Shown piece by piece: positions 1 through 64,000 of a DNA stretch of 64,000 nucleotides. The notes under the pieces are model-generated. The model saw nothing but the letters and a program-made list of their open reading frames with translations. It did no database searches and was not told the DNA's origin. The stretch lies in contig NZ_JAGGJW010000002.1 of assembly GCF_017873175.1 (NCBI RefSeq), positions 248,001 to 312,000 of the forward strand, written 5' to 3'. Position 1 is the stretch's first letter; each line of letters starts with the position of its first letter. This DNA comes from Neorhizobium petrolearium. Lineage in GTDB: Bacteria; Pseudomonadota; Alphaproteobacteria; Rhizobiales; Rhizobiaceae. Made by a program: the position numbers and the translations under genes.

Positions 1-1130
1 ACGCCATGGCGAAGGTCGGCAAGGAGGGCGTCATCACCGTGGAGGAATCCAAGACGGTGGAGACGCGCCTCGACGTGGTCGAAGGCATGCAGTTCGACCG
101 TGGGTATATTTCGCCCTATTTCGCGACCGATCCGGAAAAGATGGAGACCGTCCTGGAAGACGTCCGGATCCTGATATCCGACCGGAAGATTTCGGCGCTC
201 GGCGACATGGTGGGGCTGCTTGAAGAGATCGCGAAATCCGGCAGACCGATTCTTGTCATCGCTGAGGACGTCGAAGGTGAGGCGCTCGCCACACTGATCG
301 TCAACCACATTCGCGGAACGTTGCACAATTGTGCGGTCAAGGCTCCCGGGTTCGGTGACCGTCGAAAGGAAATGCTTCGCGACATGGCAGTTCTGACAGG
401 CGCCCAGGTTATCTCCGAAGACCTCGGTTTCAAGCTTGAAAACGTAACGCAGGACCAGCTTGGGACTGCCGCACGCGTAATCGTCGACAAGGATACGACG
501 ACCATCATCGGTGGCGGCGGCAATCAGGCGGCGATCAAAGGGCGCACGGACCAGATTCGCAAGGAGATCGAAAAGACGACCAGCGATTACGATAGAGAAA
601 AGCTTCAGGAGCGGCTGGCGAAACTGTCCGGCGGGGTCGCCGTGATTCGCGTCGGGGCTCCTGCCGAGGCGGAGGTCAAGGCCAAGAAGGAGGCTTTGGA
701 CGACGCAATCAATGCCACCAAAGCGGCCGTGGAAGAAGGCGTGGTGCCGGGCGGTGGACTTGCGCTCCTGCGCTGCATAAAGGCAGTCGAAGAGGAAGAA
801 GAATTGTGTGAAGGCGACGAGCGGACGGGCGTGCAGATCCTGAAGCGGGCCCTCGAAGCTCCTGCCCGCCAGATCGCCGAAAATTCCGCGGTCGACGGCG
901 GCGTCGTCATTGCGAGGATGCTCGAAAGCAAGGGAAACATCGGCTTCGACGCCTCGCGCAACCGGTATGTGGACCTGCTTCAGGAAGGCATCATCGACCC
1001 GACCAAGGTCGTGCGCGTCGCATTGGAGAATGCCGTCTCGGTTGCCAGCGTGCTTCTTCTGACGGAAGCAACCATGACGGAAATTCCGGAACCGACCATA
1101 CCGCCGGCTCCCGCACCCATTGGAATGTAG
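1..1130 (+). CDS. groEL: 60 kDa chaperonin GroEL, 5'-truncated by window edge
   Basis: ATP-driven folding chamber subunit (Cpn60) of the cytoplasm. The frame is open from the first bases and about 375 C-terminal residues are present. Compared with the usual 540-550 residues, roughly the first 165 are missing, so the first ATG in frame (position 6) is internal. Visible family blocks are [15 protein letters not shown], the apical-domain run through [13 protein letters not shown], and the equatorial block [14 protein letters not shown] preceded by the conserved Asp. The C-terminus is unusual: it ends [13 protein letters not shown] instead of the Gly-Gly-Met-repeat tail of housekeeping GroEL. That suggests one of the extra groEL copies common in rhizobia. 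Whether groES lies upstream cannot be seen. It converges on the glucokinase-like gene across a 48-nt gap holding a hairpin. Confidence 0.97.
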
Positions 1131-1142
1131 ACGGAAACGCGG

Positions 1143-1172
1143 TGGAGCAGGGCTGCTTTCCGCCCCGCTCCA
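1143..1172. terminator. Hairpin between convergent groEL and glk-like genes
   Basis: TGGAGC (1143-1148) pairs with GCTCCA (1167-1172), and GGG (1150-1152) with CCC inside it, leaving one bulged A. It lies 13 nt after the groEL stop and just beyond the stop of the opposite gene, so it could serve both directions. There is no T-tract, so intrinsic termination is not certain. Confidence 0.5.
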
Positions 1173-1178
1173 TCCTGC

Positions 1179-2123
1179 TCAGGCAATCGCCATCGCGGCG
1201 CCCCGCAGGGCGGTATTCAGCGCCGTGATGATAAAGACAGGCGCCGTCGAGGAATATGCAGCGCTGCCGCTCACGGCCTCAAAGGTGCCCTTGCTCAAAA
1301 CTTCGAGCATGCGTGTTGGCATCTCTCCGGCGAGATAGAGGCCGCCTTCGGCGCCGGTTGCCAGGACAAGATCGTTTGAGAAGCGGCCGAGCCAAAGGCC
1401 GAAGCGCTCAAGGGTATCGACCGCTGAAGGCTCCTTCCCTTCGCAAGCGGCAGCAAGGATCTCCGCGACGGTCGAATATCGTCCCGTTGCTCCGGCCTGT
1501 CGCGAGATCGCACCGCTGAGCGCAACCATTCCTGCAGAGGTCAGGATGCTCCCGGCGCTGGTACCGCCAACCTCCTGCCACACCTGCTCCAGCAGCCAGA
1601 GATCCTCGTCGTCGGCGGCACCAAAAAACATGCCGCCTGCCTTACTGGGCAATACCGACCACTTCCCTCCACCTGGAACAGCGATTGCGGCCTCAAGCTT
1701 CTCCCCCACGGACACCACCGCTCTGGGCTTGTCCGCAAGCGCGGCCATCCCCGCGATCTTGCGCACGTCGTGGCGACCGAGGAGCTCCGTGGCCCTCGCG
1801 ATCGCATCGATATCGGCGATCAACGTGACGCTGTCGAGATCCAGGGCGGCTTCGAGCTCTTTGCCGGTAAAGGTTCGTGAGAGATTGGCAATATGAGCGC
1901 GATCTTTTTCGATGGAACCCGCGATGGCAAGGCTTGCGATCTTCGGATATTTCGCCAGTGACTTCAGGTAGGCGAAAAGCGCCTGCTGGACCGAGGAGAA
2001 ATCCCCCGCCTTGAAATTCACCAGATGGTCGATCGTCAGTTCATCGATATCCGCAATGGCAAATCGCAGATGGTGGGACCCAATCTCTCCGACGATCGCG
2101 TGCCGGTCCGACGACATCAACAT
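1179..2123 (-). CDS. Glucokinase-family protein with degenerate active site
   Basis: A 314-residue protein, the length of bacterial glucokinase (Glk, PF02685), which phosphorylates glucose with ATP. The fold signature is visible at the N-terminus (VGEIGSHHLRFAIADI, where Glk has GDxGGTNARxA), in the middle (IADIDA, where Glk has INDFTA with catalytic Asp), and in VLPSKAGGMFF (where Glk has LPGEGGHxDF). The catalytic Asp position is kept. The GGTN phosphate loop, the GTGLG loop and the Glu/His residues that bind glucose appear to be lost. I chose the ATG at 2123 because AGAGGC lies about 7 nt upstream; an in-frame ATG 6 nt later is possible, and longer starts extend into the regulatory region. 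It is divergent from pps. It may be a weak kinase, act on another sugar, or be a non-catalytic regulator. This comparison is from memory of E. coli Glk, not from a computed alignment. Confidence 0.75.
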   Translation of the reverse strand: MLMSSDRHAIVGEIGSHHLRFAIADIDELTIDHLVNFKAGDFSSVQQALFAYLKSLAKYPKIASLAIAGSIEKDRAHIANLSRTFTGKELEAALDLDSVTLIADIDAIARATELLGRHDVRKIAGMAALADKPRAVVSVGEKLEAAIAVPGGGKWSVLPSKAGGMFFGAADDEDLWLLEQVWQEVGGTSAGSILTSAGMVALSGAISRQAGATGRYSTVAEILAAACEGKEPSAVDTLERFGLWLGRFSNDLVLATGAEGGLYLAGEMPTRMLEVLSKGTFEAVSGSAAYSSTAPVFIITALNTALRGAAMAIA

Positions 2124-2175
2124 GTTCGTGCCTCTGTGGTGTGAAACCCGCCGATAGACTGCCGGATGGCAAACA

Positions 2176-2205
2176 CGCTCACCTTGATGAGGATCAAGGT
2201 GAGCG
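2176..2205. promoter_or_regulatory. FNR/FixK-type anaerobox inside a perfect 13-bp-arm hairpin
   Basis: TTGAT (2184-2188), GAGG, ATCAA (2193-2197) is a perfect match to the TTGAT-N4-ATCAA consensus of FNR, FnrN and FixK. The symmetry continues outward to give 13-bp arms (2176-2188 and 2193-2205). The box centre (2190.5) is about 78 nt from the pps start and 67 nt from the glk-like start. Which gene it controls cannot be told from sequence. Confidence 0.7.
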
Positions 2206-2268
2206 GCCTCGCTCCCAATAAGCTGACTGACATCACAAAGTGTCCGCAGGGTCTGAAAGGAGTTCACG

Positions 2269-4683
2269 ATGAGCAGAATGGCGCAACCTGCCATCTGGTT
2301 CGAGGAGCTGCGTCGCAGCGACGTCGCCAAGGTCGGAGGCAAGAACTCCTCTCTCGGCGAGATGATCCAGACCCTGTCGGCGAAGGGGATCAGCGTTCCC
2401 GCAGGATTCGCGACGACCGCTGACGCCTATTGGAACTATGTCGATACCAACGGCCTGAGGCAGGCCATCGCTGCACTTGTCGCAGATTGGCAGGACGGCA
2501 AGGTAGGCCTCGCCGAAACCGGAGCAGCCATCCGAAAGCTCTTCCTGCGCGGCGATTGGCCAAAAGAAACCGCCGAAGCCATCATCGCGGACTATCGTAC
2601 CCTTTCCCTGCGCGTGGGGCGCAGTGACGTTGCCGTCGCGGTCCGTTCGAGCGCCACTGCCGAAGACCTGCCGGATGCAAGTTTTGCGGGGCAGCAGGAA
2701 ACCTTCCTCAATATCAGCGGCGAGAAAGCACTCCTGGATGCCTGCCGCCGCTGCTACGCCTCGCTCTTCACTGACAGGGCGATCTCCTATCGCCAGACGA
2801 AGGGTTTCGACCACATGAAGGTCGCGCTGTCGATCGGCGTTCAGCAAATGGTGCGTTCCGACCTCGGTGGTTCCGGCGTCATGTTCTCGATCGATACCGA
2901 GACCGGTTTCGACAAGGTGGTCCTGATCAATGCGGCCTGGGGGCTTGGTGAGAACGTCGTGCAAGGCACTGTCGACCCTGACGAGTACCAGGTCTTCAAG
3001 CCCCTCCTGCAGGACAGTTCGCTGAGCCCCATCATCGCGAAGACATGCGGCGCCAAGGAAAAGAAGATGATCTACGGCTCCGGAAGCGAGCCGACGAGAA
3101 ACGTCCCCACGTCGAAGATGGAACGGGCGGCCTTCGTCCTTGACGATCAGGCTATCCTGAAACTCTCACGGTGGGCGGCGATCATCGAAGAGCATTACGG
3201 CTGCCCGATGGACATGGAATGGGCCCGCGACGGCGAGAGCGGCGATCTGTTCATCGTTCAGGCAAGGCCCGAGACCGTACAGTCGAACCGCCAGGCGGGT
3301 ATCTTCAAGAGCTACACGATCCGCAAGAAGGGGCGAAAGCTGGCCGAGGGGCTGTCGATCGGCGATGCCGTCGTCTCCGGGCGCGTCTGCCTGATCGAGA
3401 CGGCTAGGGACATTGACCAGTTCGTGGACGGATCGGTTCTGGTCACCGCGACCACCGATCCCGACTGGGTGCCGATCATGAAACGGGCGGCGGCGATCGT
3501 CACCGACCATGGTGGGCGCACGTCGCATGCGGCGATCGTCAGCCGAGAGCTCGGCCTGCCGGCGGTCGTTGGCACGGGCAATGCCACCAGCATCTTCCAC
3601 ATCGGGCAGGAGGTGACGGTTTCCTGTGCCGAGGGCGAGGAAGGCTTCATCTACGAAGGCATCGCGGAATATGAAGAGAAGACACTTGATGTCGCCGGCC
3701 TGCCCGCCACGAAAACCCAGGTCATGCTGAACCTGGCAAATCCGGGGGCCGCTTTCCGCTGGTGGCGGCTGCCCGCCGACGGTGTCGGTCTCGCCCGGAT
3801 GGAATTCGTTATCAGCAATGCGATCCGCATTCATCCGATGGCGCTTGTCCATTACGACCACCTGAAGGACGAAACCGCAAAGGCTGAGATCGCCGCACTG
3901 ACGAAGGGATATGACGACAAACCCGAATATTTCGTCGATAACCTTGCCCGCGGCCTCGCCCGCATTGCCGCCGCGGTTCATCCCAAGCCGGTGATCGTCC
4001 GGATGAGCGACTTCAAGACAAACGAATATGCCGGCCTGCTGGGTGGCGCGGAGTTCGAGCCTAGGGAGGAGAACCCCATGCTCGGCTTCCGCGGCGCCTC
4101 CCGCTATTACTCCCCCCGCTACCGCGAGGGCTTCGCGCTCGAATGCCGCGCCATCCGCAAACTGCGCAACGAACTCGGCTTCAGGAATGTCATCGTGATG
4201 ATCCCCTTCTGCCGCTCCGTCGGCGAGGCGGAAAAGGTTTTGGGTGTCATGGCGGAAAACGGCCTGTCGCGTGGAGTGGACGACCTGCAGGTCTATGTGA
4301 TGTGCGAGATCCCGTCGAACGTCATCCTCGCCAAGGAGTTCGCGCGCCGTTTCGACGGCTTCTCCATCGGCTCGAACGACCTGACGCAGCTTACGCTTGG
4401 CGTCGACCGTGACGCGGGCGATCTGGCCGACCTCTTCGATGAGCAGGATCCGGCGGTCAAATGGATGATCCAGAGCGTCATTTCGGAAGCCGGCAAGGCG
4501 GGCGCCAAGATCGGCATTTGCGGACAGGCACCGAGCGACTACCCCGACTTCGCCGGTTTCTTGGTCGAATGCGGCATCGACAGCATTTCCGTCAGCCCCG
4601 ACAGCTTCATGGCGGTGAAGCGGAAGGTGGCCGAAGCCGAACGAGGAAAGATAGACATGAAGGTCGCGCAGCCGTCCGCATGA
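2269..4683 (+). CDS. ppsA: Phosphoenolpyruvate synthase (pyruvate, water dikinase)
   Basis: Converts pyruvate, ATP and water to PEP, AMP and phosphate, the entry step of gluconeogenesis from C3 compounds. The 804 residues match the family length. The N-terminal ATP-grasp domain (about residues 10-330) shows KVGGKNSSLGEM and VRSSATAEDLPDASFAGQQ. The swivelling phosphohistidine domain shows GGRTSHAAIVSRELGLP near residue 420, with the catalytic His in TSHA. The C-terminal PEP/pyruvate barrel ends in GICGQAPSDYP, with the catalytic Cys near residue 751. The start is supported by AAGGAG 7 nt upstream. A hairpin follows the stop. The FNR-type box in its upstream gap and the neighbouring arc operon suggest expression at low oxygen; that is inference. 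Confidence 0.96.
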   Translation: MSRMAQPAIWFEELRRSDVAKVGGKNSSLGEMIQTLSAKGISVPAGFATTADAYWNYVDTNGLRQAIAALVADWQDGKVGLAETGAAIRKLFLRGDWPKETAEAIIADYRTLSLRVGRSDVAVAVRSSATAEDLPDASFAGQQETFLNISGEKALLDACRRCYASLFTDRAISYRQTKGFDHMKVALSIGVQQMVRSDLGGSGVMFSIDTETGFDKVVLINAAWGLGENVVQGTVDPDEYQVFKPLLQDSSLSPIIAKTCGAKEKKMIYGSGSEPTRNVPTSKMERAAFVLDDQAILKLSRWAAIIEEHYGCPMDMEWARDGESGDLFIVQARPETVQSNRQAGIFKSYTIRKKGRKLAEGLSIGDAVVSGRVCLIETARDIDQFVDGSVLVTATTDPDWVPIMKRAAAIVTDHGGRTSHAAIVSRELGLPAVVGTGNATSIFHIGQEVTVSCAEGEEGFIYEGIAEYEEKTLDVAGLPATKTQVMLNLANPGAAFRWWRLPADGVGLARMEFVISNAIRIHPMALVHYDHLKDETAKAEIAALTKGYDDKPEYFVDNLARGLARIAAAVHPKPVIVRMSDFKTNEYAGLLGGAEFEPREENPMLGFRGASRYYSPRYREGFALECRAIRKLRNELGFRNVIVMIPFCRSVGEAEKVLGVMAENGLSRGVDDLQVYVMCEIPSNVILAKEFARRFDGFSIGSNDLTQLTLGVDRDAGDLADLFDEQDPAVKWMIQSVISEAGKAGAKIGICGQAPSDYPDFAGFLVECGIDSISVSPDSFMAVKRKVAEAERGKIDMKVAQPSA

Positions 4684-4697
4684 CAGTATCCCTTTTC

Positions 4698-4723
4698 AAG
4701 GCCGCGAAGGATATCGCGGCCTT
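4698..4723 (+). terminator. Hairpin after ppsA
   Basis: A perfect 10-bp stem, AAGGCCGCGA (4698-4707) with TCGCGGCCTT (4714-4723), and a 6-nt loop, 14 nt after the stop codon. No T-run follows, but its strength and place fit a transcript end before the arc promoter. Confidence 0.6.
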
Positions 4724-4828
4724 CCCGATGTCGGGGCAGCCTGGATCGACGTGCCGGGCAATCGTTGTTTCTTGGAAATTTGCAATCGTTTCCAATCGGA
4801 TATCGAAAATCTTCTCCCTGCATCCGGT

Positions 4829-4870
4829 TTGACTGCGATCAATGTTCCCGTCCCGACAGCGTGGTCTGAT
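4829..4870 (+). promoter_or_regulatory. arcDABC promoter with FNR/FixK box in class II position
   Basis: TTGAC (4829-4833), TGCG, ATCAA (4838-4842) is an FNR/FixK-type box with one allowed change. TCTGAT at 4865-4870 matches the -10 consensus in four of six places. A start 7 nt after it, near 4877, would put the box centre (4835.5) at -41.5, the class II activator position. The arcD start codon follows about 25 nt later. Anaerobic control of arginine deiminase operons by FNR/Anr-type proteins is well known. Confidence 0.72.
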
Positions 4871-4901
4871 CCCCGCAGTTCCAACACCGGGAGATAACGC
4901 C

Positions 4902-6386
4902 ATGGCTTCGACTGATATGAAGGTTGGGGGGACGGCTGTCCCCGATATCAATGGAAAGGCGGAAGCCCCCCATCAAAAGCTCCGCCTCGGATCGCTGACG
5001 GCCCTTGTCGTCGGCTCGATGATCGGGTCGGGTGTCTTCAGCCTTCCGCAGAACATGGCCGCCGGCGCCGGTCCGCTGGCGATTATCATCGGCTGGGCGA
5101 TCACGGCGGTGGGCATGCTGGCCCTCGTTTTCGTCTATCAGTCACTGGCGACCCGCAAGCCCGACCTGAACGCCGGCCCTTATGCCTATGCCAAAGCCGG
5201 ATTCGGCCCCTTCGTCGGCTTCAACAGTGCCTGGGGTTACTGGCTTAGTGCCTGGATCGGCAACGTTTCCTATGCGGTCGTGGTCTTCAGCGCCCTCTCC
5301 TATTTCTTCCCCTCCTTCGGCGACGGAAACACCTGGCAGGCGATCATCGGTGCCTCGGTGCTTCTATGGCTCGTCCATGCCCTGATCATGGCGGGCATCC
5401 GCGAGGCCGCGGTCGTCAATCTGATCGTGACGGTGGCGAAGATTGCGCCCATCGTCCTGTTCATCGGCGTAGTCGTCGTCGCCTTCAAGGTCGATGTCTT
5501 CTCTGCCGATTTTTCCGGTCTCGGCAATGCAAGCCTCGGCTCGATCACCGATCAAGTGAAGAGCACCATGCTGGTCACCCTGTGGGTTTTCATCGGCATC
5601 GAGGGTGCAAGCGTCTATTCGGCCCGCGCCGAACGCCGCAAGGATATCGCGACAGCGACGATCACCGGCTTCCTGACCTGCCTGGCGCTGTATGCCCTGG
5701 TCTCTCTGCTCTCGCTCGGCATCCTCAACCAGCCGGAGCTCGCCGCGCTCAAGAATCCGTCCATGGCGGGCGTTCTCGAAGCGGTCGTCGGCCCCTGGGG
5801 TGCGGTCCTGATCAACATCGCGTTGGTCGTCTCTGTCGCCGGCGCGTTCCTGAGCTGGACGCTTCTGGCGGCGGAGATCCCGCTTGCCGCAGCCAAGGAC
5901 GGCACCATGCCGGCCTTTTTCGCTAAGGAGAACAGCCGCGGGGTTCCCTCGACATCGCTGCTGATCACCAACCTCCTGGTACAGGCCTTCCTTCTGGTCA
6001 CCCTGTTCGCGCAAAGCACCTACCAGGCGCTGTTCTCGATCGCCTCGGCAGCCATTCTCGTCCCCTACATCTTCTCCGGCGCCTATGCGGCAAAGCTGGC
6101 GATGACAGGCGAAGCCTACCAGGCGGGTGAAAACCGCACCGGTCCGATGATCGTCGGGCTTGTCGCCACCATCTACGGGCTGTGGCTCGTCTATGCCGCA
6201 GGCCCCGCCTACCTCTTCATGTGCGCCGTCCTCTATGCGCCCGGCATCATCTTCTATGCCGCCGCCCGCCGCCAGGCCGGCCAGCAGATATTCAAACCGG
6301 TCGAAGCTCTTCTCGCCGTCGTTCTTGTCGCGGTCGGACTGCTTGCGGCCTACCAGATGTGGACCGGTGCGGTCAGCCCGTTCTGA
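4902..6386 (+). CDS. arcD: Arginine:ornithine antiporter (APC family)
   Basis: Inner-membrane exchanger that brings in arginine and expels ornithine, feeding the arginine deiminase pathway without energy cost. The protein is 494 residues with about 12 hydrophobic segments. The first carries the amino acid-polyamine-organocation signature GSMIGSGVFSLP. The start at 4902 is chosen over an in-frame ATG at 4842 because GGGAG lies about 9 nt upstream, and because 4842 lies inside the FNR-type box. It is the first gene of arcD-arcA-arcB-arcC, 12 nt before arcA. The substrate is assigned from context; the family alone would allow other basic amino acid or polyamine exchangers. Confidence 0.9.
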   Translation: MASTDMKVGGTAVPDINGKAEAPHQKLRLGSLTALVVGSMIGSGVFSLPQNMAAGAGPLAIIIGWAITAVGMLALVFVYQSLATRKPDLNAGPYAYAKAGFGPFVGFNSAWGYWLSAWIGNVSYAVVVFSALSYFFPSFGDGNTWQAIIGASVLLWLVHALIMAGIREAAVVNLIVTVAKIAPIVLFIGVVVVAFKVDVFSADFSGLGNASLGSITDQVKSTMLVTLWVFIGIEGASVYSARAERRKDIATATITGFLTCLALYALVSLLSLGILNQPELAALKNPSMAGVLEAVVGPWGAVLINIALVVSVAGAFLSWTLLAAEIPLAAAKDGTMPAFFAKENSRGVPSTSLLITNLLVQAFLLVTLFAQSTYQALFSIASAAILVPYIFSGAYAAKLAMTGEAYQAGENRTGPMIVGLVATIYGLWLVYAAGPAYLFMCAVLYAPGIIFYAAARRQAGQQIFKPVEALLAVVLVAVGLLAAYQMWTGAVSPF

Positions 6387-6398
6387 GGAGATGGAACA

Positions 6399-7613
6399 AT
6401 GATGACTTTAGGCGTTCATTCCGAAGTCGGGCGGCTGCGCGAAGTAATGGTCCACCGGCCGGATCTCAGCCTCCGGCGGCTTACGCCGGACAACTGCAAG
6501 GCCCTGCTCTTCGATGACGTGCTCTGGGTCAAGCGGGCAAGGCAAGAGCACGACGTGTTCGTCGACACGCTGAGAGAGCGGGGCGTGGTGGTCCATTCGC
6601 TCGGCGATCTTCTGGCCGAAACGATGGACTCCGCCGATGCAAGGCAATGGCTGCTCGGCCGGCGGATCAGGCCACCGGCGGTCGGCGAGGACATGGTCGT
6701 TGAAATGCAGGCCTGGCTCAACGAGATGCCATCCGAACAGCTTTCCACCTATCTCGTCGGTGGCATCGCCCGCGCCGAACTCCCGTTCGAGCCCATGGGC
6801 TTGAGCGGCAAGACACTTGCTCCGGAGGATTTCGTCCTGCCGCCGCTGCCCAACCAGCTCTTCACCCGCGACAGTTCCTGCTGGATCTATGGCGGCGTGT
6901 CGGTCAATTCGATGTATTGGCAGGCACGGCGGCCAGAAGCGGCCAATGTGGAAGCCATCTATCGCTTTCACCCGCGTTTCCAGCAGAGCGACTTCCCGAT
7001 CTTCTCGGCGGACGGCGAAGAAGCGCCGAGCCTGGAGGGCGGCGACGTGATGCCTGTCGGCAACGGCGTCGTGCTGATCGGCATGGGCGAAAGGACGACG
7101 CCCCAGGCGGTGAGCGCCCTTGCCAAGCGGCTTTTCATCGCCGGGCTTGCGACGAGGGTTATTGCCGCCCTCATGCCGCGTGACCGCAGCTTCATGCATC
7201 TCGACACCGTCTTCACCTTTTGTGACCGCGATCTCGTGACGCTGTATCCGCCGGTCGTCGATCGTCTGCGCAGCTTTTCCCTGCGCCCCGGAGACATCGA
7301 AGGGACGGTCGACATCCGTGAGGAGAATGGTTCGTTCACCGAGGTCGTGGCCGAAGCAATGGGCCTCAGCAGCCTGCGCATCGTCCAGACCGGAGGCGAC
7401 CGCTACGAGGCTGAGCGCGAGCAGTGGGACGACGGCAACAACGTCGTAGCCGTCGAGCCCGGCGTGGTCGTCGCCTATGACCGCAACGTCTATACCAACA
7501 CGCTTCTGCGCCGCCAGGGCGTCGAAGTCATCACCATCGAAGGCGCCGAACTCAGCCGCGGTCGCGGCGGCGGGCATTGCATGACTTGCCCCCTCGTTCG
7601 CGACGCCATTTAG
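6399..7613 (+). CDS. arcA: Arginine deiminase
   Basis: Hydrolyses arginine to citrulline and ammonia, the first step of the ADI pathway, in the cytoplasm. The 404 residues match the family. Guanidine-group-modifying motifs are all present: FTRDSS near residue 155, EGGD near 212, [10 protein letters not shown] with the catalytic His near 267, and GGHCMTCP with the nucleophile Cys394. A GAGGAG-type ribosome site lies just upstream; ATG codons at 6399 and 6402 are both usable. It is 12 nt after arcD and 13 nt before arcB, so co-transcribed. Confidence 0.97.
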
Positions 7614-7626
7614 AAGGGCCACCGAC

Positions 7627-8628
7627 ATGCCGATCAATCTTCATGGCAGGAGCGTCCTGTCTCTCGACGATCTCTCCTCAGACGAGATCCGCTTCCTGCT
7701 GCGCATGGCCGCGGAGCTCAAGGCTGCCAAGCTGGGCGGCTACGAGAAGCCGCGCCTGACGCGAAAAAACATCGCCCTGATCTTCGAGAAGGATTCGACC
7801 CGCACCAGAAGCGGGTTCGAGGTCGCCGCCTATGATCAGGGTGCCCACGTGACTTATATCGGCCCTTCGGGGAGCCATATCGGCCACAAGGAATCCGTGA
7901 AGGACACAGCCCGCGTGCTCGGCCGCATGTATGATGCGATCGAGTTCCGCGGTTTCGAACAGGCTGCCGTCGAGGAGCTTGCACGGTATTCCGGCGTCCC
8001 CGTCTACAACGGCTTGACCGATATTTGGCATCCGACCCAGGTACTCGCTGACTTCATGACCATGCGGGAGTTCACCCACAAGCATCTTTCGGATACCGCC
8101 CTTGCTTTTGTCGGGGACGGCCGGGATAACGTGGCCACCTCGCTGGCGCTCGGCGCGGCCAAAGTGGGGATCGATTTTCGGCTTGTCTCCCCGCGGCAGC
8201 TTTGGCCGGAGCAGACATTCATCGACCATATCAATGCCGAGGCGGCGAAGGCCGGCGGTCGGTTCGAGCTCACGTCCGATGTCGCCACGGGCGTCAAGGG
8301 CGCGGATTTCATCTATACGGATGTCTGGCTCTCCATGGGGGAGGATCAATCCGCCTGGAGCGAGCGCATCAAACTGCTGGCGCCCTATCGCGTCACGGAA
8401 CAGGTGATGGCGGCGACCGGCAACCCCTACAGCAAGTTCATGCACTGCCTGCCCGCCTTCCACGACACTCGCACCGAGGTCGGCAGGCAGATAGCGGAGA
8501 AATACGGCCTGGATTGCATGGAGGTCACCGACGCAGTCTTCGAATCCGAAGCCTCCGTCGTCTTCGATCAGGCCGAGAACCGCATGCATTCGATCAAGGC
8601 ACTGCTCGTCGCGACGATTGGAGGCTAG
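7627..8628 (+). CDS. arcB: Ornithine carbamoyltransferase, catabolic (ADI pathway)
   Basis: Phosphorolyses citrulline to ornithine and carbamoyl phosphate. The 333 residues carry the carbamoyl-phosphate site STRTR at 57-61, HPTQ at 135-138, the ornithine-binding [11 protein letters not shown] region and HCLPA from residue 273. Length and the block [14 protein letters not shown] fit the ornithine rather than the aspartate enzyme. The catabolic role comes from its place between arcA and arcC; sequence alone does not separate it from biosynthetic ArgF. Confidence 0.95.
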
Positions 8629-8630
8629 GG

Positions 8631-9554
8631 ATGCTGATCGTCGCCGCTCTCGGAGGCAATGCTCTTCTGCGCCGGGGTGAACCGCTAACCGCAGAAAACC
8701 AGCGCGCCAACGTCAAACGGGCAGCAGCGCCTCTCGCGGGCCTGATCACGGCAGGCCATTCCCTGGTCATAACCCATGGAAATGGTCCGCAGGTCGGGCT
8801 TCTGGCGCTTGAAACCGCCGGTGCGGATGGTGCTGGCCTGCCGCTCGATGTTCTGGGAGCCGAGACCGAGGGCATGATCGGTTACATGATCGAGCAGGAG
8901 CTCGCGAGTATCCTTCAAGGTCACCGCTTTGGCACGCTGCTGACGCTCGTCAAGGTGAACGCCGACGATCCGGCCTTCCGGAAACCCACGAAATTCATCG
9001 GTCCCGTCTATCCCGCGGAAACAGCCCGCACCCTGGCGGCGGAACGCGGCTGGCAGGTTGCGCCGGACGGCGACAAATGGCGGCGCGTCGTCGCCTCGCC
9101 GGCACCGCAGGCGATCATGGAAGCCGAGGTGATCTCGCTCCTGGTGAAGCAAGGGGTCACCGTCATCTGCACCGGCGGCGGCGGCATTCCCGTTGTCGAA
9201 CGAAATGATGGCAGCCTTCAAGGCATTGAGTCCGTCATCGACAAGGATGCGGCAAGCGCCCTTCTCGCCGAACAGCTTGACGCCGACATGCTGCTTCTCC
9301 TGACTGACGTCGATGCCGTCTACGCCGATTTCGGCACGCCGAACGCGCGTCCGCTCGCGAGAATGGACCCGGCAGACGTAAAGGAAGATCAGTTTCCCGC
9401 AGGATCGATGCGGCCGAAGATCAGGGCGGCGACCCGTTTTTCGAGAAAAATCGGACGTCGCGCCGCAATCGGCCGCCTTGAAGACGCTTCGGCAATCGTG
9501 GCGGGCGAGAAAGGCACCGTCTTCACGACAGCCAGCGTCAGGGCGCCGGATTGA
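8631..9554 (+). CDS. arcC: Carbamate kinase
   Basis: Transfers phosphate from carbamoyl phosphate to ADP, giving ATP, carbon dioxide and ammonia. This is the energy-yielding step of the ADI pathway. The 307 residues begin MLIVAALGGNALL and show HGNGPQVG near residue 47 and GGGGIPVV near 183, all typical of carbamate kinases in the amino-acid-kinase fold. The start at 8631 follows TTGGAGG, which overlaps the arcB stop, leaving 2 nt between genes. Longer in-frame starts lie inside arcB and are rejected. It is the last clear ADI gene. Confidence 0.96.
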   Translation: MLIVAALGGNALLRRGEPLTAENQRANVKRAAAPLAGLITAGHSLVITHGNGPQVGLLALETAGADGAGLPLDVLGAETEGMIGYMIEQELASILQGHRFGTLLTLVKVNADDPAFRKPTKFIGPVYPAETARTLAAERGWQVAPDGDKWRRVVASPAPQAIMEAEVISLLVKQGVTVICTGGGGIPVVERNDGSLQGIESVIDKDAASALLAEQLDADMLLLLTDVDAVYADFGTPNARPLARMDPADVKEDQFPAGSMRPKIRAATRFSRKIGRRAAIGRLEDASAIVAGEKGTVFTTASVRAPD

Positions 9555-9613
9555 AGGCACCGGATCAGACCGCCCGCGCAGCCGGTTGCGACCCCTGGAT
9601 TGAGGCGAGAACG

Positions 9614-10159
9614 ATGGCGACGAACGATATGAAGGCACTGGCACTCGACAAGGTTTATCGGTTGATTGAACCCGGCCCCGTTGTGCTGCTGACGACCAGC
9701 AGGGAGGGGCATCCCAATGTCATGACCATGTCATGGCACATGATGGTCGAATTCACACCGCCGCTCCTGGCCTGCGTGGTATCGAGCGGCGACTACAGCT
9801 TTTCGGCACTTGCGGCTACAGGCGAATGCGTGATCGGCATCCCTGCCGTGGAGATTGCCGAAAAGGTCGTGGCAATCGGCAATTGCTCCGGCCGCGACAC
9901 GGATAAGTTCGCGCGGTTCGGACTGACGCTGCGGCCGGCGAGCCGGGTCGCCGCACCGTTGATCGAAGAATGTTTCGCCAATCTGGAATGCCGGGTCGTA
10001 GAGACCCGTCTCGTCGAGCAATACAATCTCTTCGTTCTGGAGGTCGTCGCGGCATGGCGTGATCCGGCGCGGGAGGCGGCGAGAACCATTCACCATCGCG
10101 GGTACGGCTCATTCGCAGTGGATGGCGAGATAATTCAACTGAAGTCCCGGATGCCGTAA
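9614..10159 (+). CDS. Flavin reductase-like (flavoredoxin family) protein
   Basis: A 181-residue single-domain protein of the flavin reductase-like FMN-binding split barrel group (PF01613). Recognisable blocks are GPVVLLTTSREGHPNVMTMSW near residue 20 and the SGDYSFSALAATGECVIGIP stretch. Members reduce or bind FMN and pass electrons to partners; the partner here is unknown. The start at 9614 has GAGGCGAGA upstream; the frame is open further back to the arcC stop but without a better start. It lies 59 nt after arcC on the same strand and may share its transcript. A possible link to low-oxygen redox metabolism is inference. Confidence 0.8.
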   Translation: MATNDMKALALDKVYRLIEPGPVVLLTTSREGHPNVMTMSWHMMVEFTPPLLACVVSSGDYSFSALAATGECVIGIPAVEIAEKVVAIGNCSGRDTDKFARFGLTLRPASRVAAPLIEECFANLECRVVETRLVEQYNLFVLEVVAAWRDPAREAARTIHHRGYGSFAVDGEIIQLKSRMP

Positions 10160-10391
10160 CGGCGACTCAGACGAGCTACCGGACACCCCCAGGGAATATC
10201 CTCCTCGCCCGGCTTCGACAGACCCCGAACAAGGTCGTGATCTCCATGGGCGGTTTTGGCATACACATTTGCATCGCGGAACGTTGCCGTCCCTACGCTC
10301 ACACGCGTGTCAGCCAATATCCAATGGTCGAAATAAGGCGACGCCTCCGGGGCGCCCCGGCAAGCGTTGTCCCCGGAATATACAAGTTGCC

Positions 10392-10829
10392 CTATCTTTC
10401 GAAGAAAGCAACCAGACGAGCAATGATGCCATTGGAATTGCGAGCAGCCAGCGACCGCACACTATGGGCTACCGTCCGGGCGCTCACGCGCGCACCGAAA
10501 TGGCAGAAGCAGACCAGTCGATGCAATTGCCGATCGCTCAGTTCGAAAAATCGCTTGGCTTCACCATAGGTATCGTTCTCCAGGCCTGCAGCTCGAAAGA
10601 CCGGATCGGCGAAAGCAACCGAGATCGCCGTCCCGTCCGCACGCATGGCGAGACGTTCCTCTTCCGGTCGGTATTCGGTTTCGCGAAGGGTCAGAAGCGA
10701 TAAATCCGGATCACGATCGAGGAGATCGGCCCACCGTTCGAGCCGTTCGCTACGCGACATTTCAGGACGAGGGTAGGTGCGGTTGATCTTGGCGATAGCC
10801 TTGAGCTGATCGACGGCATGCTGTTCCAT
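10392..10829 (-). CDS. Conserved-looking hypothetical protein, 145 aa
   Basis: I do not recognise a family. The start is well supported: GGAGG lies 5 nt before the ATG at 10829. The protein is soluble, rich in Arg, Glu and Ala, with no signal peptide or membrane segment. It begins with a charged helix-like stretch (RSERLERWADLLDRDPD) and ends with a segment rich in Cys, His and Arg (LHRLVCFCHFGARVSARTV). It is transcribed towards the flavin reductase-like gene across a 232-nt gap that holds only short palindromes (10297-10314 and 10347-10360). A 34-bp palindrome lies 61-95 nt upstream of its start. Confidence 0.7.
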   Translation of the reverse strand: MEQHAVDQLKAIAKINRTYPRPEMSRSERLERWADLLDRDPDLSLLTLRETEYRPEEERLAMRADGTAISVAFADPVFRAAGLENDTYGEAKRFFELSDRQLHRLVCFCHFGARVSARTVAHSVRSLAARNSNGIIARLVAFFER

Positions 10830-10890
10830 TACGGCCTCCTATTTTAACAAAATAGCGCGCCCGTCCCGACCTCCACCGTGATACCAACCG

Positions 10891-10924
10891 GCCTGAATGT
10901 CCAATCACGATTGGACATTCAGGC
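10891..10924. promoter_or_regulatory. Perfect 34-bp inverted repeat (16-bp arms, 2-nt centre)
   Basis: The left arm (10891-10906, GCCTGAATGTCCAATC) is exactly mirrored by the right arm (10909-10924) around AC. It lies between the end of the SpoVR gene and the start of the 145-aa gene, both on the minus strand. It could terminate the SpoVR operon, though no T-tract follows on either strand. It could equally be an operator for the 145-aa gene. The near absence of a loop favours protein binding. Confidence 0.6.
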
Positions 10925-11004
10925 GCTATTTGCATTCACCCCTCAACTATAATTGATTGCCCAAGACAGGGTCCGGGGATGCTGCAGCATATGCCGAGAA
11001 CTTC

Positions 11005-12570
11005 TCAGGAAAATCGAGAATCCGCAAACAAGGAACGCGGATGCGCTACATGTTCCTTCACCACCTTCTCTGAGCTGTCGATTTCCTGCAGCAGGACATC
11101 ATAGCTCCAGAGATCGGCAAGGTGCTGGAGGACAAGTTTGGTCTCGCTCTCGTCAAGAGGCCAATCGTTGAGCACCTTATGCTGCAACAGCAGACGGCGG
11201 TCGCCAGCAAGATCCACATCGACAACTTCTATTCCCGGATCCGTCCAGCCGATGTCGTATTCGCGAGCAAGCTGCCGACGAATGCGCCTATAGCCACGCT
11301 CGTCATGGATGGCCGACACAAGAATGCCGTCCAACATATCCGGATCGTCGTGGAGCTGGAAAAGGCGCCATTGGCGGATCAGGTGCGGACTGAGGAACTG
11401 CCCGACGAAACTTTCGTCCCGATAGCTGGCCCAGATATCTCGCAGCACGGAGACCGGATCGTTTCGCCCGGCGATGTCCGGAAACCATTCGCGATCTTCG
11501 TCGGTCGGGTTCGTCACGATACGCTCGATATCCTGCATCATCGCAAAGCCGAGCGCATAGGGGTTGAAGTCGGAAAAGCGCCGGTCATCATAGGACGGCT
11601 GGAACACCACATTGGTGTGCGACTTCAAGAATTCGAGATAGTGCCCGTCACCGATCTGTCCGCGTTCGTGCAGCCTCGTCATGATCTTGTAATGAACATA
11701 GGTGGCGGTGCCCTCGTTCATCACTTTGGTTTGGCGCTGCGGATGGAAATATTGGGCGACATGCCGGACGATGCGCAGGATCTCACGCTGCCACGGCTGC
11801 AGCCGCGGAGCCGACTTTTCAAGGAAGTAAAGGATGTTGTCCTGTGGCAAGCCAAGTGCCGCGCGCCGCTTGTCAAGGCTGATATCAGCCCTGCTGCGCT
11901 TGTGGCCGGCAGGGACCGTGCGCCAGAGATCGTTGAATACCTGCTCCTCGTGTGCCCGCCGTTCCTGCTCCCGCTTTTCCTCCTGCCGCAAGTCGACCTT
12001 CGTCTTCCCGGCATAACGATGCACGCCATGCGACATCAGCGCATGGGCAGCATCCAGCGTTCGCTCTACCGCAGTCTCGCCATAACGCTCTTCGCAACGG
12101 GCGATGTAGCCTTTTGCGAATTCAAGATAGCCCAGAATGCCTTCGGCATCCGTCCAGAGCTTGAAGAGATAATTGTTCTTGAAAAAATGGTTATGGCCAA
12201 ATGCGGCATGCGCGATGACCAGCGCCTGCATCGTGGCGTTGTTCTCCTCCATGAGATAGGAAATGCAGGGGGAACTGTTGATGACAATCTCATAGGCCAG
12301 ATCGCGCATTCCGCGACGATAGAAAGCTTCGTGGTGAGCGAAGTGCTTACCGAAGGACCAGTGGCGATAGAAGAGTGGCATGCCGATGGAGGAATAGGCA
12401 TCCAGCATCTGTTCCGACGTGATCACTTCGATCTGGTTCGGGTAGACGTCGAGCCCTAGTTCGCCAAGCGCAATTTCCTCGCAGGCATCATGAATGCGCT
12501 GAAGCGTTGGGAAATCCCAATCTGAGCCTTCAAAAAGCAGACCCCCTCGCTGTTTTACGGTCTTGATCAT
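11005..12570 (-). CDS. ycgB: SpoVR family protein (YcgB-like)
   Basis: A 521-residue member of the SpoVR family (PF04293). It is named after a B. subtilis spore cortex gene, but in non-sporulating proteobacteria it always accompanies PrkA and a DUF444 protein and has no defined biochemical role. Typical blocks are GMPLFYRHWSFGKHF near residue 63 and the His-rich HAAFGHNHFFKNNYLF stretch. The ATG overlaps the stop of the DUF444 gene in an ATGA pair, so the two are translationally coupled. It is the last gene of the three-gene operon. Confidence 0.93.
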   Translation of the reverse strand: MIKTVKQRGGLLFEGSDWDFPTLQRIHDACEEIALGELGLDVYPNQIEVITSEQMLDAYSSIGMPLFYRHWSFGKHFAHHEAFYRRGMRDLAYEIVINSSPCISYLMEENNATMQALVIAHAAFGHNHFFKNNYLFKLWTDAEGILGYLEFAKGYIARCEERYGETAVERTLDAAHALMSHGVHRYAGKTKVDLRQEEKREQERRAHEEQVFNDLWRTVPAGHKRSRADISLDKRRAALGLPQDNILYFLEKSAPRLQPWQREILRIVRHVAQYFHPQRQTKVMNEGTATYVHYKIMTRLHERGQIGDGHYLEFLKSHTNVVFQPSYDDRRFSDFNPYALGFAMMQDIERIVTNPTDEDREWFPDIAGRNDPVSVLRDIWASYRDESFVGQFLSPHLIRQWRLFQLHDDPDMLDGILVSAIHDERGYRRIRRQLAREYDIGWTDPGIEVVDVDLAGDRRLLLQHKVLNDWPLDESETKLVLQHLADLWSYDVLLQEIDSSEKVVKEHVAHPRSLFADSRFS

Positions 12571-13844
12571 GGCTCTGTCTTCGAATGTGCCTGCTGCTTC
12601 TGGAAAAGGTCATGGAAGACGGGAAATATCTGGTTTCGCCGGCAGACCTTGCGCATCGCAAGAGGCAGAATATCGGAGCGTATACCTTCATAAAGGTTCC
12701 AGATCGGAGAGTCGGATGTCGAGGAATCCTCTCCTTCCTCTCCGACCTCGATATAAGCGAAATATTGGCAGAGCGGCAGAATTTCGTACTGCAGCAACTG
12801 GCCGACCAGGCTTCCGTCCGAATAGGAGTTGTCCCCATCCGAAGCCTGCGCCGCATAGATGTTCCAGTCTGTCGGATCGAAACGTGCGGCAATAATGGAA
12901 CGCATAGCCAAAAGCGCGCTCGAAACCAGGGTGCCTCCGGTCGCAGGGCCGTAGAAGAAGGTCTCCTCGTCTACCTCCTCCGCTTTTTCCGTATGCCGGA
13001 TGAAGACGATCTCCACTTTCTCGTAACGCCGCGACAGGAAGAGATACAGCAATATGTAAAAGCGCTTTGCCAGATCCTTCATGTGTTCCGTCATGGAGCC
13101 CGAGACATCCATCAGACAGAACATCACGGCCTTCGCAACCGGCTTCGGCGTATTTTCGAAGCGGCGATAACGCACGTCCAAGGGATCGATATAGGGAATG
13201 CGACGGCTCTTGTCCGTCAGAGACTTCAACTCCGCCTCGAGCGCCAGACGCTTCTCCTCACTCTCGCATTCCTCGATCTCACGCCGCAGCGCTTCGATCT
13301 CTTCCGGCTTCGGTCGGCGAAGCGCGATACGCCGCATCATGGCCAGACGTGTGGTCCGGCCAACCGCAATGTTGGAAGGAGAACCTGAAACGGTATAACC
13401 TGCGCGGGTCGGGGTTACTTCCTCGGTTTCGCTCAATCGCCGCTTCGCAAGATCGGGTAGTTCAAGATCATCGAGGAAAATATCCAAGAACTCTTCCCGG
13501 GTCAGGACAAAGCGGAAATCGTCCTCGGCATCGCCTTCGCCTGCCTCCGTTGGTCTGCCCCCGCTCCCTCCCTCGGGGCGTGGCACGATATCCCCTTCGG
13601 CGAAATCTTTGTTACCCGGCAAAACCCGGTCTCTCACCCCGCCTTCACCTCTGCGAAAGCTTGGTTCGGCCACTCCTCCTATCGGAATGCTGACTTGACC
13701 GCCGTTGAGCACATCGCGAATGTTACCGCTTTGCAAAGATCGTCTGACCGCTTGCTGCACGGCGTCCTTCGCGCGCCGAAGAAACCGTTGCCGATTTTCC
13801 AAACTTTTACCGCGCGGATTAAGCCGCCGGTCAATGATGTGCAT
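12567..13844 (-). CDS. yeaH: DUF444 / YeaH-YhbH family protein with VWA-like MIDAS motif
   Basis: A 425-residue protein of the DUF444 family (PF04285), middle gene of the prkA-yeaH-ycgB operon linked to starvation and stationary-phase stress in E. coli. Near residue 245 it shows FCLMDVSGSM, a von Willebrand A-type DxSxS metal site. The N-terminal third is basic, followed by a Gly-rich low-complexity stretch and charged helices. The start at 13844 is chosen because TTAGGAG sits 6 nt upstream; an upstream in-frame start at 13895 would run into prkA. It lies 20 nt after prkA and overlaps ycgB by 4 nt. Confidence 0.93.
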   Translation of the reverse strand: MHIIDRRLNPRGKSLENRQRFLRRAKDAVQQAVRRSLQSGNIRDVLNGGQVSIPIGGVAEPSFRRGEGGVRDRVLPGNKDFAEGDIVPRPEGGSGGRPTEAGEGDAEDDFRFVLTREEFLDIFLDDLELPDLAKRRLSETEEVTPTRAGYTVSGSPSNIAVGRTTRLAMMRRIALRRPKPEEIEALRREIEECESEEKRLALEAELKSLTDKSRRIPYIDPLDVRYRRFENTPKPVAKAVMFCLMDVSGSMTEHMKDLAKRFYILLYLFLSRRYEKVEIVFIRHTEKAEEVDEETFFYGPATGGTLVSSALLAMRSIIAARFDPTDWNIYAAQASDGDNSYSDGSLVGQLLQYEILPLCQYFAYIEVGEEGEDSSTSDSPIWNLYEGIRSDILPLAMRKVCRRNQIFPVFHDLFQKQQAHSKTEP

Positions 13845-13864
13845 GTGGGCTCCTAAGTGAGCAT

Positions 13865-15808
13865 TTAACTCGCCTGCTTTACGCGCATGTACCATTCCAC
13901 AAGACGTCGAACCTGTCTTTCGGTGTAGCCGCGCGCGACCATACGCGAGACAAACTCGCTGTGCTTCTTTTCGGTTTCACTATCCTTCTTCGAACCAAAG
14001 GAGATCACCGGCAAAAGGTCCTCAACCTGAGAGAACATCCTTTTTTCGATCACTTCCCTGATTTTCTCATAGCTCGTCCACGATGGGTTCTTGCCGCTGT
14101 TGTTGGCCCGCGCACGCAGGCTGAATTTGACGATCTCGTTTCTGAAATCCTTGGGATTGGCGATCCCGGCTGGCTTTTCGATCTTCGTCAATTCCTGATT
14201 GAGCAAGTCCCGGTCGAGAAGCTGTCCGGTGTCCGGATCCTTGAAATCGACGTCTTCGATCCAGGCATCGGCATAGGCAACATACCGGTCGAACAGATTC
14301 TGCCCGTAATCCGCATAGGACTCAAGGTAGGCTTTCTGGATTTCATTGCCGATGAACTCCGCATAGCGTGTAGCAAGATCGGCTTTGATGAACTCCAGAT
14401 AGCGCTTCTCGGTTTCCTCCGGAAACTGCTCGCGCCGGATTGCCTGTTCAAGAACATACATCAGGTGCACCGGATCCGCACCGATATCGGTGGTGTCGTA
14501 GTTGAACGTCGATGCAAGCACCTTGAAGGCAAAACGTGTCGATATTCCGTCCATGCCTTCATCGACACCCGCTGCGTCCCGATATTCCTGAACGCTTCGG
14601 GCCCGCGGGTCGGTTTCTTTCAGACTCTCTCCGTCATAGGCCCGCATCTTCGAAAAGAATGTCGAGTTCTCATGTTTGCGAAGGCGTGAGAGCACCGAAA
14701 AGCGCGCAAGCATTTCGAGCGTAGCCGGCGCACAAGCAGCGTCGGCCAGTTCCGATCCCTCGATCAGTTTCTCGTAGATCTTCTGCTCCTCCGTCACCCT
14801 CAGGCAATAAGGCACCTTGATCACGCATATGCGGTCAATGAAAGCTTCGTTGTTCTTGTTGGCCTTGAAGCTTTGCCATTCAGCTTCGTTCGAATGTGCA
14901 AGGACAATGCCGGAAAACGGAATGGCACCGATATTCTCGGTTCCCATGTAGTTTCCTTCCTGCGTCGCCGTCAGCAGCGGATGCAGCATCTTGATCGGCG
15001 CCTTGAACATTTCGACGAATTCCAGCACGCCCTGATTGGCGCGATTGAGCCCGCCTGAATAGCTGTAGGCGTCCGGGTCGTTCTGCGAGTAGTTCTCGAG
15101 CTTGCGGATATCGACTTTGCCGACCAGCGAGGAGACGTCCTGGTTATTCTCATCACCCGGCTCCGTCTTGGCAATTGCTATCTGCCGCAACCGCGAGGGC
15201 TGCATCCTCACCACCCGGAAACGGGATATGTCGCCGCCGAATTCATCAAGCCGCTTGAGGCACCACGGGCTCATCAGTCCGCTGAGGCGACGCGTCGGAA
15301 TGCCGTACTCATCGAGCAGCAACGGTCCCATAGTGATCGGATCAAAGAGGTCGAGCGGGCTTTCGAAGACAGGGCTGATTTCATCGCCGGCCTTCAGGAC
15401 GTAGATCGGGTTGACCTCCATCAACTGCTTCAGCCGCTCCGCAAGAGATGATTTGCCACCCCCGACAGGACCGAGCAGATAAAGGATCTGTTTCCGCTCT
15501 TCGAGACCTTGTGCGGCATGACGGAAGAAGGAAACGATACGCTCGATCGTTTCTTCCATGCCGTAAAAGCCGGCAAATGCCGGATAGGTCCGGATGGACC
15601 GGTTCATGAAAATCCGGCCGAGCCGCCCATCTTTCGACGTATCGACTATCTGCGGCTCGCCAATCGCCCCAAGCAGGCGCTCCGCCGCATTGGCGTAGGC
15701 CATCGGGTCTTTCTTGCACAGCTCCAGATAGTCAGCGACAGACATGTCGGTCTCGCGCCGCGCTTCATAGTTCCGCGTGAAAGTGTCGAACAAGGATTCA
15801 CTCAGCAT
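13865..15808 (-). CDS. prkA: PrkA-type serine protein kinase (YeaG)
   Basis: A 647-residue cytoplasmic protein with an N-terminal AAA-like PrkA domain and a C-terminal kinase-type domain. The Walker A loop GPVGGGKSS is at residues 113-121. The opening SLFDTFTRNYEARRETDMS and the YSGGLNRANQGVLEFVEMFKA region are typical. In enterobacteria this kinase acts in nitrogen starvation and stationary-phase adaptation; its target here is unknown. GGAAGGG precedes the start. It heads an operon with yeaH and ycgB. The upstream gap holds a candidate FNR-type box and -10. Confidence 0.94.
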   Translation of the reverse strand: MLSESLFDTFTRNYEARRETDMSVADYLELCKKDPMAYANAAERLLGAIGEPQIVDTSKDGRLGRIFMNRSIRTYPAFAGFYGMEETIERIVSFFRHAAQGLEERKQILYLLGPVGGGKSSLAERLKQLMEVNPIYVLKAGDEISPVFESPLDLFDPITMGPLLLDEYGIPTRRLSGLMSPWCLKRLDEFGGDISRFRVVRMQPSRLRQIAIAKTEPGDENNQDVSSLVGKVDIRKLENYSQNDPDAYSYSGGLNRANQGVLEFVEMFKAPIKMLHPLLTATQEGNYMGTENIGAIPFSGIVLAHSNEAEWQSFKANKNNEAFIDRICVIKVPYCLRVTEEQKIYEKLIEGSELADAACAPATLEMLARFSVLSRLRKHENSTFFSKMRAYDGESLKETDPRARSVQEYRDAAGVDEGMDGISTRFAFKVLASTFNYDTTDIGADPVHLMYVLEQAIRREQFPEETEKRYLEFIKADLATRYAEFIGNEIQKAYLESYADYGQNLFDRYVAYADAWIEDVDFKDPDTGQLLDRDLLNQELTKIEKPAGIANPKDFRNEIVKFSLRARANNSGKNPSWTSYEKIREVIEKRMFSQVEDLLPVISFGSKKDSETEKKHSEFVSRMVARGYTERQVRRLVEWYMRVKQAS

Positions 15809-16115
15809 GGGGCCCTTCCATTCAAGGTGTTGCCACAGCTCAACTGCCGCAAAGGTTACATACGATGCGGCAATTCATTTTGAATCTATATGTCTCTAGA
15901 CTTCATAGGACACCTGTAGGTTCCCTATGGCAATGCAAAAAAATGTGCTTCCACGATTTGTTTTATCGCGCGCCCATCAAGAGAGACATGATCCTGATCA
16001 AATTTTGAAAAGAAGCAGGCATTGGGATCCCAGCTCTTCCAGTGCCTGGAATGGTGCAACGCCAACAATGACCTGTGCCGGATCCGAATCGCGCAGACGC
16101 GAATCAGGCATTTTG
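15809..16115 (-). promoter_or_regulatory. prkA upstream region with FNR-like box and -10
   Basis: This 307-nt gap separates prkA from the end of ugpQ, and I see no convincing gene in it. On the minus strand, TTGAT-N4-ATCAT (16001 back to 15988) matches the FNR/FixK consensus in nine of ten fixed places. TAAAAC (15965 back to 15960) could be a -10. A start near 15953 would put the box centre at -41.5, as in the arc promoter. The 5' leader would then be about 145 nt. Confidence 0.5.
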
Positions 16116-16958
16116 TCACAGATGACGTGACCTGATGTAGGATTTCAGCGCCTCTGGCTGATCGGTCTGGATAACGCTGATGCCGGCGTCGATCAGCCTG
16201 CCCCAGATCGCGTCCGGATCGGCAAGGGCCGCGCTGTCGGTCCACTCGCCGCTGCCGGGCTGATCGAGTGTATTCACCCAGAGCGCCATGCCAGCCCTCA
16301 TGAAGGCTTCGCGGTTAAGACTGATCGTTTCGAGACTGTCGAAACGGATTTCGCACATGAAGGGCGAAAGCTCGGCGAGAATGCCGAGTTCTTCTCTGAG
16401 CCCTTCCGCTGTGAAACGTGCCATGCCCATGAAGGGCACGCCGTCGATCTTCTGGGCGCGCACCCAGGCGACTTCCGCGCGGCTGTGAACCTTGGTCTTG
16501 AGGTCGACGCTCGCATGGGCATCCATCGCCCGCGCGCAAGCGGCAACTTCCGGAAATAGTCCACGATCCTTGAGATCGAGATCGGCAAAGATGCGTCCGC
16601 GAATCACTTCCAACGCCTGCCTCAACGTCGGAATGCGTTGATCGGTCATCGCGCGGCCTTCCCCGCCGTCGTCTTCCCGCAGGGTCAGCGCCTTGAGTTC
16701 CGCCATCGTAAGGCTCTCCGCTTCGCGGTCGATGCCTGCCATGCGCCGAAGCGTGTCATCGTGCATCAAAAAAAGCTCGCCATCGGCACTCTTGCGGATA
16801 TCGAGCTCCACGATTTCGCAGCCAAGAGCAATAGCGTTTTCGATGGCCGCCAGGCTGTTTTCGGGAGCGCCGTGCCAGGCACCACGATGAGCGACAACAG
16901 CACAGGCGCGCGCCGGCGAGGCGATAAAGTCTTTATAGGTCATGAGGCTTTCTTTCAT
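16116..16958 (-). CDS. ugpQ: Glycerophosphodiester phosphodiesterase
   Basis: Hydrolyses glycerophosphodiesters to glycerol-3-phosphate and an alcohol. The 280-residue protein has the GDPD barrel signatures AHRGAWHGAPENS, ELDIRKSADGELFLMHDDTL (metal-binding Glu/Asp and catalytic His) and FADLDLKD. The ATG at 16958 overlaps the ugpC stop in an ATGA pair. An in-frame ATG at 16943 (MTYKDF) is an alternative, and neither has a strong ribosome site. It has no signal peptide, so it is cytoplasmic and would act on substrates as the Ugp transporter delivers them. It is the last gene of ugpBAECQ. Confidence 0.93.
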   Translation of the reverse strand: MKESLMTYKDFIASPARACAVVAHRGAWHGAPENSLAAIENAIALGCEIVELDIRKSADGELFLMHDDTLRRMAGIDREAESLTMAELKALTLREDDGGEGRAMTDQRIPTLRQALEVIRGRIFADLDLKDRGLFPEVAACARAMDAHASVDLKTKVHSRAEVAWVRAQKIDGVPFMGMARFTAEGLREELGILAELSPFMCEIRFDSLETISLNREAFMRAGMALWVNTLDQPGSGEWTDSAALADPDAIWGRLIDAGISVIQTDQPEALKSYIRSRHL

Positions 16959-18061
16959 TGAGCAGCAAATGCGCGGCATGTGGCTCGGCCTGTTTCGGCA
17001 TCGAAGAGATGCAGCCGGGCAGCAGGCAGGTTCAGGAAAAGTTCGGGCTGATTAATCAGGTCGGCGCCGAAAGGCGTGGCGATTCGGATCACCGATCCGG
17101 CCAGATCGGCCGCCAGGACCGAGTGGGAACCGAGGTCCTCGCGGAATCGGAGGACTGCGCGAACGGCATGGCCGTCTGCCTTGATCCCCACAATGATGTC
17201 TTCGGGGCGGATGCCGAGCTGATAGCTGCCGGTCAACCGAGCTTCGGCGACGATTTGCCCATCGGCAAGCCGCAGCACGGAACCATCGCCAGTCACCGGC
17301 AGGATGTTCATCGGCGGCGCGCCGATGAATTTGGCGACGAAGACCGAAGCCGGATGGTGATAGATCGCTTTGGGCGTATCGAACTGCTCGATCCGGCCCT
17401 TGTTGAGGATGAGGATACGGTCGGCAAGCGTCATCGCCTCCACCTGGTCGTGAGTGACGAAGATGGAGGTCGCGCCGATGCGCCGGTGGAGTTCCGAAAG
17501 CTCGACGCGCATGTCGTGCCGAAGCTGCGCATCGAGATTGGAAAGCGGCTCGTCGAACAAAAGAACGTTCGGTTCACGCACGATGGCACGACCGATCGCG
17601 ACGCGCTGGCGCTGGCCGCCGGAAAGCTGGCCCGGCTTGCGGGTGAGATAGTCGGAAAGAGCCAGCATCCTCGCGACCGCCGCGACCCGCGCGGCACGCT
17701 CAGCCTTCCGCACACCGGCGACCTTGAGGCTGTAGGCCATGTTCTCGAACACGGTCATATGCGGATAGAGCGCATAGTTCTGGAACACCATGGCGCAGCC
17801 GCGGCGCTTTGGTTCGAGGTCCTGCACTTCCCGGCCCCCGACCATGATTTTGCCGTCGCTCACCCGTTCAAGCCCGGCGATCATCTGCAGAAGCGTGGAC
17901 TTGCCGCAGCCGGAAGGACCGAGCACGACTGTGAACTCGCCGGCCCTGAGCTCGACATCCATCGGCGGGATGACGACTGTCTGGGCATCGTAGGCCTTGG
18001 TGACGCCGATAAGCTTGATATCGGCCGCAGCCGCGCGAATGGCCGTGTCGATAGCATTCAC
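16955..18061 (-). CDS. ugpC: sn-Glycerol-3-phosphate ABC transporter, ATPase
   Basis: Energises uptake of glycerol-3-phosphate and glycerophosphodiesters. The 368 residues show Walker A GPSGCGKST near residue 49, signature LSGGQRQRVAIGRA, Walker [12 protein letters not shown] and the switch His in VTHDQ. The C-terminal regulatory OB-like region is of MalK/UgpC type (APPMNILPV). The start appears to be GTG at 18061, one nucleotide after the ugpE stop; no better ATG exists before the conserved N-terminus. Confidence 0.92.
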   Translation of the reverse strand: MNAIDTAIRAAAADIKLIGVTKAYDAQTVVIPPMDVELRAGEFTVVLGPSGCGKSTLLQMIAGLERVSDGKIMVGGREVQDLEPKRRGCAMVFQNYALYPHMTVFENMAYSLKVAGVRKAERAARVAAVARMLALSDYLTRKPGQLSGGQRQRVAIGRAIVREPNVLLFDEPLSNLDAQLRHDMRVELSELHRRIGATSIFVTHDQVEAMTLADRILILNKGRIEQFDTPKAIYHHPASVFVAKFIGAPPMNILPVTGDGSVLRLADGQIVAEARLTGSYQLGIRPEDIIVGIKADGHAVRAVLRFREDLGSHSVLAADLAGSVIRIATPFGADLINQPELFLNLPAARLHLFDAETGRATCRAFAAQ

Positions 18062-18062
18062 G

Positions 18063-18980
18063 TCATTTCTCCGAAAGAACGAGGCCCTGCACGAGGTAGC
18101 GCTGCAGGAGCGCGATCATTGCGAGGGGGATGATGGAAACGATCACGGCCCCGGCCATGATCATCGGGAAGTCAGGCACCTGCCCATCCGAATCCGGAAC
18201 CAGCCGTGCCAATCCTACGACGGCGGTCTGCATGTCGGGCGTCGAAGCGCCAACCAGCGGCCACAGATATTGCGTCCAGCCGCTGAGGAAGGTCAGCACG
18301 AAAAGGGCGGCAAAGCTGGTGCGCGACAGCGGCAGAAGGATATCGAACAGGAACCGGGTGGGTCCGGCTCCGTCCATGCGGGCGGCTTTGAACAGGTCCT
18401 TTGGCAGCGTTAGGAAGAACTGCCGGAACAGGAACGTGCCGGTGCCATGCGCCACAAGCGGCGCGACCAGCCCGAAATGCGTGTTGAGCACGCTTAGTTC
18501 TAGTTGGACGGGAGTGCCGAATATCCCTGCGATCAGGCCGTTGAGACCGGTTGCGTCGAGCACGGCATTGAGCGGAGAAAAAATGTTCGAAGCGACCTGA
18601 TACGTGGTGATGACGCGGATATCGAGCGGCAGCATGATCGTCGCGAGAATGAGGGCAAAAACGACGCCCGCCCAGCGGATGCGGAAATAGACGATCGCAT
18701 AGGCCGAAAGGAACGACAGGACGCAGGTCGCAGCCGCATTGCTGAACGCGACCACCATGCTGTTCAGCATCTGGATCGGGATGCGCGTCTCCGTGAAGAT
18801 GCTCGCCATGTTGGCGAGAAACTGGTCGCCCGGATACCAGGCGAGCCCGTTGCGCAGCATGAATTCGTAGGATTGCGAAGCCGTTGAGAGCGTCAGGTAG
18901 AGCGGCCCAAGGATGTAGATCATCCCGACGACCAGGATGAGGCTCGCGATAATGTTGAGGGAACGTGCGTTTTCGACCAT
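18063..18980 (-). CDS. ugpE: sn-Glycerol-3-phosphate ABC transporter, permease UgpE
   Basis: One of two inner-membrane channel subunits. The 305 residues contain about six hydrophobic segments. The ATPase-docking EAA loop is present as KAARMDGAGPTRFLFDILLP. It follows ugpA by only 3 nt and precedes ugpC by 1 nt, so all are on one transcript. The family (MalG/CUT1-type permease) also serves other sugars; identity as UgpE rests on the UgpB-like binding protein and ugpQ in the same operon. Confidence 0.9.
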   Translation of the reverse strand: MVENARSLNIIASLILVVGMIYILGPLYLTLSTASQSYEFMLRNGLAWYPGDQFLANMASIFTETRIPIQMLNSMVVAFSNAAATCVLSFLSAYAIVYFRIRWAGVVFALILATIMLPLDIRVITTYQVASNIFSPLNAVLDATGLNGLIAGIFGTPVQLELSVLNTHFGLVAPLVAHGTGTFLFRQFFLTLPKDLFKAARMDGAGPTRFLFDILLPLSRTSFAALFVLTFLSGWTQYLWPLVGASTPDMQTAVVGLARLVPDSDGQVPDFPMIMAGAVIVSIIPLAMIALLQRYLVQGLVLSEK

Positions 18981-18983
18981 GGC

Positions 18984-19874
18984 TCACCGCTCGTAGTTGA
19001 CGCGCCGGCCAAGGAAGATGAACTGGGCGGCGGTAAGGATGATGACGAAGACCATCAGGATTGCGGTCTGGGTCGAGGCGCCGGAGAGGTCATACCCGCT
19101 GAACCCGTCCATATAGATCTTGTAGACGAGTAACGTCGTCGCGCCGCCCGGACCGCCGTTGGTAATGGTGTCGATCAAGGCGAAGGCCGAGGTGACGCTC
19201 TCGGTGAATTCCAGCACCAGCGTCAGGAAAAGCTGCGGCATGATCAGCGGCAGTTGCACGTCGAAGATGCGCCGCCATGGTCCTGCCCCGTCCATCGCTG
19301 CCGCTTGGTGCATGGTTCGCGGGATCGACTGCAGGCCTGCAAGCAGGATCACGAAATTGAACGGGATGCCACCCCAGACATGTGCAGCGATCAGCGTGAT
19401 GAAAGCGTCGGTACCATTGATGCCAGGCGCCCATATGCCCGGAAAGATGCTGTTGAGCGGCGCCAGGATGCCGACGAACGGATTGAAGATGAAGGCGAAG
19501 ACGACGCCGATCGAAGCCCCCGCCACGCCTTTCGGCCAGACCAGCACGTTGCGGGCCGGCAGCGACAGGCGGATCTTCCGATCGGCGGCCACTGCAAGGA
19601 TCAGCGGCACCAGAACCGCGAGCGAGGACGCGGTCACCATGAAGATGATGGTGCGCCAGCCCGCCTTCCAGAATTCTGGATCGGCAAGCACCCGGGCGAA
19701 ATTGTCGAGCCCGACGAATTCCGAGCCGCCGCCGAAAGGTCGTTCCAGAAAGAAGGACCAGTAGAAGGCCTGGAAGATCGGCACGTAGAAGAAGAGGGCG
19801 ATCAGCAGCATCATCGGCGCCACCAGCAGGACCGGCAGCCAGCGATTGCTGAAGAGAGTGGAATCCGAAGACAT
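18984..19874 (-). CDS. ugpA: sn-Glycerol-3-phosphate ABC transporter, permease UgpA
   Basis: Partner channel subunit of UgpE. The 296 residues have a long first membrane segment (LPVLLVAPMMLLIALFFYVP) and five more. The EAA-type loop reads QAAAMDGAGPWRRIFDVQLP. A strong hairpin (19894-19924) lies in the 59-nt gap separating it from ugpB, a common way to keep permease levels below those of the binding protein. Confidence 0.9.
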   Translation of the reverse strand: MSSDSTLFSNRWLPVLLVAPMMLLIALFFYVPIFQAFYWSFFLERPFGGGSEFVGLDNFARVLADPEFWKAGWRTIIFMVTASSLAVLVPLILAVAADRKIRLSLPARNVLVWPKGVAGASIGVVFAFIFNPFVGILAPLNSIFPGIWAPGINGTDAFITLIAAHVWGGIPFNFVILLAGLQSIPRTMHQAAAMDGAGPWRRIFDVQLPLIMPQLFLTLVLEFTESVTSAFALIDTITNGGPGGATTLLVYKIYMDGFSGYDLSGASTQTAILMVFVIILTAAQFIFLGRRVNYER

Positions 19875-19893
19875 GCATGAAACCTACAAATGA

Positions 19894-19924
19894 GGCCGGC
19901 ACGGGGCTGTTACCCGTACCGGCC
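19894..19924 (-). other. Hairpin between ugpB and ugpA
   Basis: Twelve-base arms 19894-19905 and 19913-19924 pair with one mismatch around a 7-nt loop. The stem core is GGCCGG with CCGGCC. It could stabilise the ugpB 3' end or partly stop transcription before the permease genes. Confidence 0.65.
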
Positions 19925-19933
19925 GCGCCAGGA

Positions 19934-21241
19934 TCAGGGGAGCTTCGCACCCTTGTAGGTCTGCTCGAAACGGCGCAGCAGTTCGTCGCCACGCTTCTTG
20001 GCGCTGTCGAGCGCCACTTGCATGGTCTGCTGTCCGGCGAACGCCTTCTGGGTTTCCTCCATGAAGACTTCGCGGAACTGCACGTAGAAGCCGAGGCGGA
20101 TGCCGCGGGTGTCCGGCGTGTGCGGCTGGTTCATCGATTCGATGCCGATTGCGGCCGTCGCATATTTGGGAGAGTCCGCCTCGCCGCTTTCGGCGATGAC
20201 GTCCAGCACGTCGTTGGTGACCGGGACGTAACCCGTCGCGGCGGTGAAGAACATCTGCTGCTGAGGGTGGCGCAGGAAATCGAGGAAAGCCTTGGCGCCT
20301 TCGATTTCCGCCTTGTCATGCCCCTTCATGATATAGATCGACGCGCCGCCGACGAAAGTATTGTGGCGCTCATAACCCTGGTACATCGGCGCCATGCCGA
20401 CGGTGATCTCGTATTTGCCTTCGAAAGCCTTCGCGGAAGCAGCATAGGAACCGGAGGAGCCTTCCATCATCGCGCATTCGCCGGTGTTGAAGGCAGCGGT
20501 ATAATTGCCGGCCTTGGTATCGGCATTGAGCTTCACCAGACCTTCCTTGCGCCATTCGACCAGATTGGCGAGATGCTTGGCGGCGAAGGTGGTGTTGAAG
20601 ACATATTCGCCGTCGAGGCCGTCATAGCCGTTGTGCTTGGAAGCGATCGGCAGGCCATGACGCGCCGAAAACTGCTCCAGCACGCGCCAGGTATCGCCAT
20701 CCGTAACGAACGGGCAGGCATGGCCGGCGGCCTTCAGCCTGCGGGCAGCTTCGATGATCTCTTCCCAGGTCACCGGGGTCTTGCTGACGCCGGCTTTTTC
20801 CAGCTCGGTCTTGTTGGTGTAGAAGAGCAGTGTCGAGGAATTGTAGGGCTGTGAATAAAGCTTGCCGTTCGACGTTTCGTAATAGGAGCGGGCGCCGGCG
20901 ATGTAGTTGTTCCAGTTGACATCGGGAAGCACGTCCTGCACCGGCACCACGGCGCCGGACAGCAGCAGATCGAGCGTGCCGGCATCGAAGAACTGGATCA
21001 GCACCGGGTGGTTCTTGGCGCGATAGGCGGCGATCGCCTTTTGCATGCCGACTTCGTAACTGCCCTGGCCGACGCAGGTGACGCGATGTTCGGATTGCGC
21101 GGCGTTGAAGGCATCGCACTGGGCCTTGATGGCCGTCTCGACATTGCCCGTATTGCCATACCAGAATTCGATATCGGCGGCATGTGCTGCACCCGCGCAC
21201 ATCGCCAGGGCGGTCGCTGCCGCCAGAACGGAAATCTTCAT
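19934..21241 (-). CDS. ugpB: sn-Glycerol-3-phosphate ABC transporter, binding protein
   Basis: Periplasmic binding protein of 435 residues. It has a Sec signal peptide (MKISVLAAATALAMCAGAAHA, cleavage likely after residue 21 or 22). Blocks shared with E. coli UgpB are SQPYNSST (SQPFNSST there), GECAMMEGSSGS, VGGASIYIM and TRGIRLG, all lining the ligand pocket or close to it. This identifies the operon better than the permeases do. It is the first gene of ugpBAECQ and divergent from the ROK regulator; a 17-bp palindrome lies about 54 nt upstream of its start. Confidence 0.92.
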   Translation of the reverse strand: MKISVLAAATALAMCAGAAHAADIEFWYGNTGNVETAIKAQCDAFNAAQSEHRVTCVGQGSYEVGMQKAIAAYRAKNHPVLIQFFDAGTLDLLLSGAVVPVQDVLPDVNWNNYIAGARSYYETSNGKLYSQPYNSSTLLFYTNKTELEKAGVSKTPVTWEEIIEAARRLKAAGHACPFVTDGDTWRVLEQFSARHGLPIASKHNGYDGLDGEYVFNTTFAAKHLANLVEWRKEGLVKLNADTKAGNYTAAFNTGECAMMEGSSGSYAASAKAFEGKYEITVGMAPMYQGYERHNTFVGGASIYIMKGHDKAEIEGAKAFLDFLRHPQQQMFFTAATGYVPVTNDVLDVIAESGEADSPKYATAAIGIESMNQPHTPDTRGIRLGFYVQFREVFMEETQKAFAGQQTMQVALDSAKKRGDELLRRFEQTYKGAKLP

Positions 21242-21294
21242 AATTGCCCTCGCCTGTTTTGGGATTGGCCTTGCCGGCCCTGAACGTGGCCTTA

Positions 21295-21422
21295 TTACAC
21301 TTAAAGTGTAACAATAGGATGACGGCTGGAAACCCTTGCCCTCGAAGGAGAGCGCAGCTATGCAGGAATCGGGAAGTGGACAAGCAATACGCGAAGCGGC
21401 AATTATTACACCTTTATGGTAA
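21295..21422. promoter_or_regulatory. Paired operators between ugpB and the ROK regulator
   Basis: Site 1 (21295-21311) is a perfect 17-bp palindrome, TTACACTT-A-AAGTGTAA. Site 2 (21406-21422, TTACACCTTTATGGTAA) keeps both ends of site 1 at the same length. Site 1 is about 54 nt from the ugpB start and site 2 about 27 nt from the ROK gene start. The ROK protein encoded next to them is the natural candidate to bind both. Confidence 0.65.
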
Positions 21423-21448
21423 TGCTTGTCAGTCTAGGGGGTATGATA

Positions 21449-22603
21449 ATGAGCTATTCTCCGGAAGCGTCGATCGCCCCCCAATTTCTGCGCGCCAGCG
21501 AAGGCGGCGTCGTATCGCCGAACGAGCGCAACCTGCTGAAGCTGATCTGGCGCCACCCAGGCCTTTCCCGATCCGAAATCACCAGCCATACCGACCTCAC
21601 GCAGCAATCGGTCTACCGGATCATCGACCAACTGGCGGAGCGCGGCGTCGTTGCCCTTGGTTCGCCGAAGCCCGGCCTTGGCCGCGGCCAGCCGAGCCCG
21701 ACACTGAGGCTTGACGGCCGCCATGCCTATTCCTGCGGTATCTCGGTCAACACCGACATCATCGGCATCTGCCTGATGGACCTGGCAGGCAACATTCTCG
21801 GCGAAAGCAGCGTAACACTGCGCGAACACACCATGGCCCGGTCGCTCGATCTCGTTCGCGAACAAATGGTTGAATTGCAGCGGCAGAACAGCCTGACATC
21901 GGAGAGCTTTTTTGGCATTGGCTTTGCCATTTCCGGCTACCATGTCGGCGGTACACGCTACAACGCGCCGCTGCCCCTGCATGAATGGTCGCTGATCGAG
22001 CTCGGACCTCTCCTTTCCGACTTTTTCAGCAGGCCGGTCTGGGTCCACAACGGCGCCAATACCGGAGCAATCGCCGAATCGATGTTTGGCGTTGGGCGCT
22101 ACATCAAGCACTTTGCCTATCTGAGCTTCAACTACGGATTCGGCGGCGGGTTGATCAGCGATGGAGAACTGCTGCTCGGCGGCAACGGCAACGCCGGGGA
22201 ATTCTCCGGGATATTCGACATAGAGGAATCGAAACGCCGGCCGGCCCTGCAATATCTGATCGAACGGCTGAACCGCAACGGCGTTGACGTGCCCTCGATC
22301 AGCTATATGCGCAAACATTTCGACCCGGACTGGCCCGGCGTTGCCGAATGGGTGGAAGAGATCACACCCGCATACAATCGTCTCATCAATGCCATCCGGG
22401 CCGTTGTCGATCCACAGGCGATCGTGTTCGGCGGCCAGGTCCCGCCCGATCTTGCGCAGATGTTGATTGAGCGAACCCGCATTTATGATCGACCGCGCTA
22501 CGGCGTACATCGCCCCAGCCCAAAGCTCATCATTTCGGAGATAGGAACCGACGCCTCGGCCATGGGGGCCGCGATCACGCCATTCCACTCAACCTTCTAT
22601 TGA
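21449..22603 (+). CDS. ROK family transcriptional regulator
   Basis: A 384-residue regulator with an N-terminal winged helix (NERNLLKLIWRHPGLSRSEI and DLTQQSVYRIIDQLAERGV, about residues 28-65) and a C-terminal ROK sugar-kinase-like domain. The kinase phosphate loop DxGxT is not kept (CGISVNTD instead), and I see no Cys-rich zinc motif as in NagC. So it should sense a ligand without phosphorylating it. The start at 21449 has AGGGGG 7 nt upstream; earlier ATG codons at 21443 and 21416 are less likely. Divergent from ugpB, it probably controls that operon and itself. Effector unknown; a sugar or glycerol derivative is a guess. Confidence 0.88.
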   Translation: MSYSPEASIAPQFLRASEGGVVSPNERNLLKLIWRHPGLSRSEITSHTDLTQQSVYRIIDQLAERGVVALGSPKPGLGRGQPSPTLRLDGRHAYSCGISVNTDIIGICLMDLAGNILGESSVTLREHTMARSLDLVREQMVELQRQNSLTSESFFGIGFAISGYHVGGTRYNAPLPLHEWSLIELGPLLSDFFSRPVWVHNGANTGAIAESMFGVGRYIKHFAYLSFNYGFGGGLISDGELLLGGNGNAGEFSGIFDIEESKRRPALQYLIERLNRNGVDVPSISYMRKHFDPDWPGVAEWVEEITPAYNRLINAIRAVVDPQAIVFGGQVPPDLAQMLIERTRIYDRPRYGVHRPSPKLIISEIGTDASAMGAAITPFHSTFY

Positions 22604-22810
22604 GCCTAACTGACGCCTCGAAATCATACGGTCCAACGAGAGGGCGATGGATTTTGACTCATGTCAACTCGCCCGCGGTTCCAACAGGCATATTGGCATC
22701 CACCTCTTGATCAACTCTGGAGGTCTTAAGGGAATTTCAGAGCGGAGACCTTCAAAAGGTTCACCTCCACGGTTGTACGAATTCCAAAATGAAACGGAAA
22801 GGATGCGCGG

Positions 22811-22990
22811 ATGGTCAGGATCGTCGCTCAGGCAATACTGTCGGCAGCGGGTGTCATCGTTGCCTTCTTCGTCTCGGAAAATGACATCGGCTACCCCGTC
22901 TATCAGATGATCGTCTCTCTCCTGCTGATTGTCGTGGCCGCGCTCCTGGTCTGGTACGTGCCCAGGCTGATCCGCCGCAACAATACGTAA
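22811..22990 (+). CDS. Small membrane protein, 59 aa
   Basis: A short open frame starting ATG at 22811 and ending TAA at 22988-22990, with AAAGGA about 8 nt upstream. It has two hydrophobic stretches, AQAILSAAGVIVAFFV (about residues 6-21) and QMIVSLLLIVVAALLVWYV (32-50), then a basic end (PRLIRRNNT). The linker carries acidic residues, as expected of a hairpin membrane protein with positive-inside topology. I do not recognise a family. It lies alone between the ROK and LysR genes; the 207 nt before it hold nothing else I can name. Confidence 0.6.
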   Translation: MVRIVAQAILSAAGVIVAFFVSENDIGYPVYQMIVSLLLIVVAALLVWYVPRLIRRNNT

Positions 22991-23098
22991 CGGTCGGGAA
23001 GAAAGAGCTGTTATCGGCTTCGAGCGCCGGCAGCCCTGACGCGCATGGCACATCGCTTGCATCGGAGATTGGCCGCCAGCTTGCGAGAGGATACGGCC

Positions 23099-24082
23099 GT
23101 GTATGCGAACATCAACCCTTCGATCGACATCCGATTGCTGCACACCACCTATCTCCTGCTCACCGAGAGGAACGTCTCGAAAGTGGCAGTCCTGCTCGGC
23201 CTCAGCCAGCCGAGCGTGAGCGCATCACTGAAGAAGGCACGCGAGATCTTCTCCGATCCACTGCTGGTCCGCAGCGGCCAGAAACTTGTTCTCACTGAGC
23301 GCGGCGAGGAAATCGTCGCTTCGCTCGGCGCCATGCTGGAAAGCCTCAAGAACACCATCAACCGGACCAACCAATTCGATCCGGGCGCAGTCCAGAGCCG
23401 CATGCGCGTTGCTGCCGTGAATTGTTTCGGCGCCTTCCTCATTCCGCCGCTCGCGAGCAGCATCCGGCAGAAGGCGCCCGGCATATCCGTCGATTTCTTC
23501 GCTCCCTCCGAAAAGGTGGATCTGATCGATGAGCTCGGATCGGGGCGCGTGGATCTCGTGATCGGCAACTGGCCGGCACCTCAGCAGAGCCTGAAGTCCA
23601 CAACGCTTCTGCATTGCGACATCGCCTGCGTGGTACAGAAATCCAATCCGCTCGCGCGGCGCGGCAGGCTTTCCCTCGAAACCTATCTCGATGCCGATCA
23701 CGTGTCGCCGACACCGGGATCGAGCGCCTTCTACAGTCCGATCGACGGGCGGCTGTCCCAGCTTGGCCTGAAGCGCAGGATCGCCATGTCCGTTCCGGAA
23801 TACGCCCTCATCCCGGCCATTCTCGCCGAAACCGACCTCGTTTTCACCACCGCCAGACCCTATGCCGAGTATATCGTCGAGCACGCTCCGGCCAATCAGC
23901 TCCAGCTCGTCGAGGCGCCCCGCGAATTCGATCAGATGAACCTTTATCTGCTCTGGCATGAACGAGCCCATGCCAGCGGCGCCAATCAATGGCTCCGCAG
24001 CGTGGTGCGCTCCGTGGCCCGCCGCTTCGACCAGACCCTCCATGCCGTGCCGACGACATCCGAACTCCTCGCAGCCTCTTGA
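23099..24082 (+). CDS. LysR family transcriptional regulator
   Basis: A 327-residue regulator with an N-terminal winged helix (RLLHTTYLLLTERNVSKVAV then LGLSQPSVSASLKKAREIF) and a C-terminal substrate-binding domain of two lobes. I prefer GTG at 23099, with GAGAGG about 8 nt before it; ATG at 23045 would add 18 residues that do not look like the family and has no ribosome site. It reads in the same direction as the acyl-CoA ligase gene, 127 nt upstream, and is its likely regulator. The inducer is unknown. Confidence 0.9.
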   Translation: MYANINPSIDIRLLHTTYLLLTERNVSKVAVLLGLSQPSVSASLKKAREIFSDPLLVRSGQKLVLTERGEEIVASLGAMLESLKNTINRTNQFDPGAVQSRMRVAAVNCFGAFLIPPLASSIRQKAPGISVDFFAPSEKVDLIDELGSGRVDLVIGNWPAPQQSLKSTTLLHCDIACVVQKSNPLARRGRLSLETYLDADHVSPTPGSSAFYSPIDGRLSQLGLKRRIAMSVPEYALIPAILAETDLVFTTARPYAEYIVEHAPANQLQLVEAPREFDQMNLYLLWHERAHASGANQWLRSVVRSVARRFDQTLHAVPTTSELLAAS

Positions 24083-24142
24083 ACCCCGGATATATAAGCC
24101 CCCGTCTATACCTAGTATTGACGAGCGAGACATTCACCCCGC

Positions 24143-24156
24143 GAGCAATTTTGCTC
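24143..24156. promoter_or_regulatory. 14-bp palindrome upstream of acyl-CoA ligase operon
   Basis: GAGCAA-TT-TTGCTC is a perfect palindrome 54-67 nt before the ligase start, the usual activation distance for LysR-type proteins. Related half sites (TGAGCA near 24191, GCTCAT near 24153) lie close by. It is a candidate LysR site only. Confidence 0.45.
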
Positions 24157-24209
24157 ATGCTTGAGGCACGCATAATGCATGCTGAATAATTGAGCATAAA
24201 GACCGGGAA

Positions 24210-25730
24210 ATGCGAATGTTGATGCACACTCTGCTTTTGGACGGTGCAAACCGTGATCCGGACCACGCCTGTTTCCATTGGGTGGACAGGAATAGGAGCC
24301 TGACCTATGCGGAGGCCGTCGGTGCCATGGAGCGCGCCGCGGGTGCCCTCCACGACCTCGGCGTACGGCCGGGAGACCGGGTGACGATCTTTGCCCATAA
24401 CGGCATGGACTATCTCGTCACCATGCTCGGCTGCTGGCGCCTTGGGGCGATCTGCGCCCTCGTAAACGTCAAGTTCGCTGGCGAACTTGCCTATTATTTC
24501 GCCGATCACGAACCGACGGTGGTCGTCTACACCCATGACATGCAAGGGCCGGTCCGAGGCGCTGCGGCCGGTGTTGCGAGCATCCGGGCGCTGGTCTGCA
24601 TGGACGGCCCGCAGGAAGGCGCCCATTCACTGCCCGAACTGATGGCCGCAGCGCTTCCCGTGCCTGCCGACCCCGGCAATGAGGATGCGATCGCCCATCT
24701 CTCCTATACCTCCGGCACGACCGGCAGACCGAAGGGCGCCTGCCTCAAGCACGAACCGACGGTCAGAGCGACGCGCTGCATCGCCGAACGTCTGCAGATC
24801 GCCGCCGATGACGTCTCCTTCGGTCCGAGCGCGCTGTCGAGCTCCTATCAGCTCGTCGGCAACCTGTTGCCGCAGCTCTCCCGCGGCGCCGCCATCAACG
24901 TCATGGGCAAGTGGACGCCGTCGACGGGCTTCGATGCACTGGAAACGCGTGGTGCGACTATGCTGATCGCCAATCCGCCGATCCTCAACGAGGTCCTCAA
25001 CGAGGCCGTTGCCCGCGGACATGCACCGTCGAAGCTGCGCATGTGCATGTCGGGCGGCGGACCTGTTCCGCCCCTCCTCAAGGCCGGCTGGCACGAAAAG
25101 CTGGAGCTTCCGCTCGTCGAGAGCTACGGCCAGTCTGAACTCGGCGGCTTCGTCGCGCTCGGCTTTCCGAAGCTCGACAGGAAAGACATCGAAACGCGTC
25201 GCGCCGGAATGCCCTTGCCCGATAAGGAAGTCCGCATTCTCAATGCAGACGGCACCGAAGTGCCGAACGGAACGGTGGGTGAGATCGCACTGCGCGGCGG
25301 CTTCATGTGGGGCTACTGGGGCAAGCCGGAAAAGACGGCCGAGACGCTGAGGGACGGCTGGCTCTGGACCGGTGATATCGGCGCGATGGATCGCCAGGGT
25401 TTCGTGACCATGCTCGGGCGCCGCTCCGAACTCCTGCATGTCGACGGCAAGACCTGGTATCCGCGCGATGTGGAGGAGGCGCTTTCGACAGTACCCGGCG
25501 TCGAACAGGCCGCCGTCGTCGGCGTGCCCGATGCGGCGATCGCAACCCGTCCGGTCGCCTTCGTGCAGGCCACCCTGCCGCTGGATGGCGAGGAGATCAA
25601 GGCGAAGATCGCCGATGCTCTGCCCTACGACCTCTCCGTCATGACCGTGGTCTCGCTTGCCGAGCTTCCCATGACCCCCACCGGCAAGATCGCCAAGGCC
25701 GAACTCGCCGCGCGCGCCGCGGCGGCTTGA
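24210..25730 (+). CDS. AMP-forming acyl-CoA synthetase (ligase)
   Basis: Activates a carboxylic acid with ATP and CoA through an acyl-adenylate. The 506 residues fit the ANL superfamily. The phosphate loop YTSGTTGRPKG is near residue 167, the acyl-adenylate region shows ESYGQSELG and GWLWTGDIG, and the catalytic Lys lies in the C-terminal PTGKIAKAEL. Overall look is of crotonobetaine/feruloyl-type ligases, but the substrate cannot be read from sequence. Starts at 24210, 24216 or 24222 are possible; GGGA upstream fits 24216 best. It is followed at 21 nt by a creatininase-family gene, so it leads a catabolic operon. Confidence 0.9.
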   Translation: MRMLMHTLLLDGANRDPDHACFHWVDRNRSLTYAEAVGAMERAAGALHDLGVRPGDRVTIFAHNGMDYLVTMLGCWRLGAICALVNVKFAGELAYYFADHEPTVVVYTHDMQGPVRGAAAGVASIRALVCMDGPQEGAHSLPELMAAALPVPADPGNEDAIAHLSYTSGTTGRPKGACLKHEPTVRATRCIAERLQIAADDVSFGPSALSSSYQLVGNLLPQLSRGAAINVMGKWTPSTGFDALETRGATMLIANPPILNEVLNEAVARGHAPSKLRMCMSGGGPVPPLLKAGWHEKLELPLVESYGQSELGGFVALGFPKLDRKDIETRRAGMPLPDKEVRILNADGTEVPNGTVGEIALRGGFMWGYWGKPEKTAETLRDGWLWTGDIGAMDRQGFVTMLGRRSELLHVDGKTWYPRDVEEALSTVPGVEQAAVVGVPDAAIATRPVAFVQATLPLDGEEIKAKIADALPYDLSVMTVVSLAELPMTPTGKIAKAELAARAAAA

Positions 25731-25751
25731 AACGAAATCGAGGACATATCC

Positions 25752-26567
25752 ATGAAGCTGAAGTCGCATTGGTGGTGGGATCATACGACCAGGGATTTTT
25801 CCGAATTCGACATGGAGAAGTTCGTCGCCATCCTGCCCGTCGCCGCCGTCGAGCAGCATGGTCCGCACCTGCCGGTGCGCGTGGATGCGGCGATCAATGC
25901 CAGCACGATCGCAAGGACCGTGGAACTGATGGAAGACGACCTGCCGGTGCTGGTGCTGCCAATGATGCCAGTCGGCAAGTCGGTGGAGCATACGGCCTAT
26001 CCGGGCACGCTGACCTTCAACTACGATACGCTCGCTAAAATGTGGTTCGAGCTCGGCGAAAGCGCCTACCGGGCCGGCTGCCGCAAGATCATCTTCGTCA
26101 ATTCGCATGGCGGCCAGCCTCAGGTCATGGAAATCGTCTGCCGCGAATTGCGGGTAAAGCTCGGTATGTTCGCCGTCAGCGCCTGGGCAAGCGCCGGTGC
26201 CGATTTCTCCGACCTCTACAGCGAACACGAGCTGAAACACGGTATTCACGGCGGCGAGGCGGAAACCAGCGTCATGCTACATCTCCATCCCGAACTGATC
26301 GACATGCAGTTCGCCGATGATTTCGTGCCCGTATCCGTCGAACTGGAAAAGGCGGGCGGTCTGCTGATGCCGGAGGGGCGGATCGGTTATGGATGGCAGA
26401 CCCAGGACATCCAGCCGTCCGGCGCCTGCGGCAATGCAGCAGCCGCCGATGCGGAACGCGGCCGCGAACACGTGGAGCGTAGCGCCCGCAATCTCCTGAA
26501 GCTGATCAGGGAGGTTCTCGAATTCCCCCTCGACCGCATCACCGACAAGACGATGTACAGGGGCTGA
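25752..26567 (+). CDS. Creatininase-family amidohydrolase
   Basis: A 271-residue metal-dependent hydrolase of the creatininase family (PF02633), whose members cleave cyclic or linear amides (creatinine, formamides, mycofactocin peptide). The metal-ligand blocks are LPVAAVEQHGPHLPV (residues about 27-41), NSHGG near 117 and HGIHGGEAETS near 160. The substrate is unknown. It lies between the CoA ligase and a CocE-type hydrolase, with a polyamine-type ABC transporter downstream. That suggests a pathway for an amide- or ester-containing compound. Confidence 0.88.
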   Translation: MKLKSHWWWDHTTRDFSEFDMEKFVAILPVAAVEQHGPHLPVRVDAAINASTIARTVELMEDDLPVLVLPMMPVGKSVEHTAYPGTLTFNYDTLAKMWFELGESAYRAGCRKIIFVNSHGGQPQVMEIVCRELRVKLGMFAVSAWASAGADFSDLYSEHELKHGIHGGEAETSVMLHLHPELIDMQFADDFVPVSVELEKAGGLLMPEGRIGYGWQTQDIQPSGACGNAAAADAERGREHVERSARNLLKLIREVLEFPLDRITDKTMYRG

Positions 26568-26571
26568 CGAC

Positions 26572-28186
26572 GTGATGCACCACCGGACGCCTCACGACGT
26601 GATCGGGCCTGAAAGGGCCGAACTCGTACTGCGCGACGGTATCGTGCTTGTCGCGGATATCTACCGGCCTGCGAACCAAGGCCTCTACCCCGTGCTCCTG
26701 ATGCGACAGCCCTATGGGCGCGCCATAGCCTCGACGGTCGCGCTGGCGCATCCGTCCTGGTATGCGTCGCATGGTTATATCGTCGTCGTTCAAGATGTCC
26801 GCGGCTGCGGCGATTCCGATGGGGATTTCGAAGCCTTCGTCAACGAAGTAGAAGATGGCGCGCAGTCCCTCGATTGGGCAGCATCTCTTCCGGGCTGCAG
26901 CGGCAAGCTCGGACTTTACGGCTTCAGCTACCAGGCCATGACGCAGTATCTTGCGCTTGCCGGCAAGGGCCGCCGGCCCGATGCGATCGCCCCGGCCATG
27001 GCATCCTGGATGCCGCGCGACGACTGGGCCTATGAAGGCAATGCGTTCCGGCTCGGATTGAATGTGAACTGGGCCGCACAGATGGCGAAGCTCAAGGCAG
27101 CCCGCAACGACGATGGCGAGGCCTATTCCACGATCGACGGAGCAGGAAACGACCGCGCCCTCCGGGACCTGCTCGTTGCCCGGCCGGACCTCTCGCATCT
27201 GAGGAGATGGATCGAGGACGACGAAACATACTGGAACACGGTTTCTCCAGGCGTCCTCCTCAAGGATGACCCGCTCGATATCCCGGTATTCCATACGGGC
27301 GGCTGGGCTGATTTCTTTCTGGAGGGCACCTGGGCGGCGGACGCCGCTTTCCGCCGGAAGAACCCTCAAACCTCCCATCTCGTCATCGGGCCATGGACGC
27401 ATGCGCCCTGGAACAGGATGAGCGGCGGCGCCGACATGGGGCCGGAGGCCGAGTTCCCGGTCGACCGTGCCCAGATCGCTTTCTTCGACTTCTACCTGAA
27501 GGATAAAGGAGATCGGCCGGCGACGGCTCGGCTGTTCGACATGGGGCTTCGACGCTGGTGGACGCTTCCCTCGCTTCCACCCGCGGCGGACACGTCCTTC
27601 TTACTGTCATCGTCTGGGCTCGCCGCTGCGATGGTCAGCGACGGCCGCCTCGACGCCGGGCCGTCGTCGCCGGCCCGCGACACCTTTGTCCACGATCCCT
27701 TCCGTCCGACCCCGCTTGTCGGCGGCCATCTCGGCACGCCGTCCGGATTTGCCGACCGCTCCGCTGCCGACAACCGCGCCGATGTGGCAGTCTACACGAC
27801 CCTCCCGTTCGACGCCGCGACGACCTTTATCGGTAAGGTCCTGGCCGAGATCGAGATAGCCTCCCTATCCCCGGGCTGCGATGTCTGTGCGACTCTGTCG
27901 CTGGTCGGCCCTGATGGCGCAGCGAAAGTCGTCTCCACCGGTTATGCCCGGATCGACGATGCCCATCGTACTCTCGCGCGCATTTCCCTGCGATCCATCT
28001 GCCTGACGGTTCCGGTCGGGTTCAGGCTGCGGCTGTCCTTGCAGGGCGCGGCGGCGGCGGCCTTCGAAATCCACCCCGGCAACGGCGTCTTTGCCCCGGC
28101 GTCGGACATGGCGCGCCGGCCCATTCCGATTTCCATTCACCATGGCGGGGCTGCAGGCTCCCGCCTCATCATGCCCAGGGTTTCCG

Positions 28187-28200
<14 letters not shown>
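26572..28200 (+). CDS. CocE/NonD-family alpha/beta hydrolase
   Basis: A 542-residue hydrolase of the X-Pro dipeptidyl-peptidase S15 / cocaine esterase type. It has an alpha/beta-hydrolase domain with nucleophile Ser119 in YGFSY, oxyanion block DVRGCGDSDG (75-84), candidate acid D247 (GGWADFF) and His277 (GPWTHAPW). A C-terminal jelly-roll domain follows (about 330-535). Members cleave esters or amides; no signal peptide is visible. The start may be GTG at 26572 (AGGGG 8 nt before) or ATG at 26575. It is 4 nt after the creatininase gene, and its end overlaps the next gene by 14 nt. Confidence 0.87.
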
Positions 28201-29215
<1,015 letters not shown>

Positions 29216-29235
29216 ACGAACAAGGGGAACTTCAG

Positions 29236-30285
29236 ATGACTCTTTCGCGTCGTGCATTCAACAAGCTCGCTCTCGGTGCCGGTCTTGCCGCACCGTCCCA
29301 CATCATCCGACCCGCGGCAGCACAGGAACCCAAGAAAGGCGACGAACTGGTCGTCGGGATCTGGGGCGGCGCCCAGGAGAAAATCGTCAAGGAACATGTC
29401 GAGAAGCCGCTGGTCGAGAAATACGGCTGCAAGGTCAGCTACGTTCTCGGCGGCACCGGCGACCGGCGCGCCCGCGCCTATGCCGAGCGCGGCCGCCCGA
29501 GCTTCGATGTCATCTATCTCAACATCTACGAAAGCCGCCAGGCCGTGAAGGACGGCGTAACCCAGGCCCCGACGCCTGCCGTCAAGAACTTCGAGGCGCT
29601 TTACCCGAGCGCGCGCAAGGGCGGCTACGGCGTTGCCTTCAACCCCTGCACGATCGTCTATGACAAGCGCAAGGCCTCAAAGCCGATCACGTCTTGGAAG
29701 GACATGTGGAACCCGGAATGGAAGGGCCGCATCGCCTGGCCGGACGGGCTCGGCGCCGAAGGCATTTCGGCTCTGATGATGACCGCTAGAGCCTGGGGTG
29801 GCACCGAGAAGGACTTTGACCTCGTCGTCGACAAGGTCAAGGAACTCAAGCCCTTCGCCGCCATCCAGGCCAGCCAGGCGCAGCTCTTTGAAATGTTCGA
29901 CCAGGGTCTCTGCGATCTGTCGGTGGAATTCGGCAGCTTTACCCGCTCCTATGTAGAAAGCCGCAACCCGAATATTGAAATCGCATCTCCGGCCGAGGGA
30001 CAGGCTCTCGCGATGAACGTCGCCTGCATCACCGAGGGCACCAAGAACCAGAAACTCGCCGAGGAGTGGATCAACCTCCACCTTTCGGAGCCCTGCATGC
30101 TGGCCTATGCCCGCGAGATCTACTACTCGCCAACCGTCAGCAACGTCACCGTGCCGGATGATCTGAAACCGAAGCTCATTCTCGGCGACGAGCAGGTGAG
30201 CAAGCTTGTCGATTTCGACTGGGACGTCATCAACGCCAGCCGCGCGAAATGGCAGGCCCGCTACGACCGGGAGATCGCCGGATGA
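29236..30285 (+). CDS. ABC transporter substrate-binding protein, PotD/FbpA type
   Basis: A 349-residue periplasmic protein. The N-terminus SRRAFNKLALGAGLAAP is a twin-arginine signal, ending before AAAQEPKKGDELVVG. The mature part has the type II fold blocks of polyamine/iron-type binding proteins (WGGAQEK, SFDVIYLNIYES, PITSWKDMWNPEWKGRIAWPD). Whether it binds a polyamine, an iron chelate or a catabolic substrate is open; the enzymes upstream favour the last. AAGGGGAA precedes the ATG. Its stop overlaps the permease start (ATGA). Confidence 0.9.
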   Translation: MTLSRRAFNKLALGAGLAAPSHIIRPAAAQEPKKGDELVVGIWGGAQEKIVKEHVEKPLVEKYGCKVSYVLGGTGDRRARAYAERGRPSFDVIYLNIYESRQAVKDGVTQAPTPAVKNFEALYPSARKGGYGVAFNPCTIVYDKRKASKPITSWKDMWNPEWKGRIAWPDGLGAEGISALMMTARAWGGTEKDFDLVVDKVKELKPFAAIQASQAQLFEMFDQGLCDLSVEFGSFTRSYVESRNPNIEIASPAEGQALAMNVACITEGTKNQKLAEEWINLHLSEPCMLAYAREIYYSPTVSNVTVPDDLKPKLILGDEQVSKLVDFDWDVINASRAKWQARYDREIAG

Positions 30286-31970
30286 ACCGATGGATAGGAC
30301 CGGCGCTCGCTGCGCCGGTCACCCTGTGGCTGCTGCTTTCCTTCGCAGCACCGATGCTCGTGGTACTCGTGTTGTCCCTGCACGAGTATCCGGACCCGTT
30401 CGGCCCCATATTCATGGCGCCGTCGCTTGCGCAATACAGCGATATCGTCTCCGACGGCTTCTATTACGGCGTCGTCTCCGAAACCGTGCTTCTCGGCATC
30501 GGCGTGACCGTGCTGACCGCGCTGCTCGGTTATCCGCTCGCCCACTGGCTGGCGCGCATGCCGGTCAAATATCGCGCCCTCGCATTCTCGGTCATCCTCA
30601 TACCGTTATTGACCAACGTCGTCGTTCGATCGCTCGGCATCATCCTGCTGCTCGCGCCCGAAGGCCTGATCAACACCGTGACAGGGTTCTTCGGCATTCC
30701 GCCGGCAAGGAACATGCTCTTCACCCATGGCGCGGTCGCCGTCGCGCTGGCGCAGGTCTTCCTGCCATTCATGGTTCTGGCACTTTACGACAATCTGCAG
30801 AACACGTCGCCCCGCGTCCATGAGGCCGCTGAAAGCCTCGGCGCGTCTCCGGCGGTGCGGTTCCTCACCGTCGACCTGCCGCTTTCGTTGCCGGGGCTGC
30901 GCTCAGGCGCGATCATCGTCTTCCTGATGGCGTCGACGGCCTATGTGTCCGCCACCCTGCTCGGCGGCAAGAAGGTCTGGACGACGGGCATGCTCGTGCT
31001 CCAGGAGGCGATCAAGAATCTCAATGCCCCCCTTGCTTCGGCGCTGGCCGTCACCATGACCATCACGAGCCTGGCCTTCGCGGCTCTGTGCACCGTTGCG
31101 CTCAACCGCCTGATGCCTTGGCTGAAGGCCAGGCCCAGCCGGCCTCTGAGCATTCCGCGCTGGCTCGTGCCGGTGATCGACATCCTCGGACCGGTCGTCT
31201 CGAAGCTTCTGCTGGTCGCGGCACTTCTGCTTCTCCTGCTGCCGCTCGTGCTCGTCTGCGTCCAGAGCTTCAACGACGTGCCGCAGGCGACGGCCGCCGG
31301 CTTCCGGGGCTTCACGCTCAAATGGTATGAACAGGTCTTTTTCGCCGGCACCTATGCGGATGCGTTCTGGGTCTCGGTGAAGCTTGCGGTCACCTCCATG
31401 CTGGTGGCGATCGCCCTTGCCTTGCCGGCGGCATTCGCTCTGGCACGGTTCCCTTTCAAGGGCCGGTCCGTCCTCCTCGCCTTCTGGCTCCTGCCGCTCT
31501 CGCTGCCGCATGTGGCGATCGGCGTCGGCATGCTGCGGCTTCTCCAGCTTTACCTCATGATACCGCCCTTCCTCGGCCTGGTCGCCATCCATGTGATCGT
31601 GATCCTGCCGTTTGCGATCACTCTGCTGACCACGTCCGTCATGGCACTCGACCGTGCCCAAGAGGAAGCGGCCTCAAGTCTTGGAGCGAACCCGATCAGG
31701 CGTTTCCTGCTGGTCATCATGCCGGGTCTTGCGCCGGGCCTGTTCGCGGCCGGAATCGTCGGCTTCCTCCTCAGTTTCGGCGAGGTCACGGTGACGAGCT
31801 TCCTGACCACGGCCCGCCTAACGACGCTGCCGGTCCGTATCTATGCGGAATCGACCTTCAGCCTGGAACCGACCGCGCACGCAATTTCTGCCGTGCTGAT
31901 CCTCTTCACGGTCATCGCCCTGACGCTGGTGGGCAGAGTGGTGCGCCTGGATCGCCTCTATGCGCGGTGA
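30282..31970 (+). CDS. ABC transporter permease, fused two-domain protein
   Basis: A 562-residue membrane protein that contains both channel halves in one chain. Two EAA loops are visible, HEAAESLGASPAVRFLTVDL in the first half and EEAASSLGANPIRRFLLVIM in the second, each among five or six hydrophobic segments, with a linker near residue 300 (KARPSRPLSIPRW). Most PotB/PotC-type systems use two separate genes, while FbpB/ThiP types are fused. The start ATG at 30282 overlaps the preceding stop. It is the last gene of the operon. Confidence 0.92.
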   Translation: MNRWIGPALAAPVTLWLLLSFAAPMLVVLVLSLHEYPDPFGPIFMAPSLAQYSDIVSDGFYYGVVSETVLLGIGVTVLTALLGYPLAHWLARMPVKYRALAFSVILIPLLTNVVVRSLGIILLLAPEGLINTVTGFFGIPPARNMLFTHGAVAVALAQVFLPFMVLALYDNLQNTSPRVHEAAESLGASPAVRFLTVDLPLSLPGLRSGAIIVFLMASTAYVSATLLGGKKVWTTGMLVLQEAIKNLNAPLASALAVTMTITSLAFAALCTVALNRLMPWLKARPSRPLSIPRWLVPVIDILGPVVSKLLLVAALLLLLLPLVLVCVQSFNDVPQATAAGFRGFTLKWYEQVFFAGTYADAFWVSVKLAVTSMLVAIALALPAAFALARFPFKGRSVLLAFWLLPLSLPHVAIGVGMLRLLQLYLMIPPFLGLVAIHVIVILPFAITLLTTSVMALDRAQEEAASSLGANPIRRFLLVIMPGLAPGLFAAGIVGFLLSFGEVTVTSFLTTARLTTLPVRIYAESTFSLEPTAHAISAVLILFTVIALTLVGRVVRLDRLYAR

Positions 31971-32079
31971 GAGAAGATCCAGGCCAACGCTCCACCGGCG
32001 GACAAAGGCGAGTGTCGAATATTATGCCATCCGAGAAAAGGGCTTGTAAAAACACCAGTCGCGCGACAAGATTGATCCG

Positions 32080-32104
32080 TAATCTCTCTTATTGAGATTT
32101 TACA
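32080..32104 (+). promoter_or_regulatory. Candidate IclR operator before the TAXI-TRAP genes
   Basis: AATCTC (32081-32086) and GAGATT (32094-32099) form a 6-bp inverted repeat with a 7-nt centre, about 52 nt before the binding protein gene. A 25-nt stretch here aligns without gaps to 35828-35852 upstream of the monooxygenase gene, 18 of 25 bases being the same. The other 180 nt of this gap show no gene. Confidence 0.6.
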
Positions 32105-32151
32105 TCGGTATGCTTGGCCGATGGAGGAGAACAAGCGAGGAGGAACAATCA

Positions 32152-33108
32152 ATGAAGAAGCTGATGCTCTCAGCCGTCCTTACGGCCGGGCTGATCCTTT
32201 CTGGCCATGCCTCGGCGCAAACCGTCGGCATTGCCACGTCGAATCCCGGTTCGATCTTCCACAATATCGGCACGGCTGTCGCAAAAGCCGCCAACGATGC
32301 CGGCCTCAACACGACGATCCAACCGGCAACCAGCCCCAACCAATATATGCCTCTCGTCAATCAGAACGACGTCGAATTCGGCGTCGGCAACCTTGAGGAA
32401 TTCAACAACGCCCTGAAGGGCGAAGCTTGGTTCCAGGGCAGCGTCAACGAGAACCTACGGGTCGTCGGCCTGATCATGCCGATCAGAGAAGCGATCTTCG
32501 TCAAGGCAAGCAGCGACATAAAAACGACCGCCGATCTCAAGGGTAAGCCGATGGTGGACGGCTATACGGCGCAACAAACCATCCTGCCGCAGCTCGATGC
32601 CATCTATGCTACTGTCGGCCTGTCGCGAAAGGATATGCAATCGGTGCAAGTGCCCAGCGTCGTAGCGGGCGCAGATGCCTTCATCGCGGGCCAGAGTGTC
32701 GGTTTTATCTTCGCGCATGGCGCCGGAAAGGTGCGCGAAGCGGACGCGGCCGTTGGCGGCATCCGGGCGCTGACCATCCCGGATACGGAGGAAGCAAAGG
32801 CAGCGATCCGACAACACTGGAAGTCCGGGTATGTCGTCAAGATGGAACCCGGTCCGGCCAACCCCGGCGTCCTGGAACCCGGCACTTTCATTGCCTATCC
32901 GCAGCTCGTGTTCACCAACGCAGCCGTCAGCGAAGACGTCGTCTACAAGATGACGAAAGTCCTCTACGATAGCAAAGCCTCCATGCAAGCGGCCTTCCCG
33001 CCATTTGCCGAATTTGACCCGAAAGCGATGGTCGGTGAGACGGCGCCGGGTGAGTATCACCCCGGCGCCATCAAGTTCTACAAGGAAGCTGGTCTCTGGA
33101 AGGGATGA
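32152..33108 (+). CDS. TAXI-type TRAP transporter substrate-binding protein
   Basis: A 318-residue periplasmic protein with Sec signal MKKLMLSAVLTAGLILSGHASA and a mature start at QTVGIATSNPGSIFHNIG. This glycine/serine-rich opening and the length are typical of the TAXI family of TRAP binding proteins, which serve secondary, ion-driven importers. GAGGAGG precedes the ATG. The permease begins 6 nt later. The solute is probably an organic acid; the adjoining monooxygenases make an aromatic acid a reasonable guess. Confidence 0.9.
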   Translation: MKKLMLSAVLTAGLILSGHASAQTVGIATSNPGSIFHNIGTAVAKAANDAGLNTTIQPATSPNQYMPLVNQNDVEFGVGNLEEFNNALKGEAWFQGSVNENLRVVGLIMPIREAIFVKASSDIKTTADLKGKPMVDGYTAQQTILPQLDAIYATVGLSRKDMQSVQVPSVVAGADAFIAGQSVGFIFAHGAGKVREADAAVGGIRALTIPDTEEAKAAIRQHWKSGYVVKMEPGPANPGVLEPGTFIAYPQLVFTNAAVSEDVVYKMTKVLYDSKASMQAAFPPFAEFDPKAMVGETAPGEYHPGAIKFYKEAGLWKG

Positions 33109-33114
33109 TGCGTA

Positions 33115-35055
33115 ATGGCCGTCGAACGCATGAGGGAGCCCGCTTTGGGCGTTCCCGCAGGTCTCTGGAAGCCGGTCGCAGCGGTGCTTGCGGCGGCCAT
33201 CACGTTGAGTGCAATGCTGTGGTCATTGGACGCGCCGCGAATGCTGGGGGTATCCTACTACCCCCAGCAGTTCCTGGCCGTCGTGCTTGCCCTCACTCTG
33301 CCACTTACCTTCATGATCTATACGCCTGGCCGCGACAAGCGCTCCGGCGCAATGCCGTGGTATGACGCGATCGGTGCCGTCCTCAGCGCCGCGGCTTCCG
33401 CCTATATCGCCTGGAATTATCCAGCCGTTGTAAACCAGATATTCATGCGTCCGATCGAGGCATGGCTGCCGGGGATCATCCTGCTCTTACTTCTGCTGGA
33501 AGGCCTCCGCCGCTCGACCGGCTGGATGCTTGTGATCATCATCGTCGCGTTTCTGCTCTACGGCATGTTTGGCAATTTCGTTCCCGGCCGTCTCGCCGGC
33601 CGGCCACAGGACTGGCAAAAGCTTGCCGGCTACATGGCCTATGACGTCAACGGCATCTTCGGCCTGTCGATATCGGTCGGCGCCACGATCGTCGTGGCAT
33701 TCATTTTCTTTGGAGCTTTGCTCGGTGCAACCGGGGGCGCAAGATTCTTCACCGATGCCGCGCTTTTTTCCATGGGTCGATATCGCGGCGGCTCGATGAA
33801 GATCGCGGTTGCCGCCTCCGCCCTGTTCGGATCGATTTCCGGCTCTGCGGTCGCCAACGTGGTCGCGACCGGCGTCGTTACCATCCCGATGATCAAGCGG
33901 GATAAATATCCCGCCCACAAAGCCGGTGCGATCGAGGCCGTCGCCTCGACCGGTGGACAGTTAATGCCCCCGGTAATGGGCGCCGCGGCCTTCCTGATGG
34001 CAGAGTTCCTGCAGGTATCCTATGCCGACGTAGCACTGGCGGCACTCATACCCGCCTTGCTTTATTATGGCGCCTTGTTCATTCAGGCCGACCTCGATGC
34101 TGCCAAGCTCGGCATCACGAGCGCACCGGAGGAGGATATCCCAAACGGCTGGACGATCCTCGGCGGACTGCATTTCCTGATCGCGTTCGCGTTGCTGATC
34201 TACGCTCTCTTTTGGATGAACTGGCAGCCGGAAAAGGCTGCCTTTCTTGCCTGCGGCTCGGTGGTGGTGACAGGAGCGATGTTCGGTTACGACCGTGTAC
34301 GAGCGTCGGTCCGAGCGCTGTCTGCGACGATCATCGAGGCCGGCGAGGCGGTCGTCGAGATTATCGTCATCTCAGCCGCGGCTGGTATCGTCATCGGCGT
34401 GATGAATATGACAGGCCTCAGCTTCAATCTCACTTACGCTCTGGTTCAGCTCGGCGGCGGCAGCGCGATCGTACTGCTCCTCATGTCGGCAATTGTCTGC
34501 ATCATCCTTGGCATGGGCCTACCGACGCTCGCCGTTTATGTGCTCCTCGCCTCGCTGGTAGCGCCTGCCCTTGTCGAGGTCGGACTGCCTCCCATGGCCG
34601 CTCATCTCTTCGTGCTCTATTTCGGCATGATGTCGATGATCACGCCGCCGATCGCGCTTGCCGCCTTCGCGGCCGCAAGCATTGCAAAGGCCGATCCGAT
34701 CAAGACCGGCATCGCGTCCTGCAAGTTCGGCTGGATTGCTTTCGTCATTCCTTTCATGTTCGCCTATTCCCCGAGCCTGCTCATGATCGGCGATACAACG
34801 TCGGTTATCTGGGCCGTGATCACCGCAGCCTTCGGTGTCTGGCTGGTTTCCTCCGCGCTCGCCGGTTATTTCACGGCCCGCCTCTCGATCATCATGCGCA
34901 TCATCTTTGCTATCGCCGGCATTCTGGCACTCATTCCCGCCGACGCCTTTACAGGCGCCCTCTATACCGATGCGGCGGGACTTGTCGTTGGGATCGCCGC
35001 CATGGCATATGCCTACGTCGATGGCAAGAAACTCATGGAACAGGCTGCATCTTGA
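33115..35055 (+). CDS. TRAP transporter permease, fused small and large subunits
   Basis: A 646-residue polytopic protein. The N-terminal four or five segments correspond to the small (DctQ-like) subunit and the rest to the large DctM-type domain. Visible blocks are GATGGARFFTDAALFSMG, ALFGSISGSAVANVVATG, EAVASTGGQLMPPVMGAAAF and GMGLPTLAVYVLLASLVAP, all characteristic of the TAXI-associated 4TM/12TM fusion. It imports the ligand of the preceding binding protein with a cation gradient. Its stop overlaps the TTG start of the IclR gene. Confidence 0.93.
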   Translation: MAVERMREPALGVPAGLWKPVAAVLAAAITLSAMLWSLDAPRMLGVSYYPQQFLAVVLALTLPLTFMIYTPGRDKRSGAMPWYDAIGAVLSAAASAYIAWNYPAVVNQIFMRPIEAWLPGIILLLLLLEGLRRSTGWMLVIIIVAFLLYGMFGNFVPGRLAGRPQDWQKLAGYMAYDVNGIFGLSISVGATIVVAFIFFGALLGATGGARFFTDAALFSMGRYRGGSMKIAVAASALFGSISGSAVANVVATGVVTIPMIKRDKYPAHKAGAIEAVASTGGQLMPPVMGAAAFLMAEFLQVSYADVALAALIPALLYYGALFIQADLDAAKLGITSAPEEDIPNGWTILGGLHFLIAFALLIYALFWMNWQPEKAAFLACGSVVVTGAMFGYDRVRASVRALSATIIEAGEAVVEIIVISAAAGIVIGVMNMTGLSFNLTYALVQLGGGSAIVLLLMSAIVCIILGMGLPTLAVYVLLASLVAPALVEVGLPPMAAHLFVLYFGMMSMITPPIALAAFAAASIAKADPIKTGIASCKFGWIAFVIPFMFAYSPSLLMIGDTTSVIWAVITAAFGVWLVSSALAGYFTARLSIIMRIIFAIAGILALIPADAFTGALYTDAAGLVVGIAAMAYAYVDGKKLMEQAAS

Positions 35056-35840
35056 CGGAAAAATCGGTCAACAGTCTCGAACGTCTGCAGGCCGTGCTGG
35101 GGCTTTTCTCCGAAGATAGATTGGAATGGACGCCGGAAGAAATGATGGAGGTCCTGGGTTACGCCCGCCCCACGCTCTACCGTTATCTGAAGATCCTGAA
35201 GGCGGCCGGGCTTTTGACCTCCATGCCGAATACTGGCTTTACGCTGGGACCTAAAATCGTCGAGCTGGACTATCTTCTGAGAAAGTCGGACACGCTCATC
35301 CTCTCTGGCGCTCAACACCTCCAGAATCTCACTCACCGATACAACTGCACCGCTCTTCTCTTGCGCTGGTATGGCGACAAGATCCTCTGCGTCGACTCCC
35401 GCAACTCCGTCAGGAACCCTATCAGCAGCTACCCGCGTGGCCGCCCGATGCCGCTGACCAAAGGCGCGATTGCCCGCTCGATTATTTCGTTCCTGCCTCG
35501 CCGGCGCCTTCTGCCGATCGTCGAGCGCAATTTGGACGATATGAAGTCCATTGGCCTCGGCAGCACCATCGAAGAGGTATACGAGAGCCTGAAACGCGTG
35601 AAGAAGGCGGGCTTTGCTGTTGCCTATGGCGAGGTCACGCCAGGTGTGGTTGGCATCGCCGCACCGGTCTTCGATGTGGGTCGCAGCCCCATTGCCAGCG
35701 TTTGCGTCACCATTTCCGGCAGCCTTGTCGATGGCTCGACCATCGATGAGATCGGCCGAAACGTCAGATCCGTGGGAAAGGATATAAGCCAGATGCTGGC
35801 ATCGCACCGCCACAGCAATGAAAATCATAATCTCATATAG
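35052..35840 (+). CDS. IclR family transcriptional regulator
   Basis: A 262-residue regulator with an N-terminal winged helix (RLQAVLGLFSEDRLEWTPEEM, then ARPTLYRYLKILKAAGLL) and a C-terminal effector domain (RGRPMPLTKGAIARSIISFL, PGVVGIAAPVFD). The start is most likely TTG at 35052, overlapping the permease stop in TTGA; the frame is open far upstream but those codons lie inside the permease. IclR proteins often govern aromatic acid catabolism. Two similar inverted repeats, before the TAXI gene and before the next gene, are candidate binding sites; the second overlaps this gene's own stop codon. Confidence 0.88.
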   Translation: MTEKSVNSLERLQAVLGLFSEDRLEWTPEEMMEVLGYARPTLYRYLKILKAAGLLTSMPNTGFTLGPKIVELDYLLRKSDTLILSGAQHLQNLTHRYNCTALLLRWYGDKILCVDSRNSVRNPISSYPRGRPMPLTKGAIARSIISFLPRRRLLPIVERNLDDMKSIGLGSTIEEVYESLKRVKKAGFAVAYGEVTPGVVGIAAPVFDVGRSPIASVCVTISGSLVDGSTIDEIGRNVRSVGKDISQMLASHRHSNENHNLI

Positions 35841-35852
35841 AGAGACTTTGCA
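35828..35852 (+). promoter_or_regulatory. Candidate IclR operator before the FAD monooxygenase gene
   Basis: TAATCTC (35828-35834) with GAGA eight bases further on, then TTT and CA, matches the site at 32080-32104 with the same spacing. It lies 52 nt before the monooxygenase start and overlaps the IclR stop codon. A possible -35 (TTGACT, 35854-35859) follows directly, so binding here would touch the promoter. Confidence 0.55.
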
Positions 35853-35904
35853 TTGACTTGATCGCATCGGCCTCGCATCTTCGGAAGCGGGAGGACAAAG
35901 CGAG

Positions 35905-37494
35905 ATGCAGGAAAGACAAGCGCAGGTAATTATTGTAGGCGGTGGTCCGGTTGGGACGGGACTTGCGATCGAACTGGGCCAGCGAGGAATTCACACAATC
36001 ATCGTCGAGCGTTATCCCTCACCGCAGCAAGTGCCCAAGGGACAAAACCTCACTCAGCGGACAATGGAGCATTTCTACTTCTGGGGCGCAGAACAATCGC
36101 TGAGAGCGGCCCGGGCAGTGCCGAAGGAATACGGCATCGGTGGGCTGACTGCATATGGCACGCTCCTCGGCGACTATCACTATGACTGGCTACAGCGCGA
36201 ACTCGTGCGGCCCTATTACTTCACCGACAATGAGCGGCTGCCGCAATACCGGACCGAGGAGGTGCTGCGCGAGCGCGTGAAAGCATTACGTGACGTTGAG
36301 TGTTTCTACGGATGGAACGCTGAGGATATAGCGGAAGATCCGGAAGGTGTTTCGGTTACTATGGCTCGGCGCGATGGGGCCGAGCGCTGCGTGCTCCATG
36401 CCGATTATGTCGTCGGCTGCGACGGCAGCCGTTCGATGGTGCGGGAAAAAGCCGGCATTACCCAGACGCTCTCGGACCATGATCGGCTGATGGCTCTCCT
36501 GGTCTTTCGCTCCAGCGGCCTTCATGAACTGTTAAAACGATTCCCCGGCAAATCCTTCTACAATGTGCTTCATCCGGAATTGAAGGGCTATTGGCAGTTC
36601 TTTGGCCGCGTCGATCTCGGCAATAGCTGGTTCTTCCACGCGCCGGTCCCGGCGGGCACGACGAAGGACAATTTCGATTTCGCCTCCTATCTGCACAGGG
36701 CGGCCGGCGCAAAATTCGACATCGCCTTTGATTACATAGGCTTCTGGGATCTGCGTTTCGCTAACGCCGACAGCTATGGTCGCGGGCGGGTTTATATCGC
36801 CGGCGATGCCGCTCACAGCCATCCTCCCTATGGCGGTTACGGCATCAACACCGGCTTCGAAGATGCCCGCAATCTCGGATGGAAGCTTGCGGCGGTTCTT
36901 CAAGGCTGGGCCGGGCCGGACGTCCTCGAAAGCTATGATCAGGAGCGTCGGCCGGTCTTTGCCTCTACTGCCGGCGATTTTATCGAGAAGGCGATCTACA
37001 GCGACCGCGACTTCCTGGAAAAATATGATCCGGCGCGCGACAAGGCCGCCTTCGAAACGGAATGGGCGGCACGAGGGTCAGGAGCCAGAGCTGAGGTAAA
37101 TGCCTTCGAGCCAAACTACTGCGGCTCGCCGGTTATCTTCGGCCCCCCGGGTGGAAAGACTGGCGCCATCGGCGGGCATGAATTCACCGCCCGTCCTGGC
37201 CACCATCTTTCGCCACAAATACTGTCGGACGGGCGCAATGTCTTTGAAGTTCTTGGACCGGGGTTCACGCTGCTTGCTTTCGATGGAGATGTCAGAAGCA
37301 TAGCGGCCTTCTCGAAAGCCGCAGAAATGATGTATCTGCCGCTGGAAATCATCTCCGACAACCGGGCTGATGGGCGAGAGAAATATGATGCTCGCTACAT
37401 TCTTGTGCGGCCCGACCAATTTGTCGCGTGGTCTTCCAACGACACACCTCCTTCACCGGAGGCTATCCTGCGAAAGGCAGTTGGACGGCAGTGA
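35905..37494 (+). CDS. FAD-dependent aromatic-ring-type monooxygenase
   Basis: A 529-residue flavoprotein hydroxylase of the PheA/TfdB/MhpA group, which uses NAD(P)H and oxygen to hydroxylate phenolic substrates. The FAD dinucleotide fold VGGGPVGTGLAIELGQRG is at residues 11-28, the DG motif GCDGSRSMVREKAG near 172 and the second FAD site IAGDAAHSHPPYGGYGINTG near 300. A C-terminal thioredoxin-like domain is suggested by the last 150 residues. GGGAGGAC precedes the ATG. It lies 64 nt after the IclR gene. The exact substrate is not predictable. Confidence 0.88.
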   Translation: MQERQAQVIIVGGGPVGTGLAIELGQRGIHTIIVERYPSPQQVPKGQNLTQRTMEHFYFWGAEQSLRAARAVPKEYGIGGLTAYGTLLGDYHYDWLQRELVRPYYFTDNERLPQYRTEEVLRERVKALRDVECFYGWNAEDIAEDPEGVSVTMARRDGAERCVLHADYVVGCDGSRSMVREKAGITQTLSDHDRLMALLVFRSSGLHELLKRFPGKSFYNVLHPELKGYWQFFGRVDLGNSWFFHAPVPAGTTKDNFDFASYLHRAAGAKFDIAFDYIGFWDLRFANADSYGRGRVYIAGDAAHSHPPYGGYGINTGFEDARNLGWKLAAVLQGWAGPDVLESYDQERRPVFASTAGDFIEKAIYSDRDFLEKYDPARDKAAFETEWAARGSGARAEVNAFEPNYCGSPVIFGPPGGKTGAIGGHEFTARPGHHLSPQILSDGRNVFEVLGPGFTLLAFDGDVRSIAAFSKAAEMMYLPLEIISDNRADGREKYDARYILVRPDQFVAWSSNDTPPSPEAILRKAVGRQ

Positions 37495-37640
37495 AGGCCC
37501 GAAATGAGCGCTCAAGAATTGGATTGGAGGCTGGCCTGGAAAGTGTGAACGCTCTGTAGCGGCGTCACACCTATATCCCGAGCCGGAATTGTGCCAAGAA
37601 GCGGAAGCTGCACCGGCAAAACCTTTTACGCGACGGGATC

Positions 37641-38663
37641 ATGAAAAAGATCGGCTTCCTATCGTTCGGGCATTGGTCGCCCTCGCCCCAATCGCAGACG
37701 CGGTCGGCATCCGACGCGCTTCTGCAGTCCATAGACCTCGCCGTCGCGGCCGAGGACCTGGGAGCTGACGGGGCATATTTCCGTGTACATCATTTCGCCC
37801 GCCAGCTCGGCTCGCCATTCCCGTTGCTGGCGGCAATCGGCGCGAAGACCAGCCGCATCGAGATCGGCACAGCGGTCATCGATATGCGTTATGAGAACCC
37901 GCTATACATGGCCGAGGACGCAGGCGCGGCCGACATCATCGCCGGTAGGCGCCTGCAGCTTGGCATCAGCCGTGGATCGCCTGAGCAGGTGATCGATGGA
38001 TGGCGCTATTTCGGTTACGTCCCGCCCGAGGGCCAGACCGATGCCGATATGGCCCGTCGACATGCAGAGGTTTTGCTCGAAGTGCTGCAAGGCGAAGGTT
38101 TTGCTCAACCCAATCCGCGGCCGATGTTTCCCAATCCTCCCGGCCTGCTGCGCATCGAACCGCATTCGGAAGGTCTGCGGGAGCGCATCTGGTGGGGAGC
38201 AAGCTCGAACGCCACCGCTGCTTGGGCGGCCAAGCTTGGCATGAACCTGCAGAGTTCCACACTCAAGGATGACGAGAGCGGACTTCCATTCCACGTTCAG
38301 CAGGCCGACCAGATTCGAGCCTTCCGCGAGGCATGGAAGACCGCCGGTCACGCACGCGAGCCGCGGGTATCAGTCAGCCGCAGCATCTTTGCGCTGGTCG
38401 ATGACCGCGACCGTGCCTACTTCGGGTATGGAAACGATAACGACGACAAGATCGGCTTCATCGACGAAAAGACCCGGGCGATCTTCGGCCGCAGTTACGC
38501 CGCCGAGCCGAATGTCCTTATCGAGCAACTGGCGAAGGATGAGGCGATTGCGGAGGCTGACACGCTGCTTTTGACTGTCCCCAACCAGCTCGGCGTCGAC
38601 TACAACGCGCATGTCATAGAAGCCATCCTGACCCACGTTGCCCCGGCTCTTGGCTGGCGCTAA
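37641..38663 (+). CDS. Luciferase-like flavin monooxygenase (LLM class)
   Basis: A 340-residue TIM-barrel protein of the bacterial luciferase-like family (PF00296), which uses reduced FMN or F420. Blocks are KIGFLSFGHW at the start, SIDLAVAAEDLGADGAYFRVHHFA near residue 30 and RLQLGISRGSPEQVIDGWRYFG near 105. No flavin reductase gene is adjacent; the flavoredoxin-like gene near 10 kb is a distant candidate. It is 146 nt after the FAD monooxygenase on the same strand; the gap holds no gene. The ribosome site is weak. Confidence 0.87.
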   Translation: MKKIGFLSFGHWSPSPQSQTRSASDALLQSIDLAVAAEDLGADGAYFRVHHFARQLGSPFPLLAAIGAKTSRIEIGTAVIDMRYENPLYMAEDAGAADIIAGRRLQLGISRGSPEQVIDGWRYFGYVPPEGQTDADMARRHAEVLLEVLQGEGFAQPNPRPMFPNPPGLLRIEPHSEGLRERIWWGASSNATAAWAAKLGMNLQSSTLKDDESGLPFHVQQADQIRAFREAWKTAGHAREPRVSVSRSIFALVDDRDRAYFGYGNDNDDKIGFIDEKTRAIFGRSYAAEPNVLIEQLAKDEAIAEADTLLLTVPNQLGVDYNAHVIEAILTHVAPALGWR

Positions 38664-38664
38664 G

Positions 38665-38678
38665 GTTCGTTCGCGAAC
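38665..38678. terminator. Short TTCG-loop hairpin between convergent genes
   Basis: GTTCG (38665-38669), loop TTCG, CGAAC (38674-38678) lies in the 20-nt gap between two stop codons facing each other. The stem is only 5 bp but the TTCG loop is very stable. No T-run follows. Confidence 0.45.
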
Positions 38679-38683
38679 GGCAG

Positions 38684-39664
38684 TTACAAAGCATTGGCTC
38701 GGCTGGTTGCGATCAGCCGAGCATAGGAAATGGCAGACAGCATGTTGACGTGGTTCGCCTTTCCGGTGCCTGCGATATCGAATGCCGTGCCGTGATCCAC
38801 CGAAACACGGTCGATCGGCAGGCCGAGCGAGACATTGACGGCGCTGTCGAACGCCACAAGCTTGATCGGGATGTGACCCTGGTCGTGATATTGCGCCACG
38901 ACGAGATCGAAGGCGCCGTTATACGCCCGGGCGAAGACCGTATCCGCCGAAATCGGCCCGACCACATCAATGCCCTTTGCGCGGGCCTGTTGGACGGCAG
39001 GCGCCAGGAATTCCGTATCCTCGGTGCCGAAAAGACCGCTCTCGCCGCAGTGCGGATTGAGACCGGCGACCGCAATACGCGCCTTTTTGCCGATCCGCAG
39101 GAAATGCTGATGTCCCGCCTCTATCGTCGCTAGCACCCGCTCCGTCTTCGCCCGCTCGATCGCGCCGCGCAGCGAGATATGGGTGGAGACATGGATCGTG
39201 TTGAGCCGTTCGGAGGCGAGCAGCATGAACGAGCTTTTCGAACCGGTCAGATGCGCGAGCAGGCCCGTATGGCCGTCGTAATGATGACCGGCGAGATTCA
39301 TCGCCTCCTTGTTGATTGGTGCGGTGACGATACAATCCACGTCTCGCGCAAGCGCAAGCTCCACTGCCCGACGGATATAGCGCACCGAGGCATCACCTGC
39401 GACAAGGCTTACCTTGCCAATATCGGGCATCGCGCCATCGATCTCCACCTCATCGACCGCGATCGCACCTGCCCTGGGTGAAGTGGAAAAAGCAAGCGCG
39501 GTGCCGCAGGACCTGTTGGCGCGCTCCAATGCTTCGATATTGCCAACCACCGTGAAGTTCGCGCGTTCAATCTCCGGCAAAGCCGTCAGCGCCTTGACGA
39601 TGACCTCAGGCCCCACGCCCGCCGGATCGCCCAGCGTGATCGCGATACGTGTGTCCTTGCTCAT
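38684..39664 (-). CDS. pdxA2: PdxA2-type 4-phospho-threonate/erythronate dehydrogenase
   Basis: A 326-residue member of the PdxA family. The opening [13 protein letters not shown] and metal-binding His blocks ([27 protein letters not shown]) are clear. True PdxA acts in pyridoxal phosphate synthesis. PdxA2 proteins encoded with a DUF1537 kinase oxidise and decarboxylate D-threonate or D-erythronate 4-phosphate to dihydroxyacetone phosphate. A DUF1537 kinase gene lies at 49224-50297, and both flank one divergent promoter region, so I favour PdxA2. It is 29 nt downstream of the iron alcohol dehydrogenase gene, same operon. Confidence 0.85.
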
Positions 39665-39693
39665 GATTGGATGCCCTTCTCCTAAAGCCCGTC

Positions 39694-40827
39694 TTAATAT
39701 GCAGCTTCGTAGATCGCCAGGATATCAGCGCGAGACATGTCGCGCGGATTGTTGTCGAGAAGACGGCGGATAGAAAAAGCATCATCGGCCATGATACCGA
39801 GATCCGTATCCGGCACGCCGATTTTGGAGAGCCTCATCTCGATATCGAGCGAGGCGCAAAAGGCATGCGCTGCCTCGAAGACTGAACCGATGGTGTTCGG
39901 CTGCCTGAGGCCGAGCGCTTCGAGGATCATTGCCGTCTTTTCCGGCACGGCCGGCGTATTGAATGCGAGTACATGCGGAAAGATCAGCGCATTCGCCGCG
40001 CCATGCGCCATATGCCAGCGCGTACCGAGCGGATAAGCAAGTGCATGGCCCGCCGCCGTGTTGACCGGGCCAAGACAGTATCCGCCGTAGAGCGAGGCAA
40101 GTGACAGACCGGCACGTGCTTCCGCGTCATCACCCTCGGCCACGGCCCGAGCCAGATAACGCCCGACGAGCCGTACGCCCTCGATTGCATAAAGATCGAT
40201 CACCGGATGGGATTTCCGGTTGGTGAAGGCCTCGACGCAATGAGCCATGGCATCGACGCCGGTGGCGGCGGTAACCTTGGGCGGCACGGTGAAGGTGAGT
40301 GCCGGATCGATGACCGCGATATCGGCAAGCATATGGATGCTTTCGACTGCGAGCTTGCTTTGGGTAACCGGATCGGTGACCAGTGCGCGGATGCCGGCTT
40401 CGCTCCCCGTACCCGAGGTCGTCGGCACTTGCGCAAGTGCGGCGCGGCGCGGCGTGACGACCTTGCCGACGCCAACCACATCGGCAAGCGTCTGCCTCGA
40501 ACCGGAAAGCACCGCCGCGAGCTTGGCAAGGTCCATGGCGCTCCCCCCGCCGAAGCCAACGATAAGTTCGGCATTTGCCTGATCGGCTGCTGCCAATACG
40601 CCCGCCAGGTCCTCGATATCCGGCTCGGCACGCACCTCGCCGAACACCGTAACCTCACCTGCAAGACCGAGCAGGTTCGTTCGCGACGCGTTGAACGCAT
40701 CCGAGATGACCAGAATACGGCGATATTTCCGCTGGGCGGCCCAGACGCCAAGGCGTTCCGCCGTCCCCACACCGAATTCGATCACCGGCGGCCGGATCAT
40801 GGAGATCGGCATGCTCAGGGTGTTCAT
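39694..40827 (-). CDS. Iron-containing alcohol dehydrogenase
   Basis: A 377-residue group III NAD(P)-dependent alcohol dehydrogenase. The nucleotide loop is [12 protein letters not shown] near residue 90. The metal ligands lie in [21 protein letters not shown] and [22 protein letters not shown] is another hallmark. Family members act on small alcohols, aldehydes, 4-hydroxybutyrate or maleylacetate. The ATG at 40827 has AGAGG 8 nt before it. The 222 nt upstream of the start hold no gene, and a TATAAC sequence on the minus strand there could be an internal promoter. Role with PdxA2 is unknown. Confidence 0.88.
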
Positions 40828-41049
40828 CCGCTTCACCTCTTCCCATGCGGGCGGAGCGCCTCGCGCCTATAGATGTAAAGTTGTTATATCCATTGAGCAA
40901 ACTTGGCAAGCGACGAGTAGGCTTTTCCCACTTTGCCGGCGTCCTCAGCAGACTTCTAATAAGCAATATGAACTGGAAAGATCGAACACCCGGCCTGAAC
41001 CGGGCGAGAAGGTCGCACTCCAGACCTGCGGCGCCAATGCTCTGAATTG

Positions 41050-42246
41050 TCAAATCTCCAAAAAAGATCTGTCCAGCCGCACATATTTGATGGCCCGTCG
41101 GAAGTAGGTGTAGGCGACATGCAAGGTTCCATCCGCTTCTTCGACGATTGACGGGTAGGAAAACTCCCGATTCAGCATGTCGGTCGAATTATTGCTGAGA
41201 CAGTAACCGTCGCCCGTGTCGAGGTCGAAGCGTCTCGGAAATGTCGCGCCGCCATCACGCGAGATCGCAAGGCTGAGCGGCGCACGTGGCACGCCCCAGA
41301 CAGCACCGCCCGGACGGGACGCCGCTTCAACATCTGCCGCCGCTCCACTACTCTCGGAACCTTCGATTTCATCGTAAAGCGAATGCCTGCGGGCATCCGA
41401 CATAGTCGCATCGGAGTGATTGTAAACCATTGCAATCCCGCCATCTTTCAGGCGCGTTGCCTGAATGGACGAATTGTTGTTGGGAAACTCGGTTGCCTCC
41501 GGCGCACTCCAGGTCAGACCACCGTCGCCGGAGCAGCTGCGCAGAATCCGGGTCGCAAAACGGTTGCGATAAAAGGCCACCATCTCCCCGCCCTGCAGCG
41601 GCACGATATTCATATGCACGGCGCCGATGCTGTCGGGCACTTCGACCATCCGCCAGCTTTTGCCGGCATCCTGGGAGACCAGCACGGCGGCCCTATCGAT
41701 ATCGCCCGTCCAGCGGCGACCGATTTCCGTCAGGCAGCGGAAGACCGGCAGAAGCCAGGTGCCGTGATTATTCACGATGATCGGCTGGCGGATGAACGTG
41801 CCGGGAATGTCGCAGAGAATCTCGGGCGTCCCGAACGTACGACCACCATCAGCAGAGATACACTTCTTGACAACTGCGCCGTCCTGATTGCCGGATGTTT
41901 GCGAGGTATAGAGCAGCCACACCTTGCCATCAGGCGCCGTGAAGATCAGCGGGTTCTGCTCGGATTTGGCGGGATCGTCGCTGAGCTTCTCCGCTTGCGA
42001 CCATGTTTTTGCTCCCGGCGCAAGACGGGACATGTAGACCGAAATATCACCCATGCCTTCCATCGTGCCCCCGAACCAGACGCACGTGAGTGTCCCATCC
42101 GCCAGGAAGGCGAGGTTTGCAGCATGATTCTGCATGCAAGGCGATGTAAGGTAGGCATCGGAGCGACCGGCGCTCCCGGCATTCGAGCGGATTTCACCGG
42201 TCATCAGGGCCGGCACCTCAGCGGGATTGAGAGCTGTAAACGTCAT
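41050..42246 (-). CDS. Sialidase-like BNR/Asp-box protein, cytoplasmic
   Basis: A 398-residue six-bladed propeller protein of the exo-alpha-sialidase/BNR type. Four Asp-box repeats are visible: SADGGRTF, SQDAGKSW, SGDGGLTW and SRDGGATF. The Arg-triad start of sialidases is not obvious, so the reaction may not be sialic acid release. There is no signal peptide (MTFTALNPAEVPALMTGEIR), which points to action on a substrate already imported. It follows the DapA-family gene by 12 nt with no clear ribosome site of its own, so translation is probably coupled. Similar proteins occur in rhizobial sugar-acid clusters without a proven function. Confidence 0.82.
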   Translation of the reverse strand: MTFTALNPAEVPALMTGEIRSNAGSAGRSDAYLTSPCMQNHAANLAFLADGTLTCVWFGGTMEGMGDISVYMSRLAPGAKTWSQAEKLSDDPAKSEQNPLIFTAPDGKVWLLYTSQTSGNQDGAVVKKCISADGGRTFGTPEILCDIPGTFIRQPIIVNNHGTWLLPVFRCLTEIGRRWTGDIDRAAVLVSQDAGKSWRMVEVPDSIGAVHMNIVPLQGGEMVAFYRNRFATRILRSCSGDGGLTWSAPEATEFPNNNSSIQATRLKDGGIAMVYNHSDATMSDARRHSLYDEIEGSESSGAAADVEAASRPGGAVWGVPRAPLSLAISRDGGATFPRRFDLDTGDGYCLSNNSTDMLNREFSYPSIVEEADGTLHVAYTYFRRAIKYVRLDRSFLEI

Positions 42247-42258
42247 AAGATCAATCGC

Positions 42259-43167
42259 TTATTGCAAGCCGCGATATCTTGCGGAAAGATCGGCAAAGTC
42301 CGTCTCCGAAAGCGCCGTCAAAGGTGGACGCACGCGACGCCAGCCAGCCTCGTCCGTCTTCAGTTCTAGCATCGCCTTGATCGTCGGAATCTGCACATAG
42401 GAATTGGAGAGCGTGCGATAGGCGTTGATGCGCGCCTGCGCCGCTTCGACTTCGACGGCCATGGCCGGATTGGCGACATCGTCGAAGATGACCCTTAGAG
42501 AATCTGCCACAATGTTGGAAGTCGCCGTAATGCAGCCTGCGCCGCCTGACTTCAGGAGCGGCAGCATCAGCGGATCAGCGCCCGCAAATACCGAGAAATC
42601 CGGCAAGGCCGCCGCGATCGCCTGCATATTGGCAAGTTCGCCGGCCGAATCTTTGATACCCACGACCGTCTTCGGGAAAGCAGCAACGAGGCGCTGGATC
42701 AGCGGCAGCGACAGCGGCACGCCGGAGACCTGCGGGATATGATAGAGCACGATCTGAAGACGGGCATCGCCGATCTTTTCAATGATCTGCGAATAGGCGG
42801 CGAACAGACCATCATCGCTCACGCCCTTATAATAAAAAGGCGGAAGCATGACGACCTTTGTCACACCAAGAGACAAGGCGTGCCTGGTCAGTTCCACGGC
42901 ATCCGGAACCGAGACCAGCCCCGTGCCCGGCATCAACTCCCCCGGCGCAACGCCAGCGGCAAGAGCCGCTTCGAGAATCGTCCGCCGCTCAGCAATCGAG
43001 AACGAATTCGCCTCCCCGGTCGTACCAAGCAGCGCGATGCCGTGACAACCATCGGAAAGCAAGCGCTTGCAATGAGTGGCAAACAAGCCAAGATCGGGCG
43101 AATAATCCGCATTCATCGGCGTTGCCGCCGCGCAGAAGACGCCTTTGATGACATGATTATTTGACAT
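42259..43167 (-). CDS. DapA/NanA-family aldolase or dehydratase
   Basis: A 302-residue class I aldolase-type barrel protein of the dihydrodipicolinate synthase family (PF00701). Present are LLGTTGEANSFS near residue 47, the catalytic Tyr in VLYHIPQVSG and the Schiff-base Lys in VGIKDSAGE. Members cleave or condense pyruvate with aldehydes (dihydrodipicolinate, N-acetylneuraminate, 2-keto-3-deoxy sugar acids). Next to a sialidase-like gene one might think of NanA, but no sialic acid kinase or epimerase is present. A 2-keto-3-deoxy sugar acid aldolase is at least as likely. GGGAGG precedes the ATG. It is first in the minus-strand operon. Confidence 0.86.
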   Translation of the reverse strand: MSNNHVIKGVFCAAATPMNADYSPDLGLFATHCKRLLSDGCHGIALLGTTGEANSFSIAERRTILEAALAAGVAPGELMPGTGLVSVPDAVELTRHALSLGVTKVVMLPPFYYKGVSDDGLFAAYSQIIEKIGDARLQIVLYHIPQVSGVPLSLPLIQRLVAAFPKTVVGIKDSAGELANMQAIAAALPDFSVFAGADPLMLPLLKSGGAGCITATSNIVADSLRVIFDDVANPAMAVEVEAAQARINAYRTLSNSYVQIPTIKAMLELKTDEAGWRRVRPPLTALSETDFADLSARYRGLQ

Positions 43168-43239
43168 GTAACCTCCCGATTCCAACCCGCTCTGGAATTG
43201 GCCGGTTGAACCATCGCTCGTAGAGCATATGGATGCCGC

Positions 43240-43270
43240 TTTTTGACGTCAAAAATCGATAGTTGTCAAC
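43240..43270. promoter_or_regulatory. Candidate operators in the divergent aldolase/ABC promoter region
   Basis: A perfect 16-bp palindrome, TTTTTGACGTCAAAAA (43240-43255), is followed by GTTGTCAAC (43262-43270). They lie in the 288-nt AT-richer gap between the aldolase gene and the Dpp-type operon. A possible -35 for the plus operon, TTGACA, is at 43372-43377. The FadR-type regulator encoded at 50.3 kb is a candidate binder. Confidence 0.5.
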
Positions 43271-43455
43271 AAACAAACGCTACAAGGACAGAGACAATTA
43301 TTGCAACATATTGAATTTACAAAATATTTTCTGAAGACTTCCACGGCACACAGAAAACCCAAGAAATAACATTGACATATTTACAATATCGCGCAAATCT
43401 AGCGCATCTTGCGGCCAGGAGGAACGGTACGCATTTTTCCACATGGGAGGTAGGG

Positions 43456-45105
43456 ATGACCAAGAGGGAAGACGATTCTGCAGCAGCCGCGCAGTTTTCG
43501 CGGCGCGACGCGCTGAAACTCGGCATTGGCGCGACGATCGCCGCATCGGTTTTCGGCGGTAACGCGCACATCGTAATCGCGCAGGAAGGCCAGATACTCA
43601 AAGTCGCCAATCCCGCTTTCAATCAGGATTGGTCGCCTCTTCGCGGCGGCGGCGTTCCTTATCGCTGGAACTCGATCTGGTGGGCCTCGCCCATGTATTT
43701 CGATGAGAAGGGCGAGATCCACGCCTATGTCTTTACCAGCTGGTCGCCGTCGGAAGGCGGCAAGGTCTGGACCTTCAAGATCGATCCCAAGGCAACCTTC
43801 TCGGACGGCAGCAAGATCACCTCGGCGGACGTCAAAGGCTCCTGGAACGTCTCGGCCATGCCGAACACCAAGAACCAGCGCGCCGATCAGGTGCTGGCCA
43901 AGGTTGCCGGTTATGCGGATGTCAGCGGCGGCAGCGCGCAAGAGCTTGCCGGCATCGCGACGCCGGATGAAGGCACGATCGTCGTCACGCTTTCGGAAGC
44001 TGATCCGATCTTCTTCATGCGCGTTGCAAATCATATCGCGCCGATCACCAAGGCATCCCAGTCGCGCGGAGACGATGGCGAAGAGATCCAGGACTGGTAC
44101 ATGCCGGATAATGATGCAGTCTATTCCGGTCCGTTCAAGCTGACCGAGATCGACCTTGATGCCGGCAAGCTCACCTTCGAACCGAACGAGAATTTCTTTG
44201 GACCGAAGCCCAAGCTGGCGCGGATCGAGATCACCTCGATTGAGGACAACATCACAGCGACCTCGCTGATTAAGTCGGGCGAGTTCAACGCTCATACGGA
44301 ACTTGTCACCTCCACGATCGTGCAGGATCTCGGTCCCGAATTCTCCTCCGGTCCAATCATCCCCACCAGTCAGCATTTCTGGTTCAACACGTCTCGTGCG
44401 CCGATGGATGACCCGAAGGTTCGGCAGGCGCTGATCATGGCCGTCGACCGCGATGGCCTGATGAAAGCCTCCTACCCGGACGGGCCACACGGGAAGACCG
44501 ATCAGATTCTTAACTCCGTGCCGGGCGCGGAAAATTCCGGCTTCGAACCCTTTCCCTACGATCCGGCAGCGGCAAAGAGGCTGCTGGCCGAATCGAAATA
44601 CGGCGGCCCGGAACGGCTTCCGAAGCTCCTCTTTGTCGGTATTTCCGGCCCGGCGATCGAAGCCGCGGCGCAATTCATCGCCGAACAGTGGCGCCAGAAC
44701 CTCGGCATTACGGCGGTGGATATGAAGCCGCAGCAGGATGCCTATGCCGGCCCCGACCAGAACGCCGTGCAGATCTTCCGCGACGACGTCGGCACCCGCG
44801 TGCCGGATGCAGTCTCCTACCTGCAGGGCTCGATCGCCTCGGCCTCTTCCAATGCACAGAACAAACTCGGGGGTTACGAGAACCCGAAAGTCGATGCGGC
44901 GCTTGTTGAGGCTTCGGCCAAGGCGGTCGACGACCCGAAGCGCGTGGAGCTTGCACAAGAGGCCCAGAAAGCTTTCCGCGAGGACTGGGTCTTCATTCCC
45001 TGGTATGCTCAGGCCATGTCGCGCTGGGCGACCAGCGAGGTCAAGGGCATCGACAAGAACCTGGATTGGCAAGTGGCGCGGCCCTGGGAGATTTCGATCG
45101 GTTAA
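43456..45105 (+). CDS. Dpp/Opp-type ABC transporter substrate-binding protein
   Basis: A 549-residue periplasmic protein of the family 5 solute-binding group. It has a twin-arginine-like signal (SRRDALKLGIGATIAASVFG, cleavage near AHIVIAQ). Typical blocks are VWTFKIDPKATFSDGSKITSAD and FNTSRAPMDDPKVRQALIMA. This family binds peptides but also oligosaccharides and sugar acids. GGGAGG lies 5 nt before the ATG; an upstream in-frame start is not supported. Permease, ATPase and sugar-acid kinase genes follow on the same strand, so the ligand is likely sugar-acid related. Confidence 0.92.
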   Translation: MTKREDDSAAAAQFSRRDALKLGIGATIAASVFGGNAHIVIAQEGQILKVANPAFNQDWSPLRGGGVPYRWNSIWWASPMYFDEKGEIHAYVFTSWSPSEGGKVWTFKIDPKATFSDGSKITSADVKGSWNVSAMPNTKNQRADQVLAKVAGYADVSGGSAQELAGIATPDEGTIVVTLSEADPIFFMRVANHIAPITKASQSRGDDGEEIQDWYMPDNDAVYSGPFKLTEIDLDAGKLTFEPNENFFGPKPKLARIEITSIEDNITATSLIKSGEFNAHTELVTSTIVQDLGPEFSSGPIIPTSQHFWFNTSRAPMDDPKVRQALIMAVDRDGLMKASYPDGPHGKTDQILNSVPGAENSGFEPFPYDPAAAKRLLAESKYGGPERLPKLLFVGISGPAIEAAAQFIAEQWRQNLGITAVDMKPQQDAYAGPDQNAVQIFRDDVGTRVPDAVSYLQGSIASASSNAQNKLGGYENPKVDAALVEASAKAVDDPKRVELAQEAQKAFREDWVFIPWYAQAMSRWATSEVKGIDKNLDWQVARPWEISIG

Positions 45106-45124
45106 AGCGGCAATCGATCGAGAC

Positions 45125-45286
45125 GCGGGCCGATTGCAAGGCCCGCAAGAGTGCGATGCGCGGAGCACCAGTTTCCGCGCATTGCCTTCCGCCGGTGCGG
45201 GAGGCTCTGAATGTTTCGCAGCGGCTGCGCGCTCGCGGAAGAAACGGCATGAAAGCGTCAGGAAACCGCCATCGCCACCGGTTTCC
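45125..45286 (+). other. Three successive hairpins between binding protein and permease genes
   Basis: The 207-nt gap has three perfect stems: GCGGGCC (45125-45131) with 45140-45146; ATGCGCGGA (45156-45164) with 45174-45182; GGAAACCG (45261-45268) with 45279-45286. They could protect the binding protein message or limit transcription into the permease genes. Confidence 0.65.
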
Positions 45287-45312
45287 GGCCCTATGCGGGA
45301 GGATTTTCGGCG

Positions 45313-46269
45313 ATGCTGCGTTATGTTGCGACACGATTTGCGATCTGGATCCCGTCGGTCCTGCTCGTTATGCTGGCGGTCTATGCGCTGGCTTTTTACG
45401 GCGCGGGCGATCCGATCAAGCTGATTTTTCTGCGTGCACCGGGCGATGTGGCCTATAACCCGCAACGCATCGAGGCGATCCGCGAAAGCGCCGGCCTCAA
45501 CAAGCCGTTCATCGAACAGTTCGCCTACTATGTCTGGAATCTCGCCCAGGGCAAATTCGGCAATTCGCTGAGTTCCGGCCGCTCGGTCTGGGCATTGGTG
45601 AAAGCGGCTGCCCCGGTCTCCTTCCAGCTTGCCCTCTGTTCCGTCATCCTCACGGCGCTGGTCGCCATTCCGCTCGGCATGATCGCAGCGCTGAACCAGA
45701 ACACCAGGATCGACTACACCATTCTGGGTTCGGCCCTCTTCCTCTGGGCGATCCCGGCCTATGTCGCCGGTCCGCTGCTGATGGTGGCGCTGATCGTTCT
45801 CCTGCCCGGCGTCAGGGTGCCCTATGGCTGGGGCGGTATCTTCGACGTGCGCATCCTCCTGCCGCTTGTCGTCCTCTCTTTCCAGCCGATTGCACTGATC
45901 GTGCGCCAGACACGGGCCGCCGTCATCGAAGTTCTGTCGGAGGATTTCGTCCGCACCGCCCGCGCCAAGGGCGTACCAGAGATCATGGTGGCGCTGCGCC
46001 ACATCCTGCGGCCGGTACTGACCCCCGTCGTCACCCAGCTCGGCCTGATCATGATCACCATCGTCAACGGCGCGATTTTCGTGGAACTGGTCTTCGGTCT
46101 GCCCGGGCTCGGGCGCCTCACCGTGCAGGCGCTGATCAATTCGGACTATCCGGTGATCCTGGCGATCACCCTGATCGGCTCCTTCCTGGTGATGATCTCC
46201 AACCTTCTGGTCGACATCCTCTATCCGATGCTCGACCCACGCGCCAACGATTCCAGGAGGAGCCGCTGA
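45313..46269 (+). CDS. Dpp/Opp-type ABC transporter permease (DppB-like)
   Basis: A 318-residue channel subunit with six membrane segments. The N-terminus LRYVATRFAIWIPSVLLVML is typical of DppB. The EAA loop region reads EDFVRTARAKGVPEIMVALR. GGGAGG lies 10 nt before the ATG. It is 2 nt before the second permease. Together with the next three genes it makes a complete importer with the 43.5-kb binding protein. Confidence 0.93.
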   Translation: MLRYVATRFAIWIPSVLLVMLAVYALAFYGAGDPIKLIFLRAPGDVAYNPQRIEAIRESAGLNKPFIEQFAYYVWNLAQGKFGNSLSSGRSVWALVKAAAPVSFQLALCSVILTALVAIPLGMIAALNQNTRIDYTILGSALFLWAIPAYVAGPLLMVALIVLLPGVRVPYGWGGIFDVRILLPLVVLSFQPIALIVRQTRAAVIEVLSEDFVRTARAKGVPEIMVALRHILRPVLTPVVTQLGLIMITIVNGAIFVELVFGLPGLGRLTVQALINSDYPVILAITLIGSFLVMISNLLVDILYPMLDPRANDSRRSR

Positions 46270-46271
46270 CG

Positions 46272-47231
46272 ATGACGCTCGTTCAGACCAATCCGGCGAT
46301 GGCCGACGAGGAGCCGCCGGTCAGCCTGTGGCGGGATGCCTGGCACCGGCTGAAACGCAACAAGCTGGCGATCTTCGGCCTCGGCATCGTCCTGCTGCTC
46401 GCCTTTGCCGCTATCTTCGGCCCGTATCTGACGCCCTACGACTTCTTGAGCCAGGACCTTGCGGCCCGCAATCAGGCGCCGTCGTTCGCCCATCTTTTCG
46501 GTACCGACGACCTAGGCCGCGATGTCTTCAGCCGTGTCGTCTACGGCACCCGCACCGCCTTCCTCGTTGCGATCGTGGTCACGGTGATCGCACTCGCCAT
46601 CGGTACGACCCTCGGCGCAATCGCCGGCTTCTTCGGCGATCCCTATGACCGCCTCATCATGTGGCTGACCGACATGACCATGTCCGTGCCGAACCTGCTT
46701 CTGGTCGTCGTCATCAATGCCTCCCTGAAAACGCCGATTGCCCGCTGGATGGAAGCGCAATACATGGCGACCCTCAATCCCTTCTACCGTGAGACGATCT
46801 GGATCGATTTCCTCCTCGTCTTCGGGTCCATGGCGCTGATCTCGTGGCCTCCCTATGCGCGTCTTGTCCGCGCCCAGGTGCTGTCGATCCGCAGCCGCCC
46901 CTACATTACCGCCGCCATGGCACTCGGACTGTCGAACCGCATCATCATGACGCGCTACGTGGTGCCGAACGCGCTCGGTCCACTGATCGTCTCGGTCAGC
47001 GCCGGCCTCGGCACGGCCATGGTGCTCGAAAGCGCCTTCTCCTTCCTGGGTGTCGGCGTGAACCCGCCGACGCCGAGCTGGGGCAACATGATCGCCGACG
47101 GCCTGCGCGTCTGGCAGCATTATCCGCACCTGCTTGCCGCCCCCGCCGCCGTGCTCGGCCTCGCCTCTGTCGCCTTCTCCTTCCTTGGCGACGGCCTGAA
47201 TGACGCTCTCAACCCGCGAGGTACGAAGTGA
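46272..47231 (+). CDS. Dpp/Opp-type ABC transporter permease (DppC-like)
   Basis: A 319-residue second channel subunit. It has the DppC-type extended N-terminus before the first membrane segment (WHRLKRNKLAIFGLGIVLLL), the GTDDLGRDVFSRVVYGTRTA block and the family end VGVNPPTPSWGNMIADG. An insertion near residues 155-180 (NASLKTPIARWMEAQYMATL) is longer than in E. coli DppC. Its stop overlaps the GTG start of the first ATPase. Confidence 0.93.
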   Translation: MTLVQTNPAMADEEPPVSLWRDAWHRLKRNKLAIFGLGIVLLLAFAAIFGPYLTPYDFLSQDLAARNQAPSFAHLFGTDDLGRDVFSRVVYGTRTAFLVAIVVTVIALAIGTTLGAIAGFFGDPYDRLIMWLTDMTMSVPNLLLVVVINASLKTPIARWMEAQYMATLNPFYRETIWIDFLLVFGSMALISWPPYARLVRAQVLSIRSRPYITAAMALGLSNRIIMTRYVVPNALGPLIVSVSAGLGTAMVLESAFSFLGVGVNPPTPSWGNMIADGLRVWQHYPHLLAAPAAVLGLASVAFSFLGDGLNDALNPRGTK

Positions 47232-48231
47232 CCGCTCGGATTTCAGAACCCCCTCTTCTCGATGTCAAAGGACTGACCGTCGAAATCGACGGCCGTCGTG
47301 GCCCCGCCGTCGTCGTCGACGGGATCGACTTGCATGTCGGCAGAGGAGAAACGCTCGGCATTGTCGGCGAATCCGGCTGCGGCAAAAGCCTCACCATGTT
47401 GAGCCTGATGCGGCTTCTGCCGAACAAGATCCGTGTCAGCAAGGGCACGGCCCGTTTCGACGGCCGCGACCTGCAAACGATGCCGACCCGGGAACTGCGC
47501 AAGGTGCGCGGCGGCGATATCGGTTTCGTCTTCCAGGACCCCATGACCTCCCTCAACCCGGTGATGCGGATCGGCGACCAGCTTTGCGAGCCGCTGATCT
47601 ATCATCGCAAGATGGCGAAGACGGATGCCCGCAAGCGGGCAGTGGAGCTCTTGCGCCTCGTCGGCATTCCGGGGCCGGAGGAGCGGCTGAACGCCTATCC
47701 GCACGAGCTTTCCGGTGGCATGCGCCAACGTGTGATGATCGCGATCGGGCTTGCCTGCGAGCCGAAGCTGTTGATTGCCGACGAGCCGACCACCGCACTC
47801 GATGTGACGATCCAGGCCCAGATCGTCGATCTGGTGAAGGATCTGCGCAACAAGCTCGGCATGTCGGTCGTCTGGATCACCCATGACCTTGCACTGATCG
47901 CCGGTTTGGCCGATCGCGTTGTGGTGCTTTATGCCGGAACCGTGGTTGAGGACGCACCGGTCGACGAGCTTTACGCCAATCCGAGCCACCCCTATACCCG
48001 CGGCCTGCTCGCCTCGATCCCGACGCTTTCCGACGCTCCGGCCGCGCGGCTGAGTTCGATCGGCGGCACGCCACCGGAGCCCGGCCGGCGCCCTGCCGGC
48101 TGTCCCTTTGCGCCGCGCTGCCCGCTTGCCATGGACATATGTCAACGGGACGTGCCGAAGCTCGAGCCGATTTCCTCCGGCGGCAGCCATCGCGCCGCCT
48201 GTTTTGCCGTCAACAAAGTATTGAAGGCTGC

Positions 48232-48235
<4 letters not shown>
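47228..48235 (+). CDS. Dpp/Opp-type ABC transporter ATPase (DppD-like)
   Basis: A 335-residue ATPase with Walker A GESGCGKSLTM near residue 54, signature [16 protein letters not shown], Walker [13 protein letters not shown] and switch WITHDL. The C-terminal oligopeptide/dipeptide extension shows GCPFAPRCPLAMDIC with the Cys residues that bind an iron-sulfur cluster in this family. The start is GTG at 47228, overlapping the permease stop. The stop overlaps the next ATPase. Confidence 0.93.
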
Positions 48236-49223
<988 letters not shown>

Positions 49224-49224
<1 letters not shown>

Positions 49225-50297
49225 TGGCTATTCAAGTCGCGATCATCGCCGACGATCTGACGGGCGCGCTCGATACGGGCACGCCCTTCGCGGCGGCGGG
49301 ACTCGTCGTCGCGGTGGCAACCGACATAGAGGGCATTCCGACCGCATTGCGAAGCAATCCGGACGTGCTGGTGGTCAACACCGCCTCTCGTGCCCTGCCT
49401 CCGGAGGAAGCGGAAGCGCGTATCGGACTTGCGGCAGCGGCAATCGCCGTGGCCGAACCCGCCTTTCTCTTCAAGAAGATCGATTCACGCCTGAAAGGAA
49501 ATATCACCGTCGAAAGCAAAGCGCTTGCAAAGGTCTTCGGTTATCGCAAGGTCGTCGTCGCGCCCGCCATTCCCGACCAGCAACGTTTCACCCGCGGCGG
49601 AGCGGTCGTCGGTCGCGGCGTCGACAAACCTATCCCGATATTGCCCCTCTTTGCCGGCCCCGGCGCGGACCTCGTCATCGCCGATGCCGAGACCGACGGT
49701 GACCTTGACCGCGTTCTCGCAAGCCATGACTGGAGCGACACGGTGGCGGTCGGAACGCGGGGCCTTGGCCTGGCGCTCGCGCGGAGGCTTCGTAAACCGG
49801 ACACGAACTCCACACCTTTCCGCACCTCCGCCGCGACTTTGTTTGCGATCGGCTCCCGCGATCCGATCACCATGGCGCAGATGACGGCTCTGGCGGAATG
49901 CCGGCTGCTCCACTCGGTGATCGATGCACCCGCGGGTGCCCTTGCAGCTCCACCTGAAACCGGATTGCCGGCGCTAATCCGCTGTTCCGGCGAAATCGTC
50001 GAGGACAGCGCGACCGTCGCAAGCCGATTTGCAGAAACTATCAAAGCCGCGATCGAAGCCTTGATGCCCGACACGGTGGTCACCGGCGGCGGCGACACGG
50101 CCTACGCGCTGCTGCGGGCTCTGGAAGCCGGCGTGCTGTTTCCGAAGGGTGAGATCGAGCCGGGTATTCCTTGGTGCGAAATCCTGCTGAAAAATGGCCG
50201 GCACATCCGGGTTGCGGTAAAGTCCGGGGGCTTCGGTACGCGGGAATCTCTGATACAAGCGATTGAAACGGCGCCCGAAACGCGGCAGGCCGGATGA
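49224..50297 (+). CDS. Four-carbon acid sugar kinase (DUF1537 family)
   Basis: A 357-residue kinase of the DUF1537 family. The N-terminal substrate domain shows IIADDLTGALDTGTPFA at residues 7-23 and FKKIDSRLKGN near 92. The C-terminal nucleotide domain shows VVTGGGDTA and VAVKSGGFG. Characterised members phosphorylate D-threonate, D-erythronate, L-threonate or related acids at O4; sequence reading alone cannot choose among them. Translational coupling to the transporter gene suggests the imported solute, or a product of it, is the substrate. The partner dehydrogenase is probably the PdxA2-like protein at 38.7 kb. Confidence 0.9.
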
Positions 50298-50306
50298 TGG
50301 GCAAGA

Positions 50307-51077
50307 ATGGCAGATCGACTGACTGAGAGTGCACAAAGAGAACCGCGAGTAACGGCGAGCGTGAAATCGGAACGCGGCCGCTCCGTGAAACTCGTCGACC
50401 GCGTCTTCGACCAGCTTCTGGAACGCATCCGCACCGGCAACTATGCACCGGACTCACGTTTGCCCGGCGAGCACGAACTGGCAGCCATGCTCGGCGTCTC
50501 CCGGCCGGTCGTCCGCGATGCCTTGAGCCGCCTTCGCGATCAGGGGCTCATCTACTCCCGCCAGGGCGCCGGAACCTTCGTCAGCGCCCAGGCTTCGGGA
50601 GCCGCGCATCTCGCCTATTCGCCGGTCAAATCGATCGCCGACATCCAGCGCTGCTATGAATTCCGCCTGACGATCGAGCCGGCTGCTGCCTTCTTCGCCG
50701 CACAGCGACGCGACAAGGCCGCAATCGACAAGATCGCCGCGGCACTCGAAGAGCTCCGTGAAGCAACGAGCCACCAGCTTCACAGGGTGGAGGCGGATTT
50801 CAACTTCCACAGAGCGGTCACCGAGGCGGCCAACAATCATTTCTACACGGCCTCCATGGAAGCGTTGAAAGCGCATATCGCCGTCGGCATGCACCTGCAC
50901 GGCCTGTCGCTCATGGGCCCGCGCCCCGGCCTGCAGCAGGTCTACGAGGAACACCAGGCAATCTTCCGTGCCGTCGCCGACGGCCGCGCCGAGGATGCGC
51001 GCGACCTGATGCGCAAACACCTTGAGGGCTCACGCGACCGCCTGTTCGAAGGTCGTGTACTCGACCTCTCGTTTTGA
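50307..51077 (+). CDS. FadR/GntR family transcriptional regulator
   Basis: A 256-residue regulator with an N-terminal winged helix (LPGEHELAAMLGVSRPVVRD and RLRDQGLIYSRQGAGTFVS, about residues 52-93) and a helical FCD effector domain. The domain has metal-site residues in EADFNFHRAVTE and in EEHQAIFRAV near 210. It begins 9 nt after the kinase, so it is the last gene of the transporter-kinase operon. It probably controls that operon and the divergent aldolase operon. It converges on the GHL6-like gene. Confidence 0.9.
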   Translation: MADRLTESAQREPRVTASVKSERGRSVKLVDRVFDQLLERIRTGNYAPDSRLPGEHELAAMLGVSRPVVRDALSRLRDQGLIYSRQGAGTFVSAQASGAAHLAYSPVKSIADIQRCYEFRLTIEPAAAFFAAQRRDKAAIDKIAAALEELREATSHQLHRVEADFNFHRAVTEAANNHFYTASMEALKAHIAVGMHLHGLSLMGPRPGLQQVYEEHQAIFRAVADGRAEDARDLMRKHLEGSRDRLFEGRVLDLSF

Positions 51078-51098
51078 ACCTGGCAGGGGGACCTTCCG

Positions 51099-53294
51099 TC
51101 AAGAGCGGAATTCGATGACGGCGACTTCATGGTCCAGGATTTGCGGGACCTCGAAAACGAGCTCTGTTCCCTCAAGTTTGGCCGCAACGCCACACGAACT
51201 GACACGCAATTGCACCTGGCAGGAAGCTTCCCTGAAGGGAATGCGTAGCCGGACTGTGACCGGACCGATCGGAACGAGGTCGCTCTGTCGTCCCGGCACT
51301 TTGGCGGTAGCCAGCCGGCTGTTGAGATGCAGAATATATCGGCCATCCTGCTCATAGAGCGTGGGAGTGATGAGGCCATGCGCGCTTTCGAGCGACACCA
51401 GGAGCTTTTCACCAAGAGCCCACCGAACGGCATTGGTGATGATTAGCGCATGCTCCGGATGTTCGTCACGGGCAAAGCATCGGTCGAGATCGCCGACAAG
51501 CCAGATGAGCTTTCCTCCTGATGCAGTTTCGCGGGCGGTGATGACCGGCAGGTCCGAATGCGGCCGCCGCATCCATGCGGTTTCCGGCGGGTAGATCGGA
51601 AATTCGTGGACAAATGTTGCAAGGACCGCAACGTCGTCATCCACCTCCACGACCGGCAGAAACCCGCCGAACGGAACGGTGTCCGTCCCTTCAAGACCGG
51701 CAAACAGCGCATGACGCTGTCCAGTGGCCAAGGGAGCGGTCGCGTCTCTTGGGCCGTAGAGGCCGGCGCGCAGTTCTGGATCGAGCCGAATATAGGTGTG
51801 GCGAGCGCTCACCTCGATGTCCGGGTTGGCAAGTTCCCGCCCGCCATGCGATTTGCCCTGGTAGTGGACACCAAAAAGGTCGTTTAGCGCGAAATCCTCC
51901 CGCGGGTCACCGGATGGCCCGTAAAGACTGGTCTCGGACGTCGCAACGACCGATCCGCCGGACTTTGCGAATATTTTCACCGCCTCGGCCTGCGCATCAG
52001 ACATGACGCCGAGATTGGGCAGAATGAGAATTCCGAAACGGCCTACGGCACGGCTGATGTCGTCGGCATGAACGGGCAGATAAGAAATCCCGGCGCGGTC
52101 GAGAGCACGGATTACCCCTCTGTAGGGGTTCATCGTGCGATCGTTGGCCTTGTCCTGGCCGTGGAAATCGTAGTTGTCCTGCGACCAGATGATACCGACA
52201 TCGGCCAATGGCTTGCGGTCGACCAGAATGTCTTCATTGGCTTCATGCCAGCAGAAGATCGGCTCCGCGCTGTTGTACTGGCGACGATCCTCATGCGACG
52301 AGCCGATATGGTGCCACCACGGCTGGATGCCTCCGGCAAACCCGGAGGAAGACCATAGCCGCACTTCGGCCGCAGGCATGCTCGCAAGCCGAAAGGCGGG
52401 GCTGCCAAGCTGGTATTGCGGCATGCTTTCCGGGATGAGCTTATCCCATCCCCCCACTTCGTGCAGCCGCTTGCCGGCTTCCGTATTGTCCGCAAAGCCG
52501 TCGACGGCATTGCGACGCTGATGGTCGAGCATGACAATTTCGGTGCGCGTCAGTATGGATTTGAGGTCTATGAACCGGTTGCCATTGTTGAGCACGTCTC
52601 CGCTGATCATGCCCATCCAACGGCAATGCTCGCCGCCTGCCTGCATGGTGACGGAATTGTTGAATTCCCAGAGTTCTGTCCGGCGCTTGTAGTTCCAGCG
52701 GATCCAGCGTCGATAGCGCTCGTCGGACCAGTCATGGCCGGAGGGTAGATCGACTCCGGAATATTCCCGGAATTGATCGGCGCAGTACCCGCAATAACAG
52801 ATATTCTTGCGCGGAATTCCTGCCCAGCTGTTGTCGGCAAACCCGTCTGGATAACTGCGCTTGATGATCTCACGCATGATCTCCGGCAGATATTCCGAAT
52901 AATAAGGAGAATTGATGCAGGTAATGTACTTGTCCGCCTGCCGATAGGGTTTGCCGGTCGCGTCAACGCAGATCCAATCCGGATGGGCACGATAGAAATC
53001 CTCGGCAACCCGATTGGAGTCCATCCGGGCGATAACCTTAAGCCCCTCCTCCCGGGCCTCCTTGACGATTTCTCCATAGAGATCACGCTCGCCCAGCGTA
53101 TGAGCCCGGTGATGCAACGGAAAGCGCGAGGGATAGTAGGCAACGATCCCACCGGAATTGACGATGACCCCCTGGATACGCGTCTTGCGCCAATGCGCGC
53201 GCCACCACGCGGCATCGTAGCGAGCCGGGTCGATCTCGACCAGATTGGTCTGCCCCCAACGCTTCGTTGTCCTGTACCAGGGTTCTTCAGCCAT
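51099..53294 (-). CDS. Large GHL6-type putative glycoside hydrolase
   Basis: A 731-residue protein resembling the hypothetical glycosyl hydrolase 6 group (PF14871), followed by a beta-galactosidase trimerisation-like domain. The N-terminal barrel (about 20-330) shows KTRIQGVIVNSGGIVAYYPS, EGLKVIARMDSNRVAEDFY and YPDGFADNSWAG. Asp154 of the last is where such barrels often place a catalytic acid. A CYCGYC cluster (166-171) could bind a metal. The middle (about 375-600) is Rossmann-like (GRFGILILPNLGVMSDAQ). No signal peptide, so cytoplasmic. GGGAGG lies 5 nt before the ATG at 53294; an earlier start overlaps the LacI gene. It is 28 nt downstream of lacI-type gene, same operon. Substrate unknown. 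Confidence 0.8.
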   Translation of the reverse strand: MAEEPWYRTTKRWGQTNLVEIDPARYDAAWWRAHWRKTRIQGVIVNSGGIVAYYPSRFPLHHRAHTLGERDLYGEIVKEAREEGLKVIARMDSNRVAEDFYRAHPDWICVDATGKPYRQADKYITCINSPYYSEYLPEIMREIIKRSYPDGFADNSWAGIPRKNICYCGYCADQFREYSGVDLPSGHDWSDERYRRWIRWNYKRRTELWEFNNSVTMQAGGEHCRWMGMISGDVLNNGNRFIDLKSILTRTEIVMLDHQRRNAVDGFADNTEAGKRLHEVGGWDKLIPESMPQYQLGSPAFRLASMPAAEVRLWSSSGFAGGIQPWWHHIGSSHEDRRQYNSAEPIFCWHEANEDILVDRKPLADVGIIWSQDNYDFHGQDKANDRTMNPYRGVIRALDRAGISYLPVHADDISRAVGRFGILILPNLGVMSDAQAEAVKIFAKSGGSVVATSETSLYGPSGDPREDFALNDLFGVHYQGKSHGGRELANPDIEVSARHTYIRLDPELRAGLYGPRDATAPLATGQRHALFAGLEGTDTVPFGGFLPVVEVDDDVAVLATFVHEFPIYPPETAWMRRPHSDLPVITARETASGGKLIWLVGDLDRCFARDEHPEHALIITNAVRWALGEKLLVSLESAHGLITPTLYEQDGRYILHLNSRLATAKVPGRQSDLVPIGPVTVRLRIPFREASCQVQLRVSSCGVAAKLEGTELVFEVPQILDHEVAVIEFRS

Positions 53295-53322
53295 TCTTTC
53301 CTCCCTCAGTTTGCCGACTTCT

Positions 53323-54423
53323 TCATTCAGCCGCGGCATCCCTTGGTTGCGCGGGCTTTCCCATGCGATCGGTGCTCGCACGCTTCATGACATCGAAGCC
53401 GACATCGACAACCCGTTCATCGTCCGGCTCGCCGTCCAACTGTCGACGCAAGGCGATTACGGCGTCATGTCCGACCTTCCAACGATGGGTCCGGACACTC
53501 GACAGGGAGGGAGAAGCCGCCTCCATGAAATCCTCGTCATTGAATCCTGCTATGCCGAATTGGCGGGGGACTGCCACGCCCCGGGCCTGGCATTCGAAGA
53601 GAGCGCCCAGCGCCAGAACGTCATTGTTGCAGAAAACGGCATCCATATCCGGCGCCGCTTTCCAGAGATCAGCGAGCAACTGCCGTCCCATGGAGGGTGT
53701 TGAATACTGATGTCTGTCCCAACTGCCACGCAAGGCCAGTGCTTCGAGATCACCGGCAGGGTTGATCAGCCGCGGATCATATAGCCCCGCCTCCTCCAAA
53801 GCCTCGACATATCCCGACAACCGTCCCTTGGAGCGGCTGTTCATCCAGCCGCTCAGGAATCCGATGCGGCGATATCCGGCTTCGATCAGATGTTGCGTCA
53901 TCGCCTTGCCGGCGTCGTGATGGGAGAAGCCGATGATCTTGTTCACCGGATTGTCGGTGAGATCCATGATCTGGATGACAGGGCAATTCGCCTTTTCCAG
54001 CATCCGGCGGCCGGCAGCGCTCTGGTCGACCCCTGAAACGATCAGGCCGGCCGGCTTGTGTCGCAAAAGTTCGGCAAGCAGCCGATCCTCTTCGTCGAGA
54101 TCGTAGCGCGTGTTGCCGACCTGGATGTGCAGCCTCGTCTGGCCGATCCCGTCATAGATGCCGCGCAAGACATCGGCGAAAATATGCTGCGTCAGCGAGG
54201 GCACGAGGACGCCCACCACGTCGCTGCGGGTGGATGCCAGGGTCCGGGCGGCGAGATTGGGAACATACCCGAGTTCGCGGACGGCAGTATCGATCTTCTC
54301 ACGCAGCATGTCCGACACCAGGGAAGGGTCCCGCAAAGCGCGAGATACGGTAATCGCCCCTACCCCAGCACGCTGGGCAACATCGGCTATCGTGGGTCTA
54401 CCGTCCGTACGGCGTTTAGACAT
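53323..54423 (-). CDS. LacI family transcriptional repressor
   Basis: A 366-residue repressor. The DNA-binding helix-turn-helix TIADVAQRAGVGAITVSRAL and hinge (GYVPNLAARTLASTRSD) take the first 70 residues, and the rest is the periplasmic-binding-protein-like effector domain (VVGVLVPSLTQHIFADVLRG, AVFCNNDVLALGAL). It resembles GntR-type LacI proteins that sense gluconate-like ligands. It lies upstream of the GHL6-type gene on the minus strand and divergent from the second Dpp-type operon. A perfect 16-bp LacI-type palindrome sits in the gap, so it should repress both directions. Confidence 0.92.
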   Translation of the reverse strand: MSKRRTDGRPTIADVAQRAGVGAITVSRALRDPSLVSDMLREKIDTAVRELGYVPNLAARTLASTRSDVVGVLVPSLTQHIFADVLRGIYDGIGQTRLHIQVGNTRYDLDEEDRLLAELLRHKPAGLIVSGVDQSAAGRRMLEKANCPVIQIMDLTDNPVNKIIGFSHHDAGKAMTQHLIEAGYRRIGFLSGWMNSRSKGRLSGYVEALEEAGLYDPRLINPAGDLEALALRGSWDRHQYSTPSMGRQLLADLWKAAPDMDAVFCNNDVLALGALFECQARGVAVPRQFGIAGFNDEDFMEAASPSLSSVRTHRWKVGHDAVIALRRQLDGEPDDERVVDVGFDVMKRASTDRMGKPAQPRDAAAE

Positions 54424-54588
54424 TCAAGGCTCCATGAAATGGCCACCCGCTCGCATCACGGCGGCAAGGTGGCGCCGCGTGCGTCCGCAGCACGCCACGA
54501 TGATATCCACGTTGCCGCAGTTAATCCATTTACGCCCTCGTCCAACCAAAGCGTTCGCCCCCCAATTCAAAAAATCGACTTCCAGCGC

Positions 54589-54618
54589 TTGACGATCTGT
54601 TTATGGTAGCGCTACCAT
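54589..54618 (+). promoter_or_regulatory. Promoter with overlapping LacI-type operator
   Basis: ATGGTAGC-GCTACCAT (54603-54618) is a perfect 16-bp palindrome of the LacI/GntR class with central GC. TTGACG (54589-54594) and TACCAT (54613-54618) could be -35 and -10 with an 18-nt spacer, the -10 lying inside the operator. A bound repressor would therefore block the promoter of the plus-strand operon directly. The start codon at 54694 is 75 nt further. Confidence 0.75.
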
Positions 54619-54693
54619 TAGCGTGAGTTGTTCGTCAACCGTCTTGTGCCGTGGAGGCGACACGGAGTCGGTAAAGCCCAGGGGAGGAGTGGC

Positions 54694-56313
54694 ATGGCAA
54701 TATCTCGACGCATGTTCATGAGCCGCACGGCCGCAACCATTGCCGGCGCAGGCATCGCGACCAGCCTTGGTCCGAACGCTCTCGCACAGGGAGCAACAGA
54801 TACGTTGCGGCTGGCCTTTGCCGCCCGCGGCGTCCGCACTATCGATCCGGCCAAATCGATCCAGGGTGCCGACGAATGGGCCATCATCCATATCTTCGAC
54901 AAGCTTGTGGAAGTGCCGCTCGGGCATTTTCCGGGTAGTGTCGCCGAAGTTCAGCCGAGCCTTGCAACCAGCTGGTCGATGACGCCGGATGCGAAGACAT
55001 GGACGTTCCAGCTTCGCCAGGGCGTGAAGTTTCACAAAGGCTATGGCGACCTCACGTCGGACGACGTGAAATACACCTTCGACCGCCTGCGCAACGACAA
55101 GGCTCTGGGCGGCAATCGCGTCCTGTTTGACAATATCGCCGACGTCAAAGTGGACGGTGTCAACACGGTCATATTCACGCTGAACCAGCCCGATCCGCTG
55201 TTCATCATGGGGCCGCTCAGCCACTATTCATCCAGCATCATTTCGCGCAAGGCACTTGAGGAAAAAGGTGCAGCCGCTTTCGAAAAGGACCCGATCGGCA
55301 CCGGACCTTACCAGCTCGCGAGCGTCGAAAGCGATCCCTCGCAGGGCGTGAAGCTCACCGCCAACAAGGACTATTTCGGCGGGGCACCCGTCACCCCCAA
55401 TCTCCAGGTCCGCTATATCGCGGATACAACGGCCCGGACCTTGGCGCTGCTTTCGGGTGACGTCCACATGATCGAAGGCGTGCGTGCGCCGGGCTGGGTG
55501 CCCTCGATTCAGCAGCGAAATGCGAACCTGCATTTCGACGTCGCCTCCCCAGGGAGTTTCTTCACCATCTCGTTCAACCTGACAGTGAAGCCCTTCGACG
55601 ACGTGCGCGTCCGGCAGGCAATTGCCTATCTGATCAATCGCGACGAGATCGCCAACGCCATGGCTCCGGTCAGCCAGCGGACCTATGGCCTGAATCCGCC
55701 TGCCTATCTGGGAGGGTTCACAGCGAAGACCATCCCTGCAGAGGTTCGTTATGACTACGATCCGGAGAGGGCGAAGGCACTGCTGACCGAGGCCAGTCAT
55801 CCGAACGGGTTCTCGTTCAACGCCGACACCTCGCAGCGCGAGGATTATTCCTCGGTAATGCTGATCGTCCAGGAACAGCTTCGTGCCGGCGGGATCGACA
55901 TGAAGCTGAACATCAAGGACCACACCGCCTTCCACGCCGATCAGCAGAAAGGCACCAACACGATCTTCCAGCGCTCGGCGGCTTATCCGCCTGTCCCCAC
56001 GCAGGCGATCATCGAGCAATTGAGTGCTGCTGCCGAAGTCAAATCAGATGGTTCCGGCGGCCCCAATTTCAGCCACTATGGCGTCGCCATCCCCGGCATC
56101 GACGACATGCTGAAGAAGGCGATGGAGGAGCCTGATCTGGAGAAACGCGTCAAGCTGGTCCAGGACATCGAGGTCAAGTTCCTGACCGACATGCCGCTCC
56201 TGCCGATCAGCGACAACGGCTATCTGGTCGTCCGGGCTGCCAATGTCGATCTCGGCTACGAACTCAAGTCGGGCTACGCCCACTGGCGGCTGACCAAGGC
56301 GAAGATCAACTGA
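54694..56313 (+). CDS. Dpp/Opp-type ABC transporter substrate-binding protein
   Basis: A 539-residue periplasmic family 5 binding protein with a twin-arginine-like signal (SRRMFMSRTAATIAGAGIAT, cleavage near ALAQG). Blocks include TWTFQLRQGVKFHKGYGDLT and TVKPFDDVRVRQAIAYLINR. GGGGAGGAG lies 5 nt before the ATG at 54694. It leads an operon with a large putative glycosidase and a full Dpp-type transporter under LacI control, which favours an oligosaccharide ligand. It is a close paralogue of the partial gene at the right window edge, sharing QREDYSS and SHYGVA-PGIDD-L blocks. Confidence 0.92.
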   Translation: MAISRRMFMSRTAATIAGAGIATSLGPNALAQGATDTLRLAFAARGVRTIDPAKSIQGADEWAIIHIFDKLVEVPLGHFPGSVAEVQPSLATSWSMTPDAKTWTFQLRQGVKFHKGYGDLTSDDVKYTFDRLRNDKALGGNRVLFDNIADVKVDGVNTVIFTLNQPDPLFIMGPLSHYSSSIISRKALEEKGAAAFEKDPIGTGPYQLASVESDPSQGVKLTANKDYFGGAPVTPNLQVRYIADTTARTLALLSGDVHMIEGVRAPGWVPSIQQRNANLHFDVASPGSFFTISFNLTVKPFDDVRVRQAIAYLINRDEIANAMAPVSQRTYGLNPPAYLGGFTAKTIPAEVRYDYDPERAKALLTEASHPNGFSFNADTSQREDYSSVMLIVQEQLRAGGIDMKLNIKDHTAFHADQQKGTNTIFQRSAAYPPVPTQAIIEQLSAAAEVKSDGSGGPNFSHYGVAIPGIDDMLKKAMEEPDLEKRVKLVQDIEVKFLTDMPLLPISDNGYLVVRAANVDLGYELKSGYAHWRLTKAKIN

Positions 56314-56346
56314 CCGGCAAAGCCGATCGCTAAACGAAACAGGCCC

Positions 56347-56365
56347 GCCGGGGCACAGTCCCGGC
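56347..56365 (+). other. Hairpin after binding protein gene
   Basis: GCCGGG (56347-56352) pairs with CCCGGC (56360-56365) over a 7-nt loop, 34 nt after the stop and in the 172-nt gap before the 861-aa gene. It matches the pattern of hairpins after the other binding protein genes here. Confidence 0.5.
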
Positions 56366-56485
56366 CGGCCGCGTCTATGTCCGATTTAGTGAATTCATCC
56401 GCCGGAAGACGGCGAGCCGCGACGCCTCACCCAAGAGTGCTCCGAGAAAGCGGTGAATTCGAGCCTGTTTTAGAGGAATGACGTT

Positions 56486-59071
56486 ATGACTGCATCGGCT
56501 TCGGTCACCATTGTTCTCCCGGGGACGGATACCGCCCCGCCGGTTCGCTGGGCCGCGGCCGAACTGCAAAATGTGCTCGCGCGCCGGAACGTGGAGGCCA
56601 GGATCGCCGATGCGGCGCAGTCCGGTATCGTTATCAATGTCTTCGGAGCCGGCCTGCCCAGCACTCGAGAACTGCCTGTGGAACTGCCTGAAACGCCGGA
56701 AAGCTTCGCGCTCGTCCGGCAGGGCGACATCATCACCGCCTGGGGTTCCGATACGCGCGGACTGGTCTTCGCGCTGACGGAATTAGCCGATCGGGTGCGC
56801 TTCGCACCAGGCCAAGATCTATTCGAAGGCACTTTCCCGCTTGTCGAGCAACCATCTGCCCGCGTCCGAAGCATGAGCCGGCTGTTTTGCAGTGAGCAGG
56901 AAGACAAGGTCTGGTTCTACGACCGCCAGCAATGGCGCGAATACCTGTCGATGCTTGCAGCCAACCGCTTCAACCGTTTTTCGCTCGCGCTCGGTTTTGG
57001 TTACAACTACCCCTACCACAATCCATGGATTACCGACGTCTATTTCTATTTCCCCTATCCCTACCTGCTTAACCTGCCCGGCCATGACGTGAGGGTCGAG
57101 GAACTGCCGGACGACGAGCGTGAGCTGAACCTGGAAATGCTGAAGTTCATCGGCCAGGAGGCTGCCAAGCGAGGGCTCGAATTCCAGCTTGCGCTCTGGA
57201 CCCAACGATACGACTTCGATGACGTGCCGCGCGCCAATTACACCGTCACGGGCATAACCAAAGACAATCTCGCCCCCTATTGTCGCGAGGCTATCACGAC
57301 GCTTCTGAAGGAAGTGCCCGAAATTACCGGGCTTACCTTCCGTGTCCATGTGGAGGGCGGCATCGCCGAGGGCGAATACGGCTTCTGGGAAGAAGCTTTC
57401 GCCGGCGTTGCCGCCGCCGGCCGTCCGATCGAAATCGACATGCACGGCAAGGGCCTCGACCACAGGATGATCGGGATCGCCCGCGCCAGCGGCATGCCGA
57501 TCGCGGCCTCGCCGAAATATCTGGCTGAGCACATGGGCCCGCCCTATCACCAGTCGGCCATCCGCGACAAGGAATATCCGCCGGAATTCGCACGGAGCGC
57601 GCGAGAGCAGTTGAGCGAGGGCTCGCGAAAGTTCCTGCGGTATTCCTATGGCGATCTCTTGACCGCGGACAAGGACTACAAGGTCATTTACCGCATCTGG
57701 CCAGGCACGCAGCGTGTGCTTCTCTGGGGAGATCCAGAGTTTGCCGCAGGCTACGGACGCAGTTCCATGTTTGCCGGCTCCGACGGAGTCGAATGGTGTG
57801 AACCTTTGGGCTTCAAGGGGCGTATGGGAACCGGCATCCCGGGTGGGCGCTTCAACTACCAGAAACAGGGCCTTGCCACCCGTTACGACTGGCAGAAATA
57901 CGACTATCAGTACCGCATCTGGGGGCGGTTGCTTTATAACCCGGATGCGCCACGCGAAAGCTGGATGCGCTACCTCACCAAGACCTGCGGCGATACAGCA
58001 GAGGCCTGCGAAAAGGGGCTGTCATGGGCGAGTCGGGTCCTGCCGCTGGTCACACTGGCGCATGGCCCGTCGGCATCCAACAACCACTATTGGCCGGAGG
58101 TCTACACCAACCTCGCCCTGATCGACGGTTCGGGACGGAGAGCCTATGGCTTTGATATGGAGGGACCGGTCCGCTTCGGTAACGCTCCGACCTTCGATCC
58201 CGCACTCTTTGCCAATGCGCGTGAATACATTGAATTGCTGCTCAACGGAAAGGCATCGCACCGCTATACCCCGCTCGATGTCGCCGACTGGCTGGACGAG
58301 ATGGCGCATGGTTGCGAGAGCGCAGTCCTCAAGGCGACCGGCACCAAAAGTTTCGGCAACATCGCCGTGCAGCGGATGATCGTCGACATCCAGATCTGCG
58401 CAGGGCTGGCACGCTTCTTCGCTGAACGCTTCCGGGCGGCATGCTGGGCCGAGCTCTTCGTCGCAACCAAGGTCACGACGCTAATGGATCGTGTCATCGA
58501 CCATGCGAACCGCTCGCTGATGGCCTGGGAAAAGATCGCCGACACTTCCCGTGATCTCTACATGGATGACCTTACCTACGGCCCACAGTCCTGGCTGCGT
58601 GGCTCGTGGCATTCGCGACTACCGGAAATGCGTGCGGAACTGGCCGATCTGGAATCGCTCCGTGGCGGCGGCTCTTATGAAAGCGTCAGGGCCGAACCAG
58701 CGGTGGCAGCCACGATCGCGGCGCTGGAAGCACGCCGACCCGTCTCATCAAGCGCGTCCTCCGTGCATGGTGCCCCAACCTTCAAACCGGGCGAAGATTT
58801 CGTGATCCGCTTCGCCGGAGAGGCCGATGGTGAGCCCCTCCTCCACTACCGGCACGTCAATCAGGCTGAGCGCTGGATATCTCTGCCGATGAGGCGGTGG
58901 GAGGATAACTTCGTCGCTGCCATCCCGGGCGACTACACACGCTCGAAGTATCACTTGCAGTATTTCGTCAGCTTTGAGCGCAACGGACGAAATTTCTTAT
59001 CGCCGGGATTGCAGCCGAACCTCGCCAACGAGCCTTATTTGACGTCCTTGCAGGAGAGAGGCTGGCAGTAG
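56486..59071 (+). CDS. Large putative glycoside hydrolase of unknown family, 861 aa
   Basis: I do not recognise an established family with confidence. The first 120 residues look like the non-catalytic domain that precedes the barrel in alpha-glucuronidases and hexosaminidases (GH67/GH20 type): VRWAAAELQNVLARRN and IITAWGSDTRGLVFALTELA. A barrel-like region follows (about 130-450) rich in Trp, Tyr and Phe (LALGFGYNYPYHNPWITDVY), with acidic clusters such as RVHVEGGIAEGEYGFWEEAF near residue 287. The middle is helical, and the last 80 residues (HYRHVNQAERWISLPMRRWE) look like a beta-sandwich. No signal peptide, so cytoplasmic. It lies between the binding protein and permease genes, so its substrate should be what the transporter imports. 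Confidence 0.75.
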   Translation: MTASASVTIVLPGTDTAPPVRWAAAELQNVLARRNVEARIADAAQSGIVINVFGAGLPSTRELPVELPETPESFALVRQGDIITAWGSDTRGLVFALTELADRVRFAPGQDLFEGTFPLVEQPSARVRSMSRLFCSEQEDKVWFYDRQQWREYLSMLAANRFNRFSLALGFGYNYPYHNPWITDVYFYFPYPYLLNLPGHDVRVEELPDDERELNLEMLKFIGQEAAKRGLEFQLALWTQRYDFDDVPRANYTVTGITKDNLAPYCREAITTLLKEVPEITGLTFRVHVEGGIAEGEYGFWEEAFAGVAAAGRPIEIDMHGKGLDHRMIGIARASGMPIAASPKYLAEHMGPPYHQSAIRDKEYPPEFARSAREQLSEGSRKFLRYSYGDLLTADKDYKVIYRIWPGTQRVLLWGDPEFAAGYGRSSMFAGSDGVEWCEPLGFKGRMGTGIPGGRFNYQKQGLATRYDWQKYDYQYRIWGRLLYNPDAPRESWMRYLTKTCGDTAEACEKGLSWASRVLPLVTLAHGPSASNNHYWPEVYTNLALIDGSGRRAYGFDMEGPVRFGNAPTFDPALFANAREYIELLLNGKASHRYTPLDVADWLDEMAHGCESAVLKATGTKSFGNIAVQRMIVDIQICAGLARFFAERFRAACWAELFVATKVTTLMDRVIDHANRSLMAWEKIADTSRDLYMDDLTYGPQSWLRGSWHSRLPEMRAELADLESLRGGGSYESVRAEPAVAATIAALEARRPVSSSASSVHGAPTFKPGEDFVIRFAGEADGEPLLHYRHVNQAERWISLPMRRWEDNFVAAIPGDYTRSKYHLQYFVSFERNGRNFLSPGLQPNLANEPYLTSLQERGWQ

Positions 59072-59151
59072 GCAGGTGATTGCGCAAGGATAGCCTGCCC
59101 GTGCTGCGAGGAGGCAAAACGGACACCGCGACCAGGGAGGAGGAAAACACC

Positions 59152-60087
59152 ATGGCGCGATATCTTCTGTTGAGATTGGCGGATGCCGTTCCCACAGTCC
59201 TGCTGGTTCTGACCCTCGTCTTCATCGCGATGCGCATTCTGCCGGGCGATCCGGCGATCGCGGCGCTCGGAGATATGGCGACGCCGGAACAGCTCGAAAT
59301 TTTCCGCGAGCGTATGGGCCTGAACGCGCCTCTTTGGCAGCAATACATCGACTTCGTCTGGGGCATGCTGACGCTCGATTTCGGCACGTCGCTGATGAAC
59401 AATCAATCGGTGCTGCGGCTGATCGGCTATAACCTGCCCTACACGATCGAATTGACTATCGTCGCCATGATTCTGGGCGTCGGCTCTGGTATTCCGCTCG
59501 GCGTGCTGGCGGCGACCCATCGTAACAAGGCCGCCGACAGTGCGGTGCGCGGCTTCTCACTGCTCGGCTATGCGGTGCCGGATTTTTACCTGGGAGCCCT
59601 GCTTCTCATCACCTTCTCGCTGAACCTCGGGCTTTTTCCCATCAATGGCGGCGGGGAGGGTTTTCTCGACCGGATGCATCACGTCTTCCTGCCGGCCGTC
59701 ACGCTGGCATTGGTCAAGGCGGCCTTCATAGGGCGGCTCACGCGAACGTCCCTGCTGGAAGTCTTCGGCAAGGATTACATCCGCACGGCGCGGGCCAAGG
59801 GCGCAAGGGAACCCAGGGTCATCTACCGGCACGGGCTGCGCAATGCCCTGCTGCCGCTCACCACCGGGATCGGCCTCAGCACGCTCGCCACTTTGTCGGG
59901 ATCGGTGGCAATCGAACTGGTGTTCAATCGCCCGGGCATTGGCAAGCTGCTCATCAGCGCCATCTCGGAACGCGATTATGCAGTCATCCAGGGCGGCGTC
60001 GTGATTTTCGCGATGTTCGTCGTGCTCATCAACCTCATGATGGACCTCGTCTATATCGTCGTCGATCCCAGAATTCGGGTGCAGTGA
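59152..60087 (+). CDS. Dpp/Opp-type ABC transporter permease (DppB-like)
   Basis: A 311-residue channel subunit with six membrane segments. It has the family opening RYLLLRLADAVPTVLLVLTL, the periplasmic RMGLNAPLWQQYIDFVWG stretch and an EAA loop region GKDYIRTARAKGAREPRVIY. GGGAGGAGG precedes the ATG at 59152; the 80 nt between it and the 861-aa gene hold nothing else. The next gene overlaps its stop. Confidence 0.94.
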   Translation: MARYLLLRLADAVPTVLLVLTLVFIAMRILPGDPAIAALGDMATPEQLEIFRERMGLNAPLWQQYIDFVWGMLTLDFGTSLMNNQSVLRLIGYNLPYTIELTIVAMILGVGSGIPLGVLAATHRNKAADSAVRGFSLLGYAVPDFYLGALLLITFSLNLGLFPINGGGEGFLDRMHHVFLPAVTLALVKAAFIGRLTRTSLLEVFGKDYIRTARAKGAREPRVIYRHGLRNALLPLTTGIGLSTLATLSGSVAIELVFNRPGIGKLLISAISERDYAVIQGGVVIFAMFVVLINLMMDLVYIVVDPRIRVQ

Positions 60088-60976
60088 TGGCTGTCAGCAT
60101 CGAACATTCCGAACTACCGTCCCCTTCCCTCGCACCGGAACCGAGGGCGCTGAGCCGGCTTGGCTACGAGCTCTTCTCGCGCACATCGACGATGTTCGCA
60201 TTTGCGGTCGTCGTAATCTTCGTGTTCGTCGCGGTCTTCGCGCCGCTTCTCGCACCTTATGATCCACTCGCCCAGAGCATCCTCAAGATCAACCGGCTGC
60301 CTTCCGCCGACAATTGGCTCGGCACCGACCAGTTTGGGCGCGACGTCCTGTCGAGGATGATCTACGGTTCGCGGAATTCGTTGATCTTCGGCCTCATCTC
60401 GCCGGTGCTGGCGGCGATCTGCGGTACGGTGCTTGGCGTGGTTGCCGGGTATTTCGGCGGTATCATAGACCGCATCATTTCCCGCCTGATTGACCTGCTC
60501 CTCGCCTTCCCCGAATTGCTGCTCGCCATCATGATCGCGGCGGTGCTGGGCGGCGGCTTCTGGAATGTCATCGCCGTAATCACGGTCGCCTTCGTTCCGG
60601 GCTTTGCCCGCGTGGCGCGCGCTTCGACGCTTGCAGTCAAGCAGGAACCCTATGTGGAGGCAGCCATCGCAGTCGGCGTGCGGACACCGGTCATCATCTT
60701 CCGCCACGTGATCCCCAATATCGCCGCACCGATCGTCGTGCTGATGACGCTCTGGGTCGCCTCGGCCATCCGCCTCGAAGCGTCGCTGAGCTTCCTCGGC
60801 ATCGGCACGCAGCCGCCGAATCCGAGCTGGGGCAACATCATCCGCGATGGCCTCAACAATCTCTTCGGCTCGCCCTGGCCGATCATCGGGGCCGGCTTCG
60901 CCATCACCTGTGTTGTCCTTTCGTTCAACCTCCTGGGTGATGCGGTGCGAGACGTGCTCGATCCGGAGATATCGGA

Positions 60977-60980
<4 letters not shown>
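60087..60980 (+). CDS. Dpp/Opp-type ABC transporter permease (DppC-like)
   Basis: A 297-residue second channel subunit. Visible blocks are GTDQFGRDVLSRMIYGSRNS near residue 74, the docking loop TLAVKQEPYVEAAIAVGVRT and the C-terminal IGTQPPNPSWGNIIRDG. The ATG at 60087 overlaps the preceding stop by one base (TGATG); a GTG at 60084 is less likely. The stop overlaps the ATPase start in ATGA. Confidence 0.94.
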
Positions 60981-61980
<1,000 letters not shown>

Positions 61981-61984
<4 letters not shown>

Positions 61985-63000
61985 CCGATCCCATCATTCG
62001 CGTCAACGACCTCGGCAAGACATTCGGCTCCGGCATGCGGCTCAGCCTTGCGAAACAGGCTGACGAGGTGCGGGCCGTCGACGGCTGCTCTTTCGAGATC
62101 AATCGCAGCGAGACGTTGGCACTCGTGGGCGAGTCCGGCTGTGGCAAATCCACGCTCGGGCGGCTCTTGTTGCGGTTGATCGATGCAACCGCGGGCAAGG
62201 TCTATTTCGAGAATACTGAACTGACTGACCTGCCCGCTGCGCGCATGCGAGACATGCGCCGCCACCTGCAGATGATCTTCCAGGACCCTTACGGCTCGCT
62301 CAGCCCTCGCCGTACGATCGCGCAGATCATCGCCGAACCTCTCGACGTGTTTGGCTTGGTCCGCTCGGGTCGCCAGCGGCGCGAACGCGTCGCCGACCTC
62401 ATGACCCAGGTCGGACTTTCGCCAAGCTTCATGGACAGGCATCCGCGCCAGTTCTCCGGCGGCCAGCGCCAGCGCATCGGCATCGCCCGCGCCATCGCCG
62501 TCGATCCGAGCTTTATCGTGGCCGACGAACCCGTTTCCGCCCTCGACGTTTCCGTGCAGGCGCAGATCATCAACCTGATGCAGGACTTGCAGAAGCAAAA
62601 AGGCTTCTCGTTCCTGTTCATCGCCCATGACCTCGCTGTGGTGCGCCATATTGCCGATCGGGTTGCGGTTATGTATCTCGGCAGGATCGTCGAGATCGGG
62701 CCGAAGAAGCAGATCTACGGCATGCCTCAACATCCCTATACGCAGGCGCTTCTATCGGCGGCCCCAGAGCCGGATCCCGACCGCAAGGGAAAGCGGATCA
62801 TTTTGGAGGGAGACGTCCCAAGCCCCAAGCGCGTCCCATCAGGGTGCAGTTTTCATACCCGTTGTCCGATCCGTCAGGATATCTGCGGCATCGAGCGGCC
62901 ACCCTTGCGCGAGGTGGCGCCGGGTCAGCTCGCGGCCTGTCATTTTGCAAAGCCGTTTCCGATCCCTCGGCCGACGTCATCTCAAGCGGTTCCGGCCTGA
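61981..63000 (+). CDS. Dpp/Opp-type ABC transporter ATPase (DppF-like)
   Basis: A 339-residue second ATPase with Walker A GESGCGKSTLG near residue 55, signature FSGGQRQRIGIARAIA, Walker B FIVADEPVSALD and the end GCSFHTRCPIRQDIC. The ATG at 61981 overlaps the previous stop. It is the last gene of the LacI-controlled operon and is followed by a strong hairpin, then a convergent gene. Confidence 0.94.
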
Positions 63001-63020
63001 TAAAATCAACAGGAAATGTC

Positions 63021-63056
63021 CGAAGACCGGCGAGGTACGCGCATCGCCGGTCTTCG
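63021..63056. terminator. Strong hairpin between convergent transport operons
   Basis: A perfect 13-bp stem, CGAAGACCGGCGA (63021-63033) with 63044-63056, and a 10-nt loop, 20 nt after the DppF-like stop. No T-run follows. Another 119 nt separate it from the end of the opposite gene and hold no gene I can see. Confidence 0.65.
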
Positions 63057-63175
63057 CGGGTCCGCGATAGGGTCAGGTCGGAGCTGCTTTTCGAGAAGAG
63101 AACGCACCCTTCTGGAGAAGGCTATCCCCGAAGATCACTCAACAGGGATAGATAGTAGGCGCTGGAAGAATTATA

Positions 63176-64000
63176 TCACGCCGTTTTGGTCGCGCGATGG
63201 AAGCGCCAGCGGGCATAGCCGCTCTTCACTGGGTAACCGAGATCAACGCGTTTGTTGCGCGCCACGGTGAAGGACAGCGTCGACAGGCCGATCAACGGCA
63301 GATCGCGGAGCACCTGCAGCTCGATCTTTTTGCAGAGATCCACATAGGTCTTGTAATCGGTCGCTTGCAGGGCCTGGTTGAGCAGATCGTCGATACCCGG
63401 CATCGCCACGCCGTAATGGCTGTAGGCGCCGCCACCCTTGCCGTCCGGCTTTACTTCCGATTTCGACGAAAGCTGCTGGAAATAAAGCTGCGTCGGGATC
63501 GGCGGATAGCTCGAAGAGTGCATCGCGAGCGTGTTCTTGTCGCTGCGATTGTCGGCGTGATAGGCCGTGTGGTCGCCGATTTTGAGGTTCATGCGCAGAC
63601 CGACGGCACGCAACTGCTCCTGTACGATGAGCATGGTTGAGGAATAATCCTCGCGCTGGCTGCAATTGCTGTCGAAATCGAAGCCGTCGGGAAAACCTGC
63701 TTCCGCCAACAGGGCCTTGGCCTTTTCCGGATCGTACTTGTATTGCAGTTCCGGCGGCAGATCCTCGGTCTTGAAGCCAGCCGGGAAGAAATCCGGCTGC
63801 AGGCCGGCCATGAAGCCACCCATCGGCTTCAGCGCCTCGGCGACCGCATGCCGGTCGATCGCATACATGACCGCCTGACGGACCTTCAGGTTGTCAAAAG
63901 GCTTGCGCTTGAGATTGATATGCAGGGTATTGAACGAACCCGGCTGCGTCATGTCGAACTGCAGGGTGGGGTCACGCTGCAGCATCGAATCCACCCAGCC
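63176..64000 (-). CDS. Dpp/Opp-type substrate-binding protein, truncated by window edge
   Basis: The C-terminal 274 residues of a family 5 solute-binding protein; its start lies beyond the window. From the edge it reads GWVDSMLQRDPTLQFD, then KRKPFDNLKVRQAVMYAIDR, NCSQREDYSSTMLIVQEQLR and SHYGVAMPGIDDLLNQAL. These align block by block with the binding protein at 54694-56313 (GWVPSIQQR, VKPFDDVRVRQA, QREDYSSVML, SHYGVAIPGIDDML), so the two are paralogues. It converges on the LacI-controlled operon. It may belong to a second related transporter outside the window or serve as an alternative ligand receptor. Confidence 0.9.
   Translation of the reverse strand, partial: GWVDSMLQRDPTLQFDMTQPGSFNTLHINLKRKPFDNLKVRQAVMYAIDRHAVAEALKPMGGFMAGLQPDFFPAGFKTEDLPPELQYKYDPEKAKALLAEAGFPDGFDFDSNCSQREDYSSTMLIVQEQLRAVGLRMNLKIGDHTAYHADNRSDKNTLAMHSSSYPPIPTQLYFQQLSSKSEVKPDGKGGGAYSHYGVAMPGIDDLLNQALQATDYKTYVDLCKKIELQVLRDLPLIGLSTLSFTVARNKRVDLGYPVKSGYARWRFHRATKTA

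Follow-up and report, generated by a model that had tools for sequence, protein, structure and literature searches.

An 861-residue protein of Neorhizobium petrolearium is a probable glycosidase from an unnamed sister family of GH138

The open reading frame at positions 56486-59071 (+ strand) of the 64,000-nucleotide stretch of Neorhizobium petrolearium DNA analyzed here (the window) runs from an ATG to a stop codon and encodes an 861-aa protein that is probably a GH138-superfamily glycosidase whose specificity has changed, representing an unnamed sister family. Our main reading, to which we assign a probability of roughly 70%, is that this protein hydrolyses glycosides in exo fashion, belongs to a branch distinct from characterised GH138 and processes an imported plant-type oligosaccharide with a retaining Glu348/Glu290 pair. 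The annotation relies on the open reading frame, on 210 relatives and on a fold match to GH138 (Z 24.9). In a full-text literature search, no paper on the 861-aa group stood among the matches listed (titles and abstract starts), and for GH138 the list was complete.

Domain architecture and relationship to GH138

The AlphaFold model of the protein, calculated from an input of 63 aligned sequences (pLDDT 90.3, pTM 0.92), is composed of an N-terminal α/β domain (residues 1-123; 56486..56854), a (β/α)8 barrel (residues 124-466; 56855..57883), a helical domain (residues 467-737; 57884..58696) and a C-terminal Ig/FnIII-like β-sandwich (residues 738-861; 58697..59068), the last modelled separately with a pLDDT of 91.1; the borders of the first two domains were placed by eye. 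A sequence-only reading of this DNA had recognized an AWGSDTRG block of the kind that precedes GH20/GH67 barrels, which the translation confirms at residues 85-92 (56738-56761). The first domain is indeed GH20b/GH67N/GH84-like, and the N-terminal part of the protein also yields a weak profile match to GH84 N-terminal domains. The barrel that it had posited is likewise present in the model, with eight strands at residues 127-134, 164-169, 232-237, 280-286, 316-320, 339-341, 399-404 and 434-438.

No Pfam family matched the 861-aa protein at E<=1, and the sole NCBIfam match, to NF049878 (alpha-d-galacturonidase), reached 42.3 bits where the cut-off demands 1300; in a whole-genome search the same model scored the protein at 26.6 bits, also missing the GH138 cut-off. 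A single-sequence search of solved structures brought up GH138 at an E-value of 0.059, which is too weak to decide; kinship to GH138 was settled by a profile search, in which BPa0997 matched at E 1.7e-21 in two stretches, the second corresponding to the helical domain. The eight true GH138 sequences used for comparison came from a search of 295 genomes in the class to which a Spirosoma genome belongs, 8 of which yielded them, and lie above the NF049878 cut-off at 1433-1561 bits. Aligned with them by hhalign, the 861-aa group gave a probability of 99.8% (E 2.5e-28, 19% identity).

Structural comparisons agree with these results. The top Foldseek matches were GH138 chains (E 1.9e-31 to 6e-30), followed by 5fl0 (titled merely hydrolase; 7e-15), BtGH84 (1.3e-14), GH20C (1.9e-12) and GH67 (2.3e-12). 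The top three rows of VIA-align were the three GH138 entries (Z 24.9, 23.9 and 23.7; 620-625 aligned residues; rmsd 3.1-3.6), with 6hzg superposing over 620 residues at Z 24.9, an rmsd of 3.1 and 17% identity, and the next protein was an acetylhexosaminidase at Z 15.4. Enzymes of GH20, GH84 and GH67 share the N-terminal domain and the barrel type with the 861-aa protein (Z about 14-15), but the protein has no match to their Pfam catalytic domains at E<=1 and their fold score is far under that of GH138. Modelled alone, the C-terminal part resembles sandwiches of the FnIII, Ig and CBM56 types (Z about 8-9) and had no Foldseek match at E<=0.001.

GH138 (BT0997/BPa0997; PDB 6hze, 6hzf and 6hzg; NF049878) thus has in common with the 861-aa group the domain order, the (β/α)8 barrel, the helical domain, a K-[YF]-x-x-Glu motif and an acidic residue close to the end of strand 4. 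In contrast, identity between the two is 14-19%, their clades are separate, the site of GH138 Arg332 is mostly His and that of Arg521 never Arg in the 861-aa group, and the alphaproteobacterial members of this group reside in an ABC-transporter operon. The fold and the nucleophile motif are therefore those of GH138, whereas the family cut-off, the clade and both specificity arginines set the protein apart. The sequence-only reading had seen no recognised catalytic family, and this stands as far as direct assignment goes, with no Pfam family and 42.3 of 1300 bits in NCBIfam, but fold, profiles and motif place the protein beside GH138, the RG-II alpha-galacturonidases. Homologues already in a CAZy family, which that reading had named as contrary evidence, do exist at a remove, in GH138, below the cut-off and in another clade. 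The AlphaFold and Foldseek comparison that it had proposed returned the barrel fold and GH138 as the nearest solved structure.

Conservation of the putative active site

We take GH138 to be a family of hydrolases with a retaining mechanism, with Glu361 presumably as the nucleophile and Glu294 presumably as the acid/base, and according to its founding paper Arg332 and Arg521 reportedly read GalA. The structure listing includes a GH138 E361S entry. Conservation was counted on 73 rows, including 2 haloarchaeal ones, after earlier counts on 63 aligned sequences that contained 43 invariant positions; together with the 210 relatives, these argue against a chance reading frame. Glu290, Asp318, Lys322, Lys344 and Glu348 are each kept in 73/73 rows, and position 345 is Tyr or Phe in 72 of the 73.

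The K-[YF]-x-G-E motif, present in 8/8 GH138 sequences, is set by hhalign without gaps over K344-Y345-x-x-E348, pointing to Glu348 (57527..57529), past strand 6, as the candidate nucleophile. In the 30-row MAFFT alignment, which includes third-clade rows without the Glu, the G-E of GH138 is displaced by nine columns and Glu361 does not fall on Glu348. The proposed acid/base is Glu290 (57353..57355), directly past strand 4 and kept in all rows of both counts (63/63 and 73/73). GH138 Glu294 is set over His288, two residues ahead of Glu290, by hhalign and MAFFT alike; in the two haloarchaeal rows residue 288 is Asn and residue 290 is Glu, and this speaks for Glu290 as the acid. The acidic cluster near residue 287 (E287-E298), which had drawn attention from the sequence alone, thus contains a catalytic candidate as well as a largely conserved Glu295 (67/73), but Glu297 is found in just 14/73 rows.

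As aligned, both GalA-reading arginines of GH138 are replaced in the 861-aa protein. The counterpart of Arg332 is His320 (57443..57445), on which hhalign and MAFFT concur; it is His in 71/73 rows and Arg in the 2 haloarchaeal rows, and Arg also occurs there in one second copy (1/63). A by-eye reading that had put Asp318 at this site was dropped, since both aligners, run with the eight GH138 sequences, put His320 there. The counterpart of Arg521, which lies within GNRQT in 8/8 GH138 sequences, is Asn533 (58082..58084) in the alignment with the same eight; of the 73 rows, 63 have Asn at this position, 5 His and one each Gly, Asp, Ala, Thr and Leu, and none has Arg. In a section of PMC7939467, BT0997 is described as an alpha-galacturonidase acting on alpha-1,2-linked GalA.

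Distribution, phylogeny and gene neighbourhood

A species-level genome scan with an 8-row alignment query found that 210 of 241 matched stretches encode a relative of the 861-aa protein. Among the 80 relatives kept for locus analysis are alphaproteobacterial ones, some of them from ocean single cells, and ones from two betaproteobacterial MAGs; the others belong to Acidobacteria, Bacteroidetes and relatives, Verrucomicrobia and Planctomycetes, apart from one MAG with the label Bacilli and one with just the label bacterium. A relative is also found in a haloarchaeon. The distribution of the gene is patchy. Among 199 genomes of the same family there were 3 matches, namely the window genome, one real relative at 45% identity and one unconvincing match (E 9.7e-4 over 94 residues), and the 2 matches among 398 genomes of the phylum were the window genome and L004, a third-clade protein with 24% identity. 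The plasmid collection held 11 records (Rhizobium 4, Haladaptatus 3, Neorhizobium 2, Sinorhizobium 1 and Marinovum 1). On L008, a Haladaptatus plasmid, the query matches at three places, two of which read as complete genes, and a single region carries two MR/MLE genes. Of 81 members, 18 show a loose Tat-like RRxF pattern in their first 70 residues, and none of these 18 is alphaproteobacterial.

To place these proteins relative to GH138, a 30-row tree was inferred, which was flagged for long branches and uneven letter make-up. It resolves three clades, all supported at 99 or higher: the 861-aa group (15 rows, 100/100), GH138 (8 rows, 100/100) and a third clade. The 861-aa protein falls outside the GH138 clade, and none of eight genomes carrying the 861-aa group has a match above the GH138 cut-off (0/8). 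The third clade (P0007, L004, L093-L096, L101 and L103; also L008:18559-20673), with proteins of about 700-740 aa, belongs like the 861-aa group to the GH138 superfamily. Close to the strand-4 site it has Glu (6/7), or Asp in the case of P0007. It differs from that group in lacking Glu at the nucleophile site (7/7 aligned rows) and the C-terminal sandwich, and in joining GH138 when the tree is midpoint-rooted. Its members P0007 and L004 match NF049878 well, at 136.5 and 126.2 bits, but far under the 1300 of the cut-off; this clade is another unnamed group. A third-clade cluster shares its locus with the 861-aa group in L008, L056, L060, L067 and L087.

In the window, the gene lies between a family-5 solute-binding protein (SBP_bac_5; 54628..56313, +) and oligopeptide-type permeases and ATPases, and Pfam thereby bears out the transporter setting described in the sequence-only reading; the tie to one solute that it also proposed is likely. 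Downstream are two ABC permeases (59080..60087, + and 60084..60980, +; both BPD_transp_1, the second with OppC_N) and two ABC ATPases with oligo_HPY (60977..61984, + and 61927..63000, +). The solute-binding protein scores 14.6 bits on TAT_signal_seq, slightly under the cut-off of 16.7. Upstream, on the opposite strand, lie a LacI-type regulator (53323..54423, −; Pfam, with 381.3 bits on a GntR-type NCBIfam model whose cut-off is 400) and a GHL6 glycosidase (51099..53381, −; PF14871, 75.2 bits) that is weakly GH151-like, matching the alpha-L-fucosidase 6tvk at 38.2 bits; 6tvk is given as the GH151 fucosidase ALfuk2 in an excerpt of PMC10154630. A second family-5 solute-binding protein (63176..64000, −; Pfam) is cut by the window end, and adjoining it just beyond that end is an MR/MLE enzyme (L090:8806-9915; genome C2 312805-313914). 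The best solved relative of this enzyme is 3n4e/4dwd, listed under a name without function, and the same is true of a Rhizobium leguminosarum MR/MLE enzyme. Elsewhere in the window (39694-51077) there is a second oligopeptide-type transporter operon with an SBD_N/NBD_C (sugar-acid kinase) type gene and a GntR/FCD regulator. Close to it are a BNR_2 (sialidase-like) gene, a DHDPS-family gene and an iron alcohol dehydrogenase; a BNR_2 gene also adjoins the haloarchaeal relative in L008.

Gene linkage was computed over the 80 loci (L010-L089) with simply called ORFs clustered by BLAST, with many loci cut short, loci related to each other and the main ORF masked by a longer false frame in 7/80. The linked genes encode SBP5 (37 loci), two permease clusters (27 each), GHL6 (26), LacI (25), IclR (13), MR/MLE (12), GH51 (5) and the third-clade protein (4). 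The whole window genome (6.97 Mb) contains, linked copies included, only 3 GHL6 matches and 16 MR/MLE matches (15 above cut-off), so that the linkage to GHL6 is strong and that to MR/MLE moderate.

Twenty neighbour proteins, chosen by eye, were also labelled. In four non-alphaproteobacterial loci (L063, L066, L073 and L086) the labels comprise GH43 (two), an esterase, GH95, GH3 (two), GH97, and GH51-type and GH54-type arabinofuranosidases. In the Planctomycete locus L077 the next gene encodes an RNB-domain protein. The labels obtained for L077 and L054 were RNB-domain protein and peptidase, and for the ocean locus L070 the label was SOUL heme-binding protein; these neighbours are uninformative as to sugars. 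Gene contexts vary among the ocean members, some of whose neighbours are presumably ATP synthase-like genes, judging from their first residues. Together with the RNB-domain neighbour of L077, these varied contexts make a poor fit to one fixed pathway. Two ocean alphaproteobacterial single cells (L070:11982-20462 and L072:3748-12229) carry an apparent operon convergent to the GH138-like gene. In L070 it contains an MR/MLE enzyme, a hydroxyacid-type reductase, a tagatose-bisphosphate aldolase-type gene, DhaK- and DhaL-type genes, a D-psicose 3-epimerase-type gene and a nucleoside hydrolase-like gene, and L072 shows the same layout as judged from first residues. This is perhaps a rare-sugar pathway, but with 2 loci and the opposite strand we do not press it as a sign for the 861-aa group.

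Proposed function and alternative readings

Catalysis, mechanism, location and substrate class are what we infer from the computed fold, relationship, conservation and gene linkage. In a rhizobial-type host, the 861-aa protein would probably be cytoplasmic, and the Opp-type ABC transporter encoded around it would import an oligosaccharide, most likely of plant type, from which the 861-aa enzyme and the GHL6 glycosidase may remove terminal sugars. In some hosts, the nearby MR/MLE acid-sugar dehydratase-like enzyme could then process the resulting sugar acid. A retaining reaction is most likely, in which Glu348 would be the nucleophile and Glu290 the acid/base. A role in RG-II was not adopted as the default, as the loci carry ABC and GHL6 genes; a section of PMC7922503 ties GH138 to GH137, GH139, GH142 and GH143.

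The protein could instead be a true alpha-galacturonidase, that is, a divergent GH138 acting on the same substrate class, a uronic acid, with His320 or Lys322 taking over the binding of the carboxylate. Besides the fold and nucleophile motif common to GH138, the only family model to respond is an alpha-d-galacturonidase, Lys322 is invariant, the haloarchaeal rows have Arg at 320 and acid-sugar enzymes lie nearby, the haloarchaeal one being closest, at 270 bits, to 4ggb/4hpn, which we take to be a galactarolactone cycloisomerase. Nevertheless, we regard this reading as unlikely, given the fully supported split between the clades, the 42 of 1300 bits, and the loss of Arg from the 521 site in every row and from the 332 site in 71/73, as far as the reported roles of these arginines hold. 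Because neither GalA-reading arginine is kept, galacturonic acid bound in the manner of GH138 appears an unlikely substrate.

Readings that depart from hydrolysis altogether seem to us far less probable. Phosphorolytic systems typically have a cytoplasmic enzyme next to a transporter, and this setting, together with the invariant Lys322 and Lys344, could suit a lyase or phosphorylase acting on an imported glycoside; we nonetheless give it little credence, as the closest fold is that of a hydrolase and as, with a Tat-like start in some relatives, phosphorolysis is improbable across the whole group. Credence is about as low for a non-catalytic protein that binds or senses sugars while retaining a glycoside hydrolase fold. 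The third clade, without the nucleophile Glu in 7/7 rows, indicates that the GH138 superfamily can lose this residue, but in the 861-aa group both candidate catalytic glutamates persist with Asp318, Lys322 and Lys344 in every row over many phyla, and the gene is linked to another glycosidase gene.

Under our main reading of an exo-acting hydrolase, the group might go as far as to constitute a new glycoside hydrolase family, a GH138-superfamily lineage acting on a neutral or different terminal sugar and spread over soil rhizobia, open-ocean alphaproteobacteria and haloarchaea; we advance this tentatively, at somewhat short of even odds. If true, all these organisms would turn over a single linkage, overlooked so far, in plant or algal glycans. 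The RG-II alpha-galacturonidases have a sister in this widespread and well-conserved group of 860-aa proteins, which has no Pfam family and lies far under the NF049878 cut-off. Its retained catalytic motif combined with the lost GalA-reading arginines makes a clear, testable claim of new specificity, and since the operon is well defined, with its transporter, GHL6 glycosidase and LacI regulator, growth and induction tests in ordinary rhizobia should be able to find the substrate.
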